Assembly: GCA_017858735.1 (NCBI GenBank)
Contig: JAFMBH010000013.1
Location: 1-60,642, forward strand
DNA length: 60,642 nucleotides
Reading direction: 5' to 3'
From: Bacteroidota bacterium
Lineage (GTDB): Bacteria; Bacteroidota; Bacteroidia; Chitinophagales; Saprospiraceae
Under the pieces are notes generated by a model. That model worked only from the letters and a program-made list of their open reading frames with translations. It ran no database searches and was not told where the DNA came from. Positions 1 to 60,642 of this stretch are shown here, piece after piece (position 1 is the first letter of the stretch; every line of letters starts with the position of its first letter). Made by a program: the position numbers and the translations under genes.

Positions 1-118
1 ATTTTCATAATATCCTGACCCCGGAGGGGTCACATGTCTCTTGCTATTTGGTCCCAGGCGGCACAAAATGTTTCATTGTACCTTTTGGCCCAACGGGGAT
101 CCATTTCCCCTCAACATT
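1..118. repeat. GC-rich palindromic dispersed repeat, copy 1
   Basis: A 17-base palindrome (TGACCCC, three-base loop, GGGGTCA) lies at 16-32. It is followed by degenerate motifs of the type GGCGGCACAAAATG and TTTTGGCCCAACGGG. The same palindrome, differing only in one loop base, and the same order of following motifs occur at 50557-50669. This stretch is GC-rich compared with its AT-rich surroundings and has no ORF. I read it as an intergenic dispersed repeat upstream of the oxidoreductase gene. Its function is unknown. Confidence 0.6.
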
Positions 119-167
119 TATTTGATATTAACTTCAAATTTTGTACTTTTAAATCATAATCTATATT

Positions 168-1571
168 ATGAAAAATAAACAGAATAATTCCAGAAGATCT
201 TTCATTAAACAGGCTTCGGCAGCTGCAATTGGGTTTACCATTGTTCCTCGGTATGTTTTAGGGGGAAAGGGTTATAAAGCACCAAGTGATAAACTCAATA
301 TTGCCTATATTGGGATTGGTGGACGTGCCGAAGACCATATCAGAAGTACCAAAGGCACTGAAAATTTAGTCGCTTTTTGTGATGTGGATACAAAAAGAGC
401 GGAAAATACTTTGAAGGAATTTCCAAAGGTTCCCCTCTATAAGGATTTTCGAAAATTGTTTGAAGCTGAACATAAGAATATTGATGCGGTAATGATTGCA
501 ACGCCGGATCATACCCATACTCCGGCAGCTCTTTTAGCGATGGATTTAGGCAAGCATGTTTATGTTGAAAAACCGTTAACCCATAATATAGGAGAAGCCA
601 GACAATTACTCGTCGCTGCCCAAAAAAGTAAAGTGGTAACCCAAATGGGAAATCAAGGCGCTTCATTGGACTGCAACGCCATTATAGCTGAATATATTCA
701 GTCAGGTGTCATTGGGAAGGTAGAAAAAGTACATGTTTGGACAAATCGTCCTGTTTGGCCGCAAGGTGTTCCCACTCCAGTACAAAAGGAAACCGTTCCA
801 AATACTTTAGATTGGAATTTATGGTTAGGCCCTGCTCCATACCGTGAATATAATAAGGCTTATCTTCCCTTCAAATGGAGAGGTTGGTGGGATTTTGGTA
901 CAGGTTCTCTCGGAGATATGGGTTGCCATATTTTTCAAGTCCCTTATCGTGCGTTGAATCTGAAATACCCAACGGCTATTGAAGCCAGTGCAACAACGGT
1001 TTGGTCCGGTGATTTTGTGGAGGCTAATTATCCTGATAGTTGCCCCCCTTCTTCCATGGTTAAATTTACGTTTCCCGGAGTGGATCTTTTCTGGTACGAT
1101 GGAGGTATTAAACCAATGAGACCCGAAGAATTAGGTGAAAATGAACCCTTCGGCTCATGGGATGGTGGCGCTCTTTTTGAAGGGGAAAAAGGTAAACTTC
1201 TTTGTGATATGTATGGTGAAAACCCAGTACTGCTTTTCAAGGATAAGCAGAAAAAAGTAGCGAAACCTGAACCTTTTTTACCCCGCTATACTGGTTCACA
1301 CCAAATGGTATGGGTAAACGCTTGTAAAGGTCTTGGAAAGGCTTCATCTCCTTTCGAAGATGCTGTCCCCCTCACTGAAACTTTACTTATAGCTAATTTG
1401 GCCATTCGATGCTATGATGTAAAGAAATTACAGGCTGGTAAAACGCCTGATTCCTGGGCTCCTTATGATTATCCGGGTAGAATTCGATTATTGTGGGATG
1501 CTGAAAAGATGACCGTCCCAAATTATCCGGAGGCAAATGAGTTTATTTCACGTGGAAGCAGGACTTATTGA
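168..1571 (+). CDS. Gfo/Idh/MocA family oxidoreductase, Tat-exported
   Basis: This is an NAD(P)-dependent oxidoreductase of the Gfo/Idh/MocA family, probably periplasmic and acting on a sugar or sugar derivative. Residues 1-31 form a twin-arginine signal (RR at 9-10 in SRRSFIKQ, then a small hydrophobic stretch ending near the Gly-Gly at 32-33). A Rossmann fold starts at residue 43 with the dinucleotide motif GIGGRA at 49-54, and the family motif EKP is at 134-136. The C-terminal half has the usual alpha/beta substrate domain. The length of 467 aa fits the long, Tat-exported subfamily common in Bacteroidota and Planctomycetota. The ATG start is the only one that includes the Tat motif. The gene stands alone with its own terminator. 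The substrate cannot be read from the sequence. Confidence 0.88.
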   Translation: MKNKQNNSRRSFIKQASAAAIGFTIVPRYVLGGKGYKAPSDKLNIAYIGIGGRAEDHIRSTKGTENLVAFCDVDTKRAENTLKEFPKVPLYKDFRKLFEAEHKNIDAVMIATPDHTHTPAALLAMDLGKHVYVEKPLTHNIGEARQLLVAAQKSKVVTQMGNQGASLDCNAIIAEYIQSGVIGKVEKVHVWTNRPVWPQGVPTPVQKETVPNTLDWNLWLGPAPYREYNKAYLPFKWRGWWDFGTGSLGDMGCHIFQVPYRALNLKYPTAIEASATTVWSGDFVEANYPDSCPPSSMVKFTFPGVDLFWYDGGIKPMRPEELGENEPFGSWDGGALFEGEKGKLLCDMYGENPVLLFKDKQKKVAKPEPFLPRYTGSHQMVWVNACKGLGKASSPFEDAVPLTETLLIANLAIRCYDVKKLQAGKTPDSWAPYDYPGRIRLLWDAEKMTVPNYPEANEFISRGSRTY

Positions 1572-1629
1572 TAGATAAAATAGGTGGGATCTTAGTTTCG
1601 TATTTTTTCCTTACCATTGTATATTACAA

Positions 1630-1665
1630 AAAGAGCGAGATTGGATATTTTCATTCTCGCTCTTT
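1630..1665 (+). terminator. Hairpin terminator after the Gfo/Idh/MocA gene
   Basis: A perfect 11-bp stem (AAAGAGCGAGA with TCTCGCTCTTT) encloses a 14-base loop, 59 bases after the stop codon of the upstream gene. The stem ends in TTT, giving a short U tract on the plus strand. This is a direct sequence observation. Termination activity is inferred. Confidence 0.6.
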
Positions 1666-1743
1666 CTGTTAGTTTTTAGATAAACAAGTTACTAAAGAAT
1701 ATTTCTACGAATGTACATTATCTCCAAACAGAAGACTTAAGTT

Positions 1744-1916
1744 GTAATCCTCAAAATTCTGTAAATCTTAATTCAGAACCGAGTGTTAGGGGTGAATTTC
1801 ACCTGTAAAGCCTATCGTAAAAATGCTATTATCCAACGTGCATTATCTTAGAAAATCATTTATTTTTTATCCTTTCCATCACAAAAGCTTATTAGCCAGA
1901 TGGACATATAGAGCAG
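1744..1916 (+). repeat. Dispersed repeat of about 170 bp, copy 1
   Basis: This is one copy of an imperfect repeat whose partner lies in inverted orientation at 37956-38128. Shared blocks, in the same order, include ATTCAGAACCG, GTGTTAG, a near-palindrome centred on GGTGAATTTCACC, CTATCGT, CTTAGAAAATCAT, ATTTTTTATCCTTT and ATTAGCC. Neither copy holds an open reading frame of note. The rest of the 1572-2014 spacer holds two terminators and nothing else I can identify. It could be a remnant of a mobile element or a structured intergenic repeat. Confidence 0.65.
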
Positions 1917-1922
1917 CATAAG

Positions 1923-1956
1923 AAATAGAGACTATCTTTTTAGACAGCCTCTATTT
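1923..1956 (-). terminator. Terminator hairpin of the phosphatase gene
   Basis: Read on the minus strand, 15-base arms AAATAGAGGCTGTCT and AGATAGTCTCTATTT pair across an AAAA loop with two G-U wobbles. It lies about 60 bases beyond the stop of the minus-strand phosphatase gene. The core GAGGCTRTCTAAAAAGATAG is nearly identical to the terminator at 50513-50538. Confidence 0.6.
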
Positions 1957-2014
1957 ATATTCATCGGGCAAGTAACCCAGTGTAAATTATACACGGCTCC
2001 TAAACATAAGTATA

Positions 2015-3928
2015 TTATTTCTGATGGCTTAATTGAAATGGTGTAAATGGTACCGGTCCAAGTTTTGATTCAATCAAACCTACTTCCAAATCTTGTGAAC
2101 CACTTTTTTCAAAATATTCTATTCTTATCTTATGTTTTCCCGCTTGCAGTAAAGCTTCTCCTTTTTTATCCATACTACTGTGGTCTCCATCGTGGTTGAT
2201 GAGTAAAGCCCCATTCAGATATAACTTAGAGCCATCATCTGAGTTGAGGTAAAACGTATGTAAACCTGAAGAGGGAATGTTCACAAAGCCCTCATAAGTA
2301 CATGAAAAATAGTCTTCCCTGTGTTTAATATCCGATAACTTTACCTGACTGGTTATTCCTTCAAATACGGGTAATAAGGAGGAATAATCTGGTATATGAT
2401 TCCATTCTCCTTCGTAATATTTAAATTTTAATCCTTTGACTTCGCCTTTAACTGGAATAGCTGATTGAAGCCCAGCTTTTTTTAAGGTTAAACTACTTTT
2501 TCTACTTGAAAAACCCTCCTTAGTATAAGCTTTGGCATGTATTAACGCACTTCTATTAATAGTGAAAGGCGCTGAATAAAGCAAACTGGATTTATTCGGT
2601 TCGCTTCCGTCAAGGGTATATCTAATCTCTAAATTTTCAAAGGCTGAACTCATGGAAACGGTTGATATATCCTCAAAAAGAGTGGCTGAGGCTGAAATTT
2701 TAACGGCTGGAGGTTGAATTACGCTGGCTTGTGTATTTTCAGATTCATCTTTTTGCATTTGAAAAGTATCGAAAAGTCGACCCTCGTGATCAATAGCTTT
2801 AAAAATCAATTGATTACCAAAAATAGAGAATGTACAGTAATGATGCGTAACTTCAAGCTCTGAGGTAAACCAGCTTCTAGTAGGTGCAAATGCTTCAAGG
2901 CCTCCTCCAGCACCCCCGGAATTGATATAAATAACTCCTTTTTTTGTATTAACCATTTGTTCTAAGATAGGCCAACTTCTTTCGTATAAATGAGTATGAC
3001 CAAACAGACAAAAATCTAAACCATATTTTTCGTAAAGGGGAACCAAATTTCTAACATTCGACACTCCAAGGGTAGAAAGTGCGGTTGCAGTATTTCCATG
3101 GTCATCTGAATCAGAAGAGTAAGGGGGATGATGGTGAATGGCTATTTTCCATGTCGCATCTGATTTTGCCAGTTCCCATTCCAACCAATCATATTGTTCC
3201 GATCCTTCTTTTAAATCCCGATTACTGTCAATCATGAAAAATTGAGCATTACCATATTTAAAGGTATAAAAATACTCGGGTGGCGGAGCAACCATATATT
3301 GATAGTATAAAGGAGAATCTTCTTCGTGATTCCCCAAAACGGTATACACTGGAACGCGACTCATTAAAATATGACCATTTGGAAAAAAATCTTGCAACCA
3401 GTCACTTTTTCGACGACCTTTTTCAACAACATCTCCAGCATGAACGACGAAATTTGGACGGTCACCCCATAATTTTTCAGCTACTTTTCCCCATGCCCAT
3501 GGTGTTCGGTTATTTTTTTGCGTATCTCCCACTAATCCAAACATAAAGGCACTACTATCTTTTATGTTCGTCTTGAAAGTATATATATCAGATAAAATGG
3601 TATCACCAGTTCCAGTGATGGACTTGGTACGCCAAAAGTAATTTGTTTCTGTTTTGAGATTTGCCAGGGACACTTCATGCATTTGGCGAAAACCTTGAAG
3701 GGATACCTGTTGATCTAGTTCCACTTTTTTTGCAAGATATCGGGCCTCTCCAAATTCAACTTGGGTGGTGGCGGGCTCACTGGTTTCCCATAAAACAAAT
3801 ATGCCAGTTTGTGAACCAAATTGTAAGTACGGCTTAACAAGAAATTTTTCTGAAATGGATTGTCCGAAGACTATTTGTACAGCAAATAACCAAAAAAAGA
3901 GAAATAAATAAGGTTTAAATGAGGTCAT
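2015..3928 (-). CDS. Purple-acid-phosphatase-like metallophosphoesterase with chitobiase-like and PA14 domains
   Basis: This is a secreted metallophosphoesterase, probably releasing phosphate from organic esters outside the cytoplasm. A signal peptide covers about residues 1-22. It is followed by a fibronectin-like PAP N-domain (about 30-120) and the catalytic domain with metal motifs GDTQ (134-137), AGDVVEKG (164-171), GNHE (199-202), HHHPP (265-269) and GHTHLYER (310-317). The C-terminus carries a chitobiase/beta-hexosaminidase C-terminal-type repeat (about 405-480) and a PA14-like domain (about 500-630). The GDxxY tyrosine that colours true purple acid phosphatases is replaced by Glu. I start at the ATG at 3928, 13 codons inside a longer TTG-started frame, because it begins directly with the signal peptide. 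The gene is followed by its own terminator. The substrate is unknown. Confidence 0.82.
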   Translation of the reverse strand: MTSFKPYLFLFFWLFAVQIVFGQSISEKFLVKPYLQFGSQTGIFVLWETSEPATTQVEFGEARYLAKKVELDQQVSLQGFRQMHEVSLANLKTETNYFWRTKSITGTGDTILSDIYTFKTNIKDSSAFMFGLVGDTQKNNRTPWAWGKVAEKLWGDRPNFVVHAGDVVEKGRRKSDWLQDFFPNGHILMSRVPVYTVLGNHEEDSPLYYQYMVAPPPEYFYTFKYGNAQFFMIDSNRDLKEGSEQYDWLEWELAKSDATWKIAIHHHPPYSSDSDDHGNTATALSTLGVSNVRNLVPLYEKYGLDFCLFGHTHLYERSWPILEQMVNTKKGVIYINSGGAGGGLEAFAPTRSWFTSELEVTHHYCTFSIFGNQLIFKAIDHEGRLFDTFQMQKDESENTQASVIQPPAVKISASATLFEDISTVSMSSAFENLEIRYTLDGSEPNKSSLLYSAPFTINRSALIHAKAYTKEGFSSRKSSLTLKKAGLQSAIPVKGEVKGLKFKYYEGEWNHIPDYSSLLPVFEGITSQVKLSDIKHREDYFSCTYEGFVNIPSSGLHTFYLNSDDGSKLYLNGALLINHDGDHSSMDKKGEALLQAGKHKIRIEYFEKSGSQDLEVGLIESKLGPVPFTPFQLSHQK

Positions 3929-4102
3929 AAAAGAGCATTTAGAATTGATTATTTTTAAAATACGCAAATTACTTCTCTGTTATGAACTAAAATTAATTTA
4001 GTATTAATTTTTTCTTAAATCAAGGCTTTAAATCGTAACTAAGGTTTGGGAGCAATGTTTCAGACTATTTTTTAGGAATTATCTCATTTTCTATCCGTTT
4101 GA

Positions 4103-4252
4103 AGTGAGCTTCCAATTAGGTATAAAACTCAAAAAAATAATGTCCTGGTTGAGTTTGTAGAGATGACCTTTTCACTCATTGAGGTGAATGAGGCTTTTAA
4201 TTTTGCATTATCAAATAATTCTATGAGAGTTGGTATTCAAATAGCTGAATAA
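4103..4252 (+). pseudogene. Possible C-terminal remnant of a zinc-type alcohol dehydrogenase
   Basis: An open stretch with no start of its own ends in residues that read like the C-terminus of medium-chain dehydrogenases (FSLIEVNEAFNFALSNNSMR, then VGI and a stop), where a conserved xxLxxxNEA helix is followed by a strand such as RxGI. The frame is blocked upstream by TGA at 4100-4102, and no other part of such a gene is visible. The rest of the 3929-4264 spacer shows nothing else. The call rests on short motif similarity from memory and is tentative. Confidence 0.3.
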
Positions 4253-4264
4253 ATGGGCGAATTC

Positions 4265-4750
4265 TTAGAATGATTCTTTATACTCAATCCATATTTTAGA
4301 GGTATATAGGTCGGAACTTAATAGATTTGGTACTTTAGCGCTAAATCTTAAAGGCATTCCAGCCTCGTCGGGTGTGCGATCCCCTTTTTTTAAATTACAA
4401 GACAAACAACTGGAAATGAGATTATTCCAGGTATTTTTTCCTCCTCTCGATTTTGGAATGATATGGTCAATGGTCAGTTGTTTTTTAGAACCACAATAGG
4501 CACATTCATGATTATCTCTTTTGTAAATACGGCTGCGGTTAACTTTGAATGTTTTAATTTTGCTTTTGATGTAGTTTAAAAGGCGTATGATCAATGGTTT
4601 CGGATAGACTATTTTTTCACTTCTAATCACCTCTTCTTCCTCATTTTTTACAATTTCTGCCTTTCCCTTCATTATAAGTTTTAACGCTCTTCGGAAAGTC
4701 GTTAGATTTAGCGGTGTGTAATCTGCGTTAAGCACCAAAATAGTTTCCAT
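4265..4750 (-). CDS. HNH endonuclease family protein
   Basis: This 161-aa protein has an N-terminal basic region (1-75) and a C-terminal HNH nuclease domain. Zinc-binding CxxC pairs are at 83-86 and 115-118, the catalytic DH is at 95-96 (motif LTIDHIIPKSRGG), and the conserved Asn is at 110 in WNNL. The family is widespread in Bacteroidota as a single-copy chromosomal gene, so it is not by itself evidence of a mobile element or restriction system. The start at 4750 is an ATG and gives the conserved N-terminus METILVLNADYTPLNL. It is divergent from the membrane protein that follows. The biological role is unknown. Confidence 0.85.
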   Translation of the reverse strand: METILVLNADYTPLNLTTFRRALKLIMKGKAEIVKNEEEEVIRSEKIVYPKPLIIRLLNYIKSKIKTFKVNRSRIYKRDNHECAYCGSKKQLTIDHIIPKSRGGKNTWNNLISSCLSCNLKKGDRTPDEAGMPLRFSAKVPNLLSSDLYTSKIWIEYKESF

Positions 4751-4901
4751 GTTGATTCACTTTTTTAAAATATTTGTTTAATTTGGTGTTTTATTACCGC
4801 TCGGAAGGTACGAAATTATTAAAATAAAGGAATACTATATTTCCTTTATTATTTCCTTTTTTACTTGTAATCAATTATTTAACTTTAAATTAATAATAAA
4901 T

Positions 4902-5381
4902 TTGAACAATAAGTCCTCTGGTTTTCAATACACGCTTGTTTTGGAACTTTTAATCCTTGCTTTTACCATTGTTTTAGCTTTTTTAGTCATTTTACCACTG
5001 ACAAATTCAAAGGTTGATTATCCCTTTTTTACTGAAAACATCGTTTTTATCTTTACTTTTATTCTTGTCACCCGATATGTATTTTTACTGAAATATTCGT
5101 TACTGGCTAAACAACAAGCAGTAAAAGTGGCGTTGGTATTTATTTTTATTCCTTTTATCTTCTATCTGATTAGCGGCTTACATGGTTTTCGTACTTTTCT
5201 GGATGAGGAAGGAATGTATCATCCAATGAGAAATTTATCAGCTGACGAAGCGCAGCGATTAGGTAATTATATGTACTATGAAATGGTTCTTTTTGGTTCC
5301 GGTGCTATTGTGGCCAGTATTATTTTTCCTTTCCGAATGATTATATCCGTCTGGACTTTAAAAAATAGAGGGAAAGTTTAA
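4902..5381 (+). CDS. Conserved membrane protein of unknown function
   Basis: I do not recognise a named family. The 159-aa product has about four hydrophobic helices (roughly 10-32, 44-62, 73-92, 128-150) and a soluble loop at about 95-125. There is no in-frame ATG before residue 105, and the frame can start at the TTG at 4902. That TTG is also the end of TAAATTTG, which resembles a Bacteroidota -7 promoter box, so the true start is uncertain and may be a rare codon. It lies 52 bases before the ECF sigma factor and may be in the same transcript. An envelope stress role is only a guess from context. Confidence 0.6.
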   Translation: MNNKSSGFQYTLVLELLILAFTIVLAFLVILPLTNSKVDYPFFTENIVFIFTFILVTRYVFLLKYSLLAKQQAVKVALVFIFIPFIFYLISGLHGFRTFLDEEGMYHPMRNLSADEAQRLGNYMYYEMVLFGSGAIVASIIFPFRMIISVWTLKNRGKV

Positions 5382-5433
5382 ACAGTTTTTTTCGCTAAAT
5401 TGATACACGGTGGAATTTTATTGTAAGGAGGAA

Positions 5434-5994
5434 ATGGGCGATTCAGAGGTAATTAAAATGTATCTCAAATACCAGTCGGAACAATGTTTCTCCTTACTTT
5501 ATAATCGTTATGTTAAGAAAGTGTATGCAAAATGTATTTCTATTCTCAAGGAAGAAAGCTTAGCCAGAGATGCAACACAGGAAATTTTTCTTAAAATTTT
5601 TCTCAATCTGATTCGTTTTGAAGAAAAGGCAAGATTCTCGACCTGGGTTTATGCTATTACTTATAATTATTGTATCGATTTTTTAAGGCGGTCCAAAAAA
5701 GCGGTGGAACTGTTTTCTGACGATTTTGATAAAATCACAGATATAGAAGACGAGGTTTCGGATGAGGTTTTATTGAATATGGAAATCGGTCAGCTGAAAT
5801 CTGTCCTGGACTCACTGGCTCTGGGGGACAGACTTATGTTATTAATGAAATATCAGGATGATTTATCTATAAAGGAAATTTCTCACATTGTGTCAAAATC
5901 GGAAAGTGCTGTAAAAATGCAGTTAAAAAGAGCTAAAGCGAAGGCACAAAAAAATCGAATGATATTGGAAGAAAAAGAAAAAAAATCGAAATGA
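5434..5994 (+). CDS. ECF-type RNA polymerase sigma factor
   Basis: This is a sigma-70 family, extracytoplasmic-function sigma factor that would redirect RNA polymerase to a small regulon. Region 2 spans about residues 15-90, with the characteristic ARDATQEIFLKIF and RFSTWVYAITYN-like helices followed by DFLRR. Region 4 spans about 125-180, with an HTH (LSIKEISHIV then SESAVKMQLKRAK). I place the start at the ATG at 5434, next to AAGGAGG; a GTG at 5410 would add eight residues. The stop overlaps the next gene by four bases, so the two are translationally coupled. No recognisable anti-sigma factor follows, although the coupled 77-aa protein sits where one would be expected. Confidence 0.85.
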   Translation: MGDSEVIKMYLKYQSEQCFSLLYNRYVKKVYAKCISILKEESLARDATQEIFLKIFLNLIRFEEKARFSTWVYAITYNYCIDFLRRSKKAVELFSDDFDKITDIEDEVSDEVLLNMEIGQLKSVLDSLALGDRLMLLMKYQDDLSIKEISHIVSKSESAVKMQLKRAKAKAQKNRMILEEKEKKSK

Positions 5995-6224
5995 GTCAAA
6001 ATAATTTTCAAAAACTAATCGATGAGAATGAACTTTTCTTAGAACCATTTCAACAGGAGGTCATAAGAAAAAGTATTCATAGCAGAATCTCCCTTTTTCG
6101 AATGGTTGGTCAAATGGTTGATTTATTTGTACCTAATTTCTTTTTGACTTTTTCAGATTTACTTGACACAAATAAATCAAGTGCTATGAACAGATTTCCA
6201 AATCCACCTGAATTAAAGGGATAA
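5991..6224 (+). CDS. Small protein coupled to the ECF sigma factor
   Basis: This 77-aa protein of unknown function overlaps the sigma factor stop by ATGA and ends 10 bases before the MscS-like gene. Residues 1-25 are acidic and polar (LIDENELFLEPFQQEV) and residues 26-60 contain an amphipathic to moderately hydrophobic stretch, with no clear transmembrane helix. Position and coupling suggest a regulator of the sigma factor, possibly a reduced anti-sigma factor, but no zinc motif (HxxxCxxC) or other anti-sigma signature is visible. The role is an inference from gene order alone. Confidence 0.6.
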   Translation: MSQNNFQKLIDENELFLEPFQQEVIRKSIHSRISLFRMVGQMVDLFVPNFFLTFSDLLDTNKSSAMNRFPNPPELKG

Positions 6225-6234
6225 AATTATTGTT

Positions 6235-7110
6235 ATGGAAAATTTAATGGTCGATATATCTGCAAATTCTTTTTGGCTTCGTTGGGAGCAATCGTTAAAT
6301 CAAACACTTAATTATGTCATCAATTTGTTTCCGAGGATATTGCTTGCCACGATATTAGTATTACTTGGTGCACTTATTGGAAAAATTATTGCCAAACTGG
6401 TATCCAGATTTTTTGATAAAATAGGGATAGATCATTTTTTAGGACGATTGGGAAATATAGAGGTATTAAATAAAACGCCTTTACGCTTCAGATCAGGTAA
6501 AATTATTGCTAAACTCATTTATTATTTTTTCTTTTTCCTCTTTGTTTTAATTGCAGTAGATGTGTTGGAAGTTGAGGCGCTTTCCGAAATAATAACGTTG
6601 GTATTTACCTATTTGCCCCGACTCATTTCTGCCATTTTTGTCTTTTTGCTTGGCATTTTTCTGGCAGATTTACTAAGAGGTTTTGTTAGAACAGCTTGTT
6701 ATTCCATGGATATTCCTGCGGCAAGCCTCATTTCTAATTTAGTCTTTTATTTTATATTTGTCAATATTGCGCTCATCGCTCTGGAACAGTCCGGCATTGA
6801 AACAGGATTTATTCAAATCAATCTATCTATTATTTTGGCGGGAATTATGCTCGCATTTGCCATAGGTTATGGTGCCGCTTCAAAACCATTGTTGTCAAAT
6901 ATTTTAAGTGGCTATTATAATCGAAATAAAATTCAAGTGGGAGATACCATCAAAATTGACGATGTTGAAGGTATCGTTGTTGCCATTGATTCAGGATCTT
7001 TTACCGTTAAAACAGACGAAAAAACCTGGGTTACCTTACCCTTGCATAAGTTGACGACCGAAAAATATGCTTTAATTAAAACAGATGATTCAGATGAAAT
7101 GGATAGGTAA
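6235..7110 (+). CDS. Small-conductance mechanosensitive ion channel (MscS) family protein
   Basis: The 291-aa protein has several hydrophobic helices (about 28-55, 85-108, 120-145, 160-182, 195-215). It carries two copies of the glycine-rich TM-helix motif that precedes MscS domains (near LLGALIGKIIAKL and LLGIFLADLLRGF). It ends in a short MscS beta domain (about 230-285) with the signature YNRNKIQVGDTIKIDDVEG. Such proteins open under membrane tension and protect against hypo-osmotic shock. It belongs to the small, cytoplasmic-domain-poor class. The gene follows the 77-aa protein by 10 bases and overlaps the start of the DUF3078 gene, so all are probably cotranscribed. Confidence 0.82.
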   Translation: MENLMVDISANSFWLRWEQSLNQTLNYVINLFPRILLATILVLLGALIGKIIAKLVSRFFDKIGIDHFLGRLGNIEVLNKTPLRFRSGKIIAKLIYYFFFFLFVLIAVDVLEVEALSEIITLVFTYLPRLISAIFVFLLGIFLADLLRGFVRTACYSMDIPAASLISNLVFYFIFVNIALIALEQSGIETGFIQINLSIILAGIMLAFAIGYGAASKPLLSNILSGYYNRNKIQVGDTIKIDDVEGIVVAIDSGSFTVKTDEKTWVTLPLHKLTTEKYALIKTDDSDEMDR

Positions 7111-8128
7111 ATTGTTCCTTTGCGTATCTTTTTGTTTCCTTTTAATTCCTTCCATATTTGCCCAAAAAAAAGAAGAGGAAAAAAAAACAAAAAAAGATTC
7201 AATCTGGGATATTGGTTTGGGTATCGGGGTTGACGGTGTACAACTTTTACAACTAAATCCAAGAGTTGGTTCAGGCCAAAATAGAGTAGGATTTGGTGGT
7301 GCGATTAATTTCAGCGCCAAATATAAAAAAAAGAGAGCAGTTTGGGATAATACCTTTGTTTCCCAATTTGGCGTCCAACGATTGGGTGCAGGGGTCATTG
7401 GGCAAGGAACCCTTACCAAAGTTCCCTTTCAAAAATCAATTGATGAAATAAGAATGGATTCCAGATTAGGTATCAAGGCATCAGGTAAATCCAAATTATC
7501 TTATGCTTCGGGTGTTAATTTTATCAGCCAAATTGCCCCTACTTATAAAGGCCCTGCTTCTTTTCCTGGAAATTTTCTCAAAAAATTGGATGGCAAGGAC
7601 ACCCGATTGCAATCTTTGTTTTTTTCACCCGCTCAGATAAGTGTTTCCGCCGGAATGGATTTTAGGCCCAATGATAAATGGGCTATTTATTATTCACCTC
7701 TGGCAGGTCGATTTATTATTGTTAATAATGATGAGATTGCCTTCTTAGGTGTTCACGGAAATCCTGTAGAAAAATCATCCACCGGAACTATTATTTCAGC
7801 AGAAAACATTGATAAACAATTAGGTACCTTGTTAAGATTAAGTTATAAAACGAAATTTCTGGAAAATAAATTTACTTACGCCTCTGCTATTCAATTGTAT
7901 TCAAACTATCTAAAGGATTTTAAATACGTAGATTTACAGTATTGGACAAATGATTTAAGTATGAAAATAATTAAGGGGTTTCAACTTTCTGTAAATGTAA
8001 ATGCTTATTATGATCGTGACGTGTTGGTGCAAATTACCGATTACAGCCAACCGAATGGCGTAAGAGGTCTTGGAAGAGGTGTGAGCATCAATCAGCAAAT
8101 GCTTATGAAATATGCCCTAACATTTTAA
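7094..8128 (+). CDS. DUF3078 family outer-membrane-like protein
   Basis: This is a conserved Bacteroidota protein of the DUF3078 type. It has a signal peptide at about residues 1-24 (ending FAQ/KK), a lysine- and glutamate-rich linker (KKEEEKKTKKDSIWDIG), and then a long beta-rich region whose alternating pattern suggests an outer-membrane beta-barrel. The ATG at 7094 is preferred because it starts directly at the signal peptide; an in-frame ATG at 7085 adds three residues. Either start lies inside the 3' end of the MscS-like gene, which points to coupling. The C-terminus MLMKYALTF resembles a terminal barrel strand. The molecular function is unknown. Confidence 0.75.
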   Translation: MKWIGKLFLCVSFCFLLIPSIFAQKKEEEKKTKKDSIWDIGLGIGVDGVQLLQLNPRVGSGQNRVGFGGAINFSAKYKKKRAVWDNTFVSQFGVQRLGAGVIGQGTLTKVPFQKSIDEIRMDSRLGIKASGKSKLSYASGVNFISQIAPTYKGPASFPGNFLKKLDGKDTRLQSLFFSPAQISVSAGMDFRPNDKWAIYYSPLAGRFIIVNNDEIAFLGVHGNPVEKSSTGTIISAENIDKQLGTLLRLSYKTKFLENKFTYASAIQLYSNYLKDFKYVDLQYWTNDLSMKIIKGFQLSVNVNAYYDRDVLVQITDYSQPNGVRGLGRGVSINQQMLMKYALTF

Positions 8129-8161
8129 AACAAGTCAAAAACACCTGAAAATATTATTTGG

Positions 8162-10972
8162 ATGAATGAGAAAAAATTATTCCTTTTGGATGGACACGCT
8201 TTGGTATATCGCGCACATTTTGCCTTTATCACCAGGCCACTGATAAATTCAAAAGGTTTGAATACCTCTGCAATTAACGGATTTACCAGAATGTTATGGG
8301 ATCTTTTAAGGACAGAAAAACCTACCCATATAGCTGTTGCTTTTGACCCTCATGGTCCAACTTTCAGACATGAACAATACCCAAAGTACAAAGCAAACAG
8401 GGAGGAACAGCCAGAAGATATAGGTGTGGCTATTCCCTGGATTCAAAAAATTTTGAAGGGTTTTCATATTCCCATTCTTTGTGTTCCCGGTTTCGAGGCA
8501 GATGATGTTATTGGTACCATTGCCAAAAGAGCGGGCGCTGATGGTTTTACCGTTTATATGGTCACTCCTGATAAGGATTATGGTCAGTTGGTTTCGCCTA
8601 ATATTATCATGTATAAACCTTCCCGACAAGGAAATGGTATAGAATTACTTGGGGAAAAGGAAATTTGTGAAATGTGGGATATTCAAAACGTAAATCAGGT
8701 CATTGATATCCTTGGTTTACAAGGGGATAGTGTCGATAATATTCCCGGCGTTCCCGGTATTGGTCCTAAAACGGCGGCGGTATTATTAAAGGAATATGGT
8801 TCGCTTGAAAATATATTAGCCAATGCTCAAAATATAAAGGGTAAAAATGGGGAACGATTGGTAACATTTGCTGATCAGGCACGATTGTCCTATCAGTTGG
8901 CGACGATTGATGTTAATGTGCCCATAGAATTTAATGTAACAGATCTGCACCTCGATCCCCTCGATAGAACAGTATTGGCAGATCTCTTTAAGGAGTTAGA
9001 GTTTCGTTCTATTTCTATGAATATTCTGGGACCTGACCCTACGACAGAACCTATTCCTGCAAATACTTCAGCTCAGGGCTCGTTTGATTTTCCAAAAGAA
9101 AAAGAAGTTGAACCCGCTACTGAAAATATAACTGAAAAAACAGCGCGTATTGCCAATTTTAATATTGAAAATACGCCACATACCTATTATTTGGTTGAGG
9201 AGCATGCAGAAATAAAAAAATTGGTCGAGGACCTTTTACATCAAGATACCCTCTGCTTTGATACAGAAACAGATAATATTGACGCTACCTTAGCCAATCT
9301 GGTGGGTATTTCTTTTGCTTACAAAAAGGGCATCGCCTGGTATATTTCTATTCCGGCAGATAGAAAAATCGCTGTGGAAATAGTTGATTTATTAAGACCT
9401 GTGCTGGAAAATACTCGAATAATATTGGTCGGACAGAATATTAAGTTCGATGCCATGGTCATGAAAAATTATGGCGTGGAACTCCCAGGTCCGTTCTTTG
9501 ATACTATGATTGCCCATTATCTTCTGGAACCTGAAATGAGGCATAACATGGATTATCTTTCAGAGTCTTACCTCGATTATAAACCTGTTTCTATAACTTC
9601 GCTGATTGGTAAAAAAGGGGCGGGGCAGAAGACCATGAGAGATATTGAGGTAAATGATGTTAAGGAATATGCGGCGGAAGACGCGGATATAACGATGCAG
9701 CTGAAAAATCATTTAGAGCCTTTGTTGATAAAAGAAAATTTGTATGAGCTGTTTAATAATCTGGAAGCGCCGTTATTAAAGGTTTTAGCCGACATGGAAT
9801 ATGAAGGTATCCGTGTAGATGTCGATTTTTTAAATATTTATTCTGTTCAACTCAAGGAGGAGATAAAACTTCTTGAACATAAAATTTACGAGCTCGCAGG
9901 CGCTTCATTTAATATTGCTTCGCCTAAGCAAGTAGGGGAAATTTTGTTTGACAAATTAAAAATACCTTACAAATGGAGGAAAACCAAATCGGGACAATAT
10001 GCCACGGACGAGGAAAAACTGGCGGAACTGGACGGGCAACATGCCATCATTAGTGAAATTCTTAACCATAGAGGTCTGTCTAAACTCAAATCAACCTACG
10101 TTGACGCTCTTCCCAATATGGTGAATCCGAACACCAAAAGAATTCACTCCTCATTTAATCAGGCGTTGACCGCAACGGGAAGGCTTAGCTCCAATAATCC
10201 TAATTTACAGAATATTCCCATTCGAACAGAGGAAGGCGCCAAAGTGAGGGAAGCGTTCATACCACGGGACGAAAATCATGTGTTAGTAGCGGCAGATTAT
10301 TCACAAATAGAGCTAAGGATTATTGCAGAAATAAGTGGGGATGAAGGTATGCTGGAGGCCTTCCAAAAGGGGCAGGATATTCACCGGGCAACGGCAGCCA
10401 AAGTATTTGGCATTCCTTATGAGGAGGTTTCTAAAGAGCAAAGGTATAGGGCGAAAACAGTTAATTTTAGTATCATTTATGGTGCTGGATCCACCAACCT
10501 TTCAAAGCAGCTGGGAATTTCCCGCAATGAATCGAAAGCATTGATTGACGCTTACTTTTTACAGTATCACGGTCTAAAGTCCTATATGGAAAAAACCGTT
10601 GATATGGCTCGTAAAAAAGGTTATGTCATGACATTAATGGGTCGAAAAAGAATATTAAGGGATATTCATTCAAATAGCTCCCTGGAAAAAAGTAATGCGG
10701 AAAGAATGGCCATCAATACGCCAATTCAGGGATCAGCTGCCGATTTAATTAAAATGGCCATGCTTTCAATTCATAAAGAATTGAAAAATGGAAACTGGGG
10801 TGCGAGAATGATTCTTCAGGTACATGACGAATTGGTTTTTGATGTTCCAAAAGCGGAAGTTGAAAAATTATCAGTGCTCATAAGAGATAAAATGTGTCAT
10901 GCAATGCCTTCTTTGAAAGTTCCTATCGAGGTTGAGGTGAAAAGTGGAAATAATTGGCTGGAGGCGCATTAG
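8162..10972 (+). CDS. polA: DNA polymerase I
   Basis: This is the repair and Okazaki-fragment polymerase, with all three classical domains in 936 aa. The 5'-3' exonuclease (about 1-290) starts LLDGHALVYRAHF and has the helix-hairpin-helix GVPGIGPKTAA. The 3'-5' exonuclease (about 335-530) keeps the catalytic FDTETD near residue 366, so proofreading is probably intact. The polymerase domain (about 560-936) has motif A ADYSQIELRI near 711, motif B RYRAKTVNFSIIYG and motif C QVHDELVF near 886. The length matches family members. Its stop is 49 bases before the likely holB start, consistent with one replication and repair operon. Confidence 0.97.
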   Translation: MNEKKLFLLDGHALVYRAHFAFITRPLINSKGLNTSAINGFTRMLWDLLRTEKPTHIAVAFDPHGPTFRHEQYPKYKANREEQPEDIGVAIPWIQKILKGFHIPILCVPGFEADDVIGTIAKRAGADGFTVYMVTPDKDYGQLVSPNIIMYKPSRQGNGIELLGEKEICEMWDIQNVNQVIDILGLQGDSVDNIPGVPGIGPKTAAVLLKEYGSLENILANAQNIKGKNGERLVTFADQARLSYQLATIDVNVPIEFNVTDLHLDPLDRTVLADLFKELEFRSISMNILGPDPTTEPIPANTSAQGSFDFPKEKEVEPATENITEKTARIANFNIENTPHTYYLVEEHAEIKKLVEDLLHQDTLCFDTETDNIDATLANLVGISFAYKKGIAWYISIPADRKIAVEIVDLLRPVLENTRIILVGQNIKFDAMVMKNYGVELPGPFFDTMIAHYLLEPEMRHNMDYLSESYLDYKPVSITSLIGKKGAGQKTMRDIEVNDVKEYAAEDADITMQLKNHLEPLLIKENLYELFNNLEAPLLKVLADMEYEGIRVDVDFLNIYSVQLKEEIKLLEHKIYELAGASFNIASPKQVGEILFDKLKIPYKWRKTKSGQYATDEEKLAELDGQHAIISEILNHRGLSKLKSTYVDALPNMVNPNTKRIHSSFNQALTATGRLSSNNPNLQNIPIRTEEGAKVREAFIPRDENHVLVAADYSQIELRIIAEISGDEGMLEAFQKGQDIHRATAAKVFGIPYEEVSKEQRYRAKTVNFSIIYGAGSTNLSKQLGISRNESKALIDAYFLQYHGLKSYMEKTVDMARKKGYVMTLMGRKRILRDIHSNSSLEKSNAERMAINTPIQGSAADLIKMAMLSIHKELKNGNWGARMILQVHDELVFDVPKAEVEKLSVLIRDKMCHAMPSLKVPIEVEVKSGNNWLEAH

Positions 10973-11021
10973 CCATTATTATCCTTATTTTTGTATTGAA
11001 TGGGAAAATATTACGTCACAA

Positions 11022-12143
11022 ATGAAATTTTCAGAGGTTGTAGGTCAGGAAAGGGTTAAGGACAATATTCGAAGCATGATAATACAGCATAAAGTTCCTC
11101 ATGCTGTGTTGCTTTTAGGTTCTTCAGGTGTTGGCGCTTTGCCTTTGGCTGTCGCTATGTCCCATGCCATGGTTTGCCCAAGCCCCGTTCAGGGAGAAGC
11201 CTGTGGTGCCTGTCCTTCTTGTAACCGCTCTTTTAAATACCTTCATCCAGACGTTCATTTTGCTTTTCCAACCATAGGAAAAGATGTCACCAGTGATAAT
11301 TTATTGCCAGTTTGGCGAAACCTTTTGATGAAAAAGCATTATTTTACAAAAGATGACTGGATAAGTGAAATTGCTGCAGACAATAAACAGGCCAACATCA
11401 ATAAAGAGGAATGTTTTAACATTAGAAGAAAATTAAGCCTTAAATGTGCCGAGGCTGAGGTGCGCATTATGATTATCTGGCTGCCGGAATACTTAGGTAA
11501 AGAGGGCAATAGATTGCTTAAAATACTGGAGGAACCTCCACCGGATACTCATTTTATTCTCGTTGCAGAACAATCAGATCAAATATTGCAAACGATTATG
11601 TCTCGTTGCCAATTGATTAAAGTACCTTTGTTGACTGACGAGGTATTGGATAAAACACTGAAGAGCATTTATCCTTCCGTTTCCGACTTACAACTCAATA
11701 CCGTTATTCAACTGGCTAACGGTAGTTTCTCTGAAGCCATTGCTTTAATGGCAGAACAGGAAGATCTGAATGCTGGTATTCTGATTGACTGGATGAGAAA
11801 ATGTTATAAGGGAAATGGATTGGAAATGAGCCGATGGGTAGATGAAATAGCCGTTTGGACAAAGGAGAAACAAAAAATATTTATCAGATATAGTTTACAT
11901 TTTTTTAGAGGTCTTTTGGTTTTACCAATTTTAGGTCAGGAAAAATCAAATATACCTAAGGAAATGATAGCTACTTCAGAAAAGTTAAGAGCCATTTTGA
12001 CCGACAAACAGTTGGAACAAATGACTCATTTAGCCGATGAGAATTTTGCACATTTGGAAAGAAATGCAAATCCTAAAATTTTGTTTTTAGATTTGTCTAT
12101 TAAATTTCATCAGATTATGCAAAATAAATTTTTTAATATATAG
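11022..12143 (+). CDS. holB: DNA polymerase III delta-prime-like clamp loader subunit
   Basis: This is a clamp-loader AAA+ subunit of the replicative polymerase. The protein begins MKFSEVVGQERVKDNI and contains a zinc-binding cysteine cluster (C49 to C68 region, with CGACPSC), followed by HPDVHF. Residues near 165-180 include RLLKILEEPPPDTHFIL and then MSRC, the clamp-loader sensor 1 and SRC motif. The P-loop is degenerate (GSSGVGALPL), lacking the GKT lysine and threonine, as expected of a non-hydrolysing delta-prime subunit. I choose the ATG at 11022; the longer frame from 10944 overlaps polA and is unlikely. The gene lies between polA and the RicT-like gene. Confidence 0.85.
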   Translation: MKFSEVVGQERVKDNIRSMIIQHKVPHAVLLLGSSGVGALPLAVAMSHAMVCPSPVQGEACGACPSCNRSFKYLHPDVHFAFPTIGKDVTSDNLLPVWRNLLMKKHYFTKDDWISEIAADNKQANINKEECFNIRRKLSLKCAEAEVRIMIIWLPEYLGKEGNRLLKILEEPPPDTHFILVAEQSDQILQTIMSRCQLIKVPLLTDEVLDKTLKSIYPSVSDLQLNTVIQLANGSFSEAIALMAEQEDLNAGILIDWMRKCYKGNGLEMSRWVDEIAVWTKEKQKIFIRYSLHFFRGLLVLPILGQEKSNIPKEMIATSEKLRAILTDKQLEQMTHLADENFAHLERNANPKILFLDLSIKFHQIMQNKFFNI

Positions 12144-12204
12144 CCTTTTTATCCATTTTAATTTTGGGGAAGGCCGTATATGGAACAATTATAAATAATA
12201 AATT

Positions 12205-13740
12205 ATGGGATGTGCAGGTTGTACAGTATGTAATACAAGTGATGGTGAGGTAAAAGGTTGTAAAAGTAACGGTAGTTGTGCTACGGGTTCATGTAATAGA
12301 CTCAATACTTATGATTGGTTGTCTGCTTTGGATGTTCGCGATGCTTATCCGTTCGATTTAGTGGAGGTGAGTTTCAAAAATGGCTCACATAAAGGTTTCT
12401 TTATTCTCGAGAATTTGCCTGAAATTTATGTTGGCGCCGATGTTGTCGTAGAAACTGGCACGGGGTATGACGTTGGAAGAATTACCTTGATGGGGGAGCT
12501 TGTTCGCTTACAATTAAAGAAAAAAAGGGTAAGAGAAAATACGGTCTTTACGTCGGTTATTCGATTAGCCAATGAACGTGACCTGGAAAGATTGGATGAT
12601 GCCCGTCAACAGGATATTCCAACGCTAATCAAAGCCAGAGCCATTTCCAGGTCGTTAGATTTAGATATGAAGATCGGAGATGTTGAATATCAGGGAGATA
12701 AGAGAAAGGCTACCTTTTATTATACGGCTGACGGCAGAGTGGATTTCCGTGAATTGATTAGAATCTTTGCGCGAGAGTTTAGAGTTAAAATTGAAATGAG
12801 ACAAATTGGAGCCAGACAGGAATCTTCCAGAATTGGGGGCATAGGCTCTTGTGGAAGAGAATTGTGCTGTTCCACCTGGTTGTCCGATTTCAAATCAGTG
12901 TCAACTACAGCAGCCAGATATCAGAACCTGGCCATTAATCAGGCAAAATTGTCGGGTCAGTGTGGTAGGTTAAAATGCTGCCTCAATTTTGAACTGGATA
13001 CCTACATGGAAGCCATAGAATCGTTCCCGGAACGTGCTGATAGGGTGGAAACACAAAAAGGAAAGGCCATTTTAGTTAAAACGGATATTTTTAAAGGGTT
13101 GCTGTTCTATGCATACGAACACGATCATGGTAGGGGTAAATTGTATCCACAGACTATTGATATGGTTAAAGAAATTCAGCAGTCGGCAGTTAGGGGAAAT
13201 TTAATCCCTGATTTCAGGGAAATAGAGGGAATTCTTAAACCTGACGAATTTGAAGGTGGTGGAAGGGATTATTCCGATGTCACAGGCGCAGTTGAATTAC
13301 CTGAAGAAATTCGCAGAAAGAAAAAGAAAAGTAGCCGTTTTCAAGACAGAAGGCCCTCAGACGATCGCCCTCAATTAACGACAAACAGACCACCACAGGG
13401 AAATCGTCCGGAAGGCGGCCGTCCCCACGAAAATAATAGGTCTGATCAAAGACCTGTGCAAGGAAACAGGCCCCAACAAACTAACCGACCAAACCCTGCG
13501 GAAAGGCCAAATACGGGTGAAAGACCAACCGGGAACAGGCAAAATGAGGGGCCAAGACCAGCACAAAGTTCGCCTGCTGAAAATCGACCGCAAGGAAACA
13601 GGCCGCAAGGAAACAGACCTCCTCAAGGTAACCGTCCACCAGGGAATCGTCCTCCATTTCGCCAGGGCGGTGGTACCCGTCCGGAAAATAAACCAAATGA
13701 AAATAGGAGAGAGGATAATAGCCCAAAAGGTGAAGCTTAG
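12205..13740 (+). CDS. ricT: PSP1/RicT family protein with long Pro/Arg/Gly/Asn-rich tail
   Basis: Residues about 40-330 form the PSP1/RicT (YaaT) core, with conserved cysteines in SCGRELCCSTWL and CGRLKCCLNFEL. In Bacillus the family binds [4Fe-4S] clusters in the RicAFT complex that tunes RNase Y activity; in Bacteroidota the gene usually lies by holB, as here. The N-terminus is itself cysteine-rich (CAGCTVC, then CKSNGSC and CATGSC), giving further possible metal ligands. Residues from about 380 to 511 are a disordered tail of GNRP and RPQ repeats with no hydrophobic residues to speak of, which could bind RNA. The function is known only by family. Confidence 0.85.
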   Translation: MGCAGCTVCNTSDGEVKGCKSNGSCATGSCNRLNTYDWLSALDVRDAYPFDLVEVSFKNGSHKGFFILENLPEIYVGADVVVETGTGYDVGRITLMGELVRLQLKKKRVRENTVFTSVIRLANERDLERLDDARQQDIPTLIKARAISRSLDLDMKIGDVEYQGDKRKATFYYTADGRVDFRELIRIFAREFRVKIEMRQIGARQESSRIGGIGSCGRELCCSTWLSDFKSVSTTAARYQNLAINQAKLSGQCGRLKCCLNFELDTYMEAIESFPERADRVETQKGKAILVKTDIFKGLLFYAYEHDHGRGKLYPQTIDMVKEIQQSAVRGNLIPDFREIEGILKPDEFEGGGRDYSDVTGAVELPEEIRRKKKKSSRFQDRRPSDDRPQLTTNRPPQGNRPEGGRPHENNRSDQRPVQGNRPQQTNRPNPAERPNTGERPTGNRQNEGPRPAQSSPAENRPQGNRPQGNRPPQGNRPPGNRPPFRQGGGTRPENKPNENRREDNSPKGEA

Positions 13741-13852
13741 CTTTTTGAAAGCTAAATGTAATGTGTCAGGGAACAAATATTTAGCAGATATTGTTATTTG
13801 CGGTAGTAAATCGTATGGTTCGTTTGTAAATTCGTAAAAATTTTTGACAGTA

Positions 13853-15256
13853 ATGAAATATGATGTAACAGTTATTGGTGCAGGTCCGGGAGGGTACGTA
13901 GCCGCTATCAGATGTGCGCAATTAGGTATGAAAACTGCCCTGGTAGAAAAGTATAATTCATTGGGTGGCACTTGTTTAAATGTAGGTTGCATTCCTTCAA
14001 AAGCGTTGTTAGACTCTTCAGAACACTATTTTGCAGCTAAGGAAAAATTTAGTAGTCACGGTATAAACGTGGGTAGTCTGAGTGTGGATATGCCCAAAAT
14101 GATCCAACGTAAAAACGAGGTAGTTGAACAAACGGTAAAAGGCATCGATTTCTTGATGAAAAAAAACAAGATTGATGTTTTTCATGGCCTTGCTTCATTT
14201 ACTGACAGCAATAAAATTAAGGTCTTAAAAAATGATGGCGAAGCCTTAGTCGTGGAATCTCATAAATTTATCATCGCTACCGGTTCAAAACCTATTGTTC
14301 CGGAAGCTTTTAGTTATGATAAGAAAAGAGTAATTACCTCAACGGAGGCTTTAGGTATTCAGGAGGTTCCTGCAAATATGGTTGTAATAGGAGGAGGGGT
14401 TATTGGTTTGGAACTAGGTTCAGTATATGCCAGACTAGGAACTAAAGTGGAGGTCATTGAGTTTATGGATACCTTAGTCCCTTCCATGGACACGGAATGT
14501 GTGAAGGAATTACAAAAATCAATGCAAAAAATGGGCGTAACATTCCATTTGAGTGCCCAGGTTACCCGGGTTGTGCCTTCTGAGAAATCGGTAGCTGTTT
14601 TTTACAAAAAAAAGGGAACCGAAACGGAAGTGGAAATTTCAGCAGATTATTGTCTTGTTTCCATCGGTAGAAGGCCATATACAGATAATCTTGGATTGGA
14701 AAATGTCGGTATAGCGGTAGATGTAAAAGGAAAGATACAGGTAAATGAGCATTTACAAACAACTGTCCCTACTATTTATGCTGTTGGTGACGTTATACAA
14801 GGCCCTATGCTGGCGCATAAAGCAGAAGAGGAAGGTATTTTTGTCGCTGAAGTTATGGTGGGTCAAAAACCACATATTAACTATAATCTTATTCCCAATG
14901 TCATTTATACCTGGCCTGAAGTAGCGGGTGTCGGTCAGACAGAAGCCCAGTTGAAGGAGGCAGGTATTCCTTTTAAGTCAGGTAAATTCCCTTTCAAGGC
15001 ATTGGGAAGAGCTAGGGCCAGCACAGATATAGAGGGATTGGTTAAAATGCTTTGCCATGCTGAGACAGATGAAATTTTGGGCTTACATATAACTGGCGCG
15101 AGAGCGGCCGACTTAATAATGGAAGGGGTAACCTTAATGGAATTCAGAGCTTCCGCTGAAGACGCTTGCCGTATGAGTCATGCTCACCCAACGTACTCTG
15201 AAGCGATTAAAGAAGCAGCCTTAGCAGCGACAAGTAACCGTGCTATTCATATTTGA
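13853..15256 (+). CDS. lpdA: Dihydrolipoyl dehydrogenase
   Basis: This is the E3 subunit of the 2-oxoacid dehydrogenase and glycine cleavage complexes, reoxidising dihydrolipoyl groups with NAD+. The FAD-binding GAGPGG is at 9-14, the redox disulfide is C41/C46 in GGTCLNVGC, the NAD-binding GGGVIGLE is in the middle domain, and AVGDV closes the FAD domain. The C-terminal dimerisation domain carries the catalytic HAHPTYSE. The start is taken as the ATG at 13853 (MKYDVTVIG) rather than the TTG three codons earlier. At 467 aa it has the standard length. The gene is convergent with rsmI, and only 11 bases separate the stops. The E1 and E2 genes are not in this window. Confidence 0.95.
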   Translation: MKYDVTVIGAGPGGYVAAIRCAQLGMKTALVEKYNSLGGTCLNVGCIPSKALLDSSEHYFAAKEKFSSHGINVGSLSVDMPKMIQRKNEVVEQTVKGIDFLMKKNKIDVFHGLASFTDSNKIKVLKNDGEALVVESHKFIIATGSKPIVPEAFSYDKKRVITSTEALGIQEVPANMVVIGGGVIGLELGSVYARLGTKVEVIEFMDTLVPSMDTECVKELQKSMQKMGVTFHLSAQVTRVVPSEKSVAVFYKKKGTETEVEISADYCLVSIGRRPYTDNLGLENVGIAVDVKGKIQVNEHLQTTVPTIYAVGDVIQGPMLAHKAEEEGIFVAEVMVGQKPHINYNLIPNVIYTWPEVAGVGQTEAQLKEAGIPFKSGKFPFKALGRARASTDIEGLVKMLCHAETDEILGLHITGARAADLIMEGVTLMEFRASAEDACRMSHAHPTYSEAIKEAALAATSNRAIHI

Positions 15257-15267
15257 AAGCAGGCCGT

Positions 15268-15939
15268 TTAACTTTTTCCTGCAAGAAGGAAAACTATTTC
15301 GCCTCGAACCTGACCGGGATGCTCCTTAAAGTATGTCTGGAGTTCAATGAGTGAACCTCTGTGAAATGTCTCATGTAGTTTGGATAACTCCCTGCAAACG
15401 CAAGCATTCCTGTCAGGTCCGCAAATAGTTGAAAGCTCGTCTATTAGCTTTACCAATCGATGTGGTGATTCGTAAATGACGGAGGTTTCCGGGAGTTGCT
15501 CAATATATTTTAATCTGGTTTGCCTCCCTTTCTTATGAGGTAAAAATCCTTCATAATGGAAACTATCCGTCGGTAGTCCAGAGGCGGCCAGCGCAGGTAT
15601 AATTGCTGTCGCACCAGGAAGACAGGTTACTTCAACACCTGCACGGACACAGGCACGAACCAAAAGGAATCCGGGATCAGATATGCCAGGTGTTCCTGCA
15701 TCAGAAATAAGAGAAATGGAGATACCGGAAAGTAATTCTTTTACTATATTTTCCGTCACATGATGTTCGTTGAAGGCATGAAACGGGCGTAAGGGGGTCG
15801 AAATGCCATGATGATCAAGCAATTTCCTCGATGTCCGCGTATCTTCAGCTAATATATAATTACATTCCTTTAAAGTGCGAATGGCACGTAGGGTTATGTC
15901 CTCCAGATTTCCAATGGGCGTAGGCACCAAATACAGCAT
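15268..15939 (-). CDS. rsmI: 16S rRNA (cytidine-1402-2'-O)-methyltransferase
   Basis: This tetrapyrrole-methylase-fold enzyme 2'-O-methylates C1402 of 16S rRNA with SAM. The signature N-terminus LYLVPTPIGNLEDITLRA, the AEDTRTSRKLL segment and the SAM-binding LISDAGTPGISDPG are all present. Residues YEGFLPHKKGR and VIYESPHRL also match the family. At 223 aa it lacks the extra C-terminal domain of the longer proteobacterial proteins, which is normal in this phylum. It lies 9 bases downstream of purS in the minus-strand run pssA-purS-rsmI. Confidence 0.93.
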   Translation of the reverse strand: MLYLVPTPIGNLEDITLRAIRTLKECNYILAEDTRTSRKLLDHHGISTPLRPFHAFNEHHVTENIVKELLSGISISLISDAGTPGISDPGFLLVRACVRAGVEVTCLPGATAIIPALAASGLPTDSFHYEGFLPHKKGRQTRLKYIEQLPETSVIYESPHRLVKLIDELSTICGPDRNACVCRELSKLHETFHRGSLIELQTYFKEHPGQVRGEIVFLLAGKS

Positions 15940-15948
15940 AGATACCTA

Positions 15949-16203
15949 TTAATCTATTTCCTTGAGGTGGAAAGTATAATTTTCCATGATCAGATTGGCC
16001 AGTAATTTTTTACATGCCAAATTGATTTTATCATTTGCCTCAGCTTCATTGTCGGCCTCTAGTTGCACTTGAATGTGTTTTCCAACCCTGATATCTAAAA
16101 TACCATCTACAGGAATATGGTGAAGATTCTTTGCCACGGTCTTGCCTTGAGGATCAAGTAGTTCCTTGTGAGGCATGATGTCAATTTCCGCCAAAAATTT
16201 CAT
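15949..16203 (-). CDS. purS: Phosphoribosylformylglycinamidine synthase subunit PurS
   Basis: This small 84-aa subunit bridges PurL and PurQ in the fourth step of purine synthesis. The protein reads MKFLAEIDIMPHKELLDPQG and continues with DIRVGKHIQVQLEA, the typical PurS beta-alpha-beta fold. I start at the ATG at 16203; a longer reading frame from 16311 runs through pssA and is spurious. The ATGA overlap with pssA (16200-16203) indicates translational coupling. The partner genes purL and purQ are not in this window. Confidence 0.88.
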   Translation of the reverse strand: MKFLAEIDIMPHKELLDPQGKTVAKNLHHIPVDGILDIRVGKHIQVQLEADNEAEANDKINLACKKLLANLIMENYTFHLKEID

Positions 16204-16913
16204 ATTATTTTTTTTGAAGTATAGAAATGAGTAAATAAGGACAATAGAATATAACTGGTTATCCAGGTTAATGGTGCCAGTTTTGGCTGCCAAATTAACA
16301 CTATTGCACAAAAAACAGCAAAAATAATTTTAAGTTGGTTATTTTTCCAACCTCCTTTTATCTTTAAACTAAACATCGGCAGATTTGCCTGCATGAGCAG
16401 ACTAAGGCCAATAATATAGACGATTAAAAATTTAATATCAAGTAGATTATGGAGGAATGATTCTTTGTAAAACAAATGAATGAGAAGGAGGCCAACGGCA
16501 AAAAGGGTGCATGCAGGCGTTGGTAAGCCAATAAAGTCAGTATTTTGACGAATATCTATGTTAAATCGTCCTAATCGCAATCCGGCAGAAAGGGTAATAG
16601 CAAAAGCCGGCATTCCTATCCAATGCCATGCAACTGGCCAGGATCCCGTTTGATTTTGGACCACCAGACCGTAGAAAATAATTCCGGGTACGAAACTAAA
16701 GGAAACCATATCTGCCAGGCTATCCAGTTCTTTTCCTAATGGAGATTGAACATTGAGCCATCTGGCAATGAACCCGTCTAAAAAGTCTGCCAATGCTGCT
16801 AATCCAATCCAAAAAAGAGCTAATTCCAATGATCCATAGAGCAAGGAAAGGGAAGCAAAAACACCAAAAAGCAGATTTAATAAAGTGATTACATTGGGAA
16901 TATGCTTCTGCAT
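16200..16913 (-). CDS. pssA: CDP-diacylglycerol-serine O-phosphatidyltransferase
   Basis: This membrane enzyme makes phosphatidylserine, the precursor of phosphatidylethanolamine. The CDP-alcohol phosphotransferase motif is complete: D46-G47-x2-A50-R51-x8-G60-x3-D64-x3-D68. About eight hydrophobic helices follow the short N-terminus MQKHIPNVITLLNLL, and 237 aa is normal. Its stop overlaps the purS start. It is worth reading against the betaine-lipid genes at 50.7-52.5 kb, which would supply a phosphorus-free polar lipid to replace part of the product of this pathway. Confidence 0.93.
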   Translation of the reverse strand: MQKHIPNVITLLNLLFGVFASLSLLYGSLELALFWIGLAALADFLDGFIARWLNVQSPLGKELDSLADMVSFSFVPGIIFYGLVVQNQTGSWPVAWHWIGMPAFAITLSAGLRLGRFNIDIRQNTDFIGLPTPACTLFAVGLLLIHLFYKESFLHNLLDIKFLIVYIIGLSLLMQANLPMFSLKIKGGWKNNQLKIIFAVFCAIVLIWQPKLAPLTWITSYILLSLFTHFYTSKKII

Positions 16914-17071
16914 TAACGATGAATTTTGGTGAGCCAGGGCATTAAAAAGTAAATATAACGCTATTTGATTAAAATGGATAGAAAATGAGGTAATCCAACA
17001 GGCAAGTTTATTAAATAAAGTACACCTAATATGTTAATTTTACGTTTAATAGGATATTATAATCTTTTTAT

Positions 17072-20000
17072 ATGACCAGATTATTTACTATAATTATTTT
17101 TCAGTTATTTGTTTGTATTTCCTTTGCGAGCGTACCTCACGATAAGTGTGAAGAGGCAAGAATACTCACAAATCTTGATAATTGGTGTTCTGATTCAGCA
17201 GCTTTCACCACTGTGGGCGCCGTAGATGAGGGTGTTGCGCCGGCTACCTGTTTCCCCCAGGAGGCGCAGCGGGATGTGTGGTTTATTTTTACCTCCCGGG
17301 GAACTAATGTTAGTATTCAGGTAGTTGGAGATACCCGGCTTGGAAAAGGGGGTAGTCTAAGGTCACCACAAATGGCCGTTTATATAGGATCTTGTGGGTC
17401 ATTAACGCAGGTTGCTTGTATTTCTGATAATAGAGCGCCTTCCAATAATGTAGTTCAGATTTTATCGAGTAGCATGCTGGTTGGACAAAAATATTATGTG
17501 CGGGTAAGTGCCAGGGGGACAAATAGTGGGACTTTTAAATTATGTGTTAACAGTTATACCTCATCGGGTTCTCCCTCAGGCGATTGTCAATCTGCCGTCA
17601 TTTTATGTGACGACAGACCATTTACTGTAAGCTCTGTCAGAGACCGTGGAGCCGTTTTAGATAATATTAATGATGCATTCTGTACAGATAATTTGGGAGG
17701 AAGGTCTCCCGTTATTGAAGAACAATCTACCTGGTATAAATGGTCTATCCAAACCGCTGGTTCGCTGACTTTCACTATAACACCAAGTAACCCGAGTGAT
17801 GATTTAGATTGGGTTTTATATGAATTGACTGCCTTAAATAATTGTAGCAATAAGAAAATGTTGAGGTATAGTATTGTAGGTGAGAATGTTGGTGAGCCTA
17901 TAAACAGATGGATTGCCTGTACTGGCGCAACAGGTTTGAGGGAAGGTGAAACAGATGAAATTGAAAATTGTGGGTGTAGTAATGGGGCAAATAGTTTCGT
18001 TAAGCCGGCGATCATGGAAGTAGGAAAATCTTATGCTTTAGTTATCATCAACTACAGTCAAACAGGTTTTGGTTATGAATTGAAGTTTGGTGGCACGAGC
18101 AAATTCAAAGGTCCCCAGGTGAACTTCGTTACCGATGTTTCTGAGGCTTGTGTAGGAAGTCCTATTGTTTTTAGCGATAACTCCACAACCCCGGGATCTA
18201 TACGAACATGGAACTGGTCATTTGGCCCCGCTGCCAGAATACAAAATAATTTAGGAAAAGGCCCTCATTCTGTTATTTTTGATCAGCCGGGAACTACGCC
18301 TGTATTACTAAGGATAACCAGCGCAGAAGGTTGTAGCGTGAGCAAAGTGGTTGATATAAAAATAAACTGCTGTAACGATCATTTTAAAACAAATACTCGG
18401 GTGTCAGATATTGCCTGTCCGAATACAGAAACTGGTAAAATTGATTTAGACATTTCAAACGATTACAGTCCTTATGTTTACCGCTGGAATGACGGTAAAA
18501 CGGAAGGTTCAAGAACAGGATTGGCGACGGGTAATTACACCGTAACTGTCGTTGATAAAACGACCTGCTCTACTTCGTTAGCTTTTTTTGTGAATAGTCC
18601 CCAAAAAATAGACATTGTTCCTGAATTGAAAATGCCAACTTGTAACGGTGGTTTAGATGGTTCCATTCGTCTTAAAGTGGCGGGCGCAACAGCTCCTTAC
18701 CAATATAGCTGGAATAATGCCAGTTTTAATACCCAAAATTTACTCTCAGGGTTGCCCGTGGGAAATTACAAAATTCAGGTAAAAGACGCTAATCAATGCC
18801 TTTTTGATACTACCCTTAATTTAAAGGAATTGGAACTCATTTTAGATCCTTCTGTAGAATCTATTATTCCACCCCGATGTTTTGGGTTTTCCGACGGTAA
18901 AATTGAAGTGAATATCGATAATGGTAATGCACCTTATGAATATGACTGGAAGGATAGACAAGGTTTTCAGTCTGCTAATTCCTTGGCAAATATTAAAGCA
19001 GGAAAATATGAGGTTCAGGTGAGGGATAAAAACAGATGTTTGGGTAATTTTTCTTTTTCAGTAAATGATTTTCCGCCTTTAAGCGTAAATCTATCCCCAA
19101 TAAATGTTAGTTGTAACGGGTTAAAAGACGGATCTATACAAGCAAATGGCCTGGGTGGCAATGGTAATTATGTGTTCAGATGGCAAAGCGGTGAAAGAGA
19201 TCCATTCATTAAAGATTTGGGTGTAGGGAACTATGGTTTGACCATTTTTGATAGGAATGGTTGCAAATTGGATACATTCCAACAGATTTTTGAACCGACG
19301 TCCCTACAAATTGGCACTATTCAGGTGATTGATAACCTATGTTTTGGATTTAAGGCAGGAAGTATCGCTTCAATTGGAGCAGGTGGAACGCCTCCTTATT
19401 CTTATGCTATCGATGTCGGACCTTTTCAAACCCAGAATAATTTTAAAAATCTGGCGGCGGGAGATTATATTTTACGTATTTCTGATGTTTTAGGCTGCAC
19501 AGTTCAGCAAAATGTTACCGTAAAACAACCAGGAAAATTAACCGTTTTTGCAGGTCTTGATACCTTAGTAAATTTGGGTACTTATTTTCAATTGACAGCA
19601 CAAGCTAACCAAAGCCCGGTTCTTTATAAATGGATACCCCAGGACCTTGTGGTTTGCAGCACCTGTTCAAGTACGAGAACTAAAGAAAGAGTTAATAATC
19701 AAATCGTTTATAAGGTGCAGGTTACTAATCCGGATGGTTGTGTAGCGGAGGATGATATTAATATCGACGTAGCGAAAAACAGACCGGTTTTTATTCCCAA
19801 TGCTTTTTCTCCAAATAATGACGGTGTGAATGATTTTTTTACAGCTTTTGCCAATGAATCAGCAAAATTTATAAAGGATTTGACTATTTATGATCGTTAC
19901 GGAGGTATTATTTACAAGGTGGAAAATATAAAAATTAACGACGAAACAAGTGGTTGGAACGGTACCGATTCAAAGGGCGCTGCGCTAAATACTGGTAGCT

Positions 20001-20077
20001 ATTTATATACCGTCACTATTCTGTTCATAGATGATACAGCTTTATCTTTTTCAGGAAATGTACATTTAATGCGCTAA
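17072..20077 (+). CDS. Large secreted SprB-repeat protein with type B T9SS/gliding C-terminal domain
   Basis: This 1001-aa extracellular protein has a signal peptide at about 1-19 (ending ISFAS) and N-terminal domains resembling T9SS-exported adhesins. A PKD-like segment lies near 350-440 (FSDNSTTPGSIRTWNWSF). About five SprB-type repeats of some 75 residues follow (about 445-830), each with a Cys/Asn start, a W or Y near YxWN and a GNYxVxVxDxxxC end. The C-terminus (about 905-1001) is the gliding-motility-associated or CHU_C domain, with FIPNAFSPNNDGVNDFF, YDRYGG and NTGSYLYTV, which targets proteins to the type IX secretion system. It probably acts in surface adhesion or gliding. Only 2 bases separate it from the lptC-like gene. 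Confidence 0.87.
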   Translation: MTRLFTIIIFQLFVCISFASVPHDKCEEARILTNLDNWCSDSAAFTTVGAVDEGVAPATCFPQEAQRDVWFIFTSRGTNVSIQVVGDTRLGKGGSLRSPQMAVYIGSCGSLTQVACISDNRAPSNNVVQILSSSMLVGQKYYVRVSARGTNSGTFKLCVNSYTSSGSPSGDCQSAVILCDDRPFTVSSVRDRGAVLDNINDAFCTDNLGGRSPVIEEQSTWYKWSIQTAGSLTFTITPSNPSDDLDWVLYELTALNNCSNKKMLRYSIVGENVGEPINRWIACTGATGLREGETDEIENCGCSNGANSFVKPAIMEVGKSYALVIINYSQTGFGYELKFGGTSKFKGPQVNFVTDVSEACVGSPIVFSDNSTTPGSIRTWNWSFGPAARIQNNLGKGPHSVIFDQPGTTPVLLRITSAEGCSVSKVVDIKINCCNDHFKTNTRVSDIACPNTETGKIDLDISNDYSPYVYRWNDGKTEGSRTGLATGNYTVTVVDKTTCSTSLAFFVNSPQKIDIVPELKMPTCNGGLDGSIRLKVAGATAPYQYSWNNASFNTQNLLSGLPVGNYKIQVKDANQCLFDTTLNLKELELILDPSVESIIPPRCFGFSDGKIEVNIDNGNAPYEYDWKDRQGFQSANSLANIKAGKYEVQVRDKNRCLGNFSFSVNDFPPLSVNLSPINVSCNGLKDGSIQANGLGGNGNYVFRWQSGERDPFIKDLGVGNYGLTIFDRNGCKLDTFQQIFEPTSLQIGTIQVIDNLCFGFKAGSIASIGAGGTPPYSYAIDVGPFQTQNNFKNLAAGDYILRISDVLGCTVQQNVTVKQPGKLTVFAGLDTLVNLGTYFQLTAQANQSPVLYKWIPQDLVVCSTCSSTRTKERVNNQIVYKVQVTNPDGCVAEDDINIDVAKNRPVFIPNAFSPNNDGVNDFFTAFANESAKFIKDLTIYDRYGGIIYKVENIKINDETSGWNGTDSKGAALNTGSYLYTVTILFIDDTALSFSGNVHLMR

Positions 20078-20079
20078 AA

Positions 20080-20637
20080 ATGAGGCTTATCAGTTATCCG
20101 GGTTTATTATATTTCATTTCCATTGTGTTTTTTAGCTGCGATAAAACAGAGGAGTTCGTAACTTTTTCTGAAAGTGATTTGAAAATTGAAAAAACAAAAG
20201 AGGTGGAAATTTTATATTCTGACTCTGCCGTAGTCAGAATTAGAATAAAAGCACCGGTGCTAAATTTTCATCTACAGGCGAGTGACCCATTTCAAGAATT
20301 TTCCGAAGGTATTCATATTGACTTTTTTAACCCACAAGGAAAAATAACAAGTACACTTACCGCTGATTATGCGGCAAGATATCAATCAAAAAAGAAAACT
20401 TTTTTGAAAAAAAATGTGCGCTGGACGAGTGTCAATAAAGAAGTGATGGAATCACCCGAGTTGACGTGGAATGAGGAAACACAAAACTTGTATACCAATA
20501 AATTTGTAGTAATAGCTACGCCGAAAGACACGGTATTCAGTCAAGGCTTTAACGCGGATCAATCGTTTAATCAAATTCAAATGCGCGCGATTGATGGAAG
20601 CATGGAGGTGAAAAATAAATCAAAAGATGGTTTTTGA
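20080..20637 (+). CDS. lptC: LptC-like lipopolysaccharide export lipoprotein
   Basis: This 185-aa lipoprotein has a lipobox at residues 17-20 (FFSC, cysteine 20). The rest is a single beta-jellyroll of the LptC/OstA type, including EFSEGIHIDFFNPQGKITSTL and LTADYAARYQ, the usual LptC phrases about a double bond between strand and substrate. LptC links the inner-membrane LptBFG transporter to LptA in moving LPS to the outer membrane. In many Bacteroidota it is predicted as a lipoprotein rather than an N-terminal transmembrane protein, as here. It begins 2 bases after the SprB-repeat gene. Confidence 0.75.
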   Translation: MRLISYPGLLYFISIVFFSCDKTEEFVTFSESDLKIEKTKEVEILYSDSAVVRIRIKAPVLNFHLQASDPFQEFSEGIHIDFFNPQGKITSTLTADYAARYQSKKKTFLKKNVRWTSVNKEVMESPELTWNEETQNLYTNKFVVIATPKDTVFSQGFNADQSFNQIQMRAIDGSMEVKNKSKDGF

Positions 20638-20682
20638 TTGTTTATCTTTGTTCGTCTATTAAATGATTTAGGAGCCAATCAG

Positions 20683-21450
20683 ATGAAACCAAATCGCCCG
20701 CCTTCCATATTTTCGGAAATGACTTCGTGTCAGGCCCTCGGCAAAAAAAAATTAGCTGTTTTGATTGATCCTGATGGAATCGATCCTGACAATCTTTTTT
20801 CTATCACAGAACAACTTCAATTACCCGGTATTGGATATGTTTTTATTGGAGGTAGTTTTATTCAAAAGGATAGGTTGGAAACTTGTCTTCGATATTTAAA
20901 GAAAAATACTGATTTGCCTCTCATCTTATTTCCCGGGCACTATTTTCAGGTGAATGCGCTGGCAGATGCTATTTTATTTCTCTCCCTGATTTCTGGCAGA
21001 AATCCTGAGTTTTTAATCGGTCAACAAGTAGTTGCCGCACCTTATATCAAAGAATCAGGGCTAGAATCAATTGCTACAGCTTATCTATTAATAGATGGCG
21101 GCAGGCCTAATACCGCTTCTTATATGAGTAATACAATGCCGATTCCTGCTGACAAACCAGGTATTGCCGCTCATACAGCCTTAGCTGGAGAAATGTTGGG
21201 GTTGAAATTGTTTTATTTAGACGCAGGATCAGGAGCTAAAAATCCTGTTTCCGGTGAAATGATTAAACAAGTCAGAAGTCTTATTTCTGGTCCTCTTATT
21301 GTGGGAGGTGGTGTGAGAAGTGCAGATCAAGTAGCCTTACATTTTAATGCAGGTGCAGATATTGTGGTTGTTGGTAATGTTTTAGAGGAAAATCCATCTC
21401 TTTTGAGAGAAATGTCAGCCGTTTGTGCTGGAATAATGAATGTTCGTTAA
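20683..21450 (+). CDS. Geranylgeranylglyceryl/heptaprenylglyceryl phosphate synthase family protein
   Basis: This TIM-barrel prenyltransferase joins sn-glycerol-1-phosphate to a polyprenyl diphosphate. Key stretches are KKKLAVLIDPDG, GIGYVFIGGSF, LILFPGHYFQVNALADAILFLSLISGRNPEFLIG, YLLIDGG, LFYLDAGSGA and IVGGGVRSADQVALHFNAGADIVVVGN, all typical of GGGP synthases in Bacteroidota. The start is the ATG at 20683, since the TTG at 20638 directly abuts the lptC-like stop and adds an unlikely leader. The chain length of the prenyl donor and the final lipid in this phylum are not established by sequence. It is probably cotranscribed with the lptC-like gene and rsgA. Confidence 0.87.
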   Translation: MKPNRPPSIFSEMTSCQALGKKKLAVLIDPDGIDPDNLFSITEQLQLPGIGYVFIGGSFIQKDRLETCLRYLKKNTDLPLILFPGHYFQVNALADAILFLSLISGRNPEFLIGQQVVAAPYIKESGLESIATAYLLIDGGRPNTASYMSNTMPIPADKPGIAAHTALAGEMLGLKLFYLDAGSGAKNPVSGEMIKQVRSLISGPLIVGGGVRSADQVALHFNAGADIVVVGNVLEENPSLLREMSAVCAGIMNVR

Positions 21451-21469
21451 AAGATTTAAATGTACATAA

Positions 21470-22423
21470 ATGTCTGAAAAAGGGGTGGTTTTGAAATCAA
21501 CGGGTAGTTGGTATGTCGTGGAGAAGGAAGATTTATCTATTATAGAATGTCGGATGTCAGGGAAATTTAGATTGGATGGCTTGCCAACCACTAATCCTAT
21601 TGCCGTTGGAGATCAGGTCTTAATTATTCCGGATAATGAAATAGGCAAGGGTACCATCAAAGAAATTTTTCCACGAAAAAATTATGTGGTAAGACAATCT
21701 CCCCGAAATAAACACGAAGTACATCTTCTTGCGAGTAATGTGGATCAGGCCGTTGTGGTGATTACCATGGTGCGACCTAAATTAAAACAAGGGTTTATTG
21801 ACAGGTTTTTATTAATGACGGAACCTTATAATATTTCCACATTGATTGTTTTTAACAAAGCAGATCTTTACAACGACGGGGATATGGAAATTTTCAATAA
21901 TCTTCGGAATATGTATGAAAAAATCGGATATGATTGTTTATTGTTAAGCGCCGAAACTGGTCTGGGTCTGGATGTTTTATCAGATAAGTTAAAGGATAAA
22001 ATTTCCCTGATTGGTGGACAATCAGGGGTGGGAAAGTCAAGTCTGTTAAATAGGTTAGATCCTTCCAATGTACGAAAAACGGGAATTATTTCCGATTATT
22101 CCGGGAAAGGACAGCATACTACTACTTTTGCAGAAATGTTCCCATATTCTAAGGGTGGGTATATTATCGACACACCTGGAATAAAAACGTTAGGGTTTAA
22201 CTACCTCTCACAAGAGGAGGTAGCTCATAATTTCAGGGAGTTTTTTGAATTATCTAAACTTTGTAGATTTGGCGGAAAATGTTTACACAAAAACGAACCG
22301 AATTGCGCCGTTAAAGAAGGCCTGGAAAAAACAATAGTTAGCGAGTCAAGGTATCAAAGTTATCTTATGATTCTTGCTGAAATAGAAGAGCAAAATTATT
22401 GGGAAAGACAAAAGGGGTACTAA
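21470..22423 (+). CDS. rsgA: Ribosome small-subunit-dependent GTPase A
   Basis: This circularly permuted GTPase checks the late maturation of the 30S subunit. An OB-fold lies at about 1-70, and the permuted G-domain follows in the order G4 (NKAD), G5, G1 (GQSGVGKSSLLN), G2 (GKGQHTTTFAE) and G3 (DTPGIK). The C-terminal zinc domain has CRFGGKCLHKNEPNCAV. The length of 317 aa is typical. It is convergent with bamA and separated from it by a shared hairpin. Confidence 0.95.
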   Translation: MSEKGVVLKSTGSWYVVEKEDLSIIECRMSGKFRLDGLPTTNPIAVGDQVLIIPDNEIGKGTIKEIFPRKNYVVRQSPRNKHEVHLLASNVDQAVVVITMVRPKLKQGFIDRFLLMTEPYNISTLIVFNKADLYNDGDMEIFNNLRNMYEKIGYDCLLLSAETGLGLDVLSDKLKDKISLIGGQSGVGKSSLLNRLDPSNVRKTGIISDYSGKGQHTTTFAEMFPYSKGGYIIDTPGIKTLGFNYLSQEEVAHNFREFFELSKLCRFGGKCLHKNEPNCAVKEGLEKTIVSESRYQSYLMILAEIEEQNYWERQKGY

Positions 22424-22429
22424 AAAAAA

Positions 22430-22449
22430 GGAAGAGTTTTTACTCTTCC
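22430..22449. terminator. Bidirectional terminator between rsgA and bamA
   Basis: GGAAGAG and CTCTTCC form a 7-bp stem across a 6-base loop, with A-rich sequence on the left and T-rich sequence on the right. It can therefore act for rsgA on the plus strand and bamA on the minus strand. It starts 7 bases after the rsgA stop. Confidence 0.85.
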
Positions 22450-22479
22450 TTTTTTCTTTACTAACAAAATGATTAATAT

Positions 22480-25026
22480 TTATTCAGGTTCGAAACCTAA
22501 TATAATGTTGAAATCACCGTATTCACGAAGTCCTTTTGCATTAGCTTTATCAAAACCAAGGCCATAATCAAAACCTAAGGTTCCGAACATCGGTAAGAAA
22601 ACACGAAGTCCGAATCCAACCGATCTCTTCATATCAAAAGGATTGAAATCTCTGATAGAACGCCAGGCATTACCACCTTGACCGAAGGCAAGTACGTAAA
22701 TAGTACTACTTGGATTCAATGAAATCGGGTAACGAAGTTCAATGGTAAATTTATCGAAAATAGGTGTTGCCGCTGTTCCCGTTGTCGTACCCGGACTAAT
22801 ATTAGCCTCTAATTGATTGATTTCGTAGCCTCTCATAGAAATGATATCAACCCCTTGAAATCCAAATTGTTGATTATTGATACCATCGCCACCCAACTGG
22901 AATCTTTCAAAAGGAGGGGCACCGATATCTTTATTATATGATCCCAGAATACCAATTTTTGCTGCAGCTTTTAGGACTAACTTACCGGTAAGGGTGGTGT
23001 ACCATTCAGCATCAAAGCGCCATTTATTATATTCGAGGTAGCGGAATTTTTCAGCAACAGGCAGATCCGTATAATCCTTATTAGGTTGAAAAAGAGAATA
23101 AGGCAATGTAAATTGAACGGAAAGAGAAATATTTGAACCTTGCTTTGGAAACAAGGGATCATTTATTGAGCTTCGGGAAACGATTTGGCGTAGAGAGAAA
23201 TTGTTGAAATTTCCAATATTAACGGCCTCACCTTTATCGGTTTGGAATCCCTGCCAGTTTTGTAATGTCAATGTCTGAATATTAAGCGCTGTACTGGCAA
23301 CAAAGTTGTCATCAGGCCATTTCAAACGGGTACCAAAACTAACAGAACCTTGCTTAATATTTAAACTCTGATAGGTGCTTGTTCCTCGCTGCCCGTAAGC
23401 AAAGCGATTATAGAAGCCACCAATGGTGAATGAATTTGGTTTCCTTCCCCCTAACCAGGGTTCAGAAAGAGACAGGTTATAAGACTGGTAAAAATCACCA
23501 TTTGTCTGTGCTCTAAGGCTCAATCTTTGACCATCGCCCATTGGTAGTGGCTTCCAGGCCTCTTTATTGAAGATATTCCTCATAGAGAAATTATTGAATG
23601 AAACACCCAAAGTACCGATAACCCGGTTGAAACCACCCCACCCAGCGGATAATTCAAGCTGATCGGAGGGTTTTTCTTCGACTTTATATTCAATATCTAC
23701 CGTACCTCTGTCTGGATTTACCGGTGTATTGATACCCATATTTTCAGGGTTGAAATAATTTAGATTTGTGATCTCTCTCTGAGAGCGGATGATATCAGAA
23801 CGGCTAAATTTTTCAGCAGGTAATGTTCTTAATTCCCGACGAATGACATGTTCGTGTGTCCGGTCATTTCCAGCAATAACTACCTTGTCAATATTTGCCT
23901 GAGGGCCTTCAAAAATTCTTAATTCAATATCAATAGAATCTTCTACGATAGCAACTTCTACAGGGTCCACCTGGAAAAATAAATAACCAAAATCCATATA
24001 AAGAGAACTTACATCTCTTCCATCCTGACTGAATTTTAGTCTGTTATCCAAAAGTTCCTGATTATAAACAGCTCCTTTTTCGATGCCCAAAACGGAGGTC
24101 AGGGTTTTATCGTCATAAATAGAGTTTCCTTTCCAGGTTAAATTTCTAAAATAATATCTCTTTCCTTCGTTTAGGAAAAGCTTTATCCTTAGATATCCTT
24201 CGGCATCACGCCAAATACTATCCTTTAAGATTCTGGCATCTCTGTAACCAATGGTGTTATAGTAATCAATTATTTTTTTCTTATCTTCCTTATACTCCTT
24301 TTGTATTAATTTAGAAGCAGACAGTAATTTTTTTCTTTCTTTGGTTTTCGATAATTTTTTTAGAAGTTTTTTGTCGGGAACCTCAATATTTCCATCGAGG
24401 ACAATTTCCTCAATTCTGACTTTTTCGCCTCTGGAAATATCAAAAACCAGGTTCACGGAATTAACTCTGGCGGTATCTTTTACTTCGGCAACGGTCACCT
24501 TAGAATCAAAAAAGCCTTTATCTGCAAAGTGTCTTTCCAGTCCTTCTGCAGCATTAACTTTGATATTATCTGTAATAATTCCACCTTTCACTAAAAACTT
24601 GTTGACTACTTCGTTTAATGATTCGTGCTGACTTTTTCCAATACCTGTGAAAGAGTGGGTACTTAACCGGGGTCGCTCGACTACAATAATGTCAAGAAAT
24701 ATAACATCTCCAATATTTTTGGATTTGATGATGCGCACATCAGTAAAGAGTCTCAGATTCCAGAGGTTTTTGATCGCCCTGGGAATTTTTGCTCCTGGGA
24801 TTCTCACTTTATCTCCAACAACAAGGCCGGAAATACTGATAATTGCATTGTCATCACTAAATTCAGCGCCAGTTACAGAAATAGCGCCTATTTCGAACTC
24901 ACCTGGTTTTGAGTAATCAAACGTCGGTGTAGTGTCGTTTGAAATTTGACCTGACAAAAAGGTTGTACTCAAGGCAACTAAGGCGAAGAGTAAACTACAT
25001 TGTAAAGAAGTATGGTTAATTTTCAT
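22480..25026 (-). CDS. bamA: Outer membrane protein assembly factor BamA
   Basis: This is the essential beta-barrel insertase of the outer membrane. A signal peptide (about 1-26, ending LSGQ) is followed by five POTRA domains (about 45-450), with segments such as EFEIGAISVTGAEF, GEKVRIEEIVLDGN and GPQANIDKVVIAGNDRT. The C-terminal 16-stranded barrel (about 455-848) contains the lid-lock motif region (FQLGGDGI then GFQGVDIISMRGY; compare VRGF in E. coli) and FGLRVFLPMFGTLGFDYG near the end. The terminal strand NIILGFEPE deviates from the usual terminal Phe. It is 31 bases downstream of uppS on the same strand, the classical uppS-bamA order in Bacteroidota. Confidence 0.95.
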   Translation of the reverse strand: MKINHTSLQCSLLFALVALSTTFLSGQISNDTTPTFDYSKPGEFEIGAISVTGAEFSDDNAIISISGLVVGDKVRIPGAKIPRAIKNLWNLRLFTDVRIIKSKNIGDVIFLDIIVVERPRLSTHSFTGIGKSQHESLNEVVNKFLVKGGIITDNIKVNAAEGLERHFADKGFFDSKVTVAEVKDTARVNSVNLVFDISRGEKVRIEEIVLDGNIEVPDKKLLKKLSKTKERKKLLSASKLIQKEYKEDKKKIIDYYNTIGYRDARILKDSIWRDAEGYLRIKLFLNEGKRYYFRNLTWKGNSIYDDKTLTSVLGIEKGAVYNQELLDNRLKFSQDGRDVSSLYMDFGYLFFQVDPVEVAIVEDSIDIELRIFEGPQANIDKVVIAGNDRTHEHVIRRELRTLPAEKFSRSDIIRSQREITNLNYFNPENMGINTPVNPDRGTVDIEYKVEEKPSDQLELSAGWGGFNRVIGTLGVSFNNFSMRNIFNKEAWKPLPMGDGQRLSLRAQTNGDFYQSYNLSLSEPWLGGRKPNSFTIGGFYNRFAYGQRGTSTYQSLNIKQGSVSFGTRLKWPDDNFVASTALNIQTLTLQNWQGFQTDKGEAVNIGNFNNFSLRQIVSRSSINDPLFPKQGSNISLSVQFTLPYSLFQPNKDYTDLPVAEKFRYLEYNKWRFDAEWYTTLTGKLVLKAAAKIGILGSYNKDIGAPPFERFQLGGDGINNQQFGFQGVDIISMRGYEINQLEANISPGTTTGTAATPIFDKFTIELRYPISLNPSSTIYVLAFGQGGNAWRSIRDFNPFDMKRSVGFGLRVFLPMFGTLGFDYGLGFDKANAKGLREYGDFNIILGFEPE

Positions 25027-25057
25027 TTTAATATATCAATCAAAGAGAAAAAAGGGG

Positions 25058-25828
25058 TTAATGTGGTTGTATGGGGGTGTTATTTAAAGCCTGTTGTTCG
25101 CTGGTCAGACCGAAACGTCTTTCTCTTTTTTGAAATTCCAAAATAGCGGTAAAAAGATCATTTTTTCGGAAATCAGGCCAGAATAGAGGCGAAAAGTACA
25201 ATTCAGTGTAAGCAATTTGCCAAAGGAGGAAATTACTTAATCGGTATTCACCACTTGTCCTTATCAGTAGTTCAGGATCAGGAACCCCATGGGTACAAAG
25301 CGCTTGTTGAAAAACGTTTTCATCAATTTCGTCAGGAGAAAGCAAGCCGTTTTTAACTTCGGTGGCAATCATTTTTGTAGCCTCCAGTATTTCCCATTTA
25401 GCGCTATAATTCAGCGCTAAAATGAGCGTCATTCTGGTATAGTCCTTTGTTTTTTCGATACCGGCCAATAGCGCTTTTTTGGTATATTCAGGGAGTCCGT
25501 CTATATTTCCTATGGCCTGTAATCGTATATTATTTTTGTGCAGCGTATCGAGTTCGCGACTTAGTGTTTCAACCAATAAGTTCATTAAAGCATTGACCTC
25601 GAATTTAGGTCTGGCCCAATTTTCCGTGGAGAAAGCATAAAGAGTAAGGTATTCAACGCCTATTTCGGCAGCCCCTTCGGTTACTTCCCTAACTGCCTGT
25701 ATCGCAGAGGTATGACCGAAAATCCTGGCCTTACCCTGACTCTTTGCCCAGCGACCATTACCGTCCATAATTATGGCAACATGTTTTGGCAGCTTTGCTG
25801 GAATTATTTGCGATTTTAAATCCGTCAT
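25058..25828 (-). CDS. uppS: Isoprenyl transferase (undecaprenyl diphosphate synthase)
   Basis: This cis-prenyltransferase makes the C55 lipid carrier for peptidoglycan and polysaccharide synthesis. The catalytic Asp is in IIMDGNGRW (residues 19-27, D22), followed by TLYAFSTENWARP. The C-terminal DPELLIRTSGEYRLSNFLLWQ and AYTELYFSPLFWPDF motifs are complete. The length of 256 aa is normal. It precedes bamA in the same direction. The 184-base spacer to crcB holds both promoters and no riboswitch that I can recognise. Confidence 0.95.
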   Translation of the reverse strand: MTDLKSQIIPAKLPKHVAIIMDGNGRWAKSQGKARIFGHTSAIQAVREVTEGAAEIGVEYLTLYAFSTENWARPKFEVNALMNLLVETLSRELDTLHKNNIRLQAIGNIDGLPEYTKKALLAGIEKTKDYTRMTLILALNYSAKWEILEATKMIATEVKNGLLSPDEIDENVFQQALCTHGVPDPELLIRTSGEYRLSNFLLWQIAYTELYFSPLFWPDFRKNDLFTAILEFQKRERRFGLTSEQQALNNTPIQPH

Positions 25829-26012
25829 TGGGAAAAAATGAGTTTTCTAACCTGTTTTTTATTAAAACAGTGGTCAAAGATAATAAAAGAAATTTTACCC
25901 CCTTGATTTCATTCTCTTTACCTTTGATTTTAAGATAAAAATGTTGAAAAAAGGGCTAAATCGGTGAAAAAATAGTTCATTTTAGCAGGGTGGTTTCAAA
26001 TTAACTTAAATT

Positions 26013-26375
26013 ATGATGAAAATATGGTTCGTTTTTTTGGGTGGAGGACTAGGAAGTCTGGCACGATTTGGGTTTCAATATTATTTGCCTAATGCTACTA
26101 ATTTCTCAGTCCCCACCTTGTCAGCTAATATCCTTAGTTGCTTGATTCTCGGTTATCTTGCCGGGCTAAAAATGCGCGCAAATTTATCGGATAGTTCTTA
26201 CTTAATTTTAGCCACGGGATTCTGTGGCGGATTTAGCACTTTCTCTACCTTTATATTGGAAAATTGGCAAGCCATGCGCATTGGAAATATTGGCATAGCC
26301 CTTTTCTATTCTTTTTTAAGTCTCGCACTTGGGTTTCTGGCGCTTTTGCTTGGTTATTTCTTATCCCAGAAATGA
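26013..26375 (+). CDS. crcB: Fluoride efflux channel CrcB/Fluc
   Basis: This small four-helix fluoride channel acts as an antiparallel dimer. Signatures are GGGLGSLARF near the N-terminus, the N-rich helix PTLSANILSCLILGYLAG and GFCGGFSTFSTFILE, which carries the phenylalanine box and the central Na+ site. At 120 aa it is full length. The 3' end overlaps the convergent polymerase gene by 22 bases. Confidence 0.92.
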   Translation: MMKIWFVFLGGGLGSLARFGFQYYLPNATNFSVPTLSANILSCLILGYLAGLKMRANLSDSSYLILATGFCGGFSTFSTFILENWQAMRIGNIGIALFYSFLSLALGFLALLLGYFLSQK

Positions 26376-27808
26376 ATATCGGTATTAACCAATATGGCAA
26401 TGAACAGAAAAAAAAACGAACCAATTTTGTCGGTTTCAACCAGGTCATTAATGGTCAGAAAAGTTAGAATTACGATGAAACTGGTAATGGTAGCCATAGG
26501 AATCCAGGGATGCTGACGAGACCTGGGGGCATTTATCACTCGCTGCCCGGTTTTTAAAACAGCTAATATTAAAAGGCTGAAAATGATAAGTCCTGGAAAA
26601 CCTTGCTCCACAAGTACCATCAAAAAGTAACTATGGATACCTGATTTTTCCTCATTATTACTTACATAAGTGCGAAACCCCTTAACCGTATAGGCTTTAT
26701 AGTGTTGGACAAAACTACCAGGACCAAAGCCAACAACAGGTTCTTTTACAGACATGTGCGCGCCGGCAACCCAACGATATAATCGCTCCATGGTGCTAAT
26801 ATCCTCTAATTTAACCGTCGCTTCCAGTAAATTATCAAATTCCGTATGTGAAATGGTCCGATCATAATTTGGCGCAAAAGCTAAATATTTATTATTGTTT
26901 GTAAGCCAGAAAATGCCAATGATAACCACTAAAATACTCGCATAAACAAAAGGTATTAAACTTCTCCACCATATTAACAGACCTGCAATGGCGGAAATTA
27001 AAATGGCACCGTAAGCAGCTCTGGTGAAACTTAGGTAAATAGCTATAAGCCAGACAGGTAAAAGAATAGTTAGGAATAATCTTGTAAAACTTCCTTTAGA
27101 ATACTCAAACCTCAACAAAAAAATCCATGGGAATAATAAGGCAAGTAAGGCAGCATAATTTACATGGTTTCTTTGAAACGGATGCAACACGCGATGAATG
27201 TCACTAAATGAAAAGCCATAAGATGCATGTCTGTACCAAATGACTACCACGCTTAAAATCATCGGTAAGAGAACTACCCAAAACATTCGTTTAATGCTCT
27301 TTTCGGTCCTTAGGAGGTACCCTGCCATAAAATAAAAAGTACACACGTACCAGATTTTTGCCAATAGAAATTTTAATGAAATTAAAATAGAGTGGGAGGT
27401 TAGACTGGTAAAAAAGGTCCAGAAAAGGTGCAAATAAATAAGCAGGGTTATGGGATGCGTAAGGAAGTTACTTCCCATTTTTTTAAAATATACGAGAAAA
27501 TATAGCAAACCAATGCCCATTAATCCTATGATAAGAGGCTCCGTAGGCAGGTCAGTTCCCAGTCCATTGTCAAAAGTAATTTCGGTGGAAAGGGGTATAA
27601 AAAATAAGAGGAGATAAAAAATTAGCTTAAAATCAATGATGCTAAACCAGATAATCAGACTAACGGGGATGAGCAACAACCAAAGCCATTGATTTTCTAC
27701 CAGAGAAATAAACCAGGCGATAGTAAAAATAAGAGCAAAGCAAATAAATAAATTACGCTGGGAAGTACTAATTTTTTCGTGAAAAATGGCTGACCCTCTA
27801 TTTATCAT
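26354..27808 (-). CDS. O-antigen ligase/polymerase (Wzy-like) family membrane protein
   Basis: This 484-aa protein has about 11-12 hydrophobic helices and one large periplasmic loop at roughly 320-400. The loop includes the family pattern ERLYRWVAGAHMSVKEPVVGFGPGSF and HSYFLMVLVEQGFPGLI, which matches the O-antigen ligase/Wzy family (PF04932-type). It either polymerises or ligates surface polysaccharide repeat units. It is the last gene of a minus-strand run with a Wzz-like and a Wzx-like protein, and its start overlaps the Wzz-like stop by 11 bases. Ligase and polymerase cannot be told apart by sequence; the Wzx/Wzz context favours polymerase. Confidence 0.8.
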   Translation of the reverse strand: MINRGSAIFHEKISTSQRNLFICFALIFTIAWFISLVENQWLWLLLIPVSLIIWFSIIDFKLIFYLLLFFIPLSTEITFDNGLGTDLPTEPLIIGLMGIGLLYFLVYFKKMGSNFLTHPITLLIYLHLFWTFFTSLTSHSILISLKFLLAKIWYVCTFYFMAGYLLRTEKSIKRMFWVVLLPMILSVVVIWYRHASYGFSFSDIHRVLHPFQRNHVNYAALLALLFPWIFLLRFEYSKGSFTRLFLTILLPVWLIAIYLSFTRAAYGAILISAIAGLLIWWRSLIPFVYASILVVIIGIFWLTNNNKYLAFAPNYDRTISHTEFDNLLEATVKLEDISTMERLYRWVAGAHMSVKEPVVGFGPGSFVQHYKAYTVKGFRTYVSNNEEKSGIHSYFLMVLVEQGFPGLIIFSLLILAVLKTGQRVINAPRSRQHPWIPMATITSFIVILTFLTINDLVETDKIGSFFFLFIAILVNTDIHFWDKK

Positions 27809-28901
27809 GCAATACTTCCTTCCAGTTAATTTCTTTATATCGGTCCAATGTTATCACTACGAAAATACTTAGAAGGAATGCTCCAAGTATTGCGCCAAGT
27901 ACGATGAAGGAACGTTTTGGTCTGCTTTTCATCAAAGGTATCTCCGCCGTTTCCATTTCAAGTAAGGCGGGAATATTGGCATTCTGTGCCGAATAAAGTA
28001 GTTTTAATCGTTGTTTTTCCTGTGATATTTGTTCTATGTAAGCATAATAACGCACCTCAAGCTCGTTAAGGGTAAGTTGACCTTCATTGAGCATGGTAAC
28101 CCGTCGTTCTAAGGTATCCAATTCAGCTTTTAATCCTTCAGCCTCAGCTTCTAAGTACTGAATAGTATCTTTGGGTATATTACCGCCCGTTTTTAAATTA
28201 TTCAGTCTTGCATTCGATCTGATATATTCACTTTTCACCACATCGAATTGCTCGGAAATAATTTCAGACTGTGTTTTAGTATTAAAAAGATTGTATTTTT
28301 TTCGTGTTTTGCTCAAGCTATCACCTAGAATTTTGATTTCCAGTTGTTTTTCTGCAATGCCTGTATTTAAGGAATAAATCATTTTTGAATAGCCGTCTTT
28401 AATCAGCTTTTTAGCCTTCTCATCAATGAGAAAACCAGCATATTGAACCATTTTTGCCGCTAATTCAGGCTTTTTATCTTCAATAATTAAAGAAATCGCA
28501 TCCCGATCTGTTTTCTCTACAGAATAATAGGAGGAAAATTTTTTTCGTACTTTAAAGTGTGCCTTAGGTGAGGCTGGATTTATTTTATAATTCTTATAAA
28601 GTTCAAAAGAATCGACCATCTCATCTATGATGACATTAGATTCTGCGATAATTAATAATCGGTCTATATCTTCTTCCCCACCGTAATATCGTATTTGTTC
28701 GGAGCCCCCAAATAAATTCTCGGGCCTGGATTGTTCCGGACTTATGGCCAGGAATTTTGCCTCCGCAGCGTAGAAATCAGGCATAAATAAGGTTACCACT
28801 ACAGTGAGTAACCCTGAAAACAGGGTAAAAAGAAAGACAGGCTTTCGCCATCGAAATAATATGGTAATTAAGCTTAATAAGTTCGGCGGTTTGGGTTCCA
28901 T
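27798..28901 (-). CDS. Polysaccharide chain-length determinant (Wzz-like) protein
   Basis: This inner-membrane protein of 367 aa has transmembrane helices at about 18-38 and 328-350, and a long periplasmic, helical and partly coiled-coil middle (about 150-310; ELDTLERRVTMLNEGQLTLNELE). That is the Wzz/GNVR layout. A Pro-rich region (LMKSRPKRS) precedes the second helix as in Wzz. There is no C-terminal tyrosine kinase domain. It would set the length of the polysaccharide made by the neighbouring Wzy-like enzyme. It starts 3 bases after the flippase gene ends. Confidence 0.82.
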   Translation of the reverse strand: MEPKPPNLLSLITILFRWRKPVFLFTLFSGLLTVVVTLFMPDFYAAEAKFLAISPEQSRPENLFGGSEQIRYYGGEEDIDRLLIIAESNVIIDEMVDSFELYKNYKINPASPKAHFKVRKKFSSYYSVEKTDRDAISLIIEDKKPELAAKMVQYAGFLIDEKAKKLIKDGYSKMIYSLNTGIAEKQLEIKILGDSLSKTRKKYNLFNTKTQSEIISEQFDVVKSEYIRSNARLNNLKTGGNIPKDTIQYLEAEAEGLKAELDTLERRVTMLNEGQLTLNELEVRYYAYIEQISQEKQRLKLLYSAQNANIPALLEMETAEIPLMKSRPKRSFIVLGAILGAFLLSIFVVITLDRYKEINWKEVLHDK

Positions 28902-28904
28902 AAA

Positions 28905-30380
28905 TTATCTGATGGTTTCACTAAATAAATGTGTCCATTCATTTTTTTTAATCATTCCTGTTGATATCATAGCGATTCCTGTACATAATATACCAGTTAA
29001 AAGGATAAATGGAATATTAGCAGGCTTGAAAGGCAGGTATGATTTAGTTAAAAAAATAAACAACATAGTTAAAAAAGAAAAAATTAAAATGCTGAGGATT
29101 AAGGACAAAGATCGTTTTACCAGTTGTTTTTTTATGCACAGGTTTATTTGTAAAATAAGAGCCAATGATTGTGTTATCAATGACGCTAAAGCTACGCCTG
29201 GAATAGAAAGTAATGGTAAAAGAACAAAAATCAACACCAAATTAAATCCTAAAATCAAAACAAAGATACGATTCATTGACCAAAGGCTGCCTGAAGCGGT
29301 TAACAATGTACCGTAAATATAATTTCCACTCATAGGAATAAGGGCTAATATGAGTATTGAAAAGGTATGTACCATTTCAGGCGTTGCATTTTTATATAAA
29401 ATAAGAATGATTCCCTCTGAAAAAATAGAAAAACCTATGGCGAGGGGCAGGGTGATTGTCCATAGTAAGCGAATGGATATGTTGGCTAAATTTGCTGTGG
29501 TTTCCTTTTGATGAATGCTTTTTGAAAACAACGGAAGTAATAATCCTGCAAATAAATAACCGATAATATTTACGGCTTCTAGTATTCTGAAACTTCCAGC
29601 GTAAATAGCTGAACTACCAAATTTATCCGATGAAAAAAAAGGAATGATTAAGGTATCAATTCTTGAACTGCTGCTCATTAATAATACTAAAATAGCGTAA
29701 GGTAATCCCTCTTTGAGTAATAATTTTAGTTTGGAAATGTCAAAATGGAGCTTGAAGGAGAAGGCATTTTTATACAAAATAAATAGAGCGATACTTATTG
29801 TCAAGAGAATAGAGAGTAGTTGAACCGATGTAAAAAGGACAATGGTTATTTTTGAATGTAAGGAGGGAACACATAAATAGGTGCCCATTACCAGGATACT
29901 TATGCCTTTGTCGGTAATAGATAAAATACTATCTAAGCGGTAAAATCCCAGGCCAGATAGGGTAGCTCGCAGAAACAATAAAAAGGAGCTGCTTAATTGA
30001 AAAAGCAAAATGACGGTTAGAAAAAGGGGGTACTTAGTCCAAAAGTCAAGGAAAAAGGCAACGAGGCCGGTTAACGTTACATAAAGTAGAGATAAAATAG
30101 CTTTTAAGGACAAGAAATTGGGGTATTGCTCCCTGGCGTCCTTTGCATTTAACGCACAGGTTCTGGTTAACCAGGTCTGCAAGCCGAAGTCTGATAAAAT
30201 TTGAAAAATAAAGGAAAGATTAAAAAGGGTGAAATATACACCGTACTCTTCGGGGGGAAGTATGTTTTGAACCCCCCGGTCAATACCCAACAAATACAAC
30301 GGTTTGATGACGGCATTCAGGAAAAGGACCAAAAGGATATTTCCCTGAAAATCACGGTGTAATTTTTTTGAATCCTCCAT
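28905..30380 (-). CDS. Oligosaccharide flippase (Wzx-like, MOP superfamily)
   Basis: This 491-aa protein has about 14 transmembrane helices. The N-terminal region includes LFLNAVIKPLYLLGIDRGVQNILPPEEYGVYFTLFNLSFIF-like sequence typical of polysaccharide flippases that move lipid-linked repeat units across the inner membrane. It is the first gene of the wzx-wzz-wzy-like run. No glycosyltransferase gene lies in this window, so the units must be made by enzymes encoded elsewhere. A 25-base gap separates it from the ABC permease upstream. Confidence 0.83.
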   Translation of the reverse strand: MEDSKKLHRDFQGNILLVLFLNAVIKPLYLLGIDRGVQNILPPEEYGVYFTLFNLSFIFQILSDFGLQTWLTRTCALNAKDAREQYPNFLSLKAILSLLYVTLTGLVAFFLDFWTKYPLFLTVILLFQLSSSFLLFLRATLSGLGFYRLDSILSITDKGISILVMGTYLCVPSLHSKITIVLFTSVQLLSILLTISIALFILYKNAFSFKLHFDISKLKLLLKEGLPYAILVLLMSSSSRIDTLIIPFFSSDKFGSSAIYAGSFRILEAVNIIGYLFAGLLLPLFSKSIHQKETTANLANISIRLLWTITLPLAIGFSIFSEGIILILYKNATPEMVHTFSILILALIPMSGNYIYGTLLTASGSLWSMNRIFVLILGFNLVLIFVLLPLLSIPGVALASLITQSLALILQINLCIKKQLVKRSLSLILSILIFSFLTMLFIFLTKSYLPFKPANIPFILLTGILCTGIAMISTGMIKKNEWTHLFSETIR

Positions 30381-30405
30381 GTTTTATTAAACCAGCATTG
30401 GCTGG

Positions 30406-31647
30406 CTATTCATAACGAAGAGATTCTATCGGATCTAATTCTGCTGCCTTCATAGCGGGATATAAGCCTGAGAATAAACCAACTATCGTACAGGTAAACA
30501 CCGCTACACCAATCCAGAGCCAGGGAATTAAAAAACTACCACCCATTAAAAGAGTGACACTGTTCCCAATGAGCACACCAAAAATAATGCCCACAATACC
30601 GCCCATTAAACTGATAAATATAGCTTCTGTCAGAAATTGGATGAGTATGACCCGTTTGGTTGCTCCTAAAGCTTTTGAAATACCAACTTCCCGGGTACGT
30701 TCCGTAACAGAAACCAACATGATATTCATGAGGCCAATGGCAGCACCAAGAAGGGTGATTACCCCAATAACCACGGCAGCTAAGCGCAAATAAAGGGTGT
30801 TTTCTTTAATGACATCAATTAAACTGTCGCTTCGTTGAATCTCAAAATCATTATCATCCCAGGTGCGAAGATTTCTTATATTCCTCAATAAACCGGTTGC
30901 TACGGCAATACCATAATCAATTTGAGTAGGTTCGTTAACAGCCACTAAAATATTATAATTTGAATTGGCATTAGCGTAGTATTTTTTACCCGTTGCTAAA
31001 GGAATAATCACTCGTCGGTCTTCATTTCCGCCCATGGCTGAACCTTTAGATGCCAGAATACCAATTACTTTTATTTTTAGTTTCCCTATAGAAATGACTT
31101 TATTAAAGGCTTTTTCTGGCTTCCCGTCGAAAAGAAGGTTCACGATATCAGCGCCAATAATTCCTATGGGCAAACCGTCTAAGGCTTCTGATGCTGAAAA
31201 ATTTCGACCTATAGCCACATCAAATCCTTTTGCCTCCAGATAATTTTCATTAACGGCATAAATGCCTACATTGGGATTGGTTTTAGTTTCACCAAAACCT
31301 ACGGCAGCATTTCTGGTGCAATTAAAAGAAATAGAGGTTTCCGCAGGAAAAATAAACCGCTCTTTAAAATCAACGGCTTCTCTATAGGTAAAATTTTTAC
31401 CTCTTTTTTCAACAAAACCGCCTCTTCTTCCTCTCGCTCCGTCAGAGGATAGCGGGTCAATTTCAAATACATTAGCACCAAGATCTGAAAAACTATCGTT
31501 CAACGAATAAATGGTGCTGTCAATAGCTGTTAAAATACCTACTAAAGCCATGATGCCAAAGGCGATAATCATCAAGGTTAAAATAGCACGCAATAAATTT
31601 GCTCGGATAGACCGGAGGGCTAAACGAATATTTTCAAGTAGATTCAT
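30406..31647 (-). CDS. MacB/FtsX-type ABC transporter permease
   Basis: The 413-aa protein has the MacB layout: one N-terminal helix (about 17-40, in a context [23 protein letters not shown]), a large periplasmic MacB_PCD domain (about 50-270) and three C-terminal FtsX helices (about 285-400). It carries the conserved [20 protein letters not shown] and the end [17 protein letters not shown]. Such permeases use mechanotransmission to push lipoproteins, peptides or drugs out of the periplasm. The matching ATPase is not adjacent. The function of this copy is unknown. Confidence 0.88.
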
Positions 31648-31790
31648 TTATATACTAATTAATTCGAACGCAATATAAGAATAAGGAGGTTGGTACTACA
31701 CTTAAATTAGATAAATAGGGCCATTCCTTAGATAGATAAATGTATTTTGTCCTTGCATCCCCGACGGACTTACCTATATTTGTTGAAAAA

Positions 31791-32348
31791 ATGTTTCGTT
31801 CAATCCTGATATCCTTCCTTTTTACGCTTATTTTTTCATGCTCCCAAAAGGGGGAAGTGAACAATCAACCAACTACTTCTTTTTTTTCTGTGATAGATTT
31901 TATGAAGGAAGAGAAAAATTGGATGGTAAATAACAAAATATCCTTAACTAAGATTTTATCGTTAAACGGAAAAACGGATACCTTATATATAGGTCAGCCA
32001 AATTTTGCATCGGAGCTGGATGTATTCATAAAATCTGATATTAACAGACCGTCACTCTCCGACAAATATAGCGTAGATTCTATTTTCAGTTCAGGTAGGT
32101 TATATAAAATTTCCTACACTGCTAAAGATGAAAAGGTAAATACAAGAAAGCTTAGCATTCAATTTGATAGTCAAAATAAAGTGGGACTTATTGACATCAG
32201 ATTGTTTAACGGTAGTCCAATTACTAAAAATGTTCAACACCTTATATATAGACCTAAGGCTGGATATGTTATAAAAGACGAGCAGTATTTTATGGGGAAT
32301 AAGGACGAAATAATGGTAGAAGGCTCTTTTAAACAAAAAAGGAGATAG
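31791..32348 (+). CDS. Lipoprotein of unknown function
   Basis: The protein starts MFRSILISFLFTLIFSC, with a lipobox cysteine at residue 17. The ATG at 31791 is preferred over one 51 bases upstream because it gives this signal sequence directly. The remaining 170 residues are hydrophilic and beta-rich (LTKILSLNGKTDTLYIGQ, then VDSIFSSGRLYKISY), without a family I recognise. It is monocistronic and ends inside a hairpin. Confidence 0.6.
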   Translation: MFRSILISFLFTLIFSCSQKGEVNNQPTTSFFSVIDFMKEEKNWMVNNKISLTKILSLNGKTDTLYIGQPNFASELDVFIKSDINRPSLSDKYSVDSIFSSGRLYKISYTAKDEKVNTRKLSIQFDSQNKVGLIDIRLFNGSPITKNVQHLIYRPKAGYVIKDEQYFMGNKDEIMVEGSFKQKRR

Positions 32349-32361
32349 TCATACTATCTCC
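32341..32361 (+). terminator. Hairpin overlapping the stop codon of the lipoprotein gene
   Basis: A perfect 9-bp stem (GGAGATAGT with ACTATCTCC) with a three-base loop contains the TAG stop codon at 32346-32348. There is no U run after it. It probably ends the lipoprotein transcript. The remaining spacer to 32816 is very AT-rich and holds no ORF, apart from the minus-strand hairpin listed separately. Confidence 0.5.
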
Positions 32362-32481
32362 CCGTGTTCAACAGTGTAAAGGGTAATCTATAAAAATTTT
32401 TAAGTTGAAAACGGGAGCAATTATTGATGACGTAAATATATATTAAACTTAGTTAGTATTTGTATTTTTTTTAAAAAAAAA

Positions 32482-32511
32482 GAGGCAGCGCTAAAAAAAA
32501 TGCACTACCTC
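32482..32511 (-). terminator. Orphan minus-strand intrinsic terminator
   Basis: On the minus strand GAGGTAGTGC and GCGCTGCCTC form a 10-bp stem (two G-U pairs), followed by a run of nine T residues. On the plus strand the same stem has two C-A mismatches, so the element is designed for the minus strand. No minus-strand gene lies upstream of it between 32512 and 32816, so any transcript it ends would be a short RNA or antisense to the peptidase gene. Confidence 0.5.
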
Positions 32512-32816
32512 CGCCCTAACCAAATAAAACCAAATTATTTTAAAGTATTTTATTGCTCATTGTGATAGTAGCAAATAAATATTGTTAATTTTCAAAATAT
32601 TTCATAAAAATAGTAATTTGTTTGAATTTTTACAAATTTTATAAAGGGCAAAAGAATGGGAACTATTTTTTTAAAATGGCATTACCATAGAATAGTTTTT
32701 AATTTCTATTTTTCCCAAATAAAAATTTTTGAAGAAAGGGAATCAAGAAATTATTTTTTTTATGATAGAAAGTAAAAACTTTTTATTTTTTAAATTAAAC
32801 GTTAAAATGAAACATT

Positions 32817-34214
32817 ATGAAAAAAATAGGGACACTATTTTTACTTTTTATTATTTCCTTTTTGGGGCTAAATGCGCAGGCTCCAAAGGCAAATAATGAG
32901 GACGCTTTTTTTATTCGGAAAATATATGATGAAGCCTTGACAAGCAATGTTTCGTATGAATGGTTGACCTTCCTTTGTAAAAAAATCGGGGCTCGTATCA
33001 GTGGTAGCCCTCAGGCCGCCGCCGCTGTAAATTATACAAGACAAATACTGGACACACTCGCTTTAGATAGTGTTTGGCTCCAACCTGTTATGGTTCCTCA
33101 CTGGGACAGAGGGGAGAAGGAGGTAGTTCGTATCGTCGGATCAAAAAGTCAGGGTGACATTACTTTACGTGCGCTTTCTTTAGGAAATTCTATAGGAACT
33201 GGTCCAGCAGGACTCACAGCTGAAGTCCTGGAGGTGAAGAGTCTGGATGAATTAGACCAATTAGGGAGCAGTCAAATTGCAAATAAAATTGTCTTTTTTA
33301 ACAGACCTATGGACCCAAGACCGCTTAATACTTTTAATGCTTATGGTTCAGCAGCTGATCAACGGGGTTCTGGTGCGGCAAGGGCAGCAAAATATGGTGC
33401 AGCAGCCGTTTTGGTGCGTTCTTTAACGAACCAGCTCGATGCTCATCCTCATACCGGCGGAATGAGTTACCAACAGGGTATTCCGCAAATTCCAGCCTTG
33501 GGTATCAGTACCTTAGATGCTGAAATTTTAAGTGATTTACTCAAAAAGGAAAGCGTTAATGTCTATATCAGAAATACAAGTCGCATGCTCGCTGATAAAT
33601 TATCCTATAATGTCATCGGGGAAATAAAAGGGACAGAATATCCAGATCAGGTGATTGTAGTTAGCGGACATCTCGATTCATGGGACGTCGGTGAGGGTGC
33701 GCATGATGATGGTACCGGTTGCGTTCAGTCTATGGAGGTTTTACATCTTTTCAAGAAATTGGGGTACAAACCTAAAAGAACTATTCGCTGCGTATTATTT
33801 ATGAATGAAGAAAATGGCCTGAGAGGGGGCCGGGAATATGCAGCGCAAGCTCTATTAGCCAGGGAAAAGCATTTTGCGGCCATAGAATCTGATAGAGGTG
33901 GATTTACCCCTCGTGGTTTTACTTGTGAAAGTTCAAATCCTGATTTTGAAAAGCAGTTAAAAAGGCTAAATGAATCCTTCTTTTTATTGGAATCGTATGG
34001 CTTGTTCCTAAAACCAGGAGGTTCCGGAGCTGATATTGGGCCATTAAAACCTCAGGGCGTATTTTTGGTTGGTTTTGAACCTGATTCACAACGGTATTTC
34101 GATTTTCACCATACAGCTACCGATGTACTCGAAGCGGTAAATCCCAGAGAATTAAAATTAGGTTCAGCTTCAATGGCCAGTTTAATATTTTTAATGGATA
34201 AATTTGGCCTTTAA
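32817..34214 (+). CDS. M28 family metallopeptidase with PA-like insert, secreted
   Basis: This is an exported zinc aminopeptidase or carboxypeptidase of family M28. A signal peptide covers about 1-20 (ending LNAQ). A protease-associated-like region lies near 125-260. The catalytic zinc motifs are VVSGHLDSWDVGEGAHDDGTG (first His near 284), MNEENGLRGG, ESDRGG and FDFHHTATD (near 430). The length of 465 aa agrees with the Bacteroidota subfamily. It probably degrades peptides in the periplasm or outside the cell. The gene stands 9 bases before hpt and may be cotranscribed with it. Confidence 0.9.
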   Translation: MKKIGTLFLLFIISFLGLNAQAPKANNEDAFFIRKIYDEALTSNVSYEWLTFLCKKIGARISGSPQAAAAVNYTRQILDTLALDSVWLQPVMVPHWDRGEKEVVRIVGSKSQGDITLRALSLGNSIGTGPAGLTAEVLEVKSLDELDQLGSSQIANKIVFFNRPMDPRPLNTFNAYGSAADQRGSGAARAAKYGAAAVLVRSLTNQLDAHPHTGGMSYQQGIPQIPALGISTLDAEILSDLLKKESVNVYIRNTSRMLADKLSYNVIGEIKGTEYPDQVIVVSGHLDSWDVGEGAHDDGTGCVQSMEVLHLFKKLGYKPKRTIRCVLFMNEENGLRGGREYAAQALLAREKHFAAIESDRGGFTPRGFTCESSNPDFEKQLKRLNESFFLLESYGLFLKPGGSGADIGPLKPQGVFLVGFEPDSQRYFDFHHTATDVLEAVNPRELKLGSASMASLIFLMDKFGL

Positions 34215-34223
34215 AACAAATTT

Positions 34224-34781
34224 ATGCTGGACGAAGACTTAGTTGAAGTGGGGAATCTTTGGTTTAAACCAATTATTTCTGAAGAGGTTATAAAGGATAA
34301 GGTGAATGAAATGGGTATTCTTCTCGGAAAAGAACTCAATGGCAAAAATCCAATCCTTATTGGCGTCCTGAATGGTTGTTTCATTTTTATGGCAGATTTG
34401 GTCAGGGCGATGAATATTCCTTGCGAAATTGCCTTTCTAAGAATGAAATCATACGAAGGAACAGTCTCTTCAGGAAAAATGAATGTGGTGCTACCGCCTG
34501 ATATTTCCTTTGAAGGTAGAACCGTTTTATTGGTTGAAGATATTGTTGATTCTGGAAAAACGCTGGCCTATTTATATGATATGCTTTATGAAGCTAAAGT
34601 TCTGTCGGTTACTTCCGTGGCTTTACTCTTTAAACCGCTGGCAATTAAATATCCAATTCAACCTGATCATCATTGCTTCTCTATAACCAATGAATTTGTC
34701 ATAGGATATGGACTCGATTATAATGAACAGGGGCGACAATTAAGTCACTTATATCAACTTACAGAAAAACCAATAATATGA
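34224..34781 (+). CDS. hpt: Hypoxanthine phosphoribosyltransferase
   Basis: This purine salvage enzyme converts hypoxanthine or guanine with PRPP to IMP or GMP. The PRPP loop VLLVEDIVDSGKTL is near residues 97-110, the flexible-loop region LRMKSYEGT precedes it, and the C-terminal FVIGYGLDYNEQ positions the base. The length of 185 aa is typical. The last four bases overlap the inositol monophosphatase start, which indicates coupling. Confidence 0.93.
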   Translation: MLDEDLVEVGNLWFKPIISEEVIKDKVNEMGILLGKELNGKNPILIGVLNGCFIFMADLVRAMNIPCEIAFLRMKSYEGTVSSGKMNVVLPPDISFEGRTVLLVEDIVDSGKTLAYLYDMLYEAKVLSVTSVALLFKPLAIKYPIQPDHHCFSITNEFVIGYGLDYNEQGRQLSHLYQLTEKPII

Positions 34782-35584
34782 TCGATTTGGAATGGCTGAC
34801 CACTCAGGTAGCTGGATTAGTAAGAGAAACTGGTGTTTTTATTGCTGCGGAATTAGGAAAAGTGGCCAATGACCAGATTGAAACAAAAGATAAAAATAGC
34901 CTGGTCAGTTATGTGGATAAGACTGCAGAACAAATGTTGGTGAAGGGACTGAAACCGCTGCTACCCGGAGCTTCTTTTATGACGGAGGAAGAAACAGATC
35001 AAGCGCAAAAAACGAGTTCGGCATATACCTGGATTATTGATCCTTTAGACGGAACCACTAATTTTTTACACCAATTGCCCTGTTTTGCCATTAGTGTTGC
35101 CCTGGCTTATAACAATGAAATTCAGATAGGGGTGGTTTTAGAGGTTAACAGGGGAGAACTTTTTAAGGCATGGAAAGGTGGGGGAGCGTATTTGAATAAT
35201 AACCCAATCCGAGTAAGTAATACCCATAAACTGGAAGATGCTTTGATAGCTACCGGATTTCCATATATCGATTTTTCTCATTTTGATGTTTATCTGCCCG
35301 TTTTTAACCATTTGCTGCGGAATTGCAGAGGTATCAGAAGATGGGGTGCTGCAGCGGTCGATTTGGTTTACGTTGCCTGTGGTCGGTTCGATGGTTTTTT
35401 TGAAGGCTCTCTCAATGCCTGGGATGTCGCCGCGGGCTTATTGATCGTTGAAGAAGCCGGAGGTTCAAGTTGCGATTTTAATGGTGGGAATGCACAATGG
35501 TTTGGTGGTAAGGTGATTGCGGGAAACAAGCACATAAATCAAGAGCTAAAAAACCTATTCCATACTATTCCACCACAACCTTAG
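34778..35584 (+). CDS. suhB: Inositol monophosphatase family protein
   Basis: This Li+-sensitive, Mg2+-dependent sugar-phosphate phosphatase has motif 1 near TEEETDQ (68-75), the metal-binding WIIDPLDGTTNFLH (about 84-97) and NAWDVAAGLLIVEEAGG (about 212-228). At 268 aa it is full length. The family hydrolyses inositol-1-phosphate and related substrates, and some members act on 3'-phosphoadenosine phosphates or in rRNA processing, so the substrate here is not certain. It overlaps hpt by ATGA. Confidence 0.9.
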   Translation: MIDLEWLTTQVAGLVRETGVFIAAELGKVANDQIETKDKNSLVSYVDKTAEQMLVKGLKPLLPGASFMTEEETDQAQKTSSAYTWIIDPLDGTTNFLHQLPCFAISVALAYNNEIQIGVVLEVNRGELFKAWKGGGAYLNNNPIRVSNTHKLEDALIATGFPYIDFSHFDVYLPVFNHLLRNCRGIRRWGAAAVDLVYVACGRFDGFFEGSLNAWDVAAGLLIVEEAGGSSCDFNGGNAQWFGGKVIAGNKHINQELKNLFHTIPPQP

Positions 35585-35619
35585 GGGCTATTTCTTGTTT
35601 ATAGCACAAACAAAATACA

Positions 35620-36027
35620 ATGAAAATAGCTGCTTTTAGAAAGGCTCATTTCAATGCGGCGCATCGGTTACATAATCCAGGTTGGTCCGATGAGCAAAAT
35701 ATAAAAATGTTTGGCTTATGCAATAATCCTTACTATCATGGGCATAATTATGACCTGGAAGTAAAGATTGTGGGCGAAATTGATCCTCAAACTGGCTATT
35801 TAATAGATTTAAAGTATTTGAAGGATCTGATTAAAGAAGAAATTGAGGATCGGTTCGATCATAAAAATCTTAATCTGGAATGTCCGGAATTTAAAGATTT
35901 AAATCCGACAGCTGAAAATATTTGTGTCGTTATCTGGCATATTTTAAGAGCGAAAATGGAATTAAAATATGATATCGTGGTTCGCTTGTATGAGACGCCA
36001 CGTAATTATGTGGAATATCCGGCTTAA
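35620..36027 (+). CDS. 6-pyruvoyl-tetrahydropterin synthase/QueD family protein
   Basis: This 135-aa T-fold enzyme has zinc ligands H15, H40 and H42 (FNAAHRL and YYHGHNY), with a catalytic-type Cys34 in GLCNNPYYHGH, and RFDHKNLN plus LNPTAEN motifs. A CxxxxxHGH arrangement is found in 6-pyruvoyl-tetrahydropterin synthases, whereas queuosine QueD enzymes usually have CxxxHGH, so pterin chemistry is slightly favoured. No other queuosine or pterin gene is nearby. The following 208-base spacer shows no gene. Confidence 0.85.
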   Translation: MKIAAFRKAHFNAAHRLHNPGWSDEQNIKMFGLCNNPYYHGHNYDLEVKIVGEIDPQTGYLIDLKYLKDLIKEEIEDRFDHKNLNLECPEFKDLNPTAENICVVIWHILRAKMELKYDIVVRLYETPRNYVEYPA

Positions 36028-36235
36028 ACGCTTGTATTCTCTAATTCCGTTGCTATAATTTAATGGACTTTTTGGTCCAGGTTAAAGGAGTCAAGTGCGG
36101 GGGCAATACCTAATGATGAAGCGGTTTGCAAATAATCTGTTGAAAAAAAACTTGATATAAGCCTATGTTTTCAAGTGTAGGGTAGCATAATCTAAAAAAT
36201 ACCTTATATTGTGAAACACATATATAACTATTATC

Positions 36236-37897
36236 ATGACAGAATCTCATCCCTGGTTGAAGAATTATCCTGCCGGCATTCCCGCTAATATTAATCCTGA
36301 TCTATTTCCTAATCTGAATGAACTGATTATCGATGCTTTACATCGGTACGGAAATAAAACAGCCTTTTCCTGCATGGATAAAAAATTAACCTTTAATCAG
36401 GTTAATAAATATGCCGATCATTTTGCTGCCTTTTTGCTTGGCAAAGGGCTTCAACCGGGTGATCGGATTGCCATCATGATGCCTAATCTTTTGCAATATC
36501 CCATTGCTTTGTTCGGTGCTATTCGTGCCGGGTTAGTTGTTGTAAATACTAATCCGCTGTATACGCCCAGGGAAATGCAATATCAATTTGCCGATTCGGG
36601 GGCAAAGGCCATAGTTATTGTTGAAAACTTTGCGTCGAACTTGCAGAAAATTATTGGCGAGACTTCCATTGAACTGGTCATAAAAACCAGTATTGGCGAA
36701 ATGCTCGGTTTCCCAAAGGCACAAATCGTAGATTTTGTGATTAAAAATCTGAAGAAAATGGTACCGGCATATCATTTGCCCAATGCCATTTCATTTTCAA
36801 AAGCATTGGCAGAAGGAAGCCATTTTCCAAAACCTAATATTCACCCACTTCCAGAAGATACCGTGCTTTTACAATATACAGGGGGAACCACGGGGGTGTC
36901 AAAAGGCGCTATGTTGACGCATAGAAATCTGGTAGCTAATGTATTGCAAAATAGAGCCATCATGCAGCCCTATTTGTCGGAAGGCGTTGAAGTGGCGTTA
37001 TGTGCTTTACCGTTATATCATATTTTTGCTTTTACGGTCAATTGCTTATCAATGCTTCAGTTTGGCGCTCATTCGGTATTGGTAACCAATCCGAGAGATA
37101 TCAATGGGTTAATTAAAACGATAAAAAATAATCCGCCCAGTTTAATTACGGGTATTAATACCTTATTTAATGCCTTGTTACAGCAAGATGACTTTGTAAA
37201 ATTAGATTTTTCAAAGTTAAAAGCTACCGTTGGAGGTGGTATGGCGGTTCAAAATCCGGTAGCTGTTGCCTGGGAGAAAATAACGGGTTGTTATCTGGCT
37301 CAGGGATATGGATTGACCGAAACATCCCCCACTTTGTCTGTCAACCCTATTGATGGCAATGGAAAATTGGGAAGTATAGGATTGCCATTGCCTTCTACAA
37401 GCATGAGAATTGTTGATGATAATGGGAAAGTGCTGGAGCCGGGAGAAATTGGGGAAATTCAGGCTTCGGGCCCTCAGATTATGAAAGGTTATTATAATCA
37501 GCCAGAGGAAACGGCGGTTTCGTTGAAAGATGGCTGGTTTTCAACCGGAGATTTGGGCTATATGGAACCTGACGGATTTTTCAGAATTGTAGATCGTAAA
37601 AAAGACATGATCCTCGTTTCGGGCTTTAATGTTTATCCCAATGAAATTGAAGAAGTTCTTGTTTCTCATCCCGATGTGTTAGAAGCGGCGGTAGTAGGCA
37701 TGCAAGACGGTAAATCGGGGGAAGCGGTAAGAGCTTTTGTTGTGTTAAAAAATAAAGGAACCAGTAAAAAGGAATTATTAGCGTATTGCAGGGAAAATTT
37801 AACGGCTTATAAAATACCCAAAGAGATTGTTTTTAAAGATGAATTACCTAAGACCAATGTTGGTAAAATACTTAGGCGAGAGCTGAAATCGGAGTAA
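36236..37897 (+). CDS. fadD: Long-chain fatty acid-CoA ligase
   Basis: This AMP-forming acyl-CoA synthetase activates fatty acids for degradation or lipid synthesis. The P-loop LQYTGGTTGVSKGAM lies near 211, followed by YGLTETSP, GWFSTGDLGY and the DRKKDMILVSGFNVYPNEIEE hinge. It ends with the catalytic lysine in PKTNVGKILRREL. The 553-aa length and the FadD-like linker match the long-chain subfamily. It is the last ordinary gene before the repeat-rich accessory region. Confidence 0.93.
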   Translation: MTESHPWLKNYPAGIPANINPDLFPNLNELIIDALHRYGNKTAFSCMDKKLTFNQVNKYADHFAAFLLGKGLQPGDRIAIMMPNLLQYPIALFGAIRAGLVVVNTNPLYTPREMQYQFADSGAKAIVIVENFASNLQKIIGETSIELVIKTSIGEMLGFPKAQIVDFVIKNLKKMVPAYHLPNAISFSKALAEGSHFPKPNIHPLPEDTVLLQYTGGTTGVSKGAMLTHRNLVANVLQNRAIMQPYLSEGVEVALCALPLYHIFAFTVNCLSMLQFGAHSVLVTNPRDINGLIKTIKNNPPSLITGINTLFNALLQQDDFVKLDFSKLKATVGGGMAVQNPVAVAWEKITGCYLAQGYGLTETSPTLSVNPIDGNGKLGSIGLPLPSTSMRIVDDNGKVLEPGEIGEIQASGPQIMKGYYNQPEETAVSLKDGWFSTGDLGYMEPDGFFRIVDRKKDMILVSGFNVYPNEIEEVLVSHPDVLEAAVVGMQDGKSGEAVRAFVVLKNKGTSKKELLAYCRENLTAYKIPKEIVFKDELPKTNVGKILRRELKSE

Positions 37898-37955
37898 TTA
37901 AGCAGTAGTTAGCGTCTCCATTCAGTCTGAAAAACTTCGTCCGTTATCTTTGCCA

Positions 37956-38128
37956 TATTTTTGCTACTTTATATATGGGGCTAATAGGCCTTTGTAATGG
38001 CAAAGGATAAAAAATGGATGATTTTCTAAGGCTATGCCCGAGATGAATAATTGATTTTTCGACGATAGATTTTATAGGTGAAATTTACCTCTAACACCCG
38101 GTTCTGAATCACGGATTTTAAGGATTAC
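37956..38128 (-). repeat. Dispersed repeat of about 170 bp, copy 2 (inverted)
   Basis: Read on the minus strand, this matches the repeat at 1744-1916. Shared blocks in order are GTAATCCT, AAAAT, ATTCAGAACCG, GTGTTAG, a near-palindrome around GGTAAATTTCACC, CTATCGT, CTTAGAAAATCAT, ATTTTTTATCCTTT and ATTAGCC. It lies just after fadD and its right edge overlaps the 3' end of a doubtful small ORF. No coding potential is apparent in either copy. Confidence 0.65.
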
Positions 38129-38327
38129 CGGATTTCACGGAATATAGCGGGTGAAAGATGCACAGGATTACGCTTTTATGGTGCTTTCCAGAATATTTAA
38201 ATCTATTTAAAGCTGACTTATTCCTGTATTCTCGAATAAATTTGCTAATTCCATTCCGAGCACTTTCAGTTAATGGCTCGCTTTTAATAATAAAATCAAC
38301 ACCTTTTGGTTCTCTGATATGTCCCAT
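38118..38327 (-). CDS. Small hypothetical protein, possibly decayed
   Basis: The first 37 codons (MGHIREPKGVDFIIKSEPLT, then ESARNGISKFIREYRNK) look like a genuine small protein with an EPKGVDFxIxSxPLT-type N-terminus and an amphipathic helix. The remaining 32 residues run into the dispersed repeat and look non-coding. Just upstream on the same strand, 38330-38395, a second frame reads KLGVYTLVGHRMIIPTDIL before merging into this start, which suggests the eroded end of a preceding gene. I cannot assign a function. The rest of the 37898-38529 spacer shows no further gene. Confidence 0.35.
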   Translation of the reverse strand: MGHIREPKGVDFIIKSEPLTESARNGISKFIREYRNKSALNRFKYSGKHHKSVILCIFHPLYSVKSGNP

Positions 38328-38529
38328 TATTATGATTTAAAATATCAGTTGGAATGATCATTCTATGACCGACTAAAGTATATACGCCTAATTTATTCTG
38401 ATAGTGTTCTATAGAAATGAGACTTTATAAGCAGGTGCAACTAGATTTCCAGCAACTCCTTCACAAAGTTTATTATTGGCAATATTAAATAGGGCGTTTT
38501 CGGTAGGTTTTATGTTTTCCCCTATTTAT

Positions 38530-39372
38530 TTATCTGTTGTTTAAGAAATTATTGAATTCAGTCTTCGCTATTTGGCTTTGAAAAAGTGCAGTATGACCTC
38601 CTGGTATTTCAACAAATTGACGATTTTGACAATTTGTACAATTTAATACATCTTGTTTAAAAGTTGGCCAAGAATACATTTGAATTGCCATATCATCTAA
38701 TCCTTGTACAAATAATATATCCGATTTAAAACCATTTGTGAAATTAAGTAATGACCTTTGCTGGTAGACATTAGAATTTACAACGGTAGTCCCATATACA
38801 TTTTTTAAATTATTACAAGAATAACTTGCAGGTGCTTGTCTATTTTCTTCTAATTGACATCTATAAACTAAATTCAAAGGACCAGGTGCATTTGCTATTA
38901 CACCGTCAGTTTGATGCATAGTGTTAAGCCGAGTAACCAAATAGCCACCTTGTGAATGTCCTGCTAAAAATATTTTTTTTACCGTAACACCTAATTCTTG
39001 ATTTGCTTTGTGTTTAACCCATAACAAAGCAGCCTCTGCTTGCTGGATATTGTCGCCAAACAATATATTAAGTTGAGGATGTGCTACACTTACAACCATC
39101 ATATCTTGCCGGTTCAAAATATTTTTAAACTGATTAAGAGTAGTTTCGGCAGCAGGCAAAATATCTGAATCACTTTGCACAGTACCGTGATATGTAATTA
39201 ATACAGCAAATTCATTACCTGTGGGTTTATCTATTATTACATCTACGTTTATATTATTGTAAGAAATAGATTTCGTAATTCTATAAGCCGAAGGATTAAG
39301 ATTAGGCTGGTCTGCTGTATTGTCTTTTTTACACGATAAAAACAACAATAACAATGGTGCCAATAATTTCAT
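38530..39372 (-). CDS. Alpha/beta-hydrolase fold lipoprotein
   Basis: The 280-aa protein has a short lipoprotein signal (LLLLFLSC, cysteine about residue 14) and an alpha/beta-hydrolase core. The oxyanion region is VLITYHGTV, the nucleophile elbow is GHSQGG, an Asp lies in VQGLDDMA and the catalytic His is in PGGHTALF. It is likely an esterase or peptidase-like enzyme anchored in the envelope. Its flanks carry decayed fragments, so it belongs to the accessory segment. The substrate is unknown. Confidence 0.72.
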   Translation of the reverse strand: MKLLAPLLLLFLSCKKDNTADQPNLNPSAYRITKSISYNNINVDVIIDKPTGNEFAVLITYHGTVQSDSDILPAAETTLNQFKNILNRQDMMVVSVAHPQLNILFGDNIQQAEAALLWVKHKANQELGVTVKKIFLAGHSQGGYLVTRLNTMHQTDGVIANAPGPLNLVYRCQLEENRQAPASYSCNNLKNVYGTTVVNSNVYQQRSLLNFTNGFKSDILFVQGLDDMAIQMYSWPTFKQDVLNCTNCQNRQFVEIPGGHTALFQSQIAKTEFNNFLNNR

Positions 39373-39507
39373 AAACTACATTTTTAAATATTTCATTCAT
39401 ACAATTTTCATATTAGACTGTTTTTATCTTAAAAGGTTTAATCTTCTCGCGAATAAACTTAACGCATAACTAGTGTATAACCTAATCAAACTTTCGCGCT
39501 ATACACC

Positions 39508-39756
39508 TCAATAGGTATTTCTTGCAATGGATGATCTTACTTGTTCCTTATCTAAGGCCTCGCCCTCAATTTCTGTTGATTTAATAATTTCTTGGGTTAA
39601 GATTTCAAGATTTGCTTCGCTTCGTAATTCAAACCCTAACATCCCCATTTTCCCAATTAACTTGCCTTGTCTATTTCTTACCATAGAAAGCAATGGTAAT
39701 AACTTCTCGCTATTCCATTCAAATATTGGCCAATTTGATTGCTCGTAAATATACAT
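39508..39756 (-). pseudogene. Truncated N-terminus of a Fic family protein (DUF4172)
   Basis: The 82 codons match the N-terminal DUF4172 segment of Fic AMP-transferase proteins: IYEQSNWPIFEWNSEKLLPL, then VRNRQGKLIGKMGMLGFELR, EIIKSTEIEGE and VRSSIAR. The frame then stops after two further residues. The Fic catalytic core (HPFxDGNGR) is absent from the window. This is therefore a broken fragment of a longer gene of roughly 370 aa. It keeps the inhibitory-helix-like S/TxIEGE motif. The start is an ATG. Confidence 0.7.
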
Positions 39757-39780
39757 TTAAGTTTTATCTCCGCATTATTT

Positions 39781-39807
39781 GCGTGGAATAAACCGGTTAT
39801 TCTCCGC
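39781..39807. repeat. Inverted repeat between Fic fragment and XRE gene
   Basis: GCGTGGAATAA and TTATTCTCCGC form an imperfect 11-bp hairpin with an ACCGG loop, and a short CCGCATTATTTGCG hairpin lies directly to its left. It sits just downstream of the minus-strand XRE gene, so it may end the DUF2975/XRE transcript, but it has no U run. It could also be the scar of a recombination event, since the neighbouring Fic gene is broken. Confidence 0.35.
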
Positions 39808-39841
39808 ATAGACATTACTAGCCTTTGCCACTAAGGTGCTG

Positions 39842-40069
39842 CTAGCGGTTCGTTGTTTTAACATCATCCTTTTTATATTCTAAAATATCAGCTGGTTGGC
39901 AGTCCAAGGCATTACAAATAGATTCTAAAGTACTAAATCTAATTGCTTTTGCTTTTCCTGTCTTTAAGATGGAAAGGTTTGATAAGGTCAAATCAACTCT
40001 TTCTGAAAGTTCATTGAGAGAGATTTTACGCTTAGCCATCATCACATCTAAGTTTACAATGATTGGCAT
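39842..40069 (-). CDS. XRE family helix-turn-helix regulator (YozG-like)
   Basis: This compact 75-aa Cro/C1-type DNA-binding protein has the helix-turn-helix at about residues 18-60 (ISLNELSERVDLTLSNLSIL, then AIRFSTLESICNALDCQPADILEY). It lies 3 bases downstream of a DUF2975 membrane protein. This pair recurs in many bacteria, with the regulator probably controlling its own operon. A palindrome in the promoter at 40646-40660 is a candidate operator. Confidence 0.9.
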   Translation of the reverse strand: MPIIVNLDVMMAKRKISLNELSERVDLTLSNLSILKTGKAKAIRFSTLESICNALDCQPADILEYKKDDVKTTNR

Positions 40070-40072
40070 GGC

Positions 40073-40609
40073 TTAGACAGTTAAATCGTTTTCGTTTTGC
40101 AATTCAATTCCTTTTTTGAATACCTGTGAGATTACAAATAATATCGCAGCCATCATCAGAAATGCAGCCGCATCGTTCCAGTACTTTTCTACATGACTAA
40201 CTTCATAACCTCTATGGATAAGTCGTTTAGTATATTGACGAGCAATGACACTGACAATAGCAATAAATACTACTTCATAACTAATTTTTTCAATCAGTTT
40301 TGCGATTTCAATATCAAAGGGTTTTACCAGATTCAGTTTCTGGAAGATCTTCACTACCAGGTAAAACAGGTAAGCCTTTAGCACAGCCAGTGCCACCACA
40401 AAGCCCATCAAACCAACAAATTGTGGAAATTGGTTTGCATACATTTCTGAGAGGTCTAAGCCCTTGTAGATATCTTGGCTGGCATTGGGCTTAAACAAAG
40501 TGAACAGGAAATTGAAAATCAAGGCCCCGGCCTCTATGAATAGACCTATAAAAGCAATCCAGGACACAACATGTAACACTTTTAGAATAACATCATTTTT
40601 CTTTGACAT
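40073..40609 (-). CDS. DUF2975 family membrane protein
   Basis: This 178-aa protein has four transmembrane helices (about 10-35, 58-82, 105-125, 145-165) and the DUF2975 pattern LKAYLFYLVVKIFQKLNLVKPFDIEIAKLIEKISY in the middle. It forms an operon with the downstream XRE regulator. Its function is unknown; in the family it is always membrane-bound and linked to a small HTH protein, which suggests a sensor or partner role. The start ATG lies about 20 bases after a good promoter. Confidence 0.87.
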   Translation of the reverse strand: MSKKNDVILKVLHVVSWIAFIGLFIEAGALIFNFLFTLFKPNASQDIYKGLDLSEMYANQFPQFVGLMGFVVALAVLKAYLFYLVVKIFQKLNLVKPFDIEIAKLIEKISYEVVFIAIVSVIARQYTKRLIHRGYEVSHVEKYWNDAAAFLMMAAILFVISQVFKKGIELQNENDLTV

Positions 40610-40628
40610 AAGCTTTAAAATTATGATG

Positions 40629-40660
40629 CAAATATAATAAATAAATATTGATAATCAATA
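40629..40660 (-). promoter_or_regulatory. Promoter and candidate XRE operator for the DUF2975/XRE operon
   Basis: On the minus strand the -7 box TATATTTG (40636-40629) fits the Bacteroidota consensus TAnnTTTG, and a TTG at 40658-40656 lies 19 bases upstream, the expected -33 spacing. The -33 element is inside the perfect palindrome TATTGAT-A-ATCAATA (40646-40660), a likely binding site for the XRE regulator. The predicted leader is short, about 15 bases. The rest of the spacer up to 40937 shows no gene. Confidence 0.6.
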
Positions 40661-40937
40661 AAAATTGATTAATATTAAATATATTTTTTCAAATGTACTT
40701 TTGGAAAACTAATGTTGGCTGTAGTTTTATTTTGTCTTTTCAAATATGCTTTGCCCATAATTTGTTTTATGTCCAGAAAATAGAGCTGCGCAAGTGCTTC
40801 TTATCCGCATGATTTTATGCTAACCCTTGAATAATGGGCGCATCGTTTGAAAAATAGGCGCTATCAATCATTTTAAGTTATTTATAAGCGCTAATGACCT
40901 CACAGCCTCTACATTTTCCCATTTCATACCTGATTAT

Positions 40938-42191
40938 TTAGGCACCTAAAGAAGCAAAAGAAATTACGTTGATTCCATCCTTTCGGGTATAACTTATACC
41001 AGTGCCTGTAATGATATTTATGGATTTAGGTGCAGACGATTTGGCCATGTCGAGTTGATTCACAAATTTCTTCAAATTTTCAGCAGCTTCCTCAATCTGG
41101 CTCGTTCCCAATTTGATTTCAAATGCGCACCAATCGCCATTTTGTTTCTGTACAATGCTATCAACTTCCAACCCTCCTGAGTCGCGATAATGGTATACTT
41201 TGGCGTCATTGGCTTGTGCATACACTCTTAAATCATGAACTACCATTGATTCGAAAAGAAACCCTGTGAATTTCAAATCGTTTAATAAGGTGGTTTGATT
41301 TGCAGCAAGAGCCGCTACTGCCAGTGACACGTCCGTAAAATGTCGTTTGGGTGATGTTCGCAGTGAGTAAGATGAGCGAATATGGGTATTCCATGCAGGT
41401 TGGTCTTCCATAATCATTAGGCGATTCAGGGTATCTAAATAATCATAAATGGTTGGTCTGGACACGCCCCGGTTTTCGTGGATGCGAATATCTTTTTCCA
41501 ACACGGTATGATCAGCCAATGTAGCTGTATTTCGTGCCAGAGACTGCAACAAACTTTTGATTTTCAGAGGATCTCGTCGAGATTGAGATACTCGGCTCAT
41601 ATCGACTTCTGCGAGTAATTCTACATAGGCACGATTCAAGTCAATGGCTTGATCGACGGTGATATTCAACATAGAAGGGAATCCCCCTTTGATAATTTGA
41701 TTTACGATCAAATCTAAATCTGTATGCTCGTCTTGAATTTCAATACTCTTCCCATCAAATAAACTACCTAAACTCACTGCTGAAGTAGAAAGACCCAACT
41801 CCTGCCACGACATAGTTCTCATATTAACAATGGTAAACCGCCCAGCACCAGAATGTGTTTTACTGTCTTCAGCCGGATTAGCAGAACCTGTTAGAATAAA
41901 TTGTCCAGTTTTTTTACGATCATCTACTTCGTGCCTCACGTGATCCCATAATTTAGGAATTACTTGCCATTCATCAATCAATCGAGGGGTATCGCCGAGC
42001 AATAAACGCCGGGGTGCCGTGTCAAACATGATTTGTATTTGTTCTTCTCTATCCAAATGGAGAACGCTTTTTGCTAATTGTTTTGCCGACTCAGTTTTAC
42101 CACAAGCCTTTGCCCCTCGTATTAAAACAGCGCCAGATGCCGACAATTTGCGCTGCAATTCTTTGTCTGTTATTCTGTCCTTATATATCAT
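40938..42191 (-). CDS. DUF4143/AAA family ATPase
   Basis: The 417-aa protein has an AAA_14-type ATPase domain (about 15-160) with P-loop GAKACGKT at 26-33, Walker B-like RLIDEWQ and sensor ILTGSANP. A winged-helix-like region follows (about 195-260), then a DUF4143 nuclease-like domain (about 265-400) with DSGGLEVDSIV and AFEIKLG, resembling the D/E-x-K core of restriction-like folds. The family is common in accessory regions of Bacteroidota, and its role is not established. The gene is preceded by 23-bp direct repeats. No partner gene is evident. Confidence 0.87.
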   Translation of the reverse strand: MIYKDRITDKELQRKLSASGAVLIRGAKACGKTESAKQLAKSVLHLDREEQIQIMFDTAPRRLLLGDTPRLIDEWQVIPKLWDHVRHEVDDRKKTGQFILTGSANPAEDSKTHSGAGRFTIVNMRTMSWQELGLSTSAVSLGSLFDGKSIEIQDEHTDLDLIVNQIIKGGFPSMLNITVDQAIDLNRAYVELLAEVDMSRVSQSRRDPLKIKSLLQSLARNTATLADHTVLEKDIRIHENRGVSRPTIYDYLDTLNRLMIMEDQPAWNTHIRSSYSLRTSPKRHFTDVSLAVAALAANQTTLLNDLKFTGFLFESMVVHDLRVYAQANDAKVYHYRDSGGLEVDSIVQKQNGDWCAFEIKLGTSQIEEAAENLKKFVNQLDMAKSSAPKSINIITGTGISYTRKDGINVISFASLGA

Positions 42192-42215
42192 GTTGTCTCT
42201 TTTTCAATTCAAAGA

Positions 42216-42307
42216 TAATCGTATTTTACATATTTTGAGTATTTCACTTTACACTTTTGGAGCATTTTACTTTACATATTTATAGCAAACCACTTTACAC
42301 TTTCTGG
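42216..42307 (-). repeat. Tandem 23-bp iterons upstream of the DUF4143 ATPase gene
   Basis: Three clear 23-base units at 42239-42261, 42262-42284 and 42285-42307, plus a degenerate one at 42216-42238, lie directly upstream of the ATPase start at 42191. Each has an identical-phase core, TTTACA on the plus strand (ACTTTACA in the clear units; TGTAAAGT on the minus strand). The exact two-helical-turn period suggests cooperative protein binding on one face of the DNA. The remaining 42308-42533 stretch has short open frames in several phases, none convincing. Confidence 0.7.
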
Positions 42308-42533
42308 CTTGAAGGTTTCTTTTAAAGTATTTTCTTTGATGGGTTTGATGGAGAAAAGTTTATTCAGCCAAATGGCAAGTGAGAATAGCCCAACGTTTCA
42401 CTTCGGGATTTCCGGTCATAGTAATGCCAGTTATCCGTGCCATTTTGTCGAAATTAAAAGTCCCGGAATAATGGGGTTTAGCCATTATTTTTCATCAACC
42501 TCACGCTCTACTAAATCCTTTACAACATGGTGT

Positions 42534-42942
42534 TTAAACGCCAAATTGTGTCAAGTGGTGGTCAAGGTGTTTACTGAACATTGTGCTCCATTCTTGTGCG
42601 GTCAAAACACCAAATGAATGGGATTCTTTTCCGTCAAAATAAGTTTCTCCAAGTTGTTGTGTCTTGTTTAGATAATCTTAAAAATTGTGATCCGGTTTGT
42701 ACATTCTTTTTGTACGGTTTTTGGCCAACTATGGCATTTTTTACAAATAGTATTAACATTAATTTTACAAAGCCATTTGGTTTTGGGTGAATATTTTCAT
42801 ATTGCAATTCGTAGGTAACATTGCAATGTGCCATCATTTTTGCGACGTCCATTTTACCCCAGATTGGTTTTGTATTCGGTGTTAATTTGTCGATTCGGCT
42901 TATAAATTCTGCCGTGTCTTGTTCATTAAATGAATTTTTCAT
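42534..42942 (-). pseudogene. Broken DUF1569 family gene
   Basis: The 5' part from the ATG at 42942 encodes MKNSFNEQDTAEFISRIDKL, then WGKMDVAKMMAHCNVTYELQ and PKPNGFVKLMLILFVKNA, a good DUF1569 start. After about 100 codons the frame shifts. In another frame the typical C-terminus continues: GETYFDGKESHSFGVLT, then EWSTMFSKHLDHHLTQFGV and a stop at 42534. The middle is also shorter than expected, so a deletion plus frameshift near 42640-42665 has inactivated the gene. The family has a DinB-like four-helix fold of unknown role. Confidence 0.75.
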
Positions 42943-42962
42943 TTGCTTTATTTTTTTTAACA

Positions 42963-43517
42963 TCATTTATCATCTAAAAATCGGAACGAATAGGTATGTC
43001 CTTCCTGTAAGTCCTGTGGGTCATTGTACAAAAGGCAAATGACAACCTTTCCGCGGCCCTCCCTGTGTATGGCAATCAGCCGGCAGTAGGCGTAATATCC
43101 CAGCGCTATTTTGGGTGGAAACTGGTAGATTTTGCCGGAATCGCATTGGTACCAGTCAAATAGCTCATCTTCACTTAATTCTCTGGCAGTAACCACACTA
43201 TTTTCTTCATTTTTACATATATGAAGAACCAAACGATAAACGGTCATGTCAGGAGGAAAATGACTGCTGGAGGTGTCGGGTAAAAACATATAACGAATTT
43301 CTCGCTTGTGTTTTCTGTCCGAAAGGATTACATCCCACTGAGGTACATCCTCCTTTTCGTTGTTGAAAAACGAGGTATTTCTGTATTCAGCATCCAGGGG
43401 AAGTAATATCTCCCCGTTCAATTGAGTAATCTTATTTTTTACCGAATCCGGCAATACTACCTGACCTGCTGCATTCAGCGAAAAAAGAAGGAGGAAAAGG
43501 ACAGGCAATAGGGGCAT
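42963..43517 (-). CDS. Secreted hypothetical protein
   Basis: The 184-aa protein has a signal peptide at about 1-19 (LLLFSLNAAGQ) and a mature beta-rich domain with no family I recognise. Features include ILLPLDAEYRNTSFFNN and a cysteine pair in LHICKNEE and DWYQCDSG. It is 7 bases after a small hydrophilic gene on the same strand, so the two may be cotranscribed. Confidence 0.6.
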   Translation of the reverse strand: MPLLPVLFLLLFSLNAAGQVVLPDSVKNKITQLNGEILLPLDAEYRNTSFFNNEKEDVPQWDVILSDRKHKREIRYMFLPDTSSSHFPPDMTVYRLVLHICKNEENSVVTARELSEDELFDWYQCDSGKIYQFPPKIALGYYAYCRLIAIHREGRGKVVICLLYNDPQDLQEGHTYSFRFLDDK

Positions 43518-43524
43518 AAGGTAT

Positions 43525-43722
43525 TCAACGCTTAAGGATCTTTTCTTTTATGGCAATGATCCGATGAGGGGCAGGCTGATATTGAGACAATGATCTTTTG
43601 ACCAAATAGGGAATATCTATCTGCTCGAAATAATCGGGTTCTGTCGTATTTTCTTTCAAGGATTCTCCTTCCTTTTGATCTTCTGACAGCTGGTCTGGGT
43701 GAAATTTTTCAATATTTGTCAT
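43525..43722 (-). CDS. Small hydrophilic hypothetical protein
   Basis: From the ATG at 43722 the product is 65 aa, acidic in its first half (HPDQLSEDQKEGESLKENTT) and basic at the end (HRIIAIKEKILKR). The longer frame from 43791 is unlikely because it runs close to the divergent acetyltransferase promoter. I know no family. Tight spacing to the next gene supports a real operon. Confidence 0.5.
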   Translation of the reverse strand: MTNIEKFHPDQLSEDQKEGESLKENTTEPDYFEQIDIPYLVKRSLSQYQPAPHRIIAIKEKILKR

Positions 43723-43802
43723 AAGGTTAAAATCTTGCGGGTGAAATAGGTATCTTCCACAAATGTAGGGTATATTTATAGAATAATGCAAATGATTTTA
43801 CT

Positions 43803-44327
43803 ATGGAAAAATTACCAATCATCCTTTTGGAAAATAAAAAAGTAATATTAACGCCGCTGCTTGAAAGTGATTTTGAAAGATTGTTCGAGGTGGCTTCCGA
43901 TAAAATGATTTGGGTACAGCATCCTAATCCGGATAGGTTTAAACGGGAAGTTTTTGAGAAGTATTTTGAAGGGGCCATCCAATCTGAAGGGGCTTTTTTA
44001 ATTTCAAATGCAGTTACAGGGGATGTTATTGGTTCCACCCGATTTTATGATTATGATGCTAAAGCTCGACTCATAAAAATTGGCTACACTTTTTTTTCAA
44101 GAGTTTGTTGGGGAAATCATTTTAATAAAGAAGTTAAATGGCTTATGCTACATTACGCCTTCAACTATGTTGATAAGGTTCATTTTGAGGTTGGGGCCCA
44201 AAATATCAGGTCCCAAAAAGCGATGGAGCGATTGGGTGCTGAAAAGATATTTGAACAAGAAGTTACCTATTATGGGGAGCTACCCAAACATAATTTCGTT
44301 TATGAAATGAAAAAAGGGCTTGGATAG
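43803..44327 (+). CDS. GNAT family N-acetyltransferase (RimJ/RimL type)
   Basis: The 174-aa protein has an acetyl-CoA-dependent GNAT fold. It starts with VILTPLLESDFERLFEVASD and contains VIGSTRFYDYD (strand beta-4) and IGYTFFSRVCWGNHFNKEVKWLML-like motif A. It ends with VGAQNIRSQKAMERLGAE and YEMKKG, as in RimJ/RimL-like enzymes that acetylate protein N-termini or small amines. The canonical R/Q-x-x-G-x-G/A motif appears in a modified form (VCWGNHFNKE). The substrate is unknown. It is convergent with the dehydrogenase gene, 6 bases away. Confidence 0.88.
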   Translation: MEKLPIILLENKKVILTPLLESDFERLFEVASDKMIWVQHPNPDRFKREVFEKYFEGAIQSEGAFLISNAVTGDVIGSTRFYDYDAKARLIKIGYTFFSRVCWGNHFNKEVKWLMLHYAFNYVDKVHFEVGAQNIRSQKAMERLGAEKIFEQEVTYYGELPKHNFVYEMKKGLG

Positions 44328-44333
44328 CGTCTT

Positions 44334-46058
44334 TTATTGTGCACCAACCACTCTGTAAACTTTGCCATCCGCTTTGGTGAATATCAATAGCTCATCATTT
44401 TCGTCTAAACCAAGTCTTAGATCAGGTTTATATTTCGGATGAATTGACAAGAAACTAAAAGGTTGTTTGTTCAGCGTAAGGCCAAATTCAGTGATGGTAG
44501 ATTGTGTGCCTAATTTCAGTTTATCGGCGTCAACGAAAAAAAATCGCCCATTCGTTACGTCACTAAAAATATATTTCCCTTGCAAAACCGGTATTTTCTG
44601 CCCCGTATAAACAAATCCACCAGAAATAGCTTTTCCCTCGTCATGATCAAAATGAGCCACCGGATAAAGATAGGGTATAGGATCACCACCTGCAGGTAGG
44701 GGAAAAACCTGATCTATTTTTGCCTTTGGACGCACTAAAAAAGTACCTTCCCTGTCCGGCCAGCCATAATTTCCGCCGGGAATGCCCAGGTTTAATTCCT
44801 CGCTATGAGATTGGCCAATATCTGTTATCAACATTTTACCTTTGGGTGTCCAAATAATCCTGTTTGGATTTCTAAAACCACGGCAATAGATTTCCTTGCA
44901 AAGGTCAGCGTCTTTCGACTTTGCGAATGGATTATCAGCCGGGATACCGTATTGACCATTTTTACTATTTTTCCCCAAAGGATCTATCCGAATGACCGAA
45001 CCCCAGATCCTGTTATTTCCCGTGGTGACATGAGTCCAACCTTCTCCGGCAGCACCGCCGTCACCCACACCAACGTAGAGCATGCCATAATCTGCGGAAC
45101 CTTTACTAGCGGTAGTATTGAAAGTACATTCCTGAACACCATGTATGGGTGTTGCCACATTTATCCGAAGTAAGGTTCTATTTGTGACCTTAAATGGCAG
45201 GTTGTTGACGTCCTGAATTTTCCACTCGGTTAAAACCCATTGAAGCGTTACTTTGATGGAATCCTCGAACGCAAAATCGGCCTTAGCAGTAGCAGGTGGT
45301 TCTGTATGTGTAGTATAAAGTAGTCCATTTGACTTAAAATCGGGATGAAAGGCAAAACTGCCAAAACCAGTCGCCAAGCCTGGCGCATGAATAAAAGCCG
45401 GTTTTTCACGAATCAAATCTAAGGCCACTTCCCATTTATTATCCTTAAACTCATAGAGAAAACCGCGTAAATCCTGAATAAAAAGTCGGTTCGGCGTCCC
45501 AGGAAGGGTTCTCGATACATTTATTCTCGACAGCGGAGCTTTAGTAGCGGTCAAAGGCGAGGTAGAAACGTAGCTTAGGTCAAGGGTAATGGGAGACTTA
45601 GCTATTTTAGTTGGAATAGGGTCGGTTAATGGGGCAATTCCATCAGAAGAGGGAATGGTTGGAGCGCTTTTCTTTTGTTTACTGCCAATGTAAGATATAA
45701 GAGCATCTACCTCTGATTTTTTCAAATATTGAAAAGAGGGCATGATCTGTTTATAATCTTCGTACAGTTCCTTTGCCCTGGGATCTCCTTTTTCAATCAA
45801 TGCACCTGCATTGACAATCATGTTTTTTATCCAGTCAGCAGGCGCCGCCGACATGACAGTGCCCAGTTCAGGCCCAATGACCCGTTGGGAAAAATTATGA
45901 CAAGACGAACAAAGGGCATCAAAAAGTGCTTGACCTTTGGCCAACGCTTTTGGCGATACTACCTTTCCAGCATTCGTTTGCGAAAAGGAAGAAAAAGTTA
46001 GAAAAGTCAGACAGAAAATTAAAATGCCTGACATTAAGTTTATAGGTGTTTGCTTCAT
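44334..46058 (-). CDS. Cytochrome c fused to a PQQ-type soluble sugar dehydrogenase domain
   Basis: This secreted fusion of 574 aa has a signal peptide at about 1-27 and a cytochrome c domain (about 30-130) with heme motif CSSCH at 50-54 and the distal methionine in IMPSFQYL. A six-bladed beta-propeller of the glucose/sorbosone dehydrogenase type follows (about 160-570), with segments such as GFGSFAFHPDF, VGVGDGGAAGEGW, CRGFRNPNRI and GGNYGWPDREG. It probably oxidises a sugar in the periplasm and passes electrons to its own heme. PQQ dependence is inferred by family, and no PQQ synthesis gene is present here. Confidence 0.85.
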   Translation of the reverse strand: MKQTPINLMSGILIFCLTFLTFSSFSQTNAGKVVSPKALAKGQALFDALCSSCHNFSQRVIGPELGTVMSAAPADWIKNMIVNAGALIEKGDPRAKELYEDYKQIMPSFQYLKKSEVDALISYIGSKQKKSAPTIPSSDGIAPLTDPIPTKIAKSPITLDLSYVSTSPLTATKAPLSRINVSRTLPGTPNRLFIQDLRGFLYEFKDNKWEVALDLIREKPAFIHAPGLATGFGSFAFHPDFKSNGLLYTTHTEPPATAKADFAFEDSIKVTLQWVLTEWKIQDVNNLPFKVTNRTLLRINVATPIHGVQECTFNTTASKGSADYGMLYVGVGDGGAAGEGWTHVTTGNNRIWGSVIRIDPLGKNSKNGQYGIPADNPFAKSKDADLCKEIYCRGFRNPNRIIWTPKGKMLITDIGQSHSEELNLGIPGGNYGWPDREGTFLVRPKAKIDQVFPLPAGGDPIPYLYPVAHFDHDEGKAISGGFVYTGQKIPVLQGKYIFSDVTNGRFFFVDADKLKLGTQSTITEFGLTLNKQPFSFLSIHPKYKPDLRLGLDENDELLIFTKADGKVYRVVGAQ

Positions 46059-46128
46059 AATGCAAATTAATCATTTTCCTAAAAGTAAGAAATAGAAATT
46101 ATATTAACTTATTTAAATTTGTAGTTAA

Positions 46129-46503
46129 ATGAATCTAAAGAAAATGAAAAAGGAAACAATTATTTTCTGGACAGCGACCACCATAATCGCTTTATTTGAA
46201 GGAGTCATGCCAGCATTGACTTCACAAACAGAACTGGCTAAAGAAGGAATCAGACATTTAGGTTATCCTGAATATTTTGGAAATGCATTGGTTGTTTTTA
46301 AGATTTTAGGCGTATTGGCATTGGTAATTCCTCAAATTCCAAAAAGAGTTAAAGAATGGGCTTATGCTGGTTTTGCTTTTGACTTTATTTTTGCAAGCAT
46401 AAGTCACGGAGCAGTGGACGGAATGAATGTACAAACTTTTTTTCCAATGCTTGTTTTAGGAATATTGGCCGTTTCTTATGTTTATTATCACAAATTAAAT
46501 TGA
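46129..46503 (+). CDS. DoxX-like membrane protein
   Basis: The 124-aa protein has four hydrophobic helices and DoxX-like features: FEGVMPALTSQ, LGYPEYFGNALVVFKILGVLALV and KEWAYAGFAFDFIFASISH. An ATG five codons further in (46144) is an alternative start. It is single-gene and divergent from the sugar dehydrogenase. Its function is unknown. Confidence 0.8.
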   Translation: MNLKKMKKETIIFWTATTIIALFEGVMPALTSQTELAKEGIRHLGYPEYFGNALVVFKILGVLALVIPQIPKRVKEWAYAGFAFDFIFASISHGAVDGMNVQTFFPMLVLGILAVSYVYYHKLN

Positions 46504-46511
46504 AGTAATGG

Positions 46512-47546
46512 CTATTCGAAAAAATCTTCCCAACGGTAATACTGGAAGGTACCATCTGTACTCATTGCCACAAAAATTCCTTTTTTAAACGTGTTATTTA
46601 GAGGTAAATGTAAGACCTCGCTACCATCACTCTCCAGCGAACTTGCATGAATCTTTTTGATTAACCCATGTTTATGTGGATTATCTTTCTGTCCTTCCCG
46701 TGGATAAGCATTAAATTGATTAGCCTGTTGGTCCGAAAGAAGGATGAAACCTGTCCCGTCAGGATTTTTAAAAATGGATAAACCCTCATGATCTTCCTTC
46801 ACCTTTTTTCGGGCAAATAAGGCAAGTTCGGCAGAACTGCTATCGGGATGTGCATAATATTTCCTTACTCCCTTCCCTTCATCGGAATAATATACATAAC
46901 CCAATTCGTTGTCAACTACGATAGATTCGATCTCCTTTTTTCCGCTAAACTTTCCAAATTTTCTGACCAGCTGACCTTTAACTACGCCATTGTTGTCGGC
47001 AGATAAAAGGTATTGAAAGATATAGTTTAGTTTAGGTCCTGTTTTTCGACCTACAAATGCATAGATTATATCGGTCCTGGAATCTTTGAACAGGGCAACA
47101 CCCATGGGGGAGCGTAAAGATTCTCCTTCAAAAACAGGGATTCCTCCGTTATCTATACTTTGCATTTCAGGTAATGAAAAAACGCGTATGGTATTTGTAT
47201 TCCGCTCTGTGCACACTGCAATATCTGTTTTTTTGCCTAGGACCATCAGGCCATAAGCTATATCAACATTATTAGGCCTTTTTAAACCTAAGACAGATTT
47301 GCCATAGTCTATCTTTCCATTCAGATCAAATACATAAAGTCCGCCATCGAGCGTATCATTTCCTTTATCTGTGCCGAGGATTAAGCTTTTAGCCGGATCT
47401 TCCTTATTGAACCAAATAGCAGGGTCATCACTATCGGACTTAACTTTTTCAGTGACAATTACCGGTATTTTTACTTTGGGGGAGTCTTGAACGTTACAAC
47501 TTAAAAAGGAAGTGAAGAGAATAAAGAAAAGGGATAAACGAATCAT
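46512..47546 (-). CDS. Beta-propeller phytase, lipoprotein
   Basis: This alkaline, Ca2+-dependent 3-phytase releases phosphate from myo-inositol hexakisphosphate. The lipobox is LFTSFLSC with cysteine 17, so the enzyme is anchored to the membrane. The family N-terminal motif SDSDDPAIWFN lies at 37-47, followed by ILGTDKGNDTLDGGLYVFDL, RPNNVDIAYG, CTERNTNTIRVF, SPMGVALF and EIESIVVDNELGYVYYSDEGKGVRKY-like blade sequences that carry the calcium and phosphate ligands. The length of 344 aa is typical. It is divergent from a TonB-dependent receptor 143 bases away, a pairing that points to uptake of phytate or its breakdown products. Confidence 0.88.
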   Translation of the reverse strand: MIRLSLFFILFTSFLSCNVQDSPKVKIPVIVTEKVKSDSDDPAIWFNKEDPAKSLILGTDKGNDTLDGGLYVFDLNGKIDYGKSVLGLKRPNNVDIAYGLMVLGKKTDIAVCTERNTNTIRVFSLPEMQSIDNGGIPVFEGESLRSPMGVALFKDSRTDIIYAFVGRKTGPKLNYIFQYLLSADNNGVVKGQLVRKFGKFSGKKEIESIVVDNELGYVYYSDEGKGVRKYYAHPDSSSAELALFARKKVKEDHEGLSIFKNPDGTGFILLSDQQANQFNAYPREGQKDNPHKHGLIKKIHASSLESDGSEVLHLPLNNTFKKGIFVAMSTDGTFQYYRWEDFFE

Positions 47547-47562
47547 GAGTATATATTTGCCT

Positions 47563-47570
47563 CAAAATTA
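47563..47570 (-). promoter_or_regulatory. Possible -7 promoter box of the phytase gene
   Basis: On the minus strand the sequence is TAATTTTG, which fits the Bacteroidota -7 consensus TAnnTTTG, 16 bases upstream of the phytase ATG. A second match on the plus strand, TATATTTG at 47552-47559, could serve the receptor gene, with a leader of about 125 bases. Neither has a clear -33 element, and I see no phosphate-regulon box that I can name. Confidence 0.3.
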
Positions 47571-47689
47571 GGTTAATATTTTCCACGAAGAACCGATAAG
47601 TATTTTTTAATAATTAATTAATATACATAAATTATTCAATTAACAATACACCTATAATATTGCTGCTTCAAACAAACAAAAATTAAAAT

Positions 47690-50488
47690 ATGTTAAGAAT
47701 TCTAACTTTACTAAGTTTTCTAATAATTACTTCTGTTTTGCAAGGTCAAACAGGTAAATTAATAGGAAAAGTTTTGGATGAAAATGGATTGAGTATGCCG
47801 GGTGCAACCTTGTCCATAAGTACACAACCCATTTCTGGGACTATTTCTGATAATTCGGGAAAATTTCAATTTATTAATCTGAAAGAGGGAAAATATATCC
47901 TTTCTGTTTCTTATTTGGGTTATATCTCTTTAGAGGCAGAGGTTAATATTTCAGGCGGAACAACTACAGAACAGAATTTCAAATTATTGGAATCAGCTAT
48001 TCTTGGCGAAGAGGTATTAATACTCGGAGACAGATTAAAAGGTCAGGCTAAGGCCTTGAATCAACAAAAGAATAATGCTAATATCACCAATATTGTGGCT
48101 GCTGACCAAATTGGTAAGTTCCCGGATGCAAATATCGGAGATGCGTTAAAACGTATTTCGGGTATTACGATGCAAAATGACCAGGGCGAAGCAAGAAATA
48201 TTATTATTCGCGGTATGGCCCCTCAGTTAAATTCAGTTATGTTGAATGGAGAAAGAGTTCCATCAGCAGAAGGGGATAACAGAAATGTTCAGCTCGATTT
48301 GATTCCGGCAGATATGATTCAAACCATTGAGGTGAATAAGGCCATTCTGCCTAACATGGACGCTGATGCCATTGGTGGTGCCGTTAATCTCGTAACGAGA
48401 AAAGCGCCAAATGCTCTTCGACTTTCTGGAACATTGGGTTCTGGTTTGAATTTATTATCCGAAAAGCCTATTTTAAATGGTTCTCTTATTATAGGTGATA
48501 GAGTGGCAAATGATAAATTGGGAGTCATTTTATCAGCTTCTTATAACAATCATAATTTTGGTTCTGATAACTATGAGGCGGTTTGGGCTCAAACGACGAA
48601 TGCGAAATATCCAGTTGTGTTAAGCGGTTTTGATTTGAGAAAGTATGATGTTCAAAGAGTTCGCAGAAGTATTTCCCTTGCATTGGATTATGAATTGGGT
48701 AAAGGACACAATATCTATTTTAACACCATGTATAATTGGAGAGACGATTGGGAAAACCGATATAGATTTAGAGCGGATAGATTAAATTCCCCTGTGACTT
48801 CTGGTAAATTTACCGAGATTTCTGATAAACTGTTGGAGTTAACAGGTAGAGTAGCCATTCAAACAAAAGGTGGTATTGATAATGCAAGAAATAAAGCAAC
48901 GAGACTTGAAGATCAGCGGGTTAATAATAATATGTTGTCAGGAGACCATTTATTTGGTTCGTTGAAAATGAAATGGTCTGCTACCTTGGCATCTGCCTTA
49001 GAGGATAGACCAAATGAGCGTTACATAACACACAGATCAAATAAATTAGTATTGGTGGACACTAAAGATCCTTTTAAGGCTTTAGTAACCCTTAAAAATC
49101 AGGCAGATGCCCTTACACTTTCATTGAATGAAATAAATGAATCCAATAATAATACCAATGAACAGGATTTTAACAGTAAGGTAGATTTTGAATTACCATT
49201 CAAAAATAATAAGGGAAATATATATTTTGGGGGTAGATTAAGGAATAAACAAAAAGAAAGAGTTGATTCTTATGATATCTATTCACCTATCACCACATTG
49301 GCAAGCGGGGGAAATAATTTCGGCAGTCTTACTTTTTCAAAACAAGATGATCGTATTTTCTTGAATGGTGATAAATACGTTCCAGGTAATTTTGTAAATA
49401 GCACCTACCTGGGTGGTTTAAATTTTAATGATAATAGCAAATTCAAAAAAGAGGACGCTATAGCAGAGTATATCACATCTAACTATTCTGCTACAGAAAA
49501 CATACAGGCAACTTATCTGATGAGCGATTATAAATTATCAGATAAATTGATGATCATAGCTGGTTTAAGGGTCGAAAATACAAACATTAATTACAGAGGA
49601 TTCAATTTTGATGAGGAGACGGAGGTTGCCAGTGAAACGCCTGAAGTTAAAAAGTCTTATATCAATGTATTACCTGGTGCCCATTTGAAATATAACTTCA
49701 CAGATAATGCTATACTCAGGTTGGCCTGGACCAATTCGTTGGCCAGACCAAATTATTATGATATTGTTCCGCATGCAACCTACAATCCTGACGATCAAGT
49801 CTTAATTCAGGGTAATCCTGATTTGGAAGCAACTACCTCAAGTAATTTTGACCTTATGTTTGAAAATTATTTCAAATCAATTGGCTTAATTTCAATAGGT
49901 TCTTTCTATAAAGATTTGAATAATTTTATTTATACCCGTACCGATTTAAATGTGACCGATGCTAAATATGGTCAGTTACAATCCAGAACACAACCTCAGA
50001 ATGGTGGAACGGCAAATGTATATGGTTTGGAGCTTTCCTTCCAAAGACAACTCGATTTTTTACCTGGATTTTTAAAAGGCTTTGGTGTATATCTGAATTA
50101 TACCCTTACGGAATCAAGTACTACGGGCATACAGGGTAGAGAAAATGATGATCTAAGACTGACAGGAACAGCAAAAAATATGTTGAATGCTTCCCTTTCT
50201 TATGAAACTAAGAAACTGGTTCTCAGGGCATCATTGAATTATGCAAGTGATTATATCGATTTGATTGGAGGATCTTCTTTCAATGATATTTACTATGACA
50301 AACAGTTGTTTTTAGATGTAAATGCTTCTTATGCTGTCACTCCAAAATGGAGGGTTTACTTTGAAGCAAACAACCTGACAAACCAACCGTTGAGATATTA
50401 TCAGGGGATTAGGGAGAGAACTTATCAAGAAGAATATTATAATGCAAGAATAAATCTTGGCATCAAGTTCGATTTCTTTGGAAATTAA
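47690..50488 (+). CDS. TonB-dependent receptor paired with phytase
   Basis: This 932-aa outer-membrane active transporter has a signal peptide at about 1-20 and a carboxypeptidase-regulatory-like domain (about 24-105; GKLIGKVLDENGLSMPGATL). The plug domain (about 125-240) has the pattern DQIGKFPDANIGDALKRISG, then RGMAPQLNSVMLNGER and DADAIGGAVNL, typical of the TIGR01782-like class also found in Xanthomonas and Caulobacter. The rest is a 22-strand barrel ending in INLGIKFDFFGN, with a terminal Phe nearby. It belongs to no SusC/SusD pair. The divergent phytase lipoprotein suggests an inositol-phosphate substrate, which is an inference. Confidence 0.9.
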   Translation: MLRILTLLSFLIITSVLQGQTGKLIGKVLDENGLSMPGATLSISTQPISGTISDNSGKFQFINLKEGKYILSVSYLGYISLEAEVNISGGTTTEQNFKLLESAILGEEVLILGDRLKGQAKALNQQKNNANITNIVAADQIGKFPDANIGDALKRISGITMQNDQGEARNIIIRGMAPQLNSVMLNGERVPSAEGDNRNVQLDLIPADMIQTIEVNKAILPNMDADAIGGAVNLVTRKAPNALRLSGTLGSGLNLLSEKPILNGSLIIGDRVANDKLGVILSASYNNHNFGSDNYEAVWAQTTNAKYPVVLSGFDLRKYDVQRVRRSISLALDYELGKGHNIYFNTMYNWRDDWENRYRFRADRLNSPVTSGKFTEISDKLLELTGRVAIQTKGGIDNARNKATRLEDQRVNNNMLSGDHLFGSLKMKWSATLASALEDRPNERYITHRSNKLVLVDTKDPFKALVTLKNQADALTLSLNEINESNNNTNEQDFNSKVDFELPFKNNKGNIYFGGRLRNKQKERVDSYDIYSPITTLASGGNNFGSLTFSKQDDRIFLNGDKYVPGNFVNSTYLGGLNFNDNSKFKKEDAIAEYITSNYSATENIQATYLMSDYKLSDKLMIIAGLRVENTNINYRGFNFDEETEVASETPEVKKSYINVLPGAHLKYNFTDNAILRLAWTNSLARPNYYDIVPHATYNPDDQVLIQGNPDLEATTSSNFDLMFENYFKSIGLISIGSFYKDLNNFIYTRTDLNVTDAKYGQLQSRTQPQNGGTANVYGLELSFQRQLDFLPGFLKGFGVYLNYTLTESSTTGIQGRENDDLRLTGTAKNMLNASLSYETKKLVLRASLNYASDYIDLIGGSSFNDIYYDKQLFLDVNASYAVTPKWRVYFEANNLTNQPLRYYQGIRERTYQEEYYNARINLGIKFDFFGN

Positions 50489-50512
50489 ACGATTGAAGGG
50501 ATAAACAAAAAA

Positions 50513-50538
50513 GGAGGCTATCTAAAAAGATAGTCTCC
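50513..50538 (+). terminator. Intrinsic terminator of the TonB-dependent receptor gene
   Basis: GGAGGCTATCT and AGATAGTCTCC pair across AAAA (one G-U pair), followed by seven T residues. It lies 24 bases after the receptor stop. The core sequence is nearly the same as the terminator of the phosphatase gene at 1923-1956 read on its minus strand. Confidence 0.85.
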
Positions 50539-50556
50539 TTTTTTTATGGTCATAAA

Positions 50557-50669
50557 TGACCCCAGAGGGGTCACACGTTTATAGCGTTTTTGCCGCCAGG
50601 GGCATGATGGTAGCGTTTTTGCCGCCAGGGGCATAATGGTACAATGGGGAAATTTTGCCGCAAGGGCAT
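50557..50669. repeat. GC-rich palindromic dispersed repeat, copy 2, with tandem units
   Basis: A TGACCCC-AGA-GGGGTCA palindrome lies at 50557-50573. Two directly adjacent 29-base units follow at 50582-50610 and 50611-50639, differing at one base and each containing TTTTTGCCGCCAGGGGCAT, whose ends TGCC and GGCA are inverted. A third, degenerate unit, TTTTGCCGCAAGGGCAT, ends at 50669. The same order of elements in diverged form occurs at 16-118. The stretch lies between the receptor terminator and the btaB stop codon. Confidence 0.75.
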
Positions 50670-50678
50670 TTTCCTTTT

Positions 50679-51305
50679 TTATTTCTTACCAACAAAAAGC
50701 AGGTATTGCCATATTCCGAAATAGGCCGATTTTATTTCTTTTTGTGTTGAGGTAAACAGCTTTTCCAGGACTGGCAGCAAATGGCCGTTCATCTCCACGT
50801 GATTGACACCCATCCATTTTTTAAATCCGGAAAAAGTAGATTGGTGGAAATCAACCACGGCGATATGACCTCCTGGTTTCAGGTCCTTTTGGGCTTGCTC
50901 AAGAAGTTCTTCCCAACCTGGATTAATCATGCTTAGGGAATAAGAAAATAGGATAAGATCCGGTTTTTCCCAATCCTCCGTGTGATTTACTTTGTAGGTG
51001 GTATGCAAAATGGAACAGGTTTTTTCAAAACTCTGTAATTTCTCTTTTGCTATCTCAACCATTTCTTTAGAGGTATCCAGTCCCAGACAGGTGATAGATG
51101 GATGTGTTTTTAACAGGAAGGCTAGGTTTTTACCCGTTCCACAACCTATTTCCCATATATGATACGGTTTTTTGGGTATCTGTAATTTCTTTAAAATACT
51201 AATACGACCAAATAAAAAACTCCATCTGGTCAGGTCATAAATGGGGGCATGCATTTGGTAATAACTGGAAAGGGTTTGTTCCAGTGTTTTATGTTGGGTT
51301 TTCAT
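50679..51305 (-). CDS. btaB: BtaB-like SAM-dependent methyltransferase (betaine lipid synthesis)
   Basis: This 208-aa class I methyltransferase has the SAM-binding motif EIGCGTGKN at 52-60 and an acidic residue after the second strand (LGLDTSKEM). It opens with YYQMHAPIYDLTRWSFLFGR, the conserved N-terminus of BtaB proteins. BtaB methylates the amino group of diacylglyceryl-homoserine three times to give the betaine lipid DGTS. The BtaA-like gene is 6 bases upstream in the same direction, which makes the assignment firm. DGTS contains no phosphorus and replaces phospholipids under phosphate limitation in the organisms where it has been studied. Confidence 0.87.
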   Translation of the reverse strand: MKTQHKTLEQTLSSYYQMHAPIYDLTRWSFLFGRISILKKLQIPKKPYHIWEIGCGTGKNLAFLLKTHPSITCLGLDTSKEMVEIAKEKLQSFEKTCSILHTTYKVNHTEDWEKPDLILFSYSLSMINPGWEELLEQAQKDLKPGGHIAVVDFHQSTFSGFKKWMGVNHVEMNGHLLPVLEKLFTSTQKEIKSAYFGIWQYLLFVGKK

Positions 51306-51311
51306 TAGGTG

Positions 51312-52469
51312 TTATTTTACGATGCCTAAATGTACACTACCGTAGGTTCCTACCCGGTCTAAGCTATGCTGAATCAGTGTTTCATTATTTGAAAAATCAA
51401 TCGCATCATGTACAAAATCTGGAATAAATTTTAAATGATTAGCCGCAGAACGGAGCAAAAATTTAGTACCCGGCGCACTGTTTTTAAGCATTATTTCCCA
51501 TTCTTCCCTCATAGCATCTGGATTATGATAAGCAAGCCAGTCCAAATGGTCTAAAAGGATGAAATGAGAATAAGTTCCTGGATTTTCAGTAAGGAAAGAA
51601 GTGATGGTTTGGGAATAGGTGCTGATTTTATTAACTTTATTCTTTAGGGTCTCAAAATTTTCAGGTTTCAGATAATTTGGGCAACAATCGTGTGTGTATT
51701 TTCCAAATAAATATACATGCCAGAAATAATTATCCCGCAACGGTATTTTTGTAAATACATGTTTCAAACTATTTAAAATAAAGGATTTTACTCCTCCTGG
51801 ATTATCGGCTTGAATCAAATTTCTTTGAGCTCTTGGCACTCCTGCCATAGTTAAAACAGTATGACGACTGGTAAGCCACTGAAAAAAGGGAGAGAATATT
51901 TTCCTTTCTATACCCACATATTTCTCTTTCTGTTCCTCTAACGATGTGGAGGAAAATATTTTCTTAAGATCAGCTTTTAAGGTGGGGGTAAGATTCAAAA
52001 AGTTTTTAAACCACCAGGCAATTAATCCAGACGTTCCATGGTAATAAAAACTACCCTTGTTTTTATCCGCCTCAAAATAATGCGCTTTTTGTTGCCAATA
52101 TTGGAGGTCGTTTTCTGTCAGGGACCTGGACAAATATTTATTTAAAAGGTATTTAAAATCAATCGTATTGCCTTCTCCAAATAATTCAAATAATATAGGA
52201 TGCTCCGTTTCTTTAAATACGGACTTTTTTAAATTTAACAGTGCATTTTGTCGGGGATTCATATCCACGCAATGTATTTCCTTTGGATTATCAAGCAGAT
52301 AATCCAACGCATTACATCCCGCACTGGTTATCATACAAAGTTTGCTTTCTTCATTTATTTGGAGTAATTGCCTGTCACATCTGGGGTCTTCCCAGCAAGT
52401 GTTATATACTAAATTGGAGGTATGAATCTGTTTAAAAAACTGATCCCGGAAATGATGTAATGCAGTCAT
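51312..52469 (-). CDS. btaA: BtaA-like SAM:diacylglycerol 3-amino-3-carboxypropyltransferase
   Basis: This DUF3419 protein of 385 aa transfers the aminocarboxypropyl group of SAM to diacylglycerol, the first step of betaine-lipid synthesis. The conserved blocks are LVYNTCWEDPRCDRQLL at 20-36, MITSAGCNALDYLL at 46-59 and HCVDMNPRQNALLNLK at 66-81, which form the SAM site. C-terminal conserved parts include ILLDHLDWL and the AAPGTKFLLRSA-like end. It forms a two-gene operon with btaB, separated from the phosphonate-type oxidase by a strong terminator. The pairing in a member of the Bacteroidota is noteworthy. Confidence 0.9.
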   Translation of the reverse strand: MTALHHFRDQFFKQIHTSNLVYNTCWEDPRCDRQLLQINEESKLCMITSAGCNALDYLLDNPKEIHCVDMNPRQNALLNLKKSVFKETEHPILFELFGEGNTIDFKYLLNKYLSRSLTENDLQYWQQKAHYFEADKNKGSFYYHGTSGLIAWWFKNFLNLTPTLKADLKKIFSSTSLEEQKEKYVGIERKIFSPFFQWLTSRHTVLTMAGVPRAQRNLIQADNPGGVKSFILNSLKHVFTKIPLRDNYFWHVYLFGKYTHDCCPNYLKPENFETLKNKVNKISTYSQTITSFLTENPGTYSHFILLDHLDWLAYHNPDAMREEWEIMLKNSAPGTKFLLRSAANHLKFIPDFVHDAIDFSNNETLIQHSLDRVGTYGSVHLGIVK

Positions 52470-52552
52470 ATATTTTTTCTTTTAAGGCACTTGTAAAGGT
52501 AAAATGACCATATTACTTTAAGATTATCTGAATATTAAATGAACGTAAAAAA

Positions 52553-52577
52553 ACCTGAACCACGTGAAGGTTCAGGT
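52553..52577 (-). terminator. Intrinsic terminator downstream of the FAD oxidoreductase gene
   Basis: On the minus strand ACCTGAACC and GGTTCAGGT form a perfect 9-bp stem with a 7-base loop, followed at once by a run of T residues. It is about 110 bases beyond the FAD gene and in front of btaA, so btaA-btaB is a separate transcription unit. Confidence 0.85.
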
Positions 52578-52684
52578 CAACCAGATGGTATGAAAAAACA
52601 CTAATTATCATCAGCAATATAATTGCAAAAGTATAACCCAGACTTTAGAATGGCGCGCTTTTTCATATTATGTAAACATCATTT

Positions 52685-53800
52685 TTATGTTAAATCAGCA
52701 AGTCCAAAAGATAAGGTCATGCCAGCACCTCCGACGCCGGTAATAGCTTGAACACCTTGTTCCACCTCACCAATATGCCATTTGGCATGAGGTTTTTTAA
52801 CATAAGTGCCATTCCAGAAGGACTGAATTTCAGGGTGGGGAAAATGAGCAAAAGAATCTAAATATTGAAGAATAAGGTCATTTGTCTTTTGATCATCAAA
52901 GGGTAATATAGAATCTCCGTAGTGGTGGCTGTCCCCTAAGGTTACTTCATTATAAGCTGTTTGCGAAGCCAAGACGTGAATCCCTCTTTTTAAATATTCA
53001 GGAGATTCATTTTCTATCCTTTTCTTCAATATTTCCCTGGAAGGGCAGGACAGAAACGATTCATAGTGCAGGAGGGTCAGTCCGGCAGCTAAATTTGGAC
53101 CCAATGACCAGTCCGACGGTTGGGAAGCGGTCCGCATCATCTGTAATTTGCATTTTACTAAATCTAATGACTGGTAATATTCCGGGTATAAGGTTTCCAG
53201 ATCTTCACCGGTGCAAAGGATTATTTTTTCGGCCTGCCAGACTTTTTTGCCACTGTGCAAACGAGGAAAATCAACAGCTGAAATGACGGTTTTGTACTCA
53301 ATGTGTACGTTCAATACCTCTTTTAAGTACTTATGCATTTGCCAAACAGCCTGACGTGGATCGACATTTACCTCCGTTGAGCTGAACAAAGCACCAAATA
53401 GGCCTTTTGTTTTTACAGCGGCACTTTTTTGACTTACCATTTCAGGGGTCAGCAATTCAATCGAATAGGGTTTATTATGGTATAACGCATGGAATTCATT
53501 TAATATGGCCCATTCATCCTCGTGATAGGCCAGGTGCAATGAACCCGTCGGAGCAGCCCAGAAATTTGCCTTTTCCGCCAGCTCCAACCATATTCCCCTC
53601 GATTTTAGGGCCACTGGATAACTATCGGTAGGTTGACCGATAGGCCAAATCATGCCAAAATTTCTGATGGAAGCACCTTGTGCTTGAGGATTCCTTTCAA
53701 AAAGGATTACTTTCTGTCCTTTTTTAGCTCTTTCCCAGGCTTGAGCCAGCCCAATAATTCCTCCGCCAACGATGGCGATATCAAAATGATCTTTGTTCAT
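52685..53800 (-). CDS. FAD-dependent oxidoreductase of phosphonate catabolism loci (TIGR03364-type)
   Basis: This DAO-fold flavoprotein of 371 aa has the FAD-binding motif GGGIIG at 12-17 and the segment GASIRNFGMIWPIGQPTD (42-59) characteristic of the TIGR03364 family. It ends with GVGGAGMTLSFGLADLT. Published work on related enzymes shows oxidation of N-methyl-2-aminoethylphosphonate, and for some also aminoethylphosphonate, to phosphonoacetaldehyde, which replaces the PhnW transaminase. The gene is divergent, 129 bases from the PhnX-like hydrolase, which would use that product. No PhnW gene is in the window. The substrate of this copy is inferred by family and neighbours. Confidence 0.85.
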   Translation of the reverse strand: MNKDHFDIAIVGGGIIGLAQAWERAKKGQKVILFERNPQAQGASIRNFGMIWPIGQPTDSYPVALKSRGIWLELAEKANFWAAPTGSLHLAYHEDEWAILNEFHALYHNKPYSIELLTPEMVSQKSAAVKTKGLFGALFSSTEVNVDPRQAVWQMHKYLKEVLNVHIEYKTVISAVDFPRLHSGKKVWQAEKIILCTGEDLETLYPEYYQSLDLVKCKLQMMRTASQPSDWSLGPNLAAGLTLLHYESFLSCPSREILKKRIENESPEYLKRGIHVLASQTAYNEVTLGDSHHYGDSILPFDDQKTNDLILQYLDSFAHFPHPEIQSFWNGTYVKKPHAKWHIGEVEQGVQAITGVGGAGMTLSFGLADLT

Positions 53801-53896
53801 GTTAATCCACAGTTTCTAAGATTAAGAGAAGATTAATTCTTTGGGTAAAGGTAAATCTTTGTACTTTGACAAATAGAAATTAAATATTAAATATGG

Positions 53897-53904
53897 TAGC
53901 TTTG
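53897..53904 (+). promoter_or_regulatory. Possible -7 promoter box of the phosphonate hydrolase gene
   Basis: TAGCTTTG fits the Bacteroidota consensus TAnnTTTG and lies 25 bases before the ATG at 53930. The nearest upstream TTG is 28 bases away, further than the usual 19-21, so the match is weak. The 129-base divergent spacer must carry promoters for both genes. Confidence 0.3.
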
Positions 53905-53929
53905 ATGTTAATTTTTAAATAATTGTAAG

Positions 53930-54670
53930 ATGACGAAAATAAAATTGATGGTTTTAGATATGGCTGGAACCACCGTCAGAGATAAAAATGAAGTGGAGGA
54001 CTGTTTTTTAAAGGCGGCAAAGGAATCGAATTTAAAAACAACGCCTCAAAGGGTGAACGATTTGCAGGGAATCCCCAAATTGATTGTCATAAATACACTT
54101 TGGGAAGAATATCTGGGAAAAGATCATCCTGATTTTGCTATCAATGTGGACAAAACCTTTCAATCTTTTAAGGAAATTTTGGAAAATCACTATCTGACAC
54201 AGCCAATTTTTCCTGCGTTTAAAGCGGAAGAGACATTGCTTTGGCTTCGGAGTAAAGGGATAAAAATAGCGCTAACTACCGGTTTTTATAGAAAAGTAAC
54301 CAATATCATTCTGAATAGATTAGGTTGGGACAAGCACCTGAATGAGGTATATTTTAATTATACAGGAAATGCAATGATTGACCTTTCTTTGACTCCTGAT
54401 GAAACAGGTGGGGTTGGCAGACCTTATCCTGATATGATATTTAAGGCAATGGAAATATTCAACATCAAAGACCCGCAGGAAGTGGCTAATATTGGGGATA
54501 CACCTTCTGATATATTATCGGGAAATGCAGCTAAATGTCAATTTTCATTAGGCATTTTAAATGGTACACACACTAAGGAGTCATTGGAAGAATATCCTAA
54601 TCACGGTCTTTTAGATTCCCTGGCTCAATTACCCGAATTTTTGGAAGGTCACGAGGTAATTTTAAAATAG
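53930..54670 (+). CDS. PhnX-like phosphonatase family HAD hydrolase (TIGR03351-type)
   Basis: This 246-aa HAD-superfamily hydrolase related to phosphonoacetaldehyde hydrolase has the nucleophile motif DMAGTTV at 10-16, the same DxAGTT pattern as PhnX. Lys50 in QGIPK lies where PhnX has its Schiff-base lysine (Lys53 in the Bacillus enzyme). Motif II is LTTGF at 116-120, GRPYPDM is at 164-170 and the metal motif GDTPSD is at 190-195. It could cleave phosphonoacetaldehyde to acetaldehyde and phosphate. The family is described as phosphonatase-like and the exact substrate is unproven. The PhnZ-like gene follows after 86 bases. Confidence 0.85.
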   Translation: MTKIKLMVLDMAGTTVRDKNEVEDCFLKAAKESNLKTTPQRVNDLQGIPKLIVINTLWEEYLGKDHPDFAINVDKTFQSFKEILENHYLTQPIFPAFKAEETLLWLRSKGIKIALTTGFYRKVTNIILNRLGWDKHLNEVYFNYTGNAMIDLSLTPDETGGVGRPYPDMIFKAMEIFNIKDPQEVANIGDTPSDILSGNAAKCQFSLGILNGTHTKESLEEYPNHGLLDSLAQLPEFLEGHEVILK

Positions 54671-54756
54671 ATTCAGTTAATGATTATTTAATATTTAGAT
54701 AATATGCAATAATTATAAATTCTTTTGTATCCATATACCTTTAAATTTAAAAAGGT

Positions 54757-55335
54757 ATGGAAACAAAAAATGATATCATTGCTGCCATTCTACAATTGTT
54801 TAACGACAAAGGGCATTCTGAATACGGGGGAGAAGCAGTGACTCAGTTAGAGCACGCCTTACAAACTGCCACTTTAGCACGGGAAAATAATGCCTCAGAT
54901 CAACTAATAACGGCCGCTTTATTACACGATATAGGGCATTTGTTGCATGATCTACCTAACGATGCTCCTCTCAATGGAATAGATGATGTACATGAAAATA
55001 AAGCAGCTGTTTTTTTAAGAAAATATTTTCCGGAGGCAGTAACGGAACCTGTTCGCTTACATGTAATGGCAAAAAGGTATCTCTCTTCCACAGAAGAAAC
55101 CTATTATTCCTTGTTAAGTGAGCCTTCTAAACAAAGTTTAGTATTACAAGGTGGCTTAATGTCTTCAACTGAAGTAAGTTCCTTCGAACAAAATCCATTT
55201 TTTTCTGATGCTGTTAAGTTGAGAAAATGGGATGATCAAGCCAAAGTAAAAGAATTAATTACCGCGCCAGTGGAAGATTTCGAAAAAAATATAGCCGTAT
55301 CTCTGCGTTCTTACTTTTTAGAAGATAGCTTATGA
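54757..55335 (+). CDS. PhnZ-like HD-domain phosphonate oxygenase (TIGR03276-type)
   Basis: This 192-aa HD-domain protein of the group found in phosphonate degradation operons resembles PhnZ, a mixed-valent diiron oxygenase that cleaves 2-amino-1-hydroxyethylphosphonate to glycine and phosphate. The metal ligands match in order and spacing: H33, H57, D58, H79, H102 and D159 or D160 (PhnZ H34, H58, D59, H80, H104, D161). The gating residues Y23 and E26 in YGGE correspond to PhnZ Y24 and E27. No PhnY or TmpA hydroxylase that would make the substrate is in the window. The stop overlaps the DUF5690 gene by ATGA. Confidence 0.88.
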   Translation: METKNDIIAAILQLFNDKGHSEYGGEAVTQLEHALQTATLARENNASDQLITAALLHDIGHLLHDLPNDAPLNGIDDVHENKAAVFLRKYFPEAVTEPVRLHVMAKRYLSSTEETYYSLLSEPSKQSLVLQGGLMSSTEVSSFEQNPFFSDAVKLRKWDDQAKVKELITAPVEDFEKNIAVSLRSYFLEDSL

Positions 55336-56603
55336 GATCGTCGTCGCTAAGACCAGATATACTGTATCGACATCCCGTCTGGGCGATTTTGGCTGCTTTT
55401 GGAACTTATTTTTGTATGTATGGCTTTAGAAAACCCTACACAGCTGCCGATTTTGACGGTTATTTGCTTTGGGGAATTGGCTATAAAACAGTGTTGGTTT
55501 CCTCCCAAATCATTGGCTACGCTTTATCTAAATTCATTGGCATTAAAGTAATTTCCGAACTGGGAAATCAAAACAGGACTAAGATTCTTATTGGTTTTAT
55601 TCTGTTTGCCCAACTAATGTTGGTAGGTTTTGGTCTGGTTCCACCTTCTTTTGGTATCATTTTCTTATTTCTCAACGGCTTACCTTTAGGTATGGTTTAC
55701 GGGATTGTACAGAGCTATCTGGAGGGAAGGAAGATGACTGAAGCTCTCATTGCAGGTTTATGTATTAGCTTTATTTTAGCAGACGGGTTCACAAAAACAG
55801 TTGGAAGCTACTTACTTCAAACGGGAATTTCTCCTTTCTGGATGCCTGGTCTGGCTGGATTTTTGTTTATTATACCCACTATGTTTTTTATCTGGATGCT
55901 AACAAAGATTCCTCCTCCGAGCCTGGAAGATGAAGATCACCGGGTGAAAAGAACGCCTTTGTCTGGTAAGGAAAGGGTTGTTTTATTGAAGCGTTTTGGT
56001 TGGGGAATCTTTTTCATTGGTATTGCCTTTTTACTTATCACTTTACTAAGGAGTTTTAGGGCCGATTTTGCCCTGGAAATCTGGCAGGGATTAAATTATA
56101 AGGGAATCCCCTCCATTTTTATATATTCGGAACTGTGGATAGCCTTAGGAATTATTTTATCTCATGCGCTCATCGTGTTAATTAAAAGCAATAAAAAGGC
56201 TTTTTTCTTCAGCTTGATATTATGTAACCTCGGTTTTTTACTCATCTTATTGGCCTTGTTCGCACAATGGCGAGGGATGGACGGATTTTGGTTTATGGTG
56301 CTTTCAGGCTTAGGGATTTATATACCTTACGTTACTATTCATACCACCGTTTTTGAACGTCTCATTGCCACTTTCAGGCAGGAGGGAAATATTGGATTTT
56401 TCATGTACATCGTTGATAGCATGGGCTACATAGGCTATGTATTTTTACTTTTCTCGAAAGAGTTTATACCTAAAACATCGGTAATCATATATTTTAAATA
56501 TTGTCTTATTTTATTTTCAATTATAGCTATTTTATTTTTAATAATGGCTATTGTTTATTTCAAACGAAAATTAACGATTAGTTCACAAGATGTTGTTGTT
56601 TAG
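55332..56603 (+). CDS. DUF5690/MFS-like transporter, candidate phosphonate permease
   Basis: This 423-aa protein has about 12 transmembrane helices in an MFS-like layout with a charged central loop (about 195-225). The first helix carries YFCMYGFRKPYTAA, which resembles the GlpT/UhpT-type organophosphate antiporter motif (YxxRKxxT). Its start overlaps the PhnZ-like stop by four bases, a strong sign that the two work together. I infer import of an organophosphonate across the inner membrane. The family has no established substrate that I know of. A hairpin follows, then the SusC gene. Confidence 0.82.
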   Translation: MRSSSLRPDILYRHPVWAILAAFGTYFCMYGFRKPYTAADFDGYLLWGIGYKTVLVSSQIIGYALSKFIGIKVISELGNQNRTKILIGFILFAQLMLVGFGLVPPSFGIIFLFLNGLPLGMVYGIVQSYLEGRKMTEALIAGLCISFILADGFTKTVGSYLLQTGISPFWMPGLAGFLFIIPTMFFIWMLTKIPPPSLEDEDHRVKRTPLSGKERVVLLKRFGWGIFFIGIAFLLITLLRSFRADFALEIWQGLNYKGIPSIFIYSELWIALGIILSHALIVLIKSNKKAFFFSLILCNLGFLLILLALFAQWRGMDGFWFMVLSGLGIYIPYVTIHTTVFERLIATFRQEGNIGFFMYIVDSMGYIGYVFLLFSKEFIPKTSVIIYFKYCLILFSIIAILFLIMAIVYFKRKLTISSQDVVV

Positions 56604-56637
56604 TTAGTATTACCCTACCATATTTGTGACGAAAATT

Positions 56638-56672
56638 GAGGAGTGTACCATTTAAGAATGAATTCACTCCTC
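56638..56672 (+). terminator. Hairpin between DUF5690 and SusC genes
   Basis: GAGGAGTG and CACTCCTC form a perfect 8-bp stem across a 19-base AT-rich loop, 34 bases after the DUF5690 stop. There is only a weak T run. It suggests that the SusC/SusD genes may be expressed separately from, or at a different level to, the upstream catabolic genes. Confidence 0.5.
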
Positions 56673-56701
56673 TCTAATTTACTTTAACTAAAAACAAATT
56701 T

Positions 56702-59700
56702 ATGCGTTTTTTTACACAAAAGTTTAAAAAAAGCAAAGTATTGTCTGTATTTTTTATGTGCAGCGCTATGTTATTTGCTTTAAATGGTTTTTCTCAAAAG
56801 ATGGTTCAGGGAATCGTTTATGAGCAAGAAACCGAATCTCCCATTATTGGCGCCAATGTATTGGTAAAAGGATCAAGTACTGGAACAGTAACTGACTTAC
56901 AAGGCAAATTCTCCATTTCTCTTAAGCAAGGGGAGAATGTGCTTGTTTTTTCTTACGTAGGCTTCGCTGAAAAAGAGGTGACTGTTGACGGTCAGACTAC
57001 AATCAATGTGTATTTGGAAGAAGCGGCATTAGGTTTGACAGAAGTTACCGTTACCGCTTTGGGTATCACAAAAGAGAAGAAGAGAATTACTACAGCTATT
57101 CAAAGTGTTGATGGTTCTCAATTGGTTAAGGCCAGAGAACCTAACAATATTAACGGATTAGTTGGTAAGGTGGCTGGTTTAACTATTGGTACTTCGCCTG
57201 AGCTTTTACGTCGTCCTAATGTGCTTTTGAGAGGTAGCTCCGACCTGTTATATGTTGTGGATGGCGTACCTATTAATTCTGATACCTGGAATATTAACTC
57301 CGATGATATTGAAACTTTTACCGTGCTAAAAGGTGCAACAGCCGCAGCACTTTACGGTTTCCGTGGGCGTAATGGAGCTATCATCATTTCTACAAAGAGA
57401 GGAACAGGTAAAAAGAAAGGATTTACAGTGGAATTCAACTCTTCAACTATGATGGAAGACGGGTTCAACGCTATTCCTAAAGTTCAGGATTTATACGGCC
57501 CTGGTGATCATGGTAATTATGAATTCGTAGATGGTAAAGGTGGAGGAAAAAATGACGGTGATTATGACGTTTGGGGTCCTCCATTGGACGGTCGTTTGAT
57601 TGCTCAATATGATAGCCCAATTGATCCATTAACCGGAAAGAGAATTCCAACGCCATTTACGGCCAGAGGAAAAGATAATCTCACAAGGTTTTTACAACCA
57701 GGTGTTTTAGCAAAAAATAGTTTTGCCGTAGCAAGTTCAGGCGAACGTTATGATATGCGTTTTTCAATGGGTCACAATTACCAGCAAGGTATCGTACCAA
57801 ATACTAATCTGAATATTTTAAATTTTAATGCAACGTTAGGTTTTGATTTTACTAAAAAACTTCGTTTTGAATCTAATATAAACTATAACAGACAGTATTC
57901 TGACAATTTTCCGGACGCAAATTACGGTCCAAACTCTATTATTTATAACATCGTTACCTGGGCAGGTGCTGACTGGGACGTTGATGACATGAAGAACTAC
58001 TGGCAGGAAGGTAAAGAAGGTGTTCAGCAGATTTATGCGGAATATCAGCGTTATAACAATCCTTGGTTCATGTCAAAGGAATGGTTGCGCGGGCATTACA
58101 AAAATGATGTGTATGGTTACGGAAGTCTAACCTACTCATTTACTGACAAACTTAAATTGGTTGGTCGTACGTCGGTAACTTCTTACGATTTATTAAGAGA
58201 CGAAAAATTCCCTTATTCAGCTGGTTCTTACGGACGTGACGAGCGCAAAGGTGATTATAGAGAAGATAGACGTTCATTATTTGAAAATAATACCGACGTT
58301 CTTTTAACTTACAATGAGTCTTTTGGTAAAGTGGGCGTAAATCTATTAGGTGGTGCAAACATTCGCTCATTTTCCTATAGAAGTAACTATGCATCAACCG
58401 ATTATTTGATCACTCCAGGCGTTTATTCTTTCACCAATTCTTTGAATCCAGCCAGAGTATTCAGCTTTGAGTCTAAGATGGGCGTTGCCAGTGCGTATTA
58501 TTCGGCTGATATCTCTCTTGGGAATATTTTAAATTTAACACACACAGGTAGAGTAGATAAAATATCAACGTTACCCGTTGGTAATCAGACTTTTTACTAT
58601 CCTTCTTTAGGTGCAAATAGTATTATTACAGAATTGGTTGATTTAGGACCTATTACGTTCTTAAAATTACGTGGTGCTTACGCCAATGTAAAAGATGGTC
58701 TTACCTCATCTACTATTGGTACTTCAGCAGCTCCATTTGGAGGTAATCCACTAGGTTACGGCGATACTTATTTCTCCTCTTATGACGGTCCAAACTATAG
58801 TAATTCAACGGTTTATAGTACTCAAACAGGTTACAATAATAATCCTGCAGCTTACTATTCAAATACTTTAGGTAATCCAAGTTTACAGAGAAATTCAAGA
58901 TCTGAAATTGAAATGGGATTTGATTTAGGTATGTTAAAAAATAAGTTGAATGTAGAATTTACTTATTTCAACATATTGGAAGGTCCTAGAACTTTTGCAA
59001 GACCTATTTCTGAGGCTACAGGTTATACAGGACAGTTGGTAAATGGTATTTCTACGAGAAGAAAAGGATTGGAATTAGTACTAAAAGCTGACCCAAATAA
59101 AGGATCTTCCAGCAAGTTCCGTTGGAACCCGGAATTAAATATATCAACATTCAGAGAGAGATGGGCTTCATTTTACAAAGACGACAAAGGGGTTGAGTTA
59201 ACAGAATTGTCTCCATTCCAACAGATAGGAGAAAGGGTAGATAAATTTTACACTTCAGGTTATTTATTCACACAAGATGGTCAGATTATTAATGATGCAG
59301 GTGGAAGACCTATCAGAGTTGCTTCTGTGAATGGTAATGCACGTAAATTTGTTGGACATTTAGATCCGGATTTTGTTTGGGGTTTAATAAATCGTTTTTC
59401 ATATAAAAACTGGTCTGTTTCTTTCCAATTTGATGGAAGACAAGGTGGTGTTATTTCCAACTACATTCAAAGACAAACTTTCAGAGGTGGTCGCCATATA
59501 GCAACGGTTCAGGGAGATATTGCCAATGCTCGTTTGGAGGACACCAAAGGAAATCGTACCTGGTTAGGTCAAGGGGTTCAGTTAGCCAATACAGCGTCTA
59601 TCAAAACGGACATTTATGGGAATATCACTAATTATAGCGAGCTTCAATTCAAACCAAATGGTACTAAAACATTTTTACAAGACTGGATTAGCCGCTACTA

Positions 59701-59953
59701 CCAAGATGACGAGAATAATTTAATGAGCCGTTCTTTTGCAAAACTAAGAGAGGTAGTTATTACTTATCAGGTGCCAATGAAACCAGGTAGTTTCTTCCAG
59801 GATATTACTTTGTCTTTTGTGGGTCGTAACTTACTTTATTTTGCTGAAAGCAAGGACGTAGATTTAGATCAATATACAGGTCGTCAAGGTTCATCCAGTT
59901 TTGAAACGCCGACCACTAAACGCTTTGGATTTAACCTAAATATTAAATTCTAA
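56702..59953 (+). CDS. SusC/RagA family TonB-linked outer membrane transporter
   Basis: This 1083-aa protein has a signal peptide at about 1-31 (ending GFSQ) and a CarboxypepD-reg-like domain (about 35-110; VQGIVYEQETESPIIGANVL). The TonB box/plug start is LTEVTVTALGITKEKK (about 112-127), the plug is at about 130-235 with LLRGSSDLLYVVDGVPIN, and a large barrel ends NLNIKF with a terminal Phe. It is the channel half of a SusC/SusD complex. SusC/SusD pairs usually import glycans, but this one sits directly after phosphonate genes and no glycoside hydrolase is present, so a phosphonate-containing oligomer or lipid-derived headgroup is a reasonable guess. Confidence 0.93.
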   Translation: MRFFTQKFKKSKVLSVFFMCSAMLFALNGFSQKMVQGIVYEQETESPIIGANVLVKGSSTGTVTDLQGKFSISLKQGENVLVFSYVGFAEKEVTVDGQTTINVYLEEAALGLTEVTVTALGITKEKKRITTAIQSVDGSQLVKAREPNNINGLVGKVAGLTIGTSPELLRRPNVLLRGSSDLLYVVDGVPINSDTWNINSDDIETFTVLKGATAAALYGFRGRNGAIIISTKRGTGKKKGFTVEFNSSTMMEDGFNAIPKVQDLYGPGDHGNYEFVDGKGGGKNDGDYDVWGPPLDGRLIAQYDSPIDPLTGKRIPTPFTARGKDNLTRFLQPGVLAKNSFAVASSGERYDMRFSMGHNYQQGIVPNTNLNILNFNATLGFDFTKKLRFESNINYNRQYSDNFPDANYGPNSIIYNIVTWAGADWDVDDMKNYWQEGKEGVQQIYAEYQRYNNPWFMSKEWLRGHYKNDVYGYGSLTYSFTDKLKLVGRTSVTSYDLLRDEKFPYSAGSYGRDERKGDYREDRRSLFENNTDVLLTYNESFGKVGVNLLGGANIRSFSYRSNYASTDYLITPGVYSFTNSLNPARVFSFESKMGVASAYYSADISLGNILNLTHTGRVDKISTLPVGNQTFYYPSLGANSIITELVDLGPITFLKLRGAYANVKDGLTSSTIGTSAAPFGGNPLGYGDTYFSSYDGPNYSNSTVYSTQTGYNNNPAAYYSNTLGNPSLQRNSRSEIEMGFDLGMLKNKLNVEFTYFNILEGPRTFARPISEATGYTGQLVNGISTRRKGLELVLKADPNKGSSSKFRWNPELNISTFRERWASFYKDDKGVELTELSPFQQIGERVDKFYTSGYLFTQDGQIINDAGGRPIRVASVNGNARKFVGHLDPDFVWGLINRFSYKNWSVSFQFDGRQGGVISNYIQRQTFRGGRHIATVQGDIANARLEDTKGNRTWLGQGVQLANTASIKTDIYGNITNYSELQFKPNGTKTFLQDWISRYYQDDENNLMSRSFAKLREVVITYQVPMKPGSFFQDITLSFVGRNLLYFAESKDVDLDQYTGRQGSSSFETPTTKRFGFNLNIKF

Positions 59954-59985
59954 GACGGTATCATTCCAACTCTAAAATTTTTAAA

Positions 59986-60642
59986 ATGAAAAAGTATATA
60001 TTTATAACGTTGGCTATTTGCATGTTTGCCTTCAATTCATGTGATTATGCTTCCCTGGATGTCGATCCAAACAGAGCAACCTCAACGCCTCCTTCCCTCA
60101 TAATGAATGGCGTACTTTTAAATATGCGCACAGGTGCATGGAACTCACCAATGCGTTGGAATCAATATTTTTGTATTAATTATAACTATTACGGTACGAA
60201 TGAATACTGGTCAGGTTCTGCAGTTTTAGACTATACCCGTCTAAAAAATATTCAGAAAATGGAGGAAGAGGCTATCAAAGCAGGTGCCGCTGCAGTTAAT
60301 CCTTATGCCGCAGTAGGGAAGTTTTTACGCGCTTACCATTTTGTTAATATGACACAAAAAGTGGGTGATTTACCTTTGTTAGAAAGCTTAAATGGATTGG
60401 AGAACACCGCTCCTAAATATGCAACACAAAAGGAAATATACATACAAGTTCTCAAATGGTTGGAAGAATCAAACAGCGATTTTGCTGCATTAATCCAAAA
60501 GGGTGGGCAGAAAGTAGATGGTGATTGGTTCTATAATGGCAATCTTGTAAAATGGCAAAAATTGGTTAACTCATTTAAATTAAGAGTGTTAATAAGTTTG
60601 AGCAAAAAAGAAAACGATGCAGATTTGAAGATTAAGCAGTTA
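59986..60642 (+). CDS. SusD/RagB family lipoprotein (partial, cut by window end)
   Basis: The gene begins at the ATG at 59986 with the lipoprotein signal MKKYIFITLAICMFAFNSCD (cysteine 19), and the frame is still open after 219 codons at the window edge. Sequence such as YAAVGKFLRAYHFVNMTQKVGDLPLLESL is the TPR-rich SusD-like fold. Pairing with the SusC gene 32 bases upstream confirms it as the surface lid of the transporter. The missing C-terminal half should hold most of the ligand-binding residues. Confidence 0.92.
   Translation, partial: MKKYIFITLAICMFAFNSCDYASLDVDPNRATSTPPSLIMNGVLLNMRTGAWNSPMRWNQYFCINYNYYGTNEYWSGSAVLDYTRLKNIQKMEEEAIKAGAAAVNPYAAVGKFLRAYHFVNMTQKVGDLPLLESLNGLENTAPKYATQKEIYIQVLKWLEESNSDFAALIQKGGQKVDGDWFYNGNLVKWQKLVNSFKLRVLISLSKKENDADLKIKQL

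Follow-up and report, generated by a model that had tools for sequence, protein, structure and literature searches.

Gene content and layout of the locus

The window, that is the whole stretch of 60,642 nucleotides analyzed here, ends in a locus of ten genes, which fall into three modules rather than a single system, namely a phytase with a TonB receptor (module A), the betaine-lipid pair BtaA-BtaB (module B) and a phosphonate unit (module C). As presented in Table 1, profile scores placed every gene named in the original prediction where it had been announced, and most of the labels given there hold. Two labels were weaker by profile: the PhnX-like protein is under the cut-off of both PhnX models (TIGR03351, 170.5 against 218.9; TIGR01422, 79.4 against 220) and BtaB matches as a generic SAM methyltransferase only.

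Table 1. Features of the locus, with positions in the window and the basis of each assignment
Feature	Module	Position	Strand	Basis or remark
Beta-propeller phytase, lipoprotein-like N-terminus	A	46512..47546	-	PF02333 140 bits; 1cvm alignment
TonB-dependent receptor, divergent from phytase	A	47690..50488	+	TIGR01782 498 bits
Hairpin between TonB receptor end and btaB end, probable two-sided terminator		50507..50544	.	fold -22.4 kcal/mol, z -7.4
BtaB-type SAM methyltransferase	B	50679..51305	-	Methyltransf_12 4.5e-15; 6 bp after btaA
BtaA, DUF3419	B	51312..52469	-	PF11899 356 bits
Putative promoter element TTTAATATT-N29-TACCTTT before btaA		52495..52539	-	spotted post hoc
Terminator hairpin between pbfD and btaA		52552..52578	-	present in 5/5 genus genomes compared
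PbfD-type FAD-dependent aminophosphonate oxidase	C	52685..53800	-	TIGR03364 407 bits
Second exact copy of putative promoter element TTTAATATT-N29-TACCTTT, before pbfD		53847..53891	-	
PhnX-like HAD hydrolase	C	53930..54670	+	TIGR03351 170.5 bits, under cut-off
TTTAATATTNNGATAAT, also before btaA		54687..54703	+	at phnHD in this genome only (1/5 compared)
PhnZ/TmpB-type HD-domain oxygenase, phnHD	C	54757..55335	+	TIGR03276 217.6 bits; TmpB 6npa
DUF5690 MFS-fold transporter, probably for phosphonate	C	55332..56603	+	PF18943 438 bits
SusC outer-membrane transporter	C	56702..59953	+	TIGR04056 445 bits
SusD-like lipoprotein, gene cut by contig end	C	59986..60642	+	PF12771 (SusD-like_2) 103 bits

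The phytase and receptor genes diverge, 143 bp apart, pbfD is a transcription unit of its own and btaA-btaB is another. The genes phnX, phnHD, DUF5690, susC and susD have the same orientation and are spaced by 86, -4, 98 and 32 bp, so they may form one unit rather than separate ones. With regard to the predicted terminators between units, hairpins were found between pbfD and btaA (-17.3 kcal/mol, matched by 0 of 200 shuffles) and between the TonB receptor gene and btaB. When the entire region was scanned for consensus terminators, the sites were no more numerous than in shuffles (14 sites, shuffle mean 12.7).

Gene assignments and comparison with described systems

The phytase belongs to the PF02333 family, aligns with the phytase structure 1cvm (E 1.5e-29) and carries both DDPAIW and NNVD, which we take to be motifs of importance in beta-propeller phytases. 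In two other loci (L131 and L133), a related receptor adjoins a related phytase on the same strand. In Flavobacterium johnsoniae, a PF02333 phytase and a TonB receptor with adjacent locus tags, Fjoh_1367/1368, form a comparable pair and are both induced by low phosphate (PMC8115612). The pair in this genome differs in sitting beside btaAB.

BtaA matched PF11899 over its full length (355.6 bits, residues 11-381 of 385). In BtaA-BtaB chemistry, betaine lipid is built on diacylglycerol, with S-adenosylmethionine as the second substrate. We retained the name BtaB because the gene lies 6 bp after btaA and because the same pairing is found in other loci, a BtaB match being present in 66 of 80 BtaA loci (the best 80 of at least 576 relatives). 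Within the same best 80 loci, PPK1 is near BtaA in 16; a BtaA neighbor of about 680 residues in relatives had been considered as a phospholipase, wrongly, the one profiled being PPK1. In Phaeobacter and other bacteria, plcP-btaA-btaB clusters are described (PMC4796936). The present locus resembles them in placing betaine-lipid genes within a phosphorus-starvation cluster and differs in that no PlcP-type gene is among its ten genes: here btaA is accompanied by phosphonate genes, and in many relatives by PPK1.

In module C, the PbfD-type oxidase scored 406.8 bits with TIGR03364, above the curated cut-off of 285.1. In the PhnX-like protein, G47 and K50 (G47-x-x-K50) are invariant in 10 sequences and align with the GLLK of PhnX structures; the Schiff-base lysine, Lys53 in PhnX, is thus retained. 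The HD oxygenase scored over the TIGR03276 cut-off (217.6 against 214.6 bits) and below two narrower models (HMP dioxygenase, 182.5 against 300; TmpB, 177.7 against 300). It aligns with TmpB (6npa, E 4.6e-34) and carries YGGE at position 23 (Y-x-x-E motif) and the HD metal motif LLHDIGH at position 55. The family score, the Y-x-G-E motif and the LLHDIGH core liken it to PhnZ and TmpB (PDB 4mlm, 6npa); by contrast with PhnY-PhnZ and TmpA-TmpB, the cluster has no PhnY/TmpA-type partner. A profile search for a 2-oxoglutarate dioxygenase (PF05721) gave no gene in the cluster; all seven genus genomes have matches at other places, with a distribution out of step with the island; the search for such a partner in the genus genomes thus yielded none co-distributed with it. 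The PbfD family acts on N-methylated AEP, and oxidation of N-methyl-AEP to phosphonoacetaldehyde is reported for two homologues (PMC10590968). As with PbfD1 and PbfD2 in AEP clusters, the present TIGR03364 member adjoins phosphonatase-type genes; it differs by the linkage to BtaAB, none having been found in PMC10590968, the main text of which lacks the strings 'bacteroid' and 'DUF5690'.

Phosphate utilisation systems (PUS, PusCD), one type of which has SusCD together with phosphonate enzymes and transporters, have been described in Flavobacterium (PMC8115612). Module C has this layout, with SusC-SusD next to organic-phosphorus enzymes and an inner-membrane transporter, and similar PUS-type neighborhoods were observed in L162, L168 and others. 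The PUS is induced by low phosphate, as module C presumably is; a difference is the presence of BtaA-BtaB alongside, the word 'betaine' being absent from the main text of PMC8115612. The locus is probably a PUS carrying lipid-remodelling genes. Of the earlier statement that these genes had not been described as one system, it stands that the whole set was not found in the literature searched, and it has to be set against this that the PUS type and the phytase-receptor pair are described (PMC8115612).

Conservation of the site and linkage beyond the genus

Modules B and C were found together, in the same order, in five of the seven genus genomes searched, which are fragmented. A sixth (G002) has lost both, with a deletion scar and a susD remnant. 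Protein identity among the genus genomes is mostly 90-99% for these genes, and 85% for one phytase. By contrast, module A is missing from the site in two of the five members that have the rest (G001 and G004), and outside the genus it was near BtaA in 0 of 76 loci (BtaA loci from the best 80 of at least 576 relatives). A single phosphate-starvation island of all ten genes is therefore rejected as far as the phytase pair is concerned, as is the idea that phytase and receptor are part of one joint unit: the pair is a looser, local neighbor of the betaine-lipid and phosphonate genes. This turnover of modules would be expected if the site simply tolerated insertions and the habitat selected any phosphorus gene there, with no joint regulation. 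An operon of PhoX, phytase and receptor about five genes from the site in G001 and G004, and on a separate contig in G006, also favors such an insertion hot spot, as do short repeats in the flanks. It would, however, leave unexplained both the linkage of B and C in other genera and a gene overlap in L222, and we consider it unlikely.

BtaA lies beside phosphonate-unit genes in 10 of the best 80 loci (of at least 576 relatives), six of them outside the genus and in shuffled orders; the other 70 hold no phosphonate-unit gene in the available stretch. In L222, phnHD overlaps btaA by 4 bp, and the runs phnX-btaA-btaB and btaA-btaB-susC-susD-phnHD lie on one strand (L238 and L246). Seventeen genera have both BtaA and DUF5690; linkage was seen in two and not in 15, a lower bound since many contigs are short. 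A BtaA reading frame (at least 100 residues, detectable by blastp) was present in 76 of the 80 loci, many of which end at contig ends. Open reading frames were called mechanically, and neighbors were those that blastp matched to proteins of the window or of a reference set; phosphorus genes of distant similarity may have escaped this procedure.

The distribution of the linkage was then read on trees, all from 'quick' searches: on the 98-row BtaA tree, the linked label required five changes, four of them forced by starred branches, and on the 54-row tree five changes, three of them forced. With 54 hand-chosen rows of the 98, the AU test rejected the grouping into a single clade both of the linked rows from outside the genus (p 3.6e-6) and of the linked rows minus L238, which was dropped from the tested group after the tree was known (p 2e-68). 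In the SusC tree, nine BtaA-linked rows, five of them from this genus, and one unlinked row form a clade at 100*; one SusC lineage thus recurs with BtaA. At 35% identity in the 76 loci, PbfD and DUF5690 were each found in four loci, SusC and SusD in three; among 33 other window genes used as bait, unmatched to the island genes in copy number and function, two had a single neighbor each at 35%, and none had any when at least 45% identity was required. Of 112 genera, 17 have both BtaA and DUF5690 against 7.5 expected (p 9e-6; counts compiled by hand from lists, 248 genomes sampled from a larger family). With genome size taken into account, this association is weaker (permutation p 0.045 and logistic p 0.20 in 54 genera).

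Overall, these results support a linkage of betaine-lipid and phosphonate genes more frequent than that of the controls. Pure chance, which the original prediction had considered a poor explanation, is rejected for B and C by the recurrent linkage, the BtaA trees, the AU test and the controls, the linkage being present in 10 of 80 loci, in varied orders and at five places on the BtaA tree; the phytase pair falls outside this result. A milder version is that independent phosphorus modules became neighbors by chance in the genus ancestor and were kept by common descent. The closeness of the genus genomes, the 15 of 17 genera and the isolation of module A from BtaA outside the genus all fit this account, yet the six outside loci have other gene orders and belong to non-sister BtaA lineages, and the control genes lack such linkage; we regard it as decidedly improbable. 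A scatter of these genes in relatives, named at the outset as evidence against a common system, is what gene order indicates in most genera seen, and it stands beside the recurrent B-C linkage. Direct metabolic coupling beyond a common signal, in which BtaAB or the methyltransferase would act on a phosphonate or its products (e.g., a lipid-borne N-methyl-aminoethylphosphonate), fits the L222 overlap, the one-strand runs and the N-methylated AEP substrate of PbfD (PMC10590968), but is very unlikely given that BtaAB lacks phosphonate-unit genes in 70 of the best 80 loci and that its known chemistry requires just S-adenosylmethionine and diacylglycerol.

Upstream regions and proposed joint function

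The element TTTAATATT-N29-TACCTTT stood out on visual inspection of two promoters and was counted afterwards. Across the G000 genome these two are its sole exact matches, and G006 has the same two; G001 has one exact copy and one with a single mismatch. When one mismatch was allowed in G000, we obtained six matches against four for the reversed control. A 20-base word is common to the btaA and phnHD promoters (18/20; 0 of 60 shuffles as good), its phnHD side lying in a stretch present in this genome only (1/5 genus genomes), and the control pair of btaA and an acetyltransferase gene reached 17/20, likewise better than all 60 shuffles. When 519 pairs of upstream regions from the window were compared over 45 bases without preselection, TonB receptor-phnHD ranked 1st, btaA-phnHD 3rd and btaA-pbfD 166th; after correction for composition, the top island pairs were at ranks 3, 6, 15 and 16, and the remaining ones were spread as far down as 502. 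Direct repeats of period 11 scored 5.15 upstream of BtaA, against a shuffled maximum of 5.16 (75 regions, 30 shuffles), and 5.43 upstream of PPK1, against a maximum of 5.21 in 30 shuffles (14 regions, three with an identical repeat). Among the regulators, no match reached the PhoB cut-off, and PhoU was not found in the four genus genomes searched; for comparison, pstS is reported in only 26 of 102 strains for the Flavobacterium PUS (PMC8115612). For the shared PhoB-type motif that had been proposed, no accepted Pho box came out, the btaA repeats not exceeding the shuffles, and the upstream comparisons are suggestive at most of joint regulation.

We favor, as the probable reading, a lineage-specific pile-up of three phosphorus modules in which B and C are functionally associated, C being a PUS and B sparing phosphate, both presumably induced by low phosphate. 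Gene content, recurrent linkage and trees come from the present analysis, the activities of the homologous families from the literature. A compound that bears an aminophosphonate would pass the outer membrane by way of SusCD, and DUF5690 would carry free phosphonate across the inner membrane. PbfD would then oxidize N-methyl-aminoethylphosphonate or AEP to phosphonoacetaldehyde, which the PhnX-like enzyme may split into acetaldehyde and phosphate, while the HD oxygenase may cleave a 1-hydroxy-aminophosphonate oxidatively. The betaine lipid made by BtaA-BtaB would replace membrane phospholipid and so spare phosphate, and low phosphate would presumably switch on both modules. The phytase pair would add phytate scavenging and belongs by neighborhood only; the joint phosphorus function first proposed for all these genes thus narrows to betaine lipid and phosphonates, the recurrence of which in other lineages points to a common response when phosphorus is short.

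Betaine lipids are usually seen as one answer to phosphorus shortage and phosphonate use as another, and their recurrent linkage in Saprospiraceae-type bacteria suggests that both are tied into one programme in that group. A more specific version, speculative and unlikely, is that a PUS subtype defined by a single SusCD lineage has come together with BtaAB several times. The cell would then take up and split N-methylated aminophosphonates, which may be phosphonolipid head groups, and replace its own phospholipids within one regulated 'scavenge and spare' programme under a regulator other than Pst-PhoU.

The B-C linkage also gives DUF5690, a family for which no paper naming it was found in the literature searched, a testable role as a phosphonate transporter. 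By fold, it is closest to MFS carriers, G6PT, SLC37A2 and GlpT being among the top matches. Neighbors of DUF5690 of about 360 residues, considered as the transaminase PhnW, were not borne out as such: one is without family, and the other is similar to TIGR03366, a phosphonate-associated dehydrogenase (311.5 bits against a cut-off of 328.1).

Gene content of the phosphorus-related stretch

The window forms one entire contig (G000:C176, 60642 bases) of the 4.23-Mb source genome (G000), with ten genes occupying 46512-60642. As presented in the table, profile searches identified all ten, and the original prediction was right that the named phosphorus genes cluster there. Among the 30 other window genes profiled, most of those matched were housekeeping or surface genes, e.g. 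DNA polymerase I, RsgA, Omp85 and undecaprenyl diphosphate synthase. Since only two phosphatase-type matches were observed among them, the phosphorus theme is mostly confined to the island end. Short direct repeats of the tttttgccgccaggggca type were spotted by eye between the TonB receptor and btaB.

Features of the window and of loci in relatives (L-handles, fetched regions; a slash separates gene groups as recorded)
Feature	Location	Content or basis
Island genes	46512-60642	Phytase, TonB receptor, methyltransferase, BtaA, TIGR03364 FAD oxidase, PhnX-like HAD hydrolase, PhnZ/TmpB-type HD oxygenase, DUF5690, SusC, truncated SusD; profile search
Calcineurin-like phosphoesterase	2015-3967	Profile match
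Inositol-monophosphatase-family protein	34778-35584	Profile match
Short direct repeats	50565-50670	tttttgccgccaggggca type
Repeats shared with G002 scar	1771-1951, 38055-38149	
Probable deletion scar (G002)	L084:5801-7400	Betaine-lipid/phosphonate block missing, susD 3' remnant, short repeats
PhoX-like operon	L076:763-11093, L078:12462-20000	PhoX-like protein, second phytase, choice-of-anchor-I protein, second TonB receptor
Shortened FAD oxidase (G005)	L080:16193-17173	326 residues
Sulfatase-superfamily protein	L077:6804-8603	After susD
362-422-residue family	L087:8834-9922, L135:12562-13830, L253:11997-13265	Beside DUF5690 or btaB
Linked locus	L222	susC-susD-phnHD-btaA-btaB; phnHD/btaA overlap 4 bp
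Linked locus	L246	btaA-btaB-susC-susD-phnHD
Linked locus	L238	pbfD / phnX-btaA-btaB
Linked loci	L251, L253	pbfD-DUF5690 / btaA
Linked locus	L235	btaA-btaB, four genes, pbfD-DUF5690

The phytase could be aligned with solved phytase structures, and the HD oxygenase aligned to TmpB (6npa, E 4.6e-34) and PhnZ (4mlm), including the Y-x-x-E and HD motifs. When a profile of ten PhnX-like proteins was aligned with a PhnX structure, K50 corresponded to the GLLK lysine; the protein scores under the PhnX cut-offs in the profile search. The FAD oxidase family TIGR03364 includes PbfD1, which like its relative PbfD2 converts N-methyl-aminoethylphosphonate to phosphonoacetaldehyde, and aminoethylphosphonate less efficiently (accessible text of PMC10590968). 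DUF5690, named in no paper of the open-licence literature searched, gave an all-helical predicted structure (mean pLDDT 82, 7 sequences), whose best fold matches were MFS carriers (including human glucose-6-phosphate transporters, GlpT, sialin, SPNS2 and GLUT4); these would fit, rather than prove, an organophosphorus carrier. In the family, DUF5690 also adjoins proteins resembling the phosphonate-associated dehydrogenase TIGR03366 (reference protein 311.5 bits, cut-off 328.1). A further protein family was seen beside DUF5690 or btaB at three loci; its L087 member matched nothing in Pfam or NCBIfam, and its L135 member nothing in Pfam.

Recurrence of betaine-lipid and phosphonate genes in relatives

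A BtaA profile scan of named genomes found at least 576 relatives, of which the best 80 were analysed. Phosphonate-unit genes were present in the fetched stretch at 10 of these 80 loci (L175-L178 of this genus; L222, L235, L238, L246, L251 and L253), and L222 and L235 additionally carry a phosphoesterase-family protein and a TonB receptor. A control set of 33 other genes from the window, unmatched to the island genes in copy number and function, served as bait at the 76 of these best 80 loci that lie outside the genus. They gave zero neighbours at ≥45% identity, and two baits gave one each at 35%. At 35%, the island baits PbfD (4), DUF5690 (4), SusC (3), SusD (3), PhnHD (2) and PhnX (1) recovered neighbours at the same 76 loci, where the phytase and its receptor had none; phytase matched at two of the 80 loci, both of this genus. 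The claim that the whole 14-kb stretch forms one joint system therefore stands in part: the betaine-lipid and phosphonate genes associate recurrently and probably make up a single low-phosphate programme, but the phytase pair, which has the same phosphorus theme, neighbours them only locally.

Of 100 genomes (own included), 20 carry DUF5690, 26 have BtaA-family matches, 14 a phytase and 18 a TIGR03364 match above cut-off. The trio of FAD oxidase, PhnX-like protein and DUF5690 is frequently found again beyond the genus, in some cases with the oxygenase and SusCD. In 248 family genomes, BtaA (≥250 bits) was found in 58 and DUF5690 in 49, with both in 33 versus 11.5 expected. By genus, both occurred in 17 of 112 (7.5 expected, p 9e-6), and with one genome for each of 54 genera in 6 (2.4 expected, p 0.008), an excess that weakened when genome size was controlled (permutation p 0.045; logistic p 0.20).

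The 12 phosphonate-linked rows require five changes on a 98-row BtaA tree, four of them forced by starred branches; on 54 of the 98 rows, five changes are needed and three forced. In the 54-row AU test, L238 excepted, a single clade was rejected both for the linked rows as a whole (p 2e-68) and for the six from outside the genus (p 3.6e-6). The linkage may nevertheless descend from one ancient event followed by many losses. The SusC proteins of linked loci having one, L238 apart, form one clade of nine linked rows (five of this genus) plus the unlinked L086; one SusCD lineage accompanying different BtaA lineages argues for a functional linkage over a single frozen cluster.

PPK1 is a second recurrent phosphorus partner of the betaine-lipid genes, present at 16 of the best 80 BtaA loci of at least 576 relatives (not adjacent at L215). 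Of 32 further BtaA regions retrieved from the family, 16 contain PPK1, in one case away from BtaA. It precedes BtaA-BtaB in many Saprospiraceae-type genomes, e.g. L106, L137, L141 and L186. This pairing was not found among the titles and abstracts listed from the open-licence literature.

Regulation and known systems

The proposed upstream search for a shared PhoB-type motif was suggestive at most and partly negative. PhoU (PF01895) was not found in four of four genus genomes searched (G000, G001, G005 and G006), with 13 of 14 control genomes matched, and no PhoB reached the cut-off (best PhoB-like regulators 214.5-216.3 versus 296.2 required).

In Flavobacterium, according to PMC8115612, SusCD is found in phosphate utilisation system clusters alongside phosphatases, phosphonate enzymes and inner-membrane transporters; low phosphate induces these clusters, as it does a phytase and TonB receptor pair. 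A phosphorus-starvation cluster containing BtaAB, plcP-btaA-btaB, is also known (PMC4796936, in part). The present cluster is a variant of the phosphate utilisation kind. We found no description of a joint betaine-lipid and phosphonate cluster in titles and abstracts of the open-licence literature (top-ranked results for some large topics), nor in the accessible portion of PMC13086504.

Conservation and turnover within the genus

The block btaB-btaA-pbfD / phnX-phnHD-DUF5690-susC-susD was kept in five of seven genus genomes searched (G000, G001, G004, G005 and G006), with identical order and about 90-99% protein identity. Among the 248 family genomes, linkage of BtaA and DUF5690 was confined to this genus and G251; the latter has susD-susC, a LysE-type gene, pbfD and DUF5690 directly next to btaA-btaB, arranged in a different order. 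The G004 contig stops within susC, and the G005 oxidase is shortened with its middle unmatched, which may reflect decay or assembly error. Four genus relatives are metagenome-assembled genomes, recorded as Haliscomenobacteraceae bacterium, Saprospiraceae bacterium (two) and Haliscomenobacter hydrossis, with "pond" in one isolate name.

In the other two of the seven, G002 and G003, searches found neither BtaA nor DUF5690. In G002, after the sulfatase gene that elsewhere follows susD comes a 153-bp piece that is identical to G005 and runs into the susD 3' end, then a short repeat-bearing stretch and the TonB receptor flank; these repeats recur in the window. The susD remnant and adjoining receptor flank point to a probable deletion of the block in G002. 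The phytase and receptor pair adjoins btaB in G000, G005 and G006, and is present without the block in G002; no such pair separates the DoxX gene from btaB in G001 and G004. These last two genomes carry a different, PhoX-like operon about five genes off, which takes the place of window 42303-42504 in G001 and lies on a separate contig in G006. Since modules are present or absent at one site across genus genomes, this site gains and loses phosphorus modules. The sulfatase-superfamily protein found after susD in G001, G005 and G006 weakly matches a type IX secretion tail and may act as a phosphatase or esterase within the unit.
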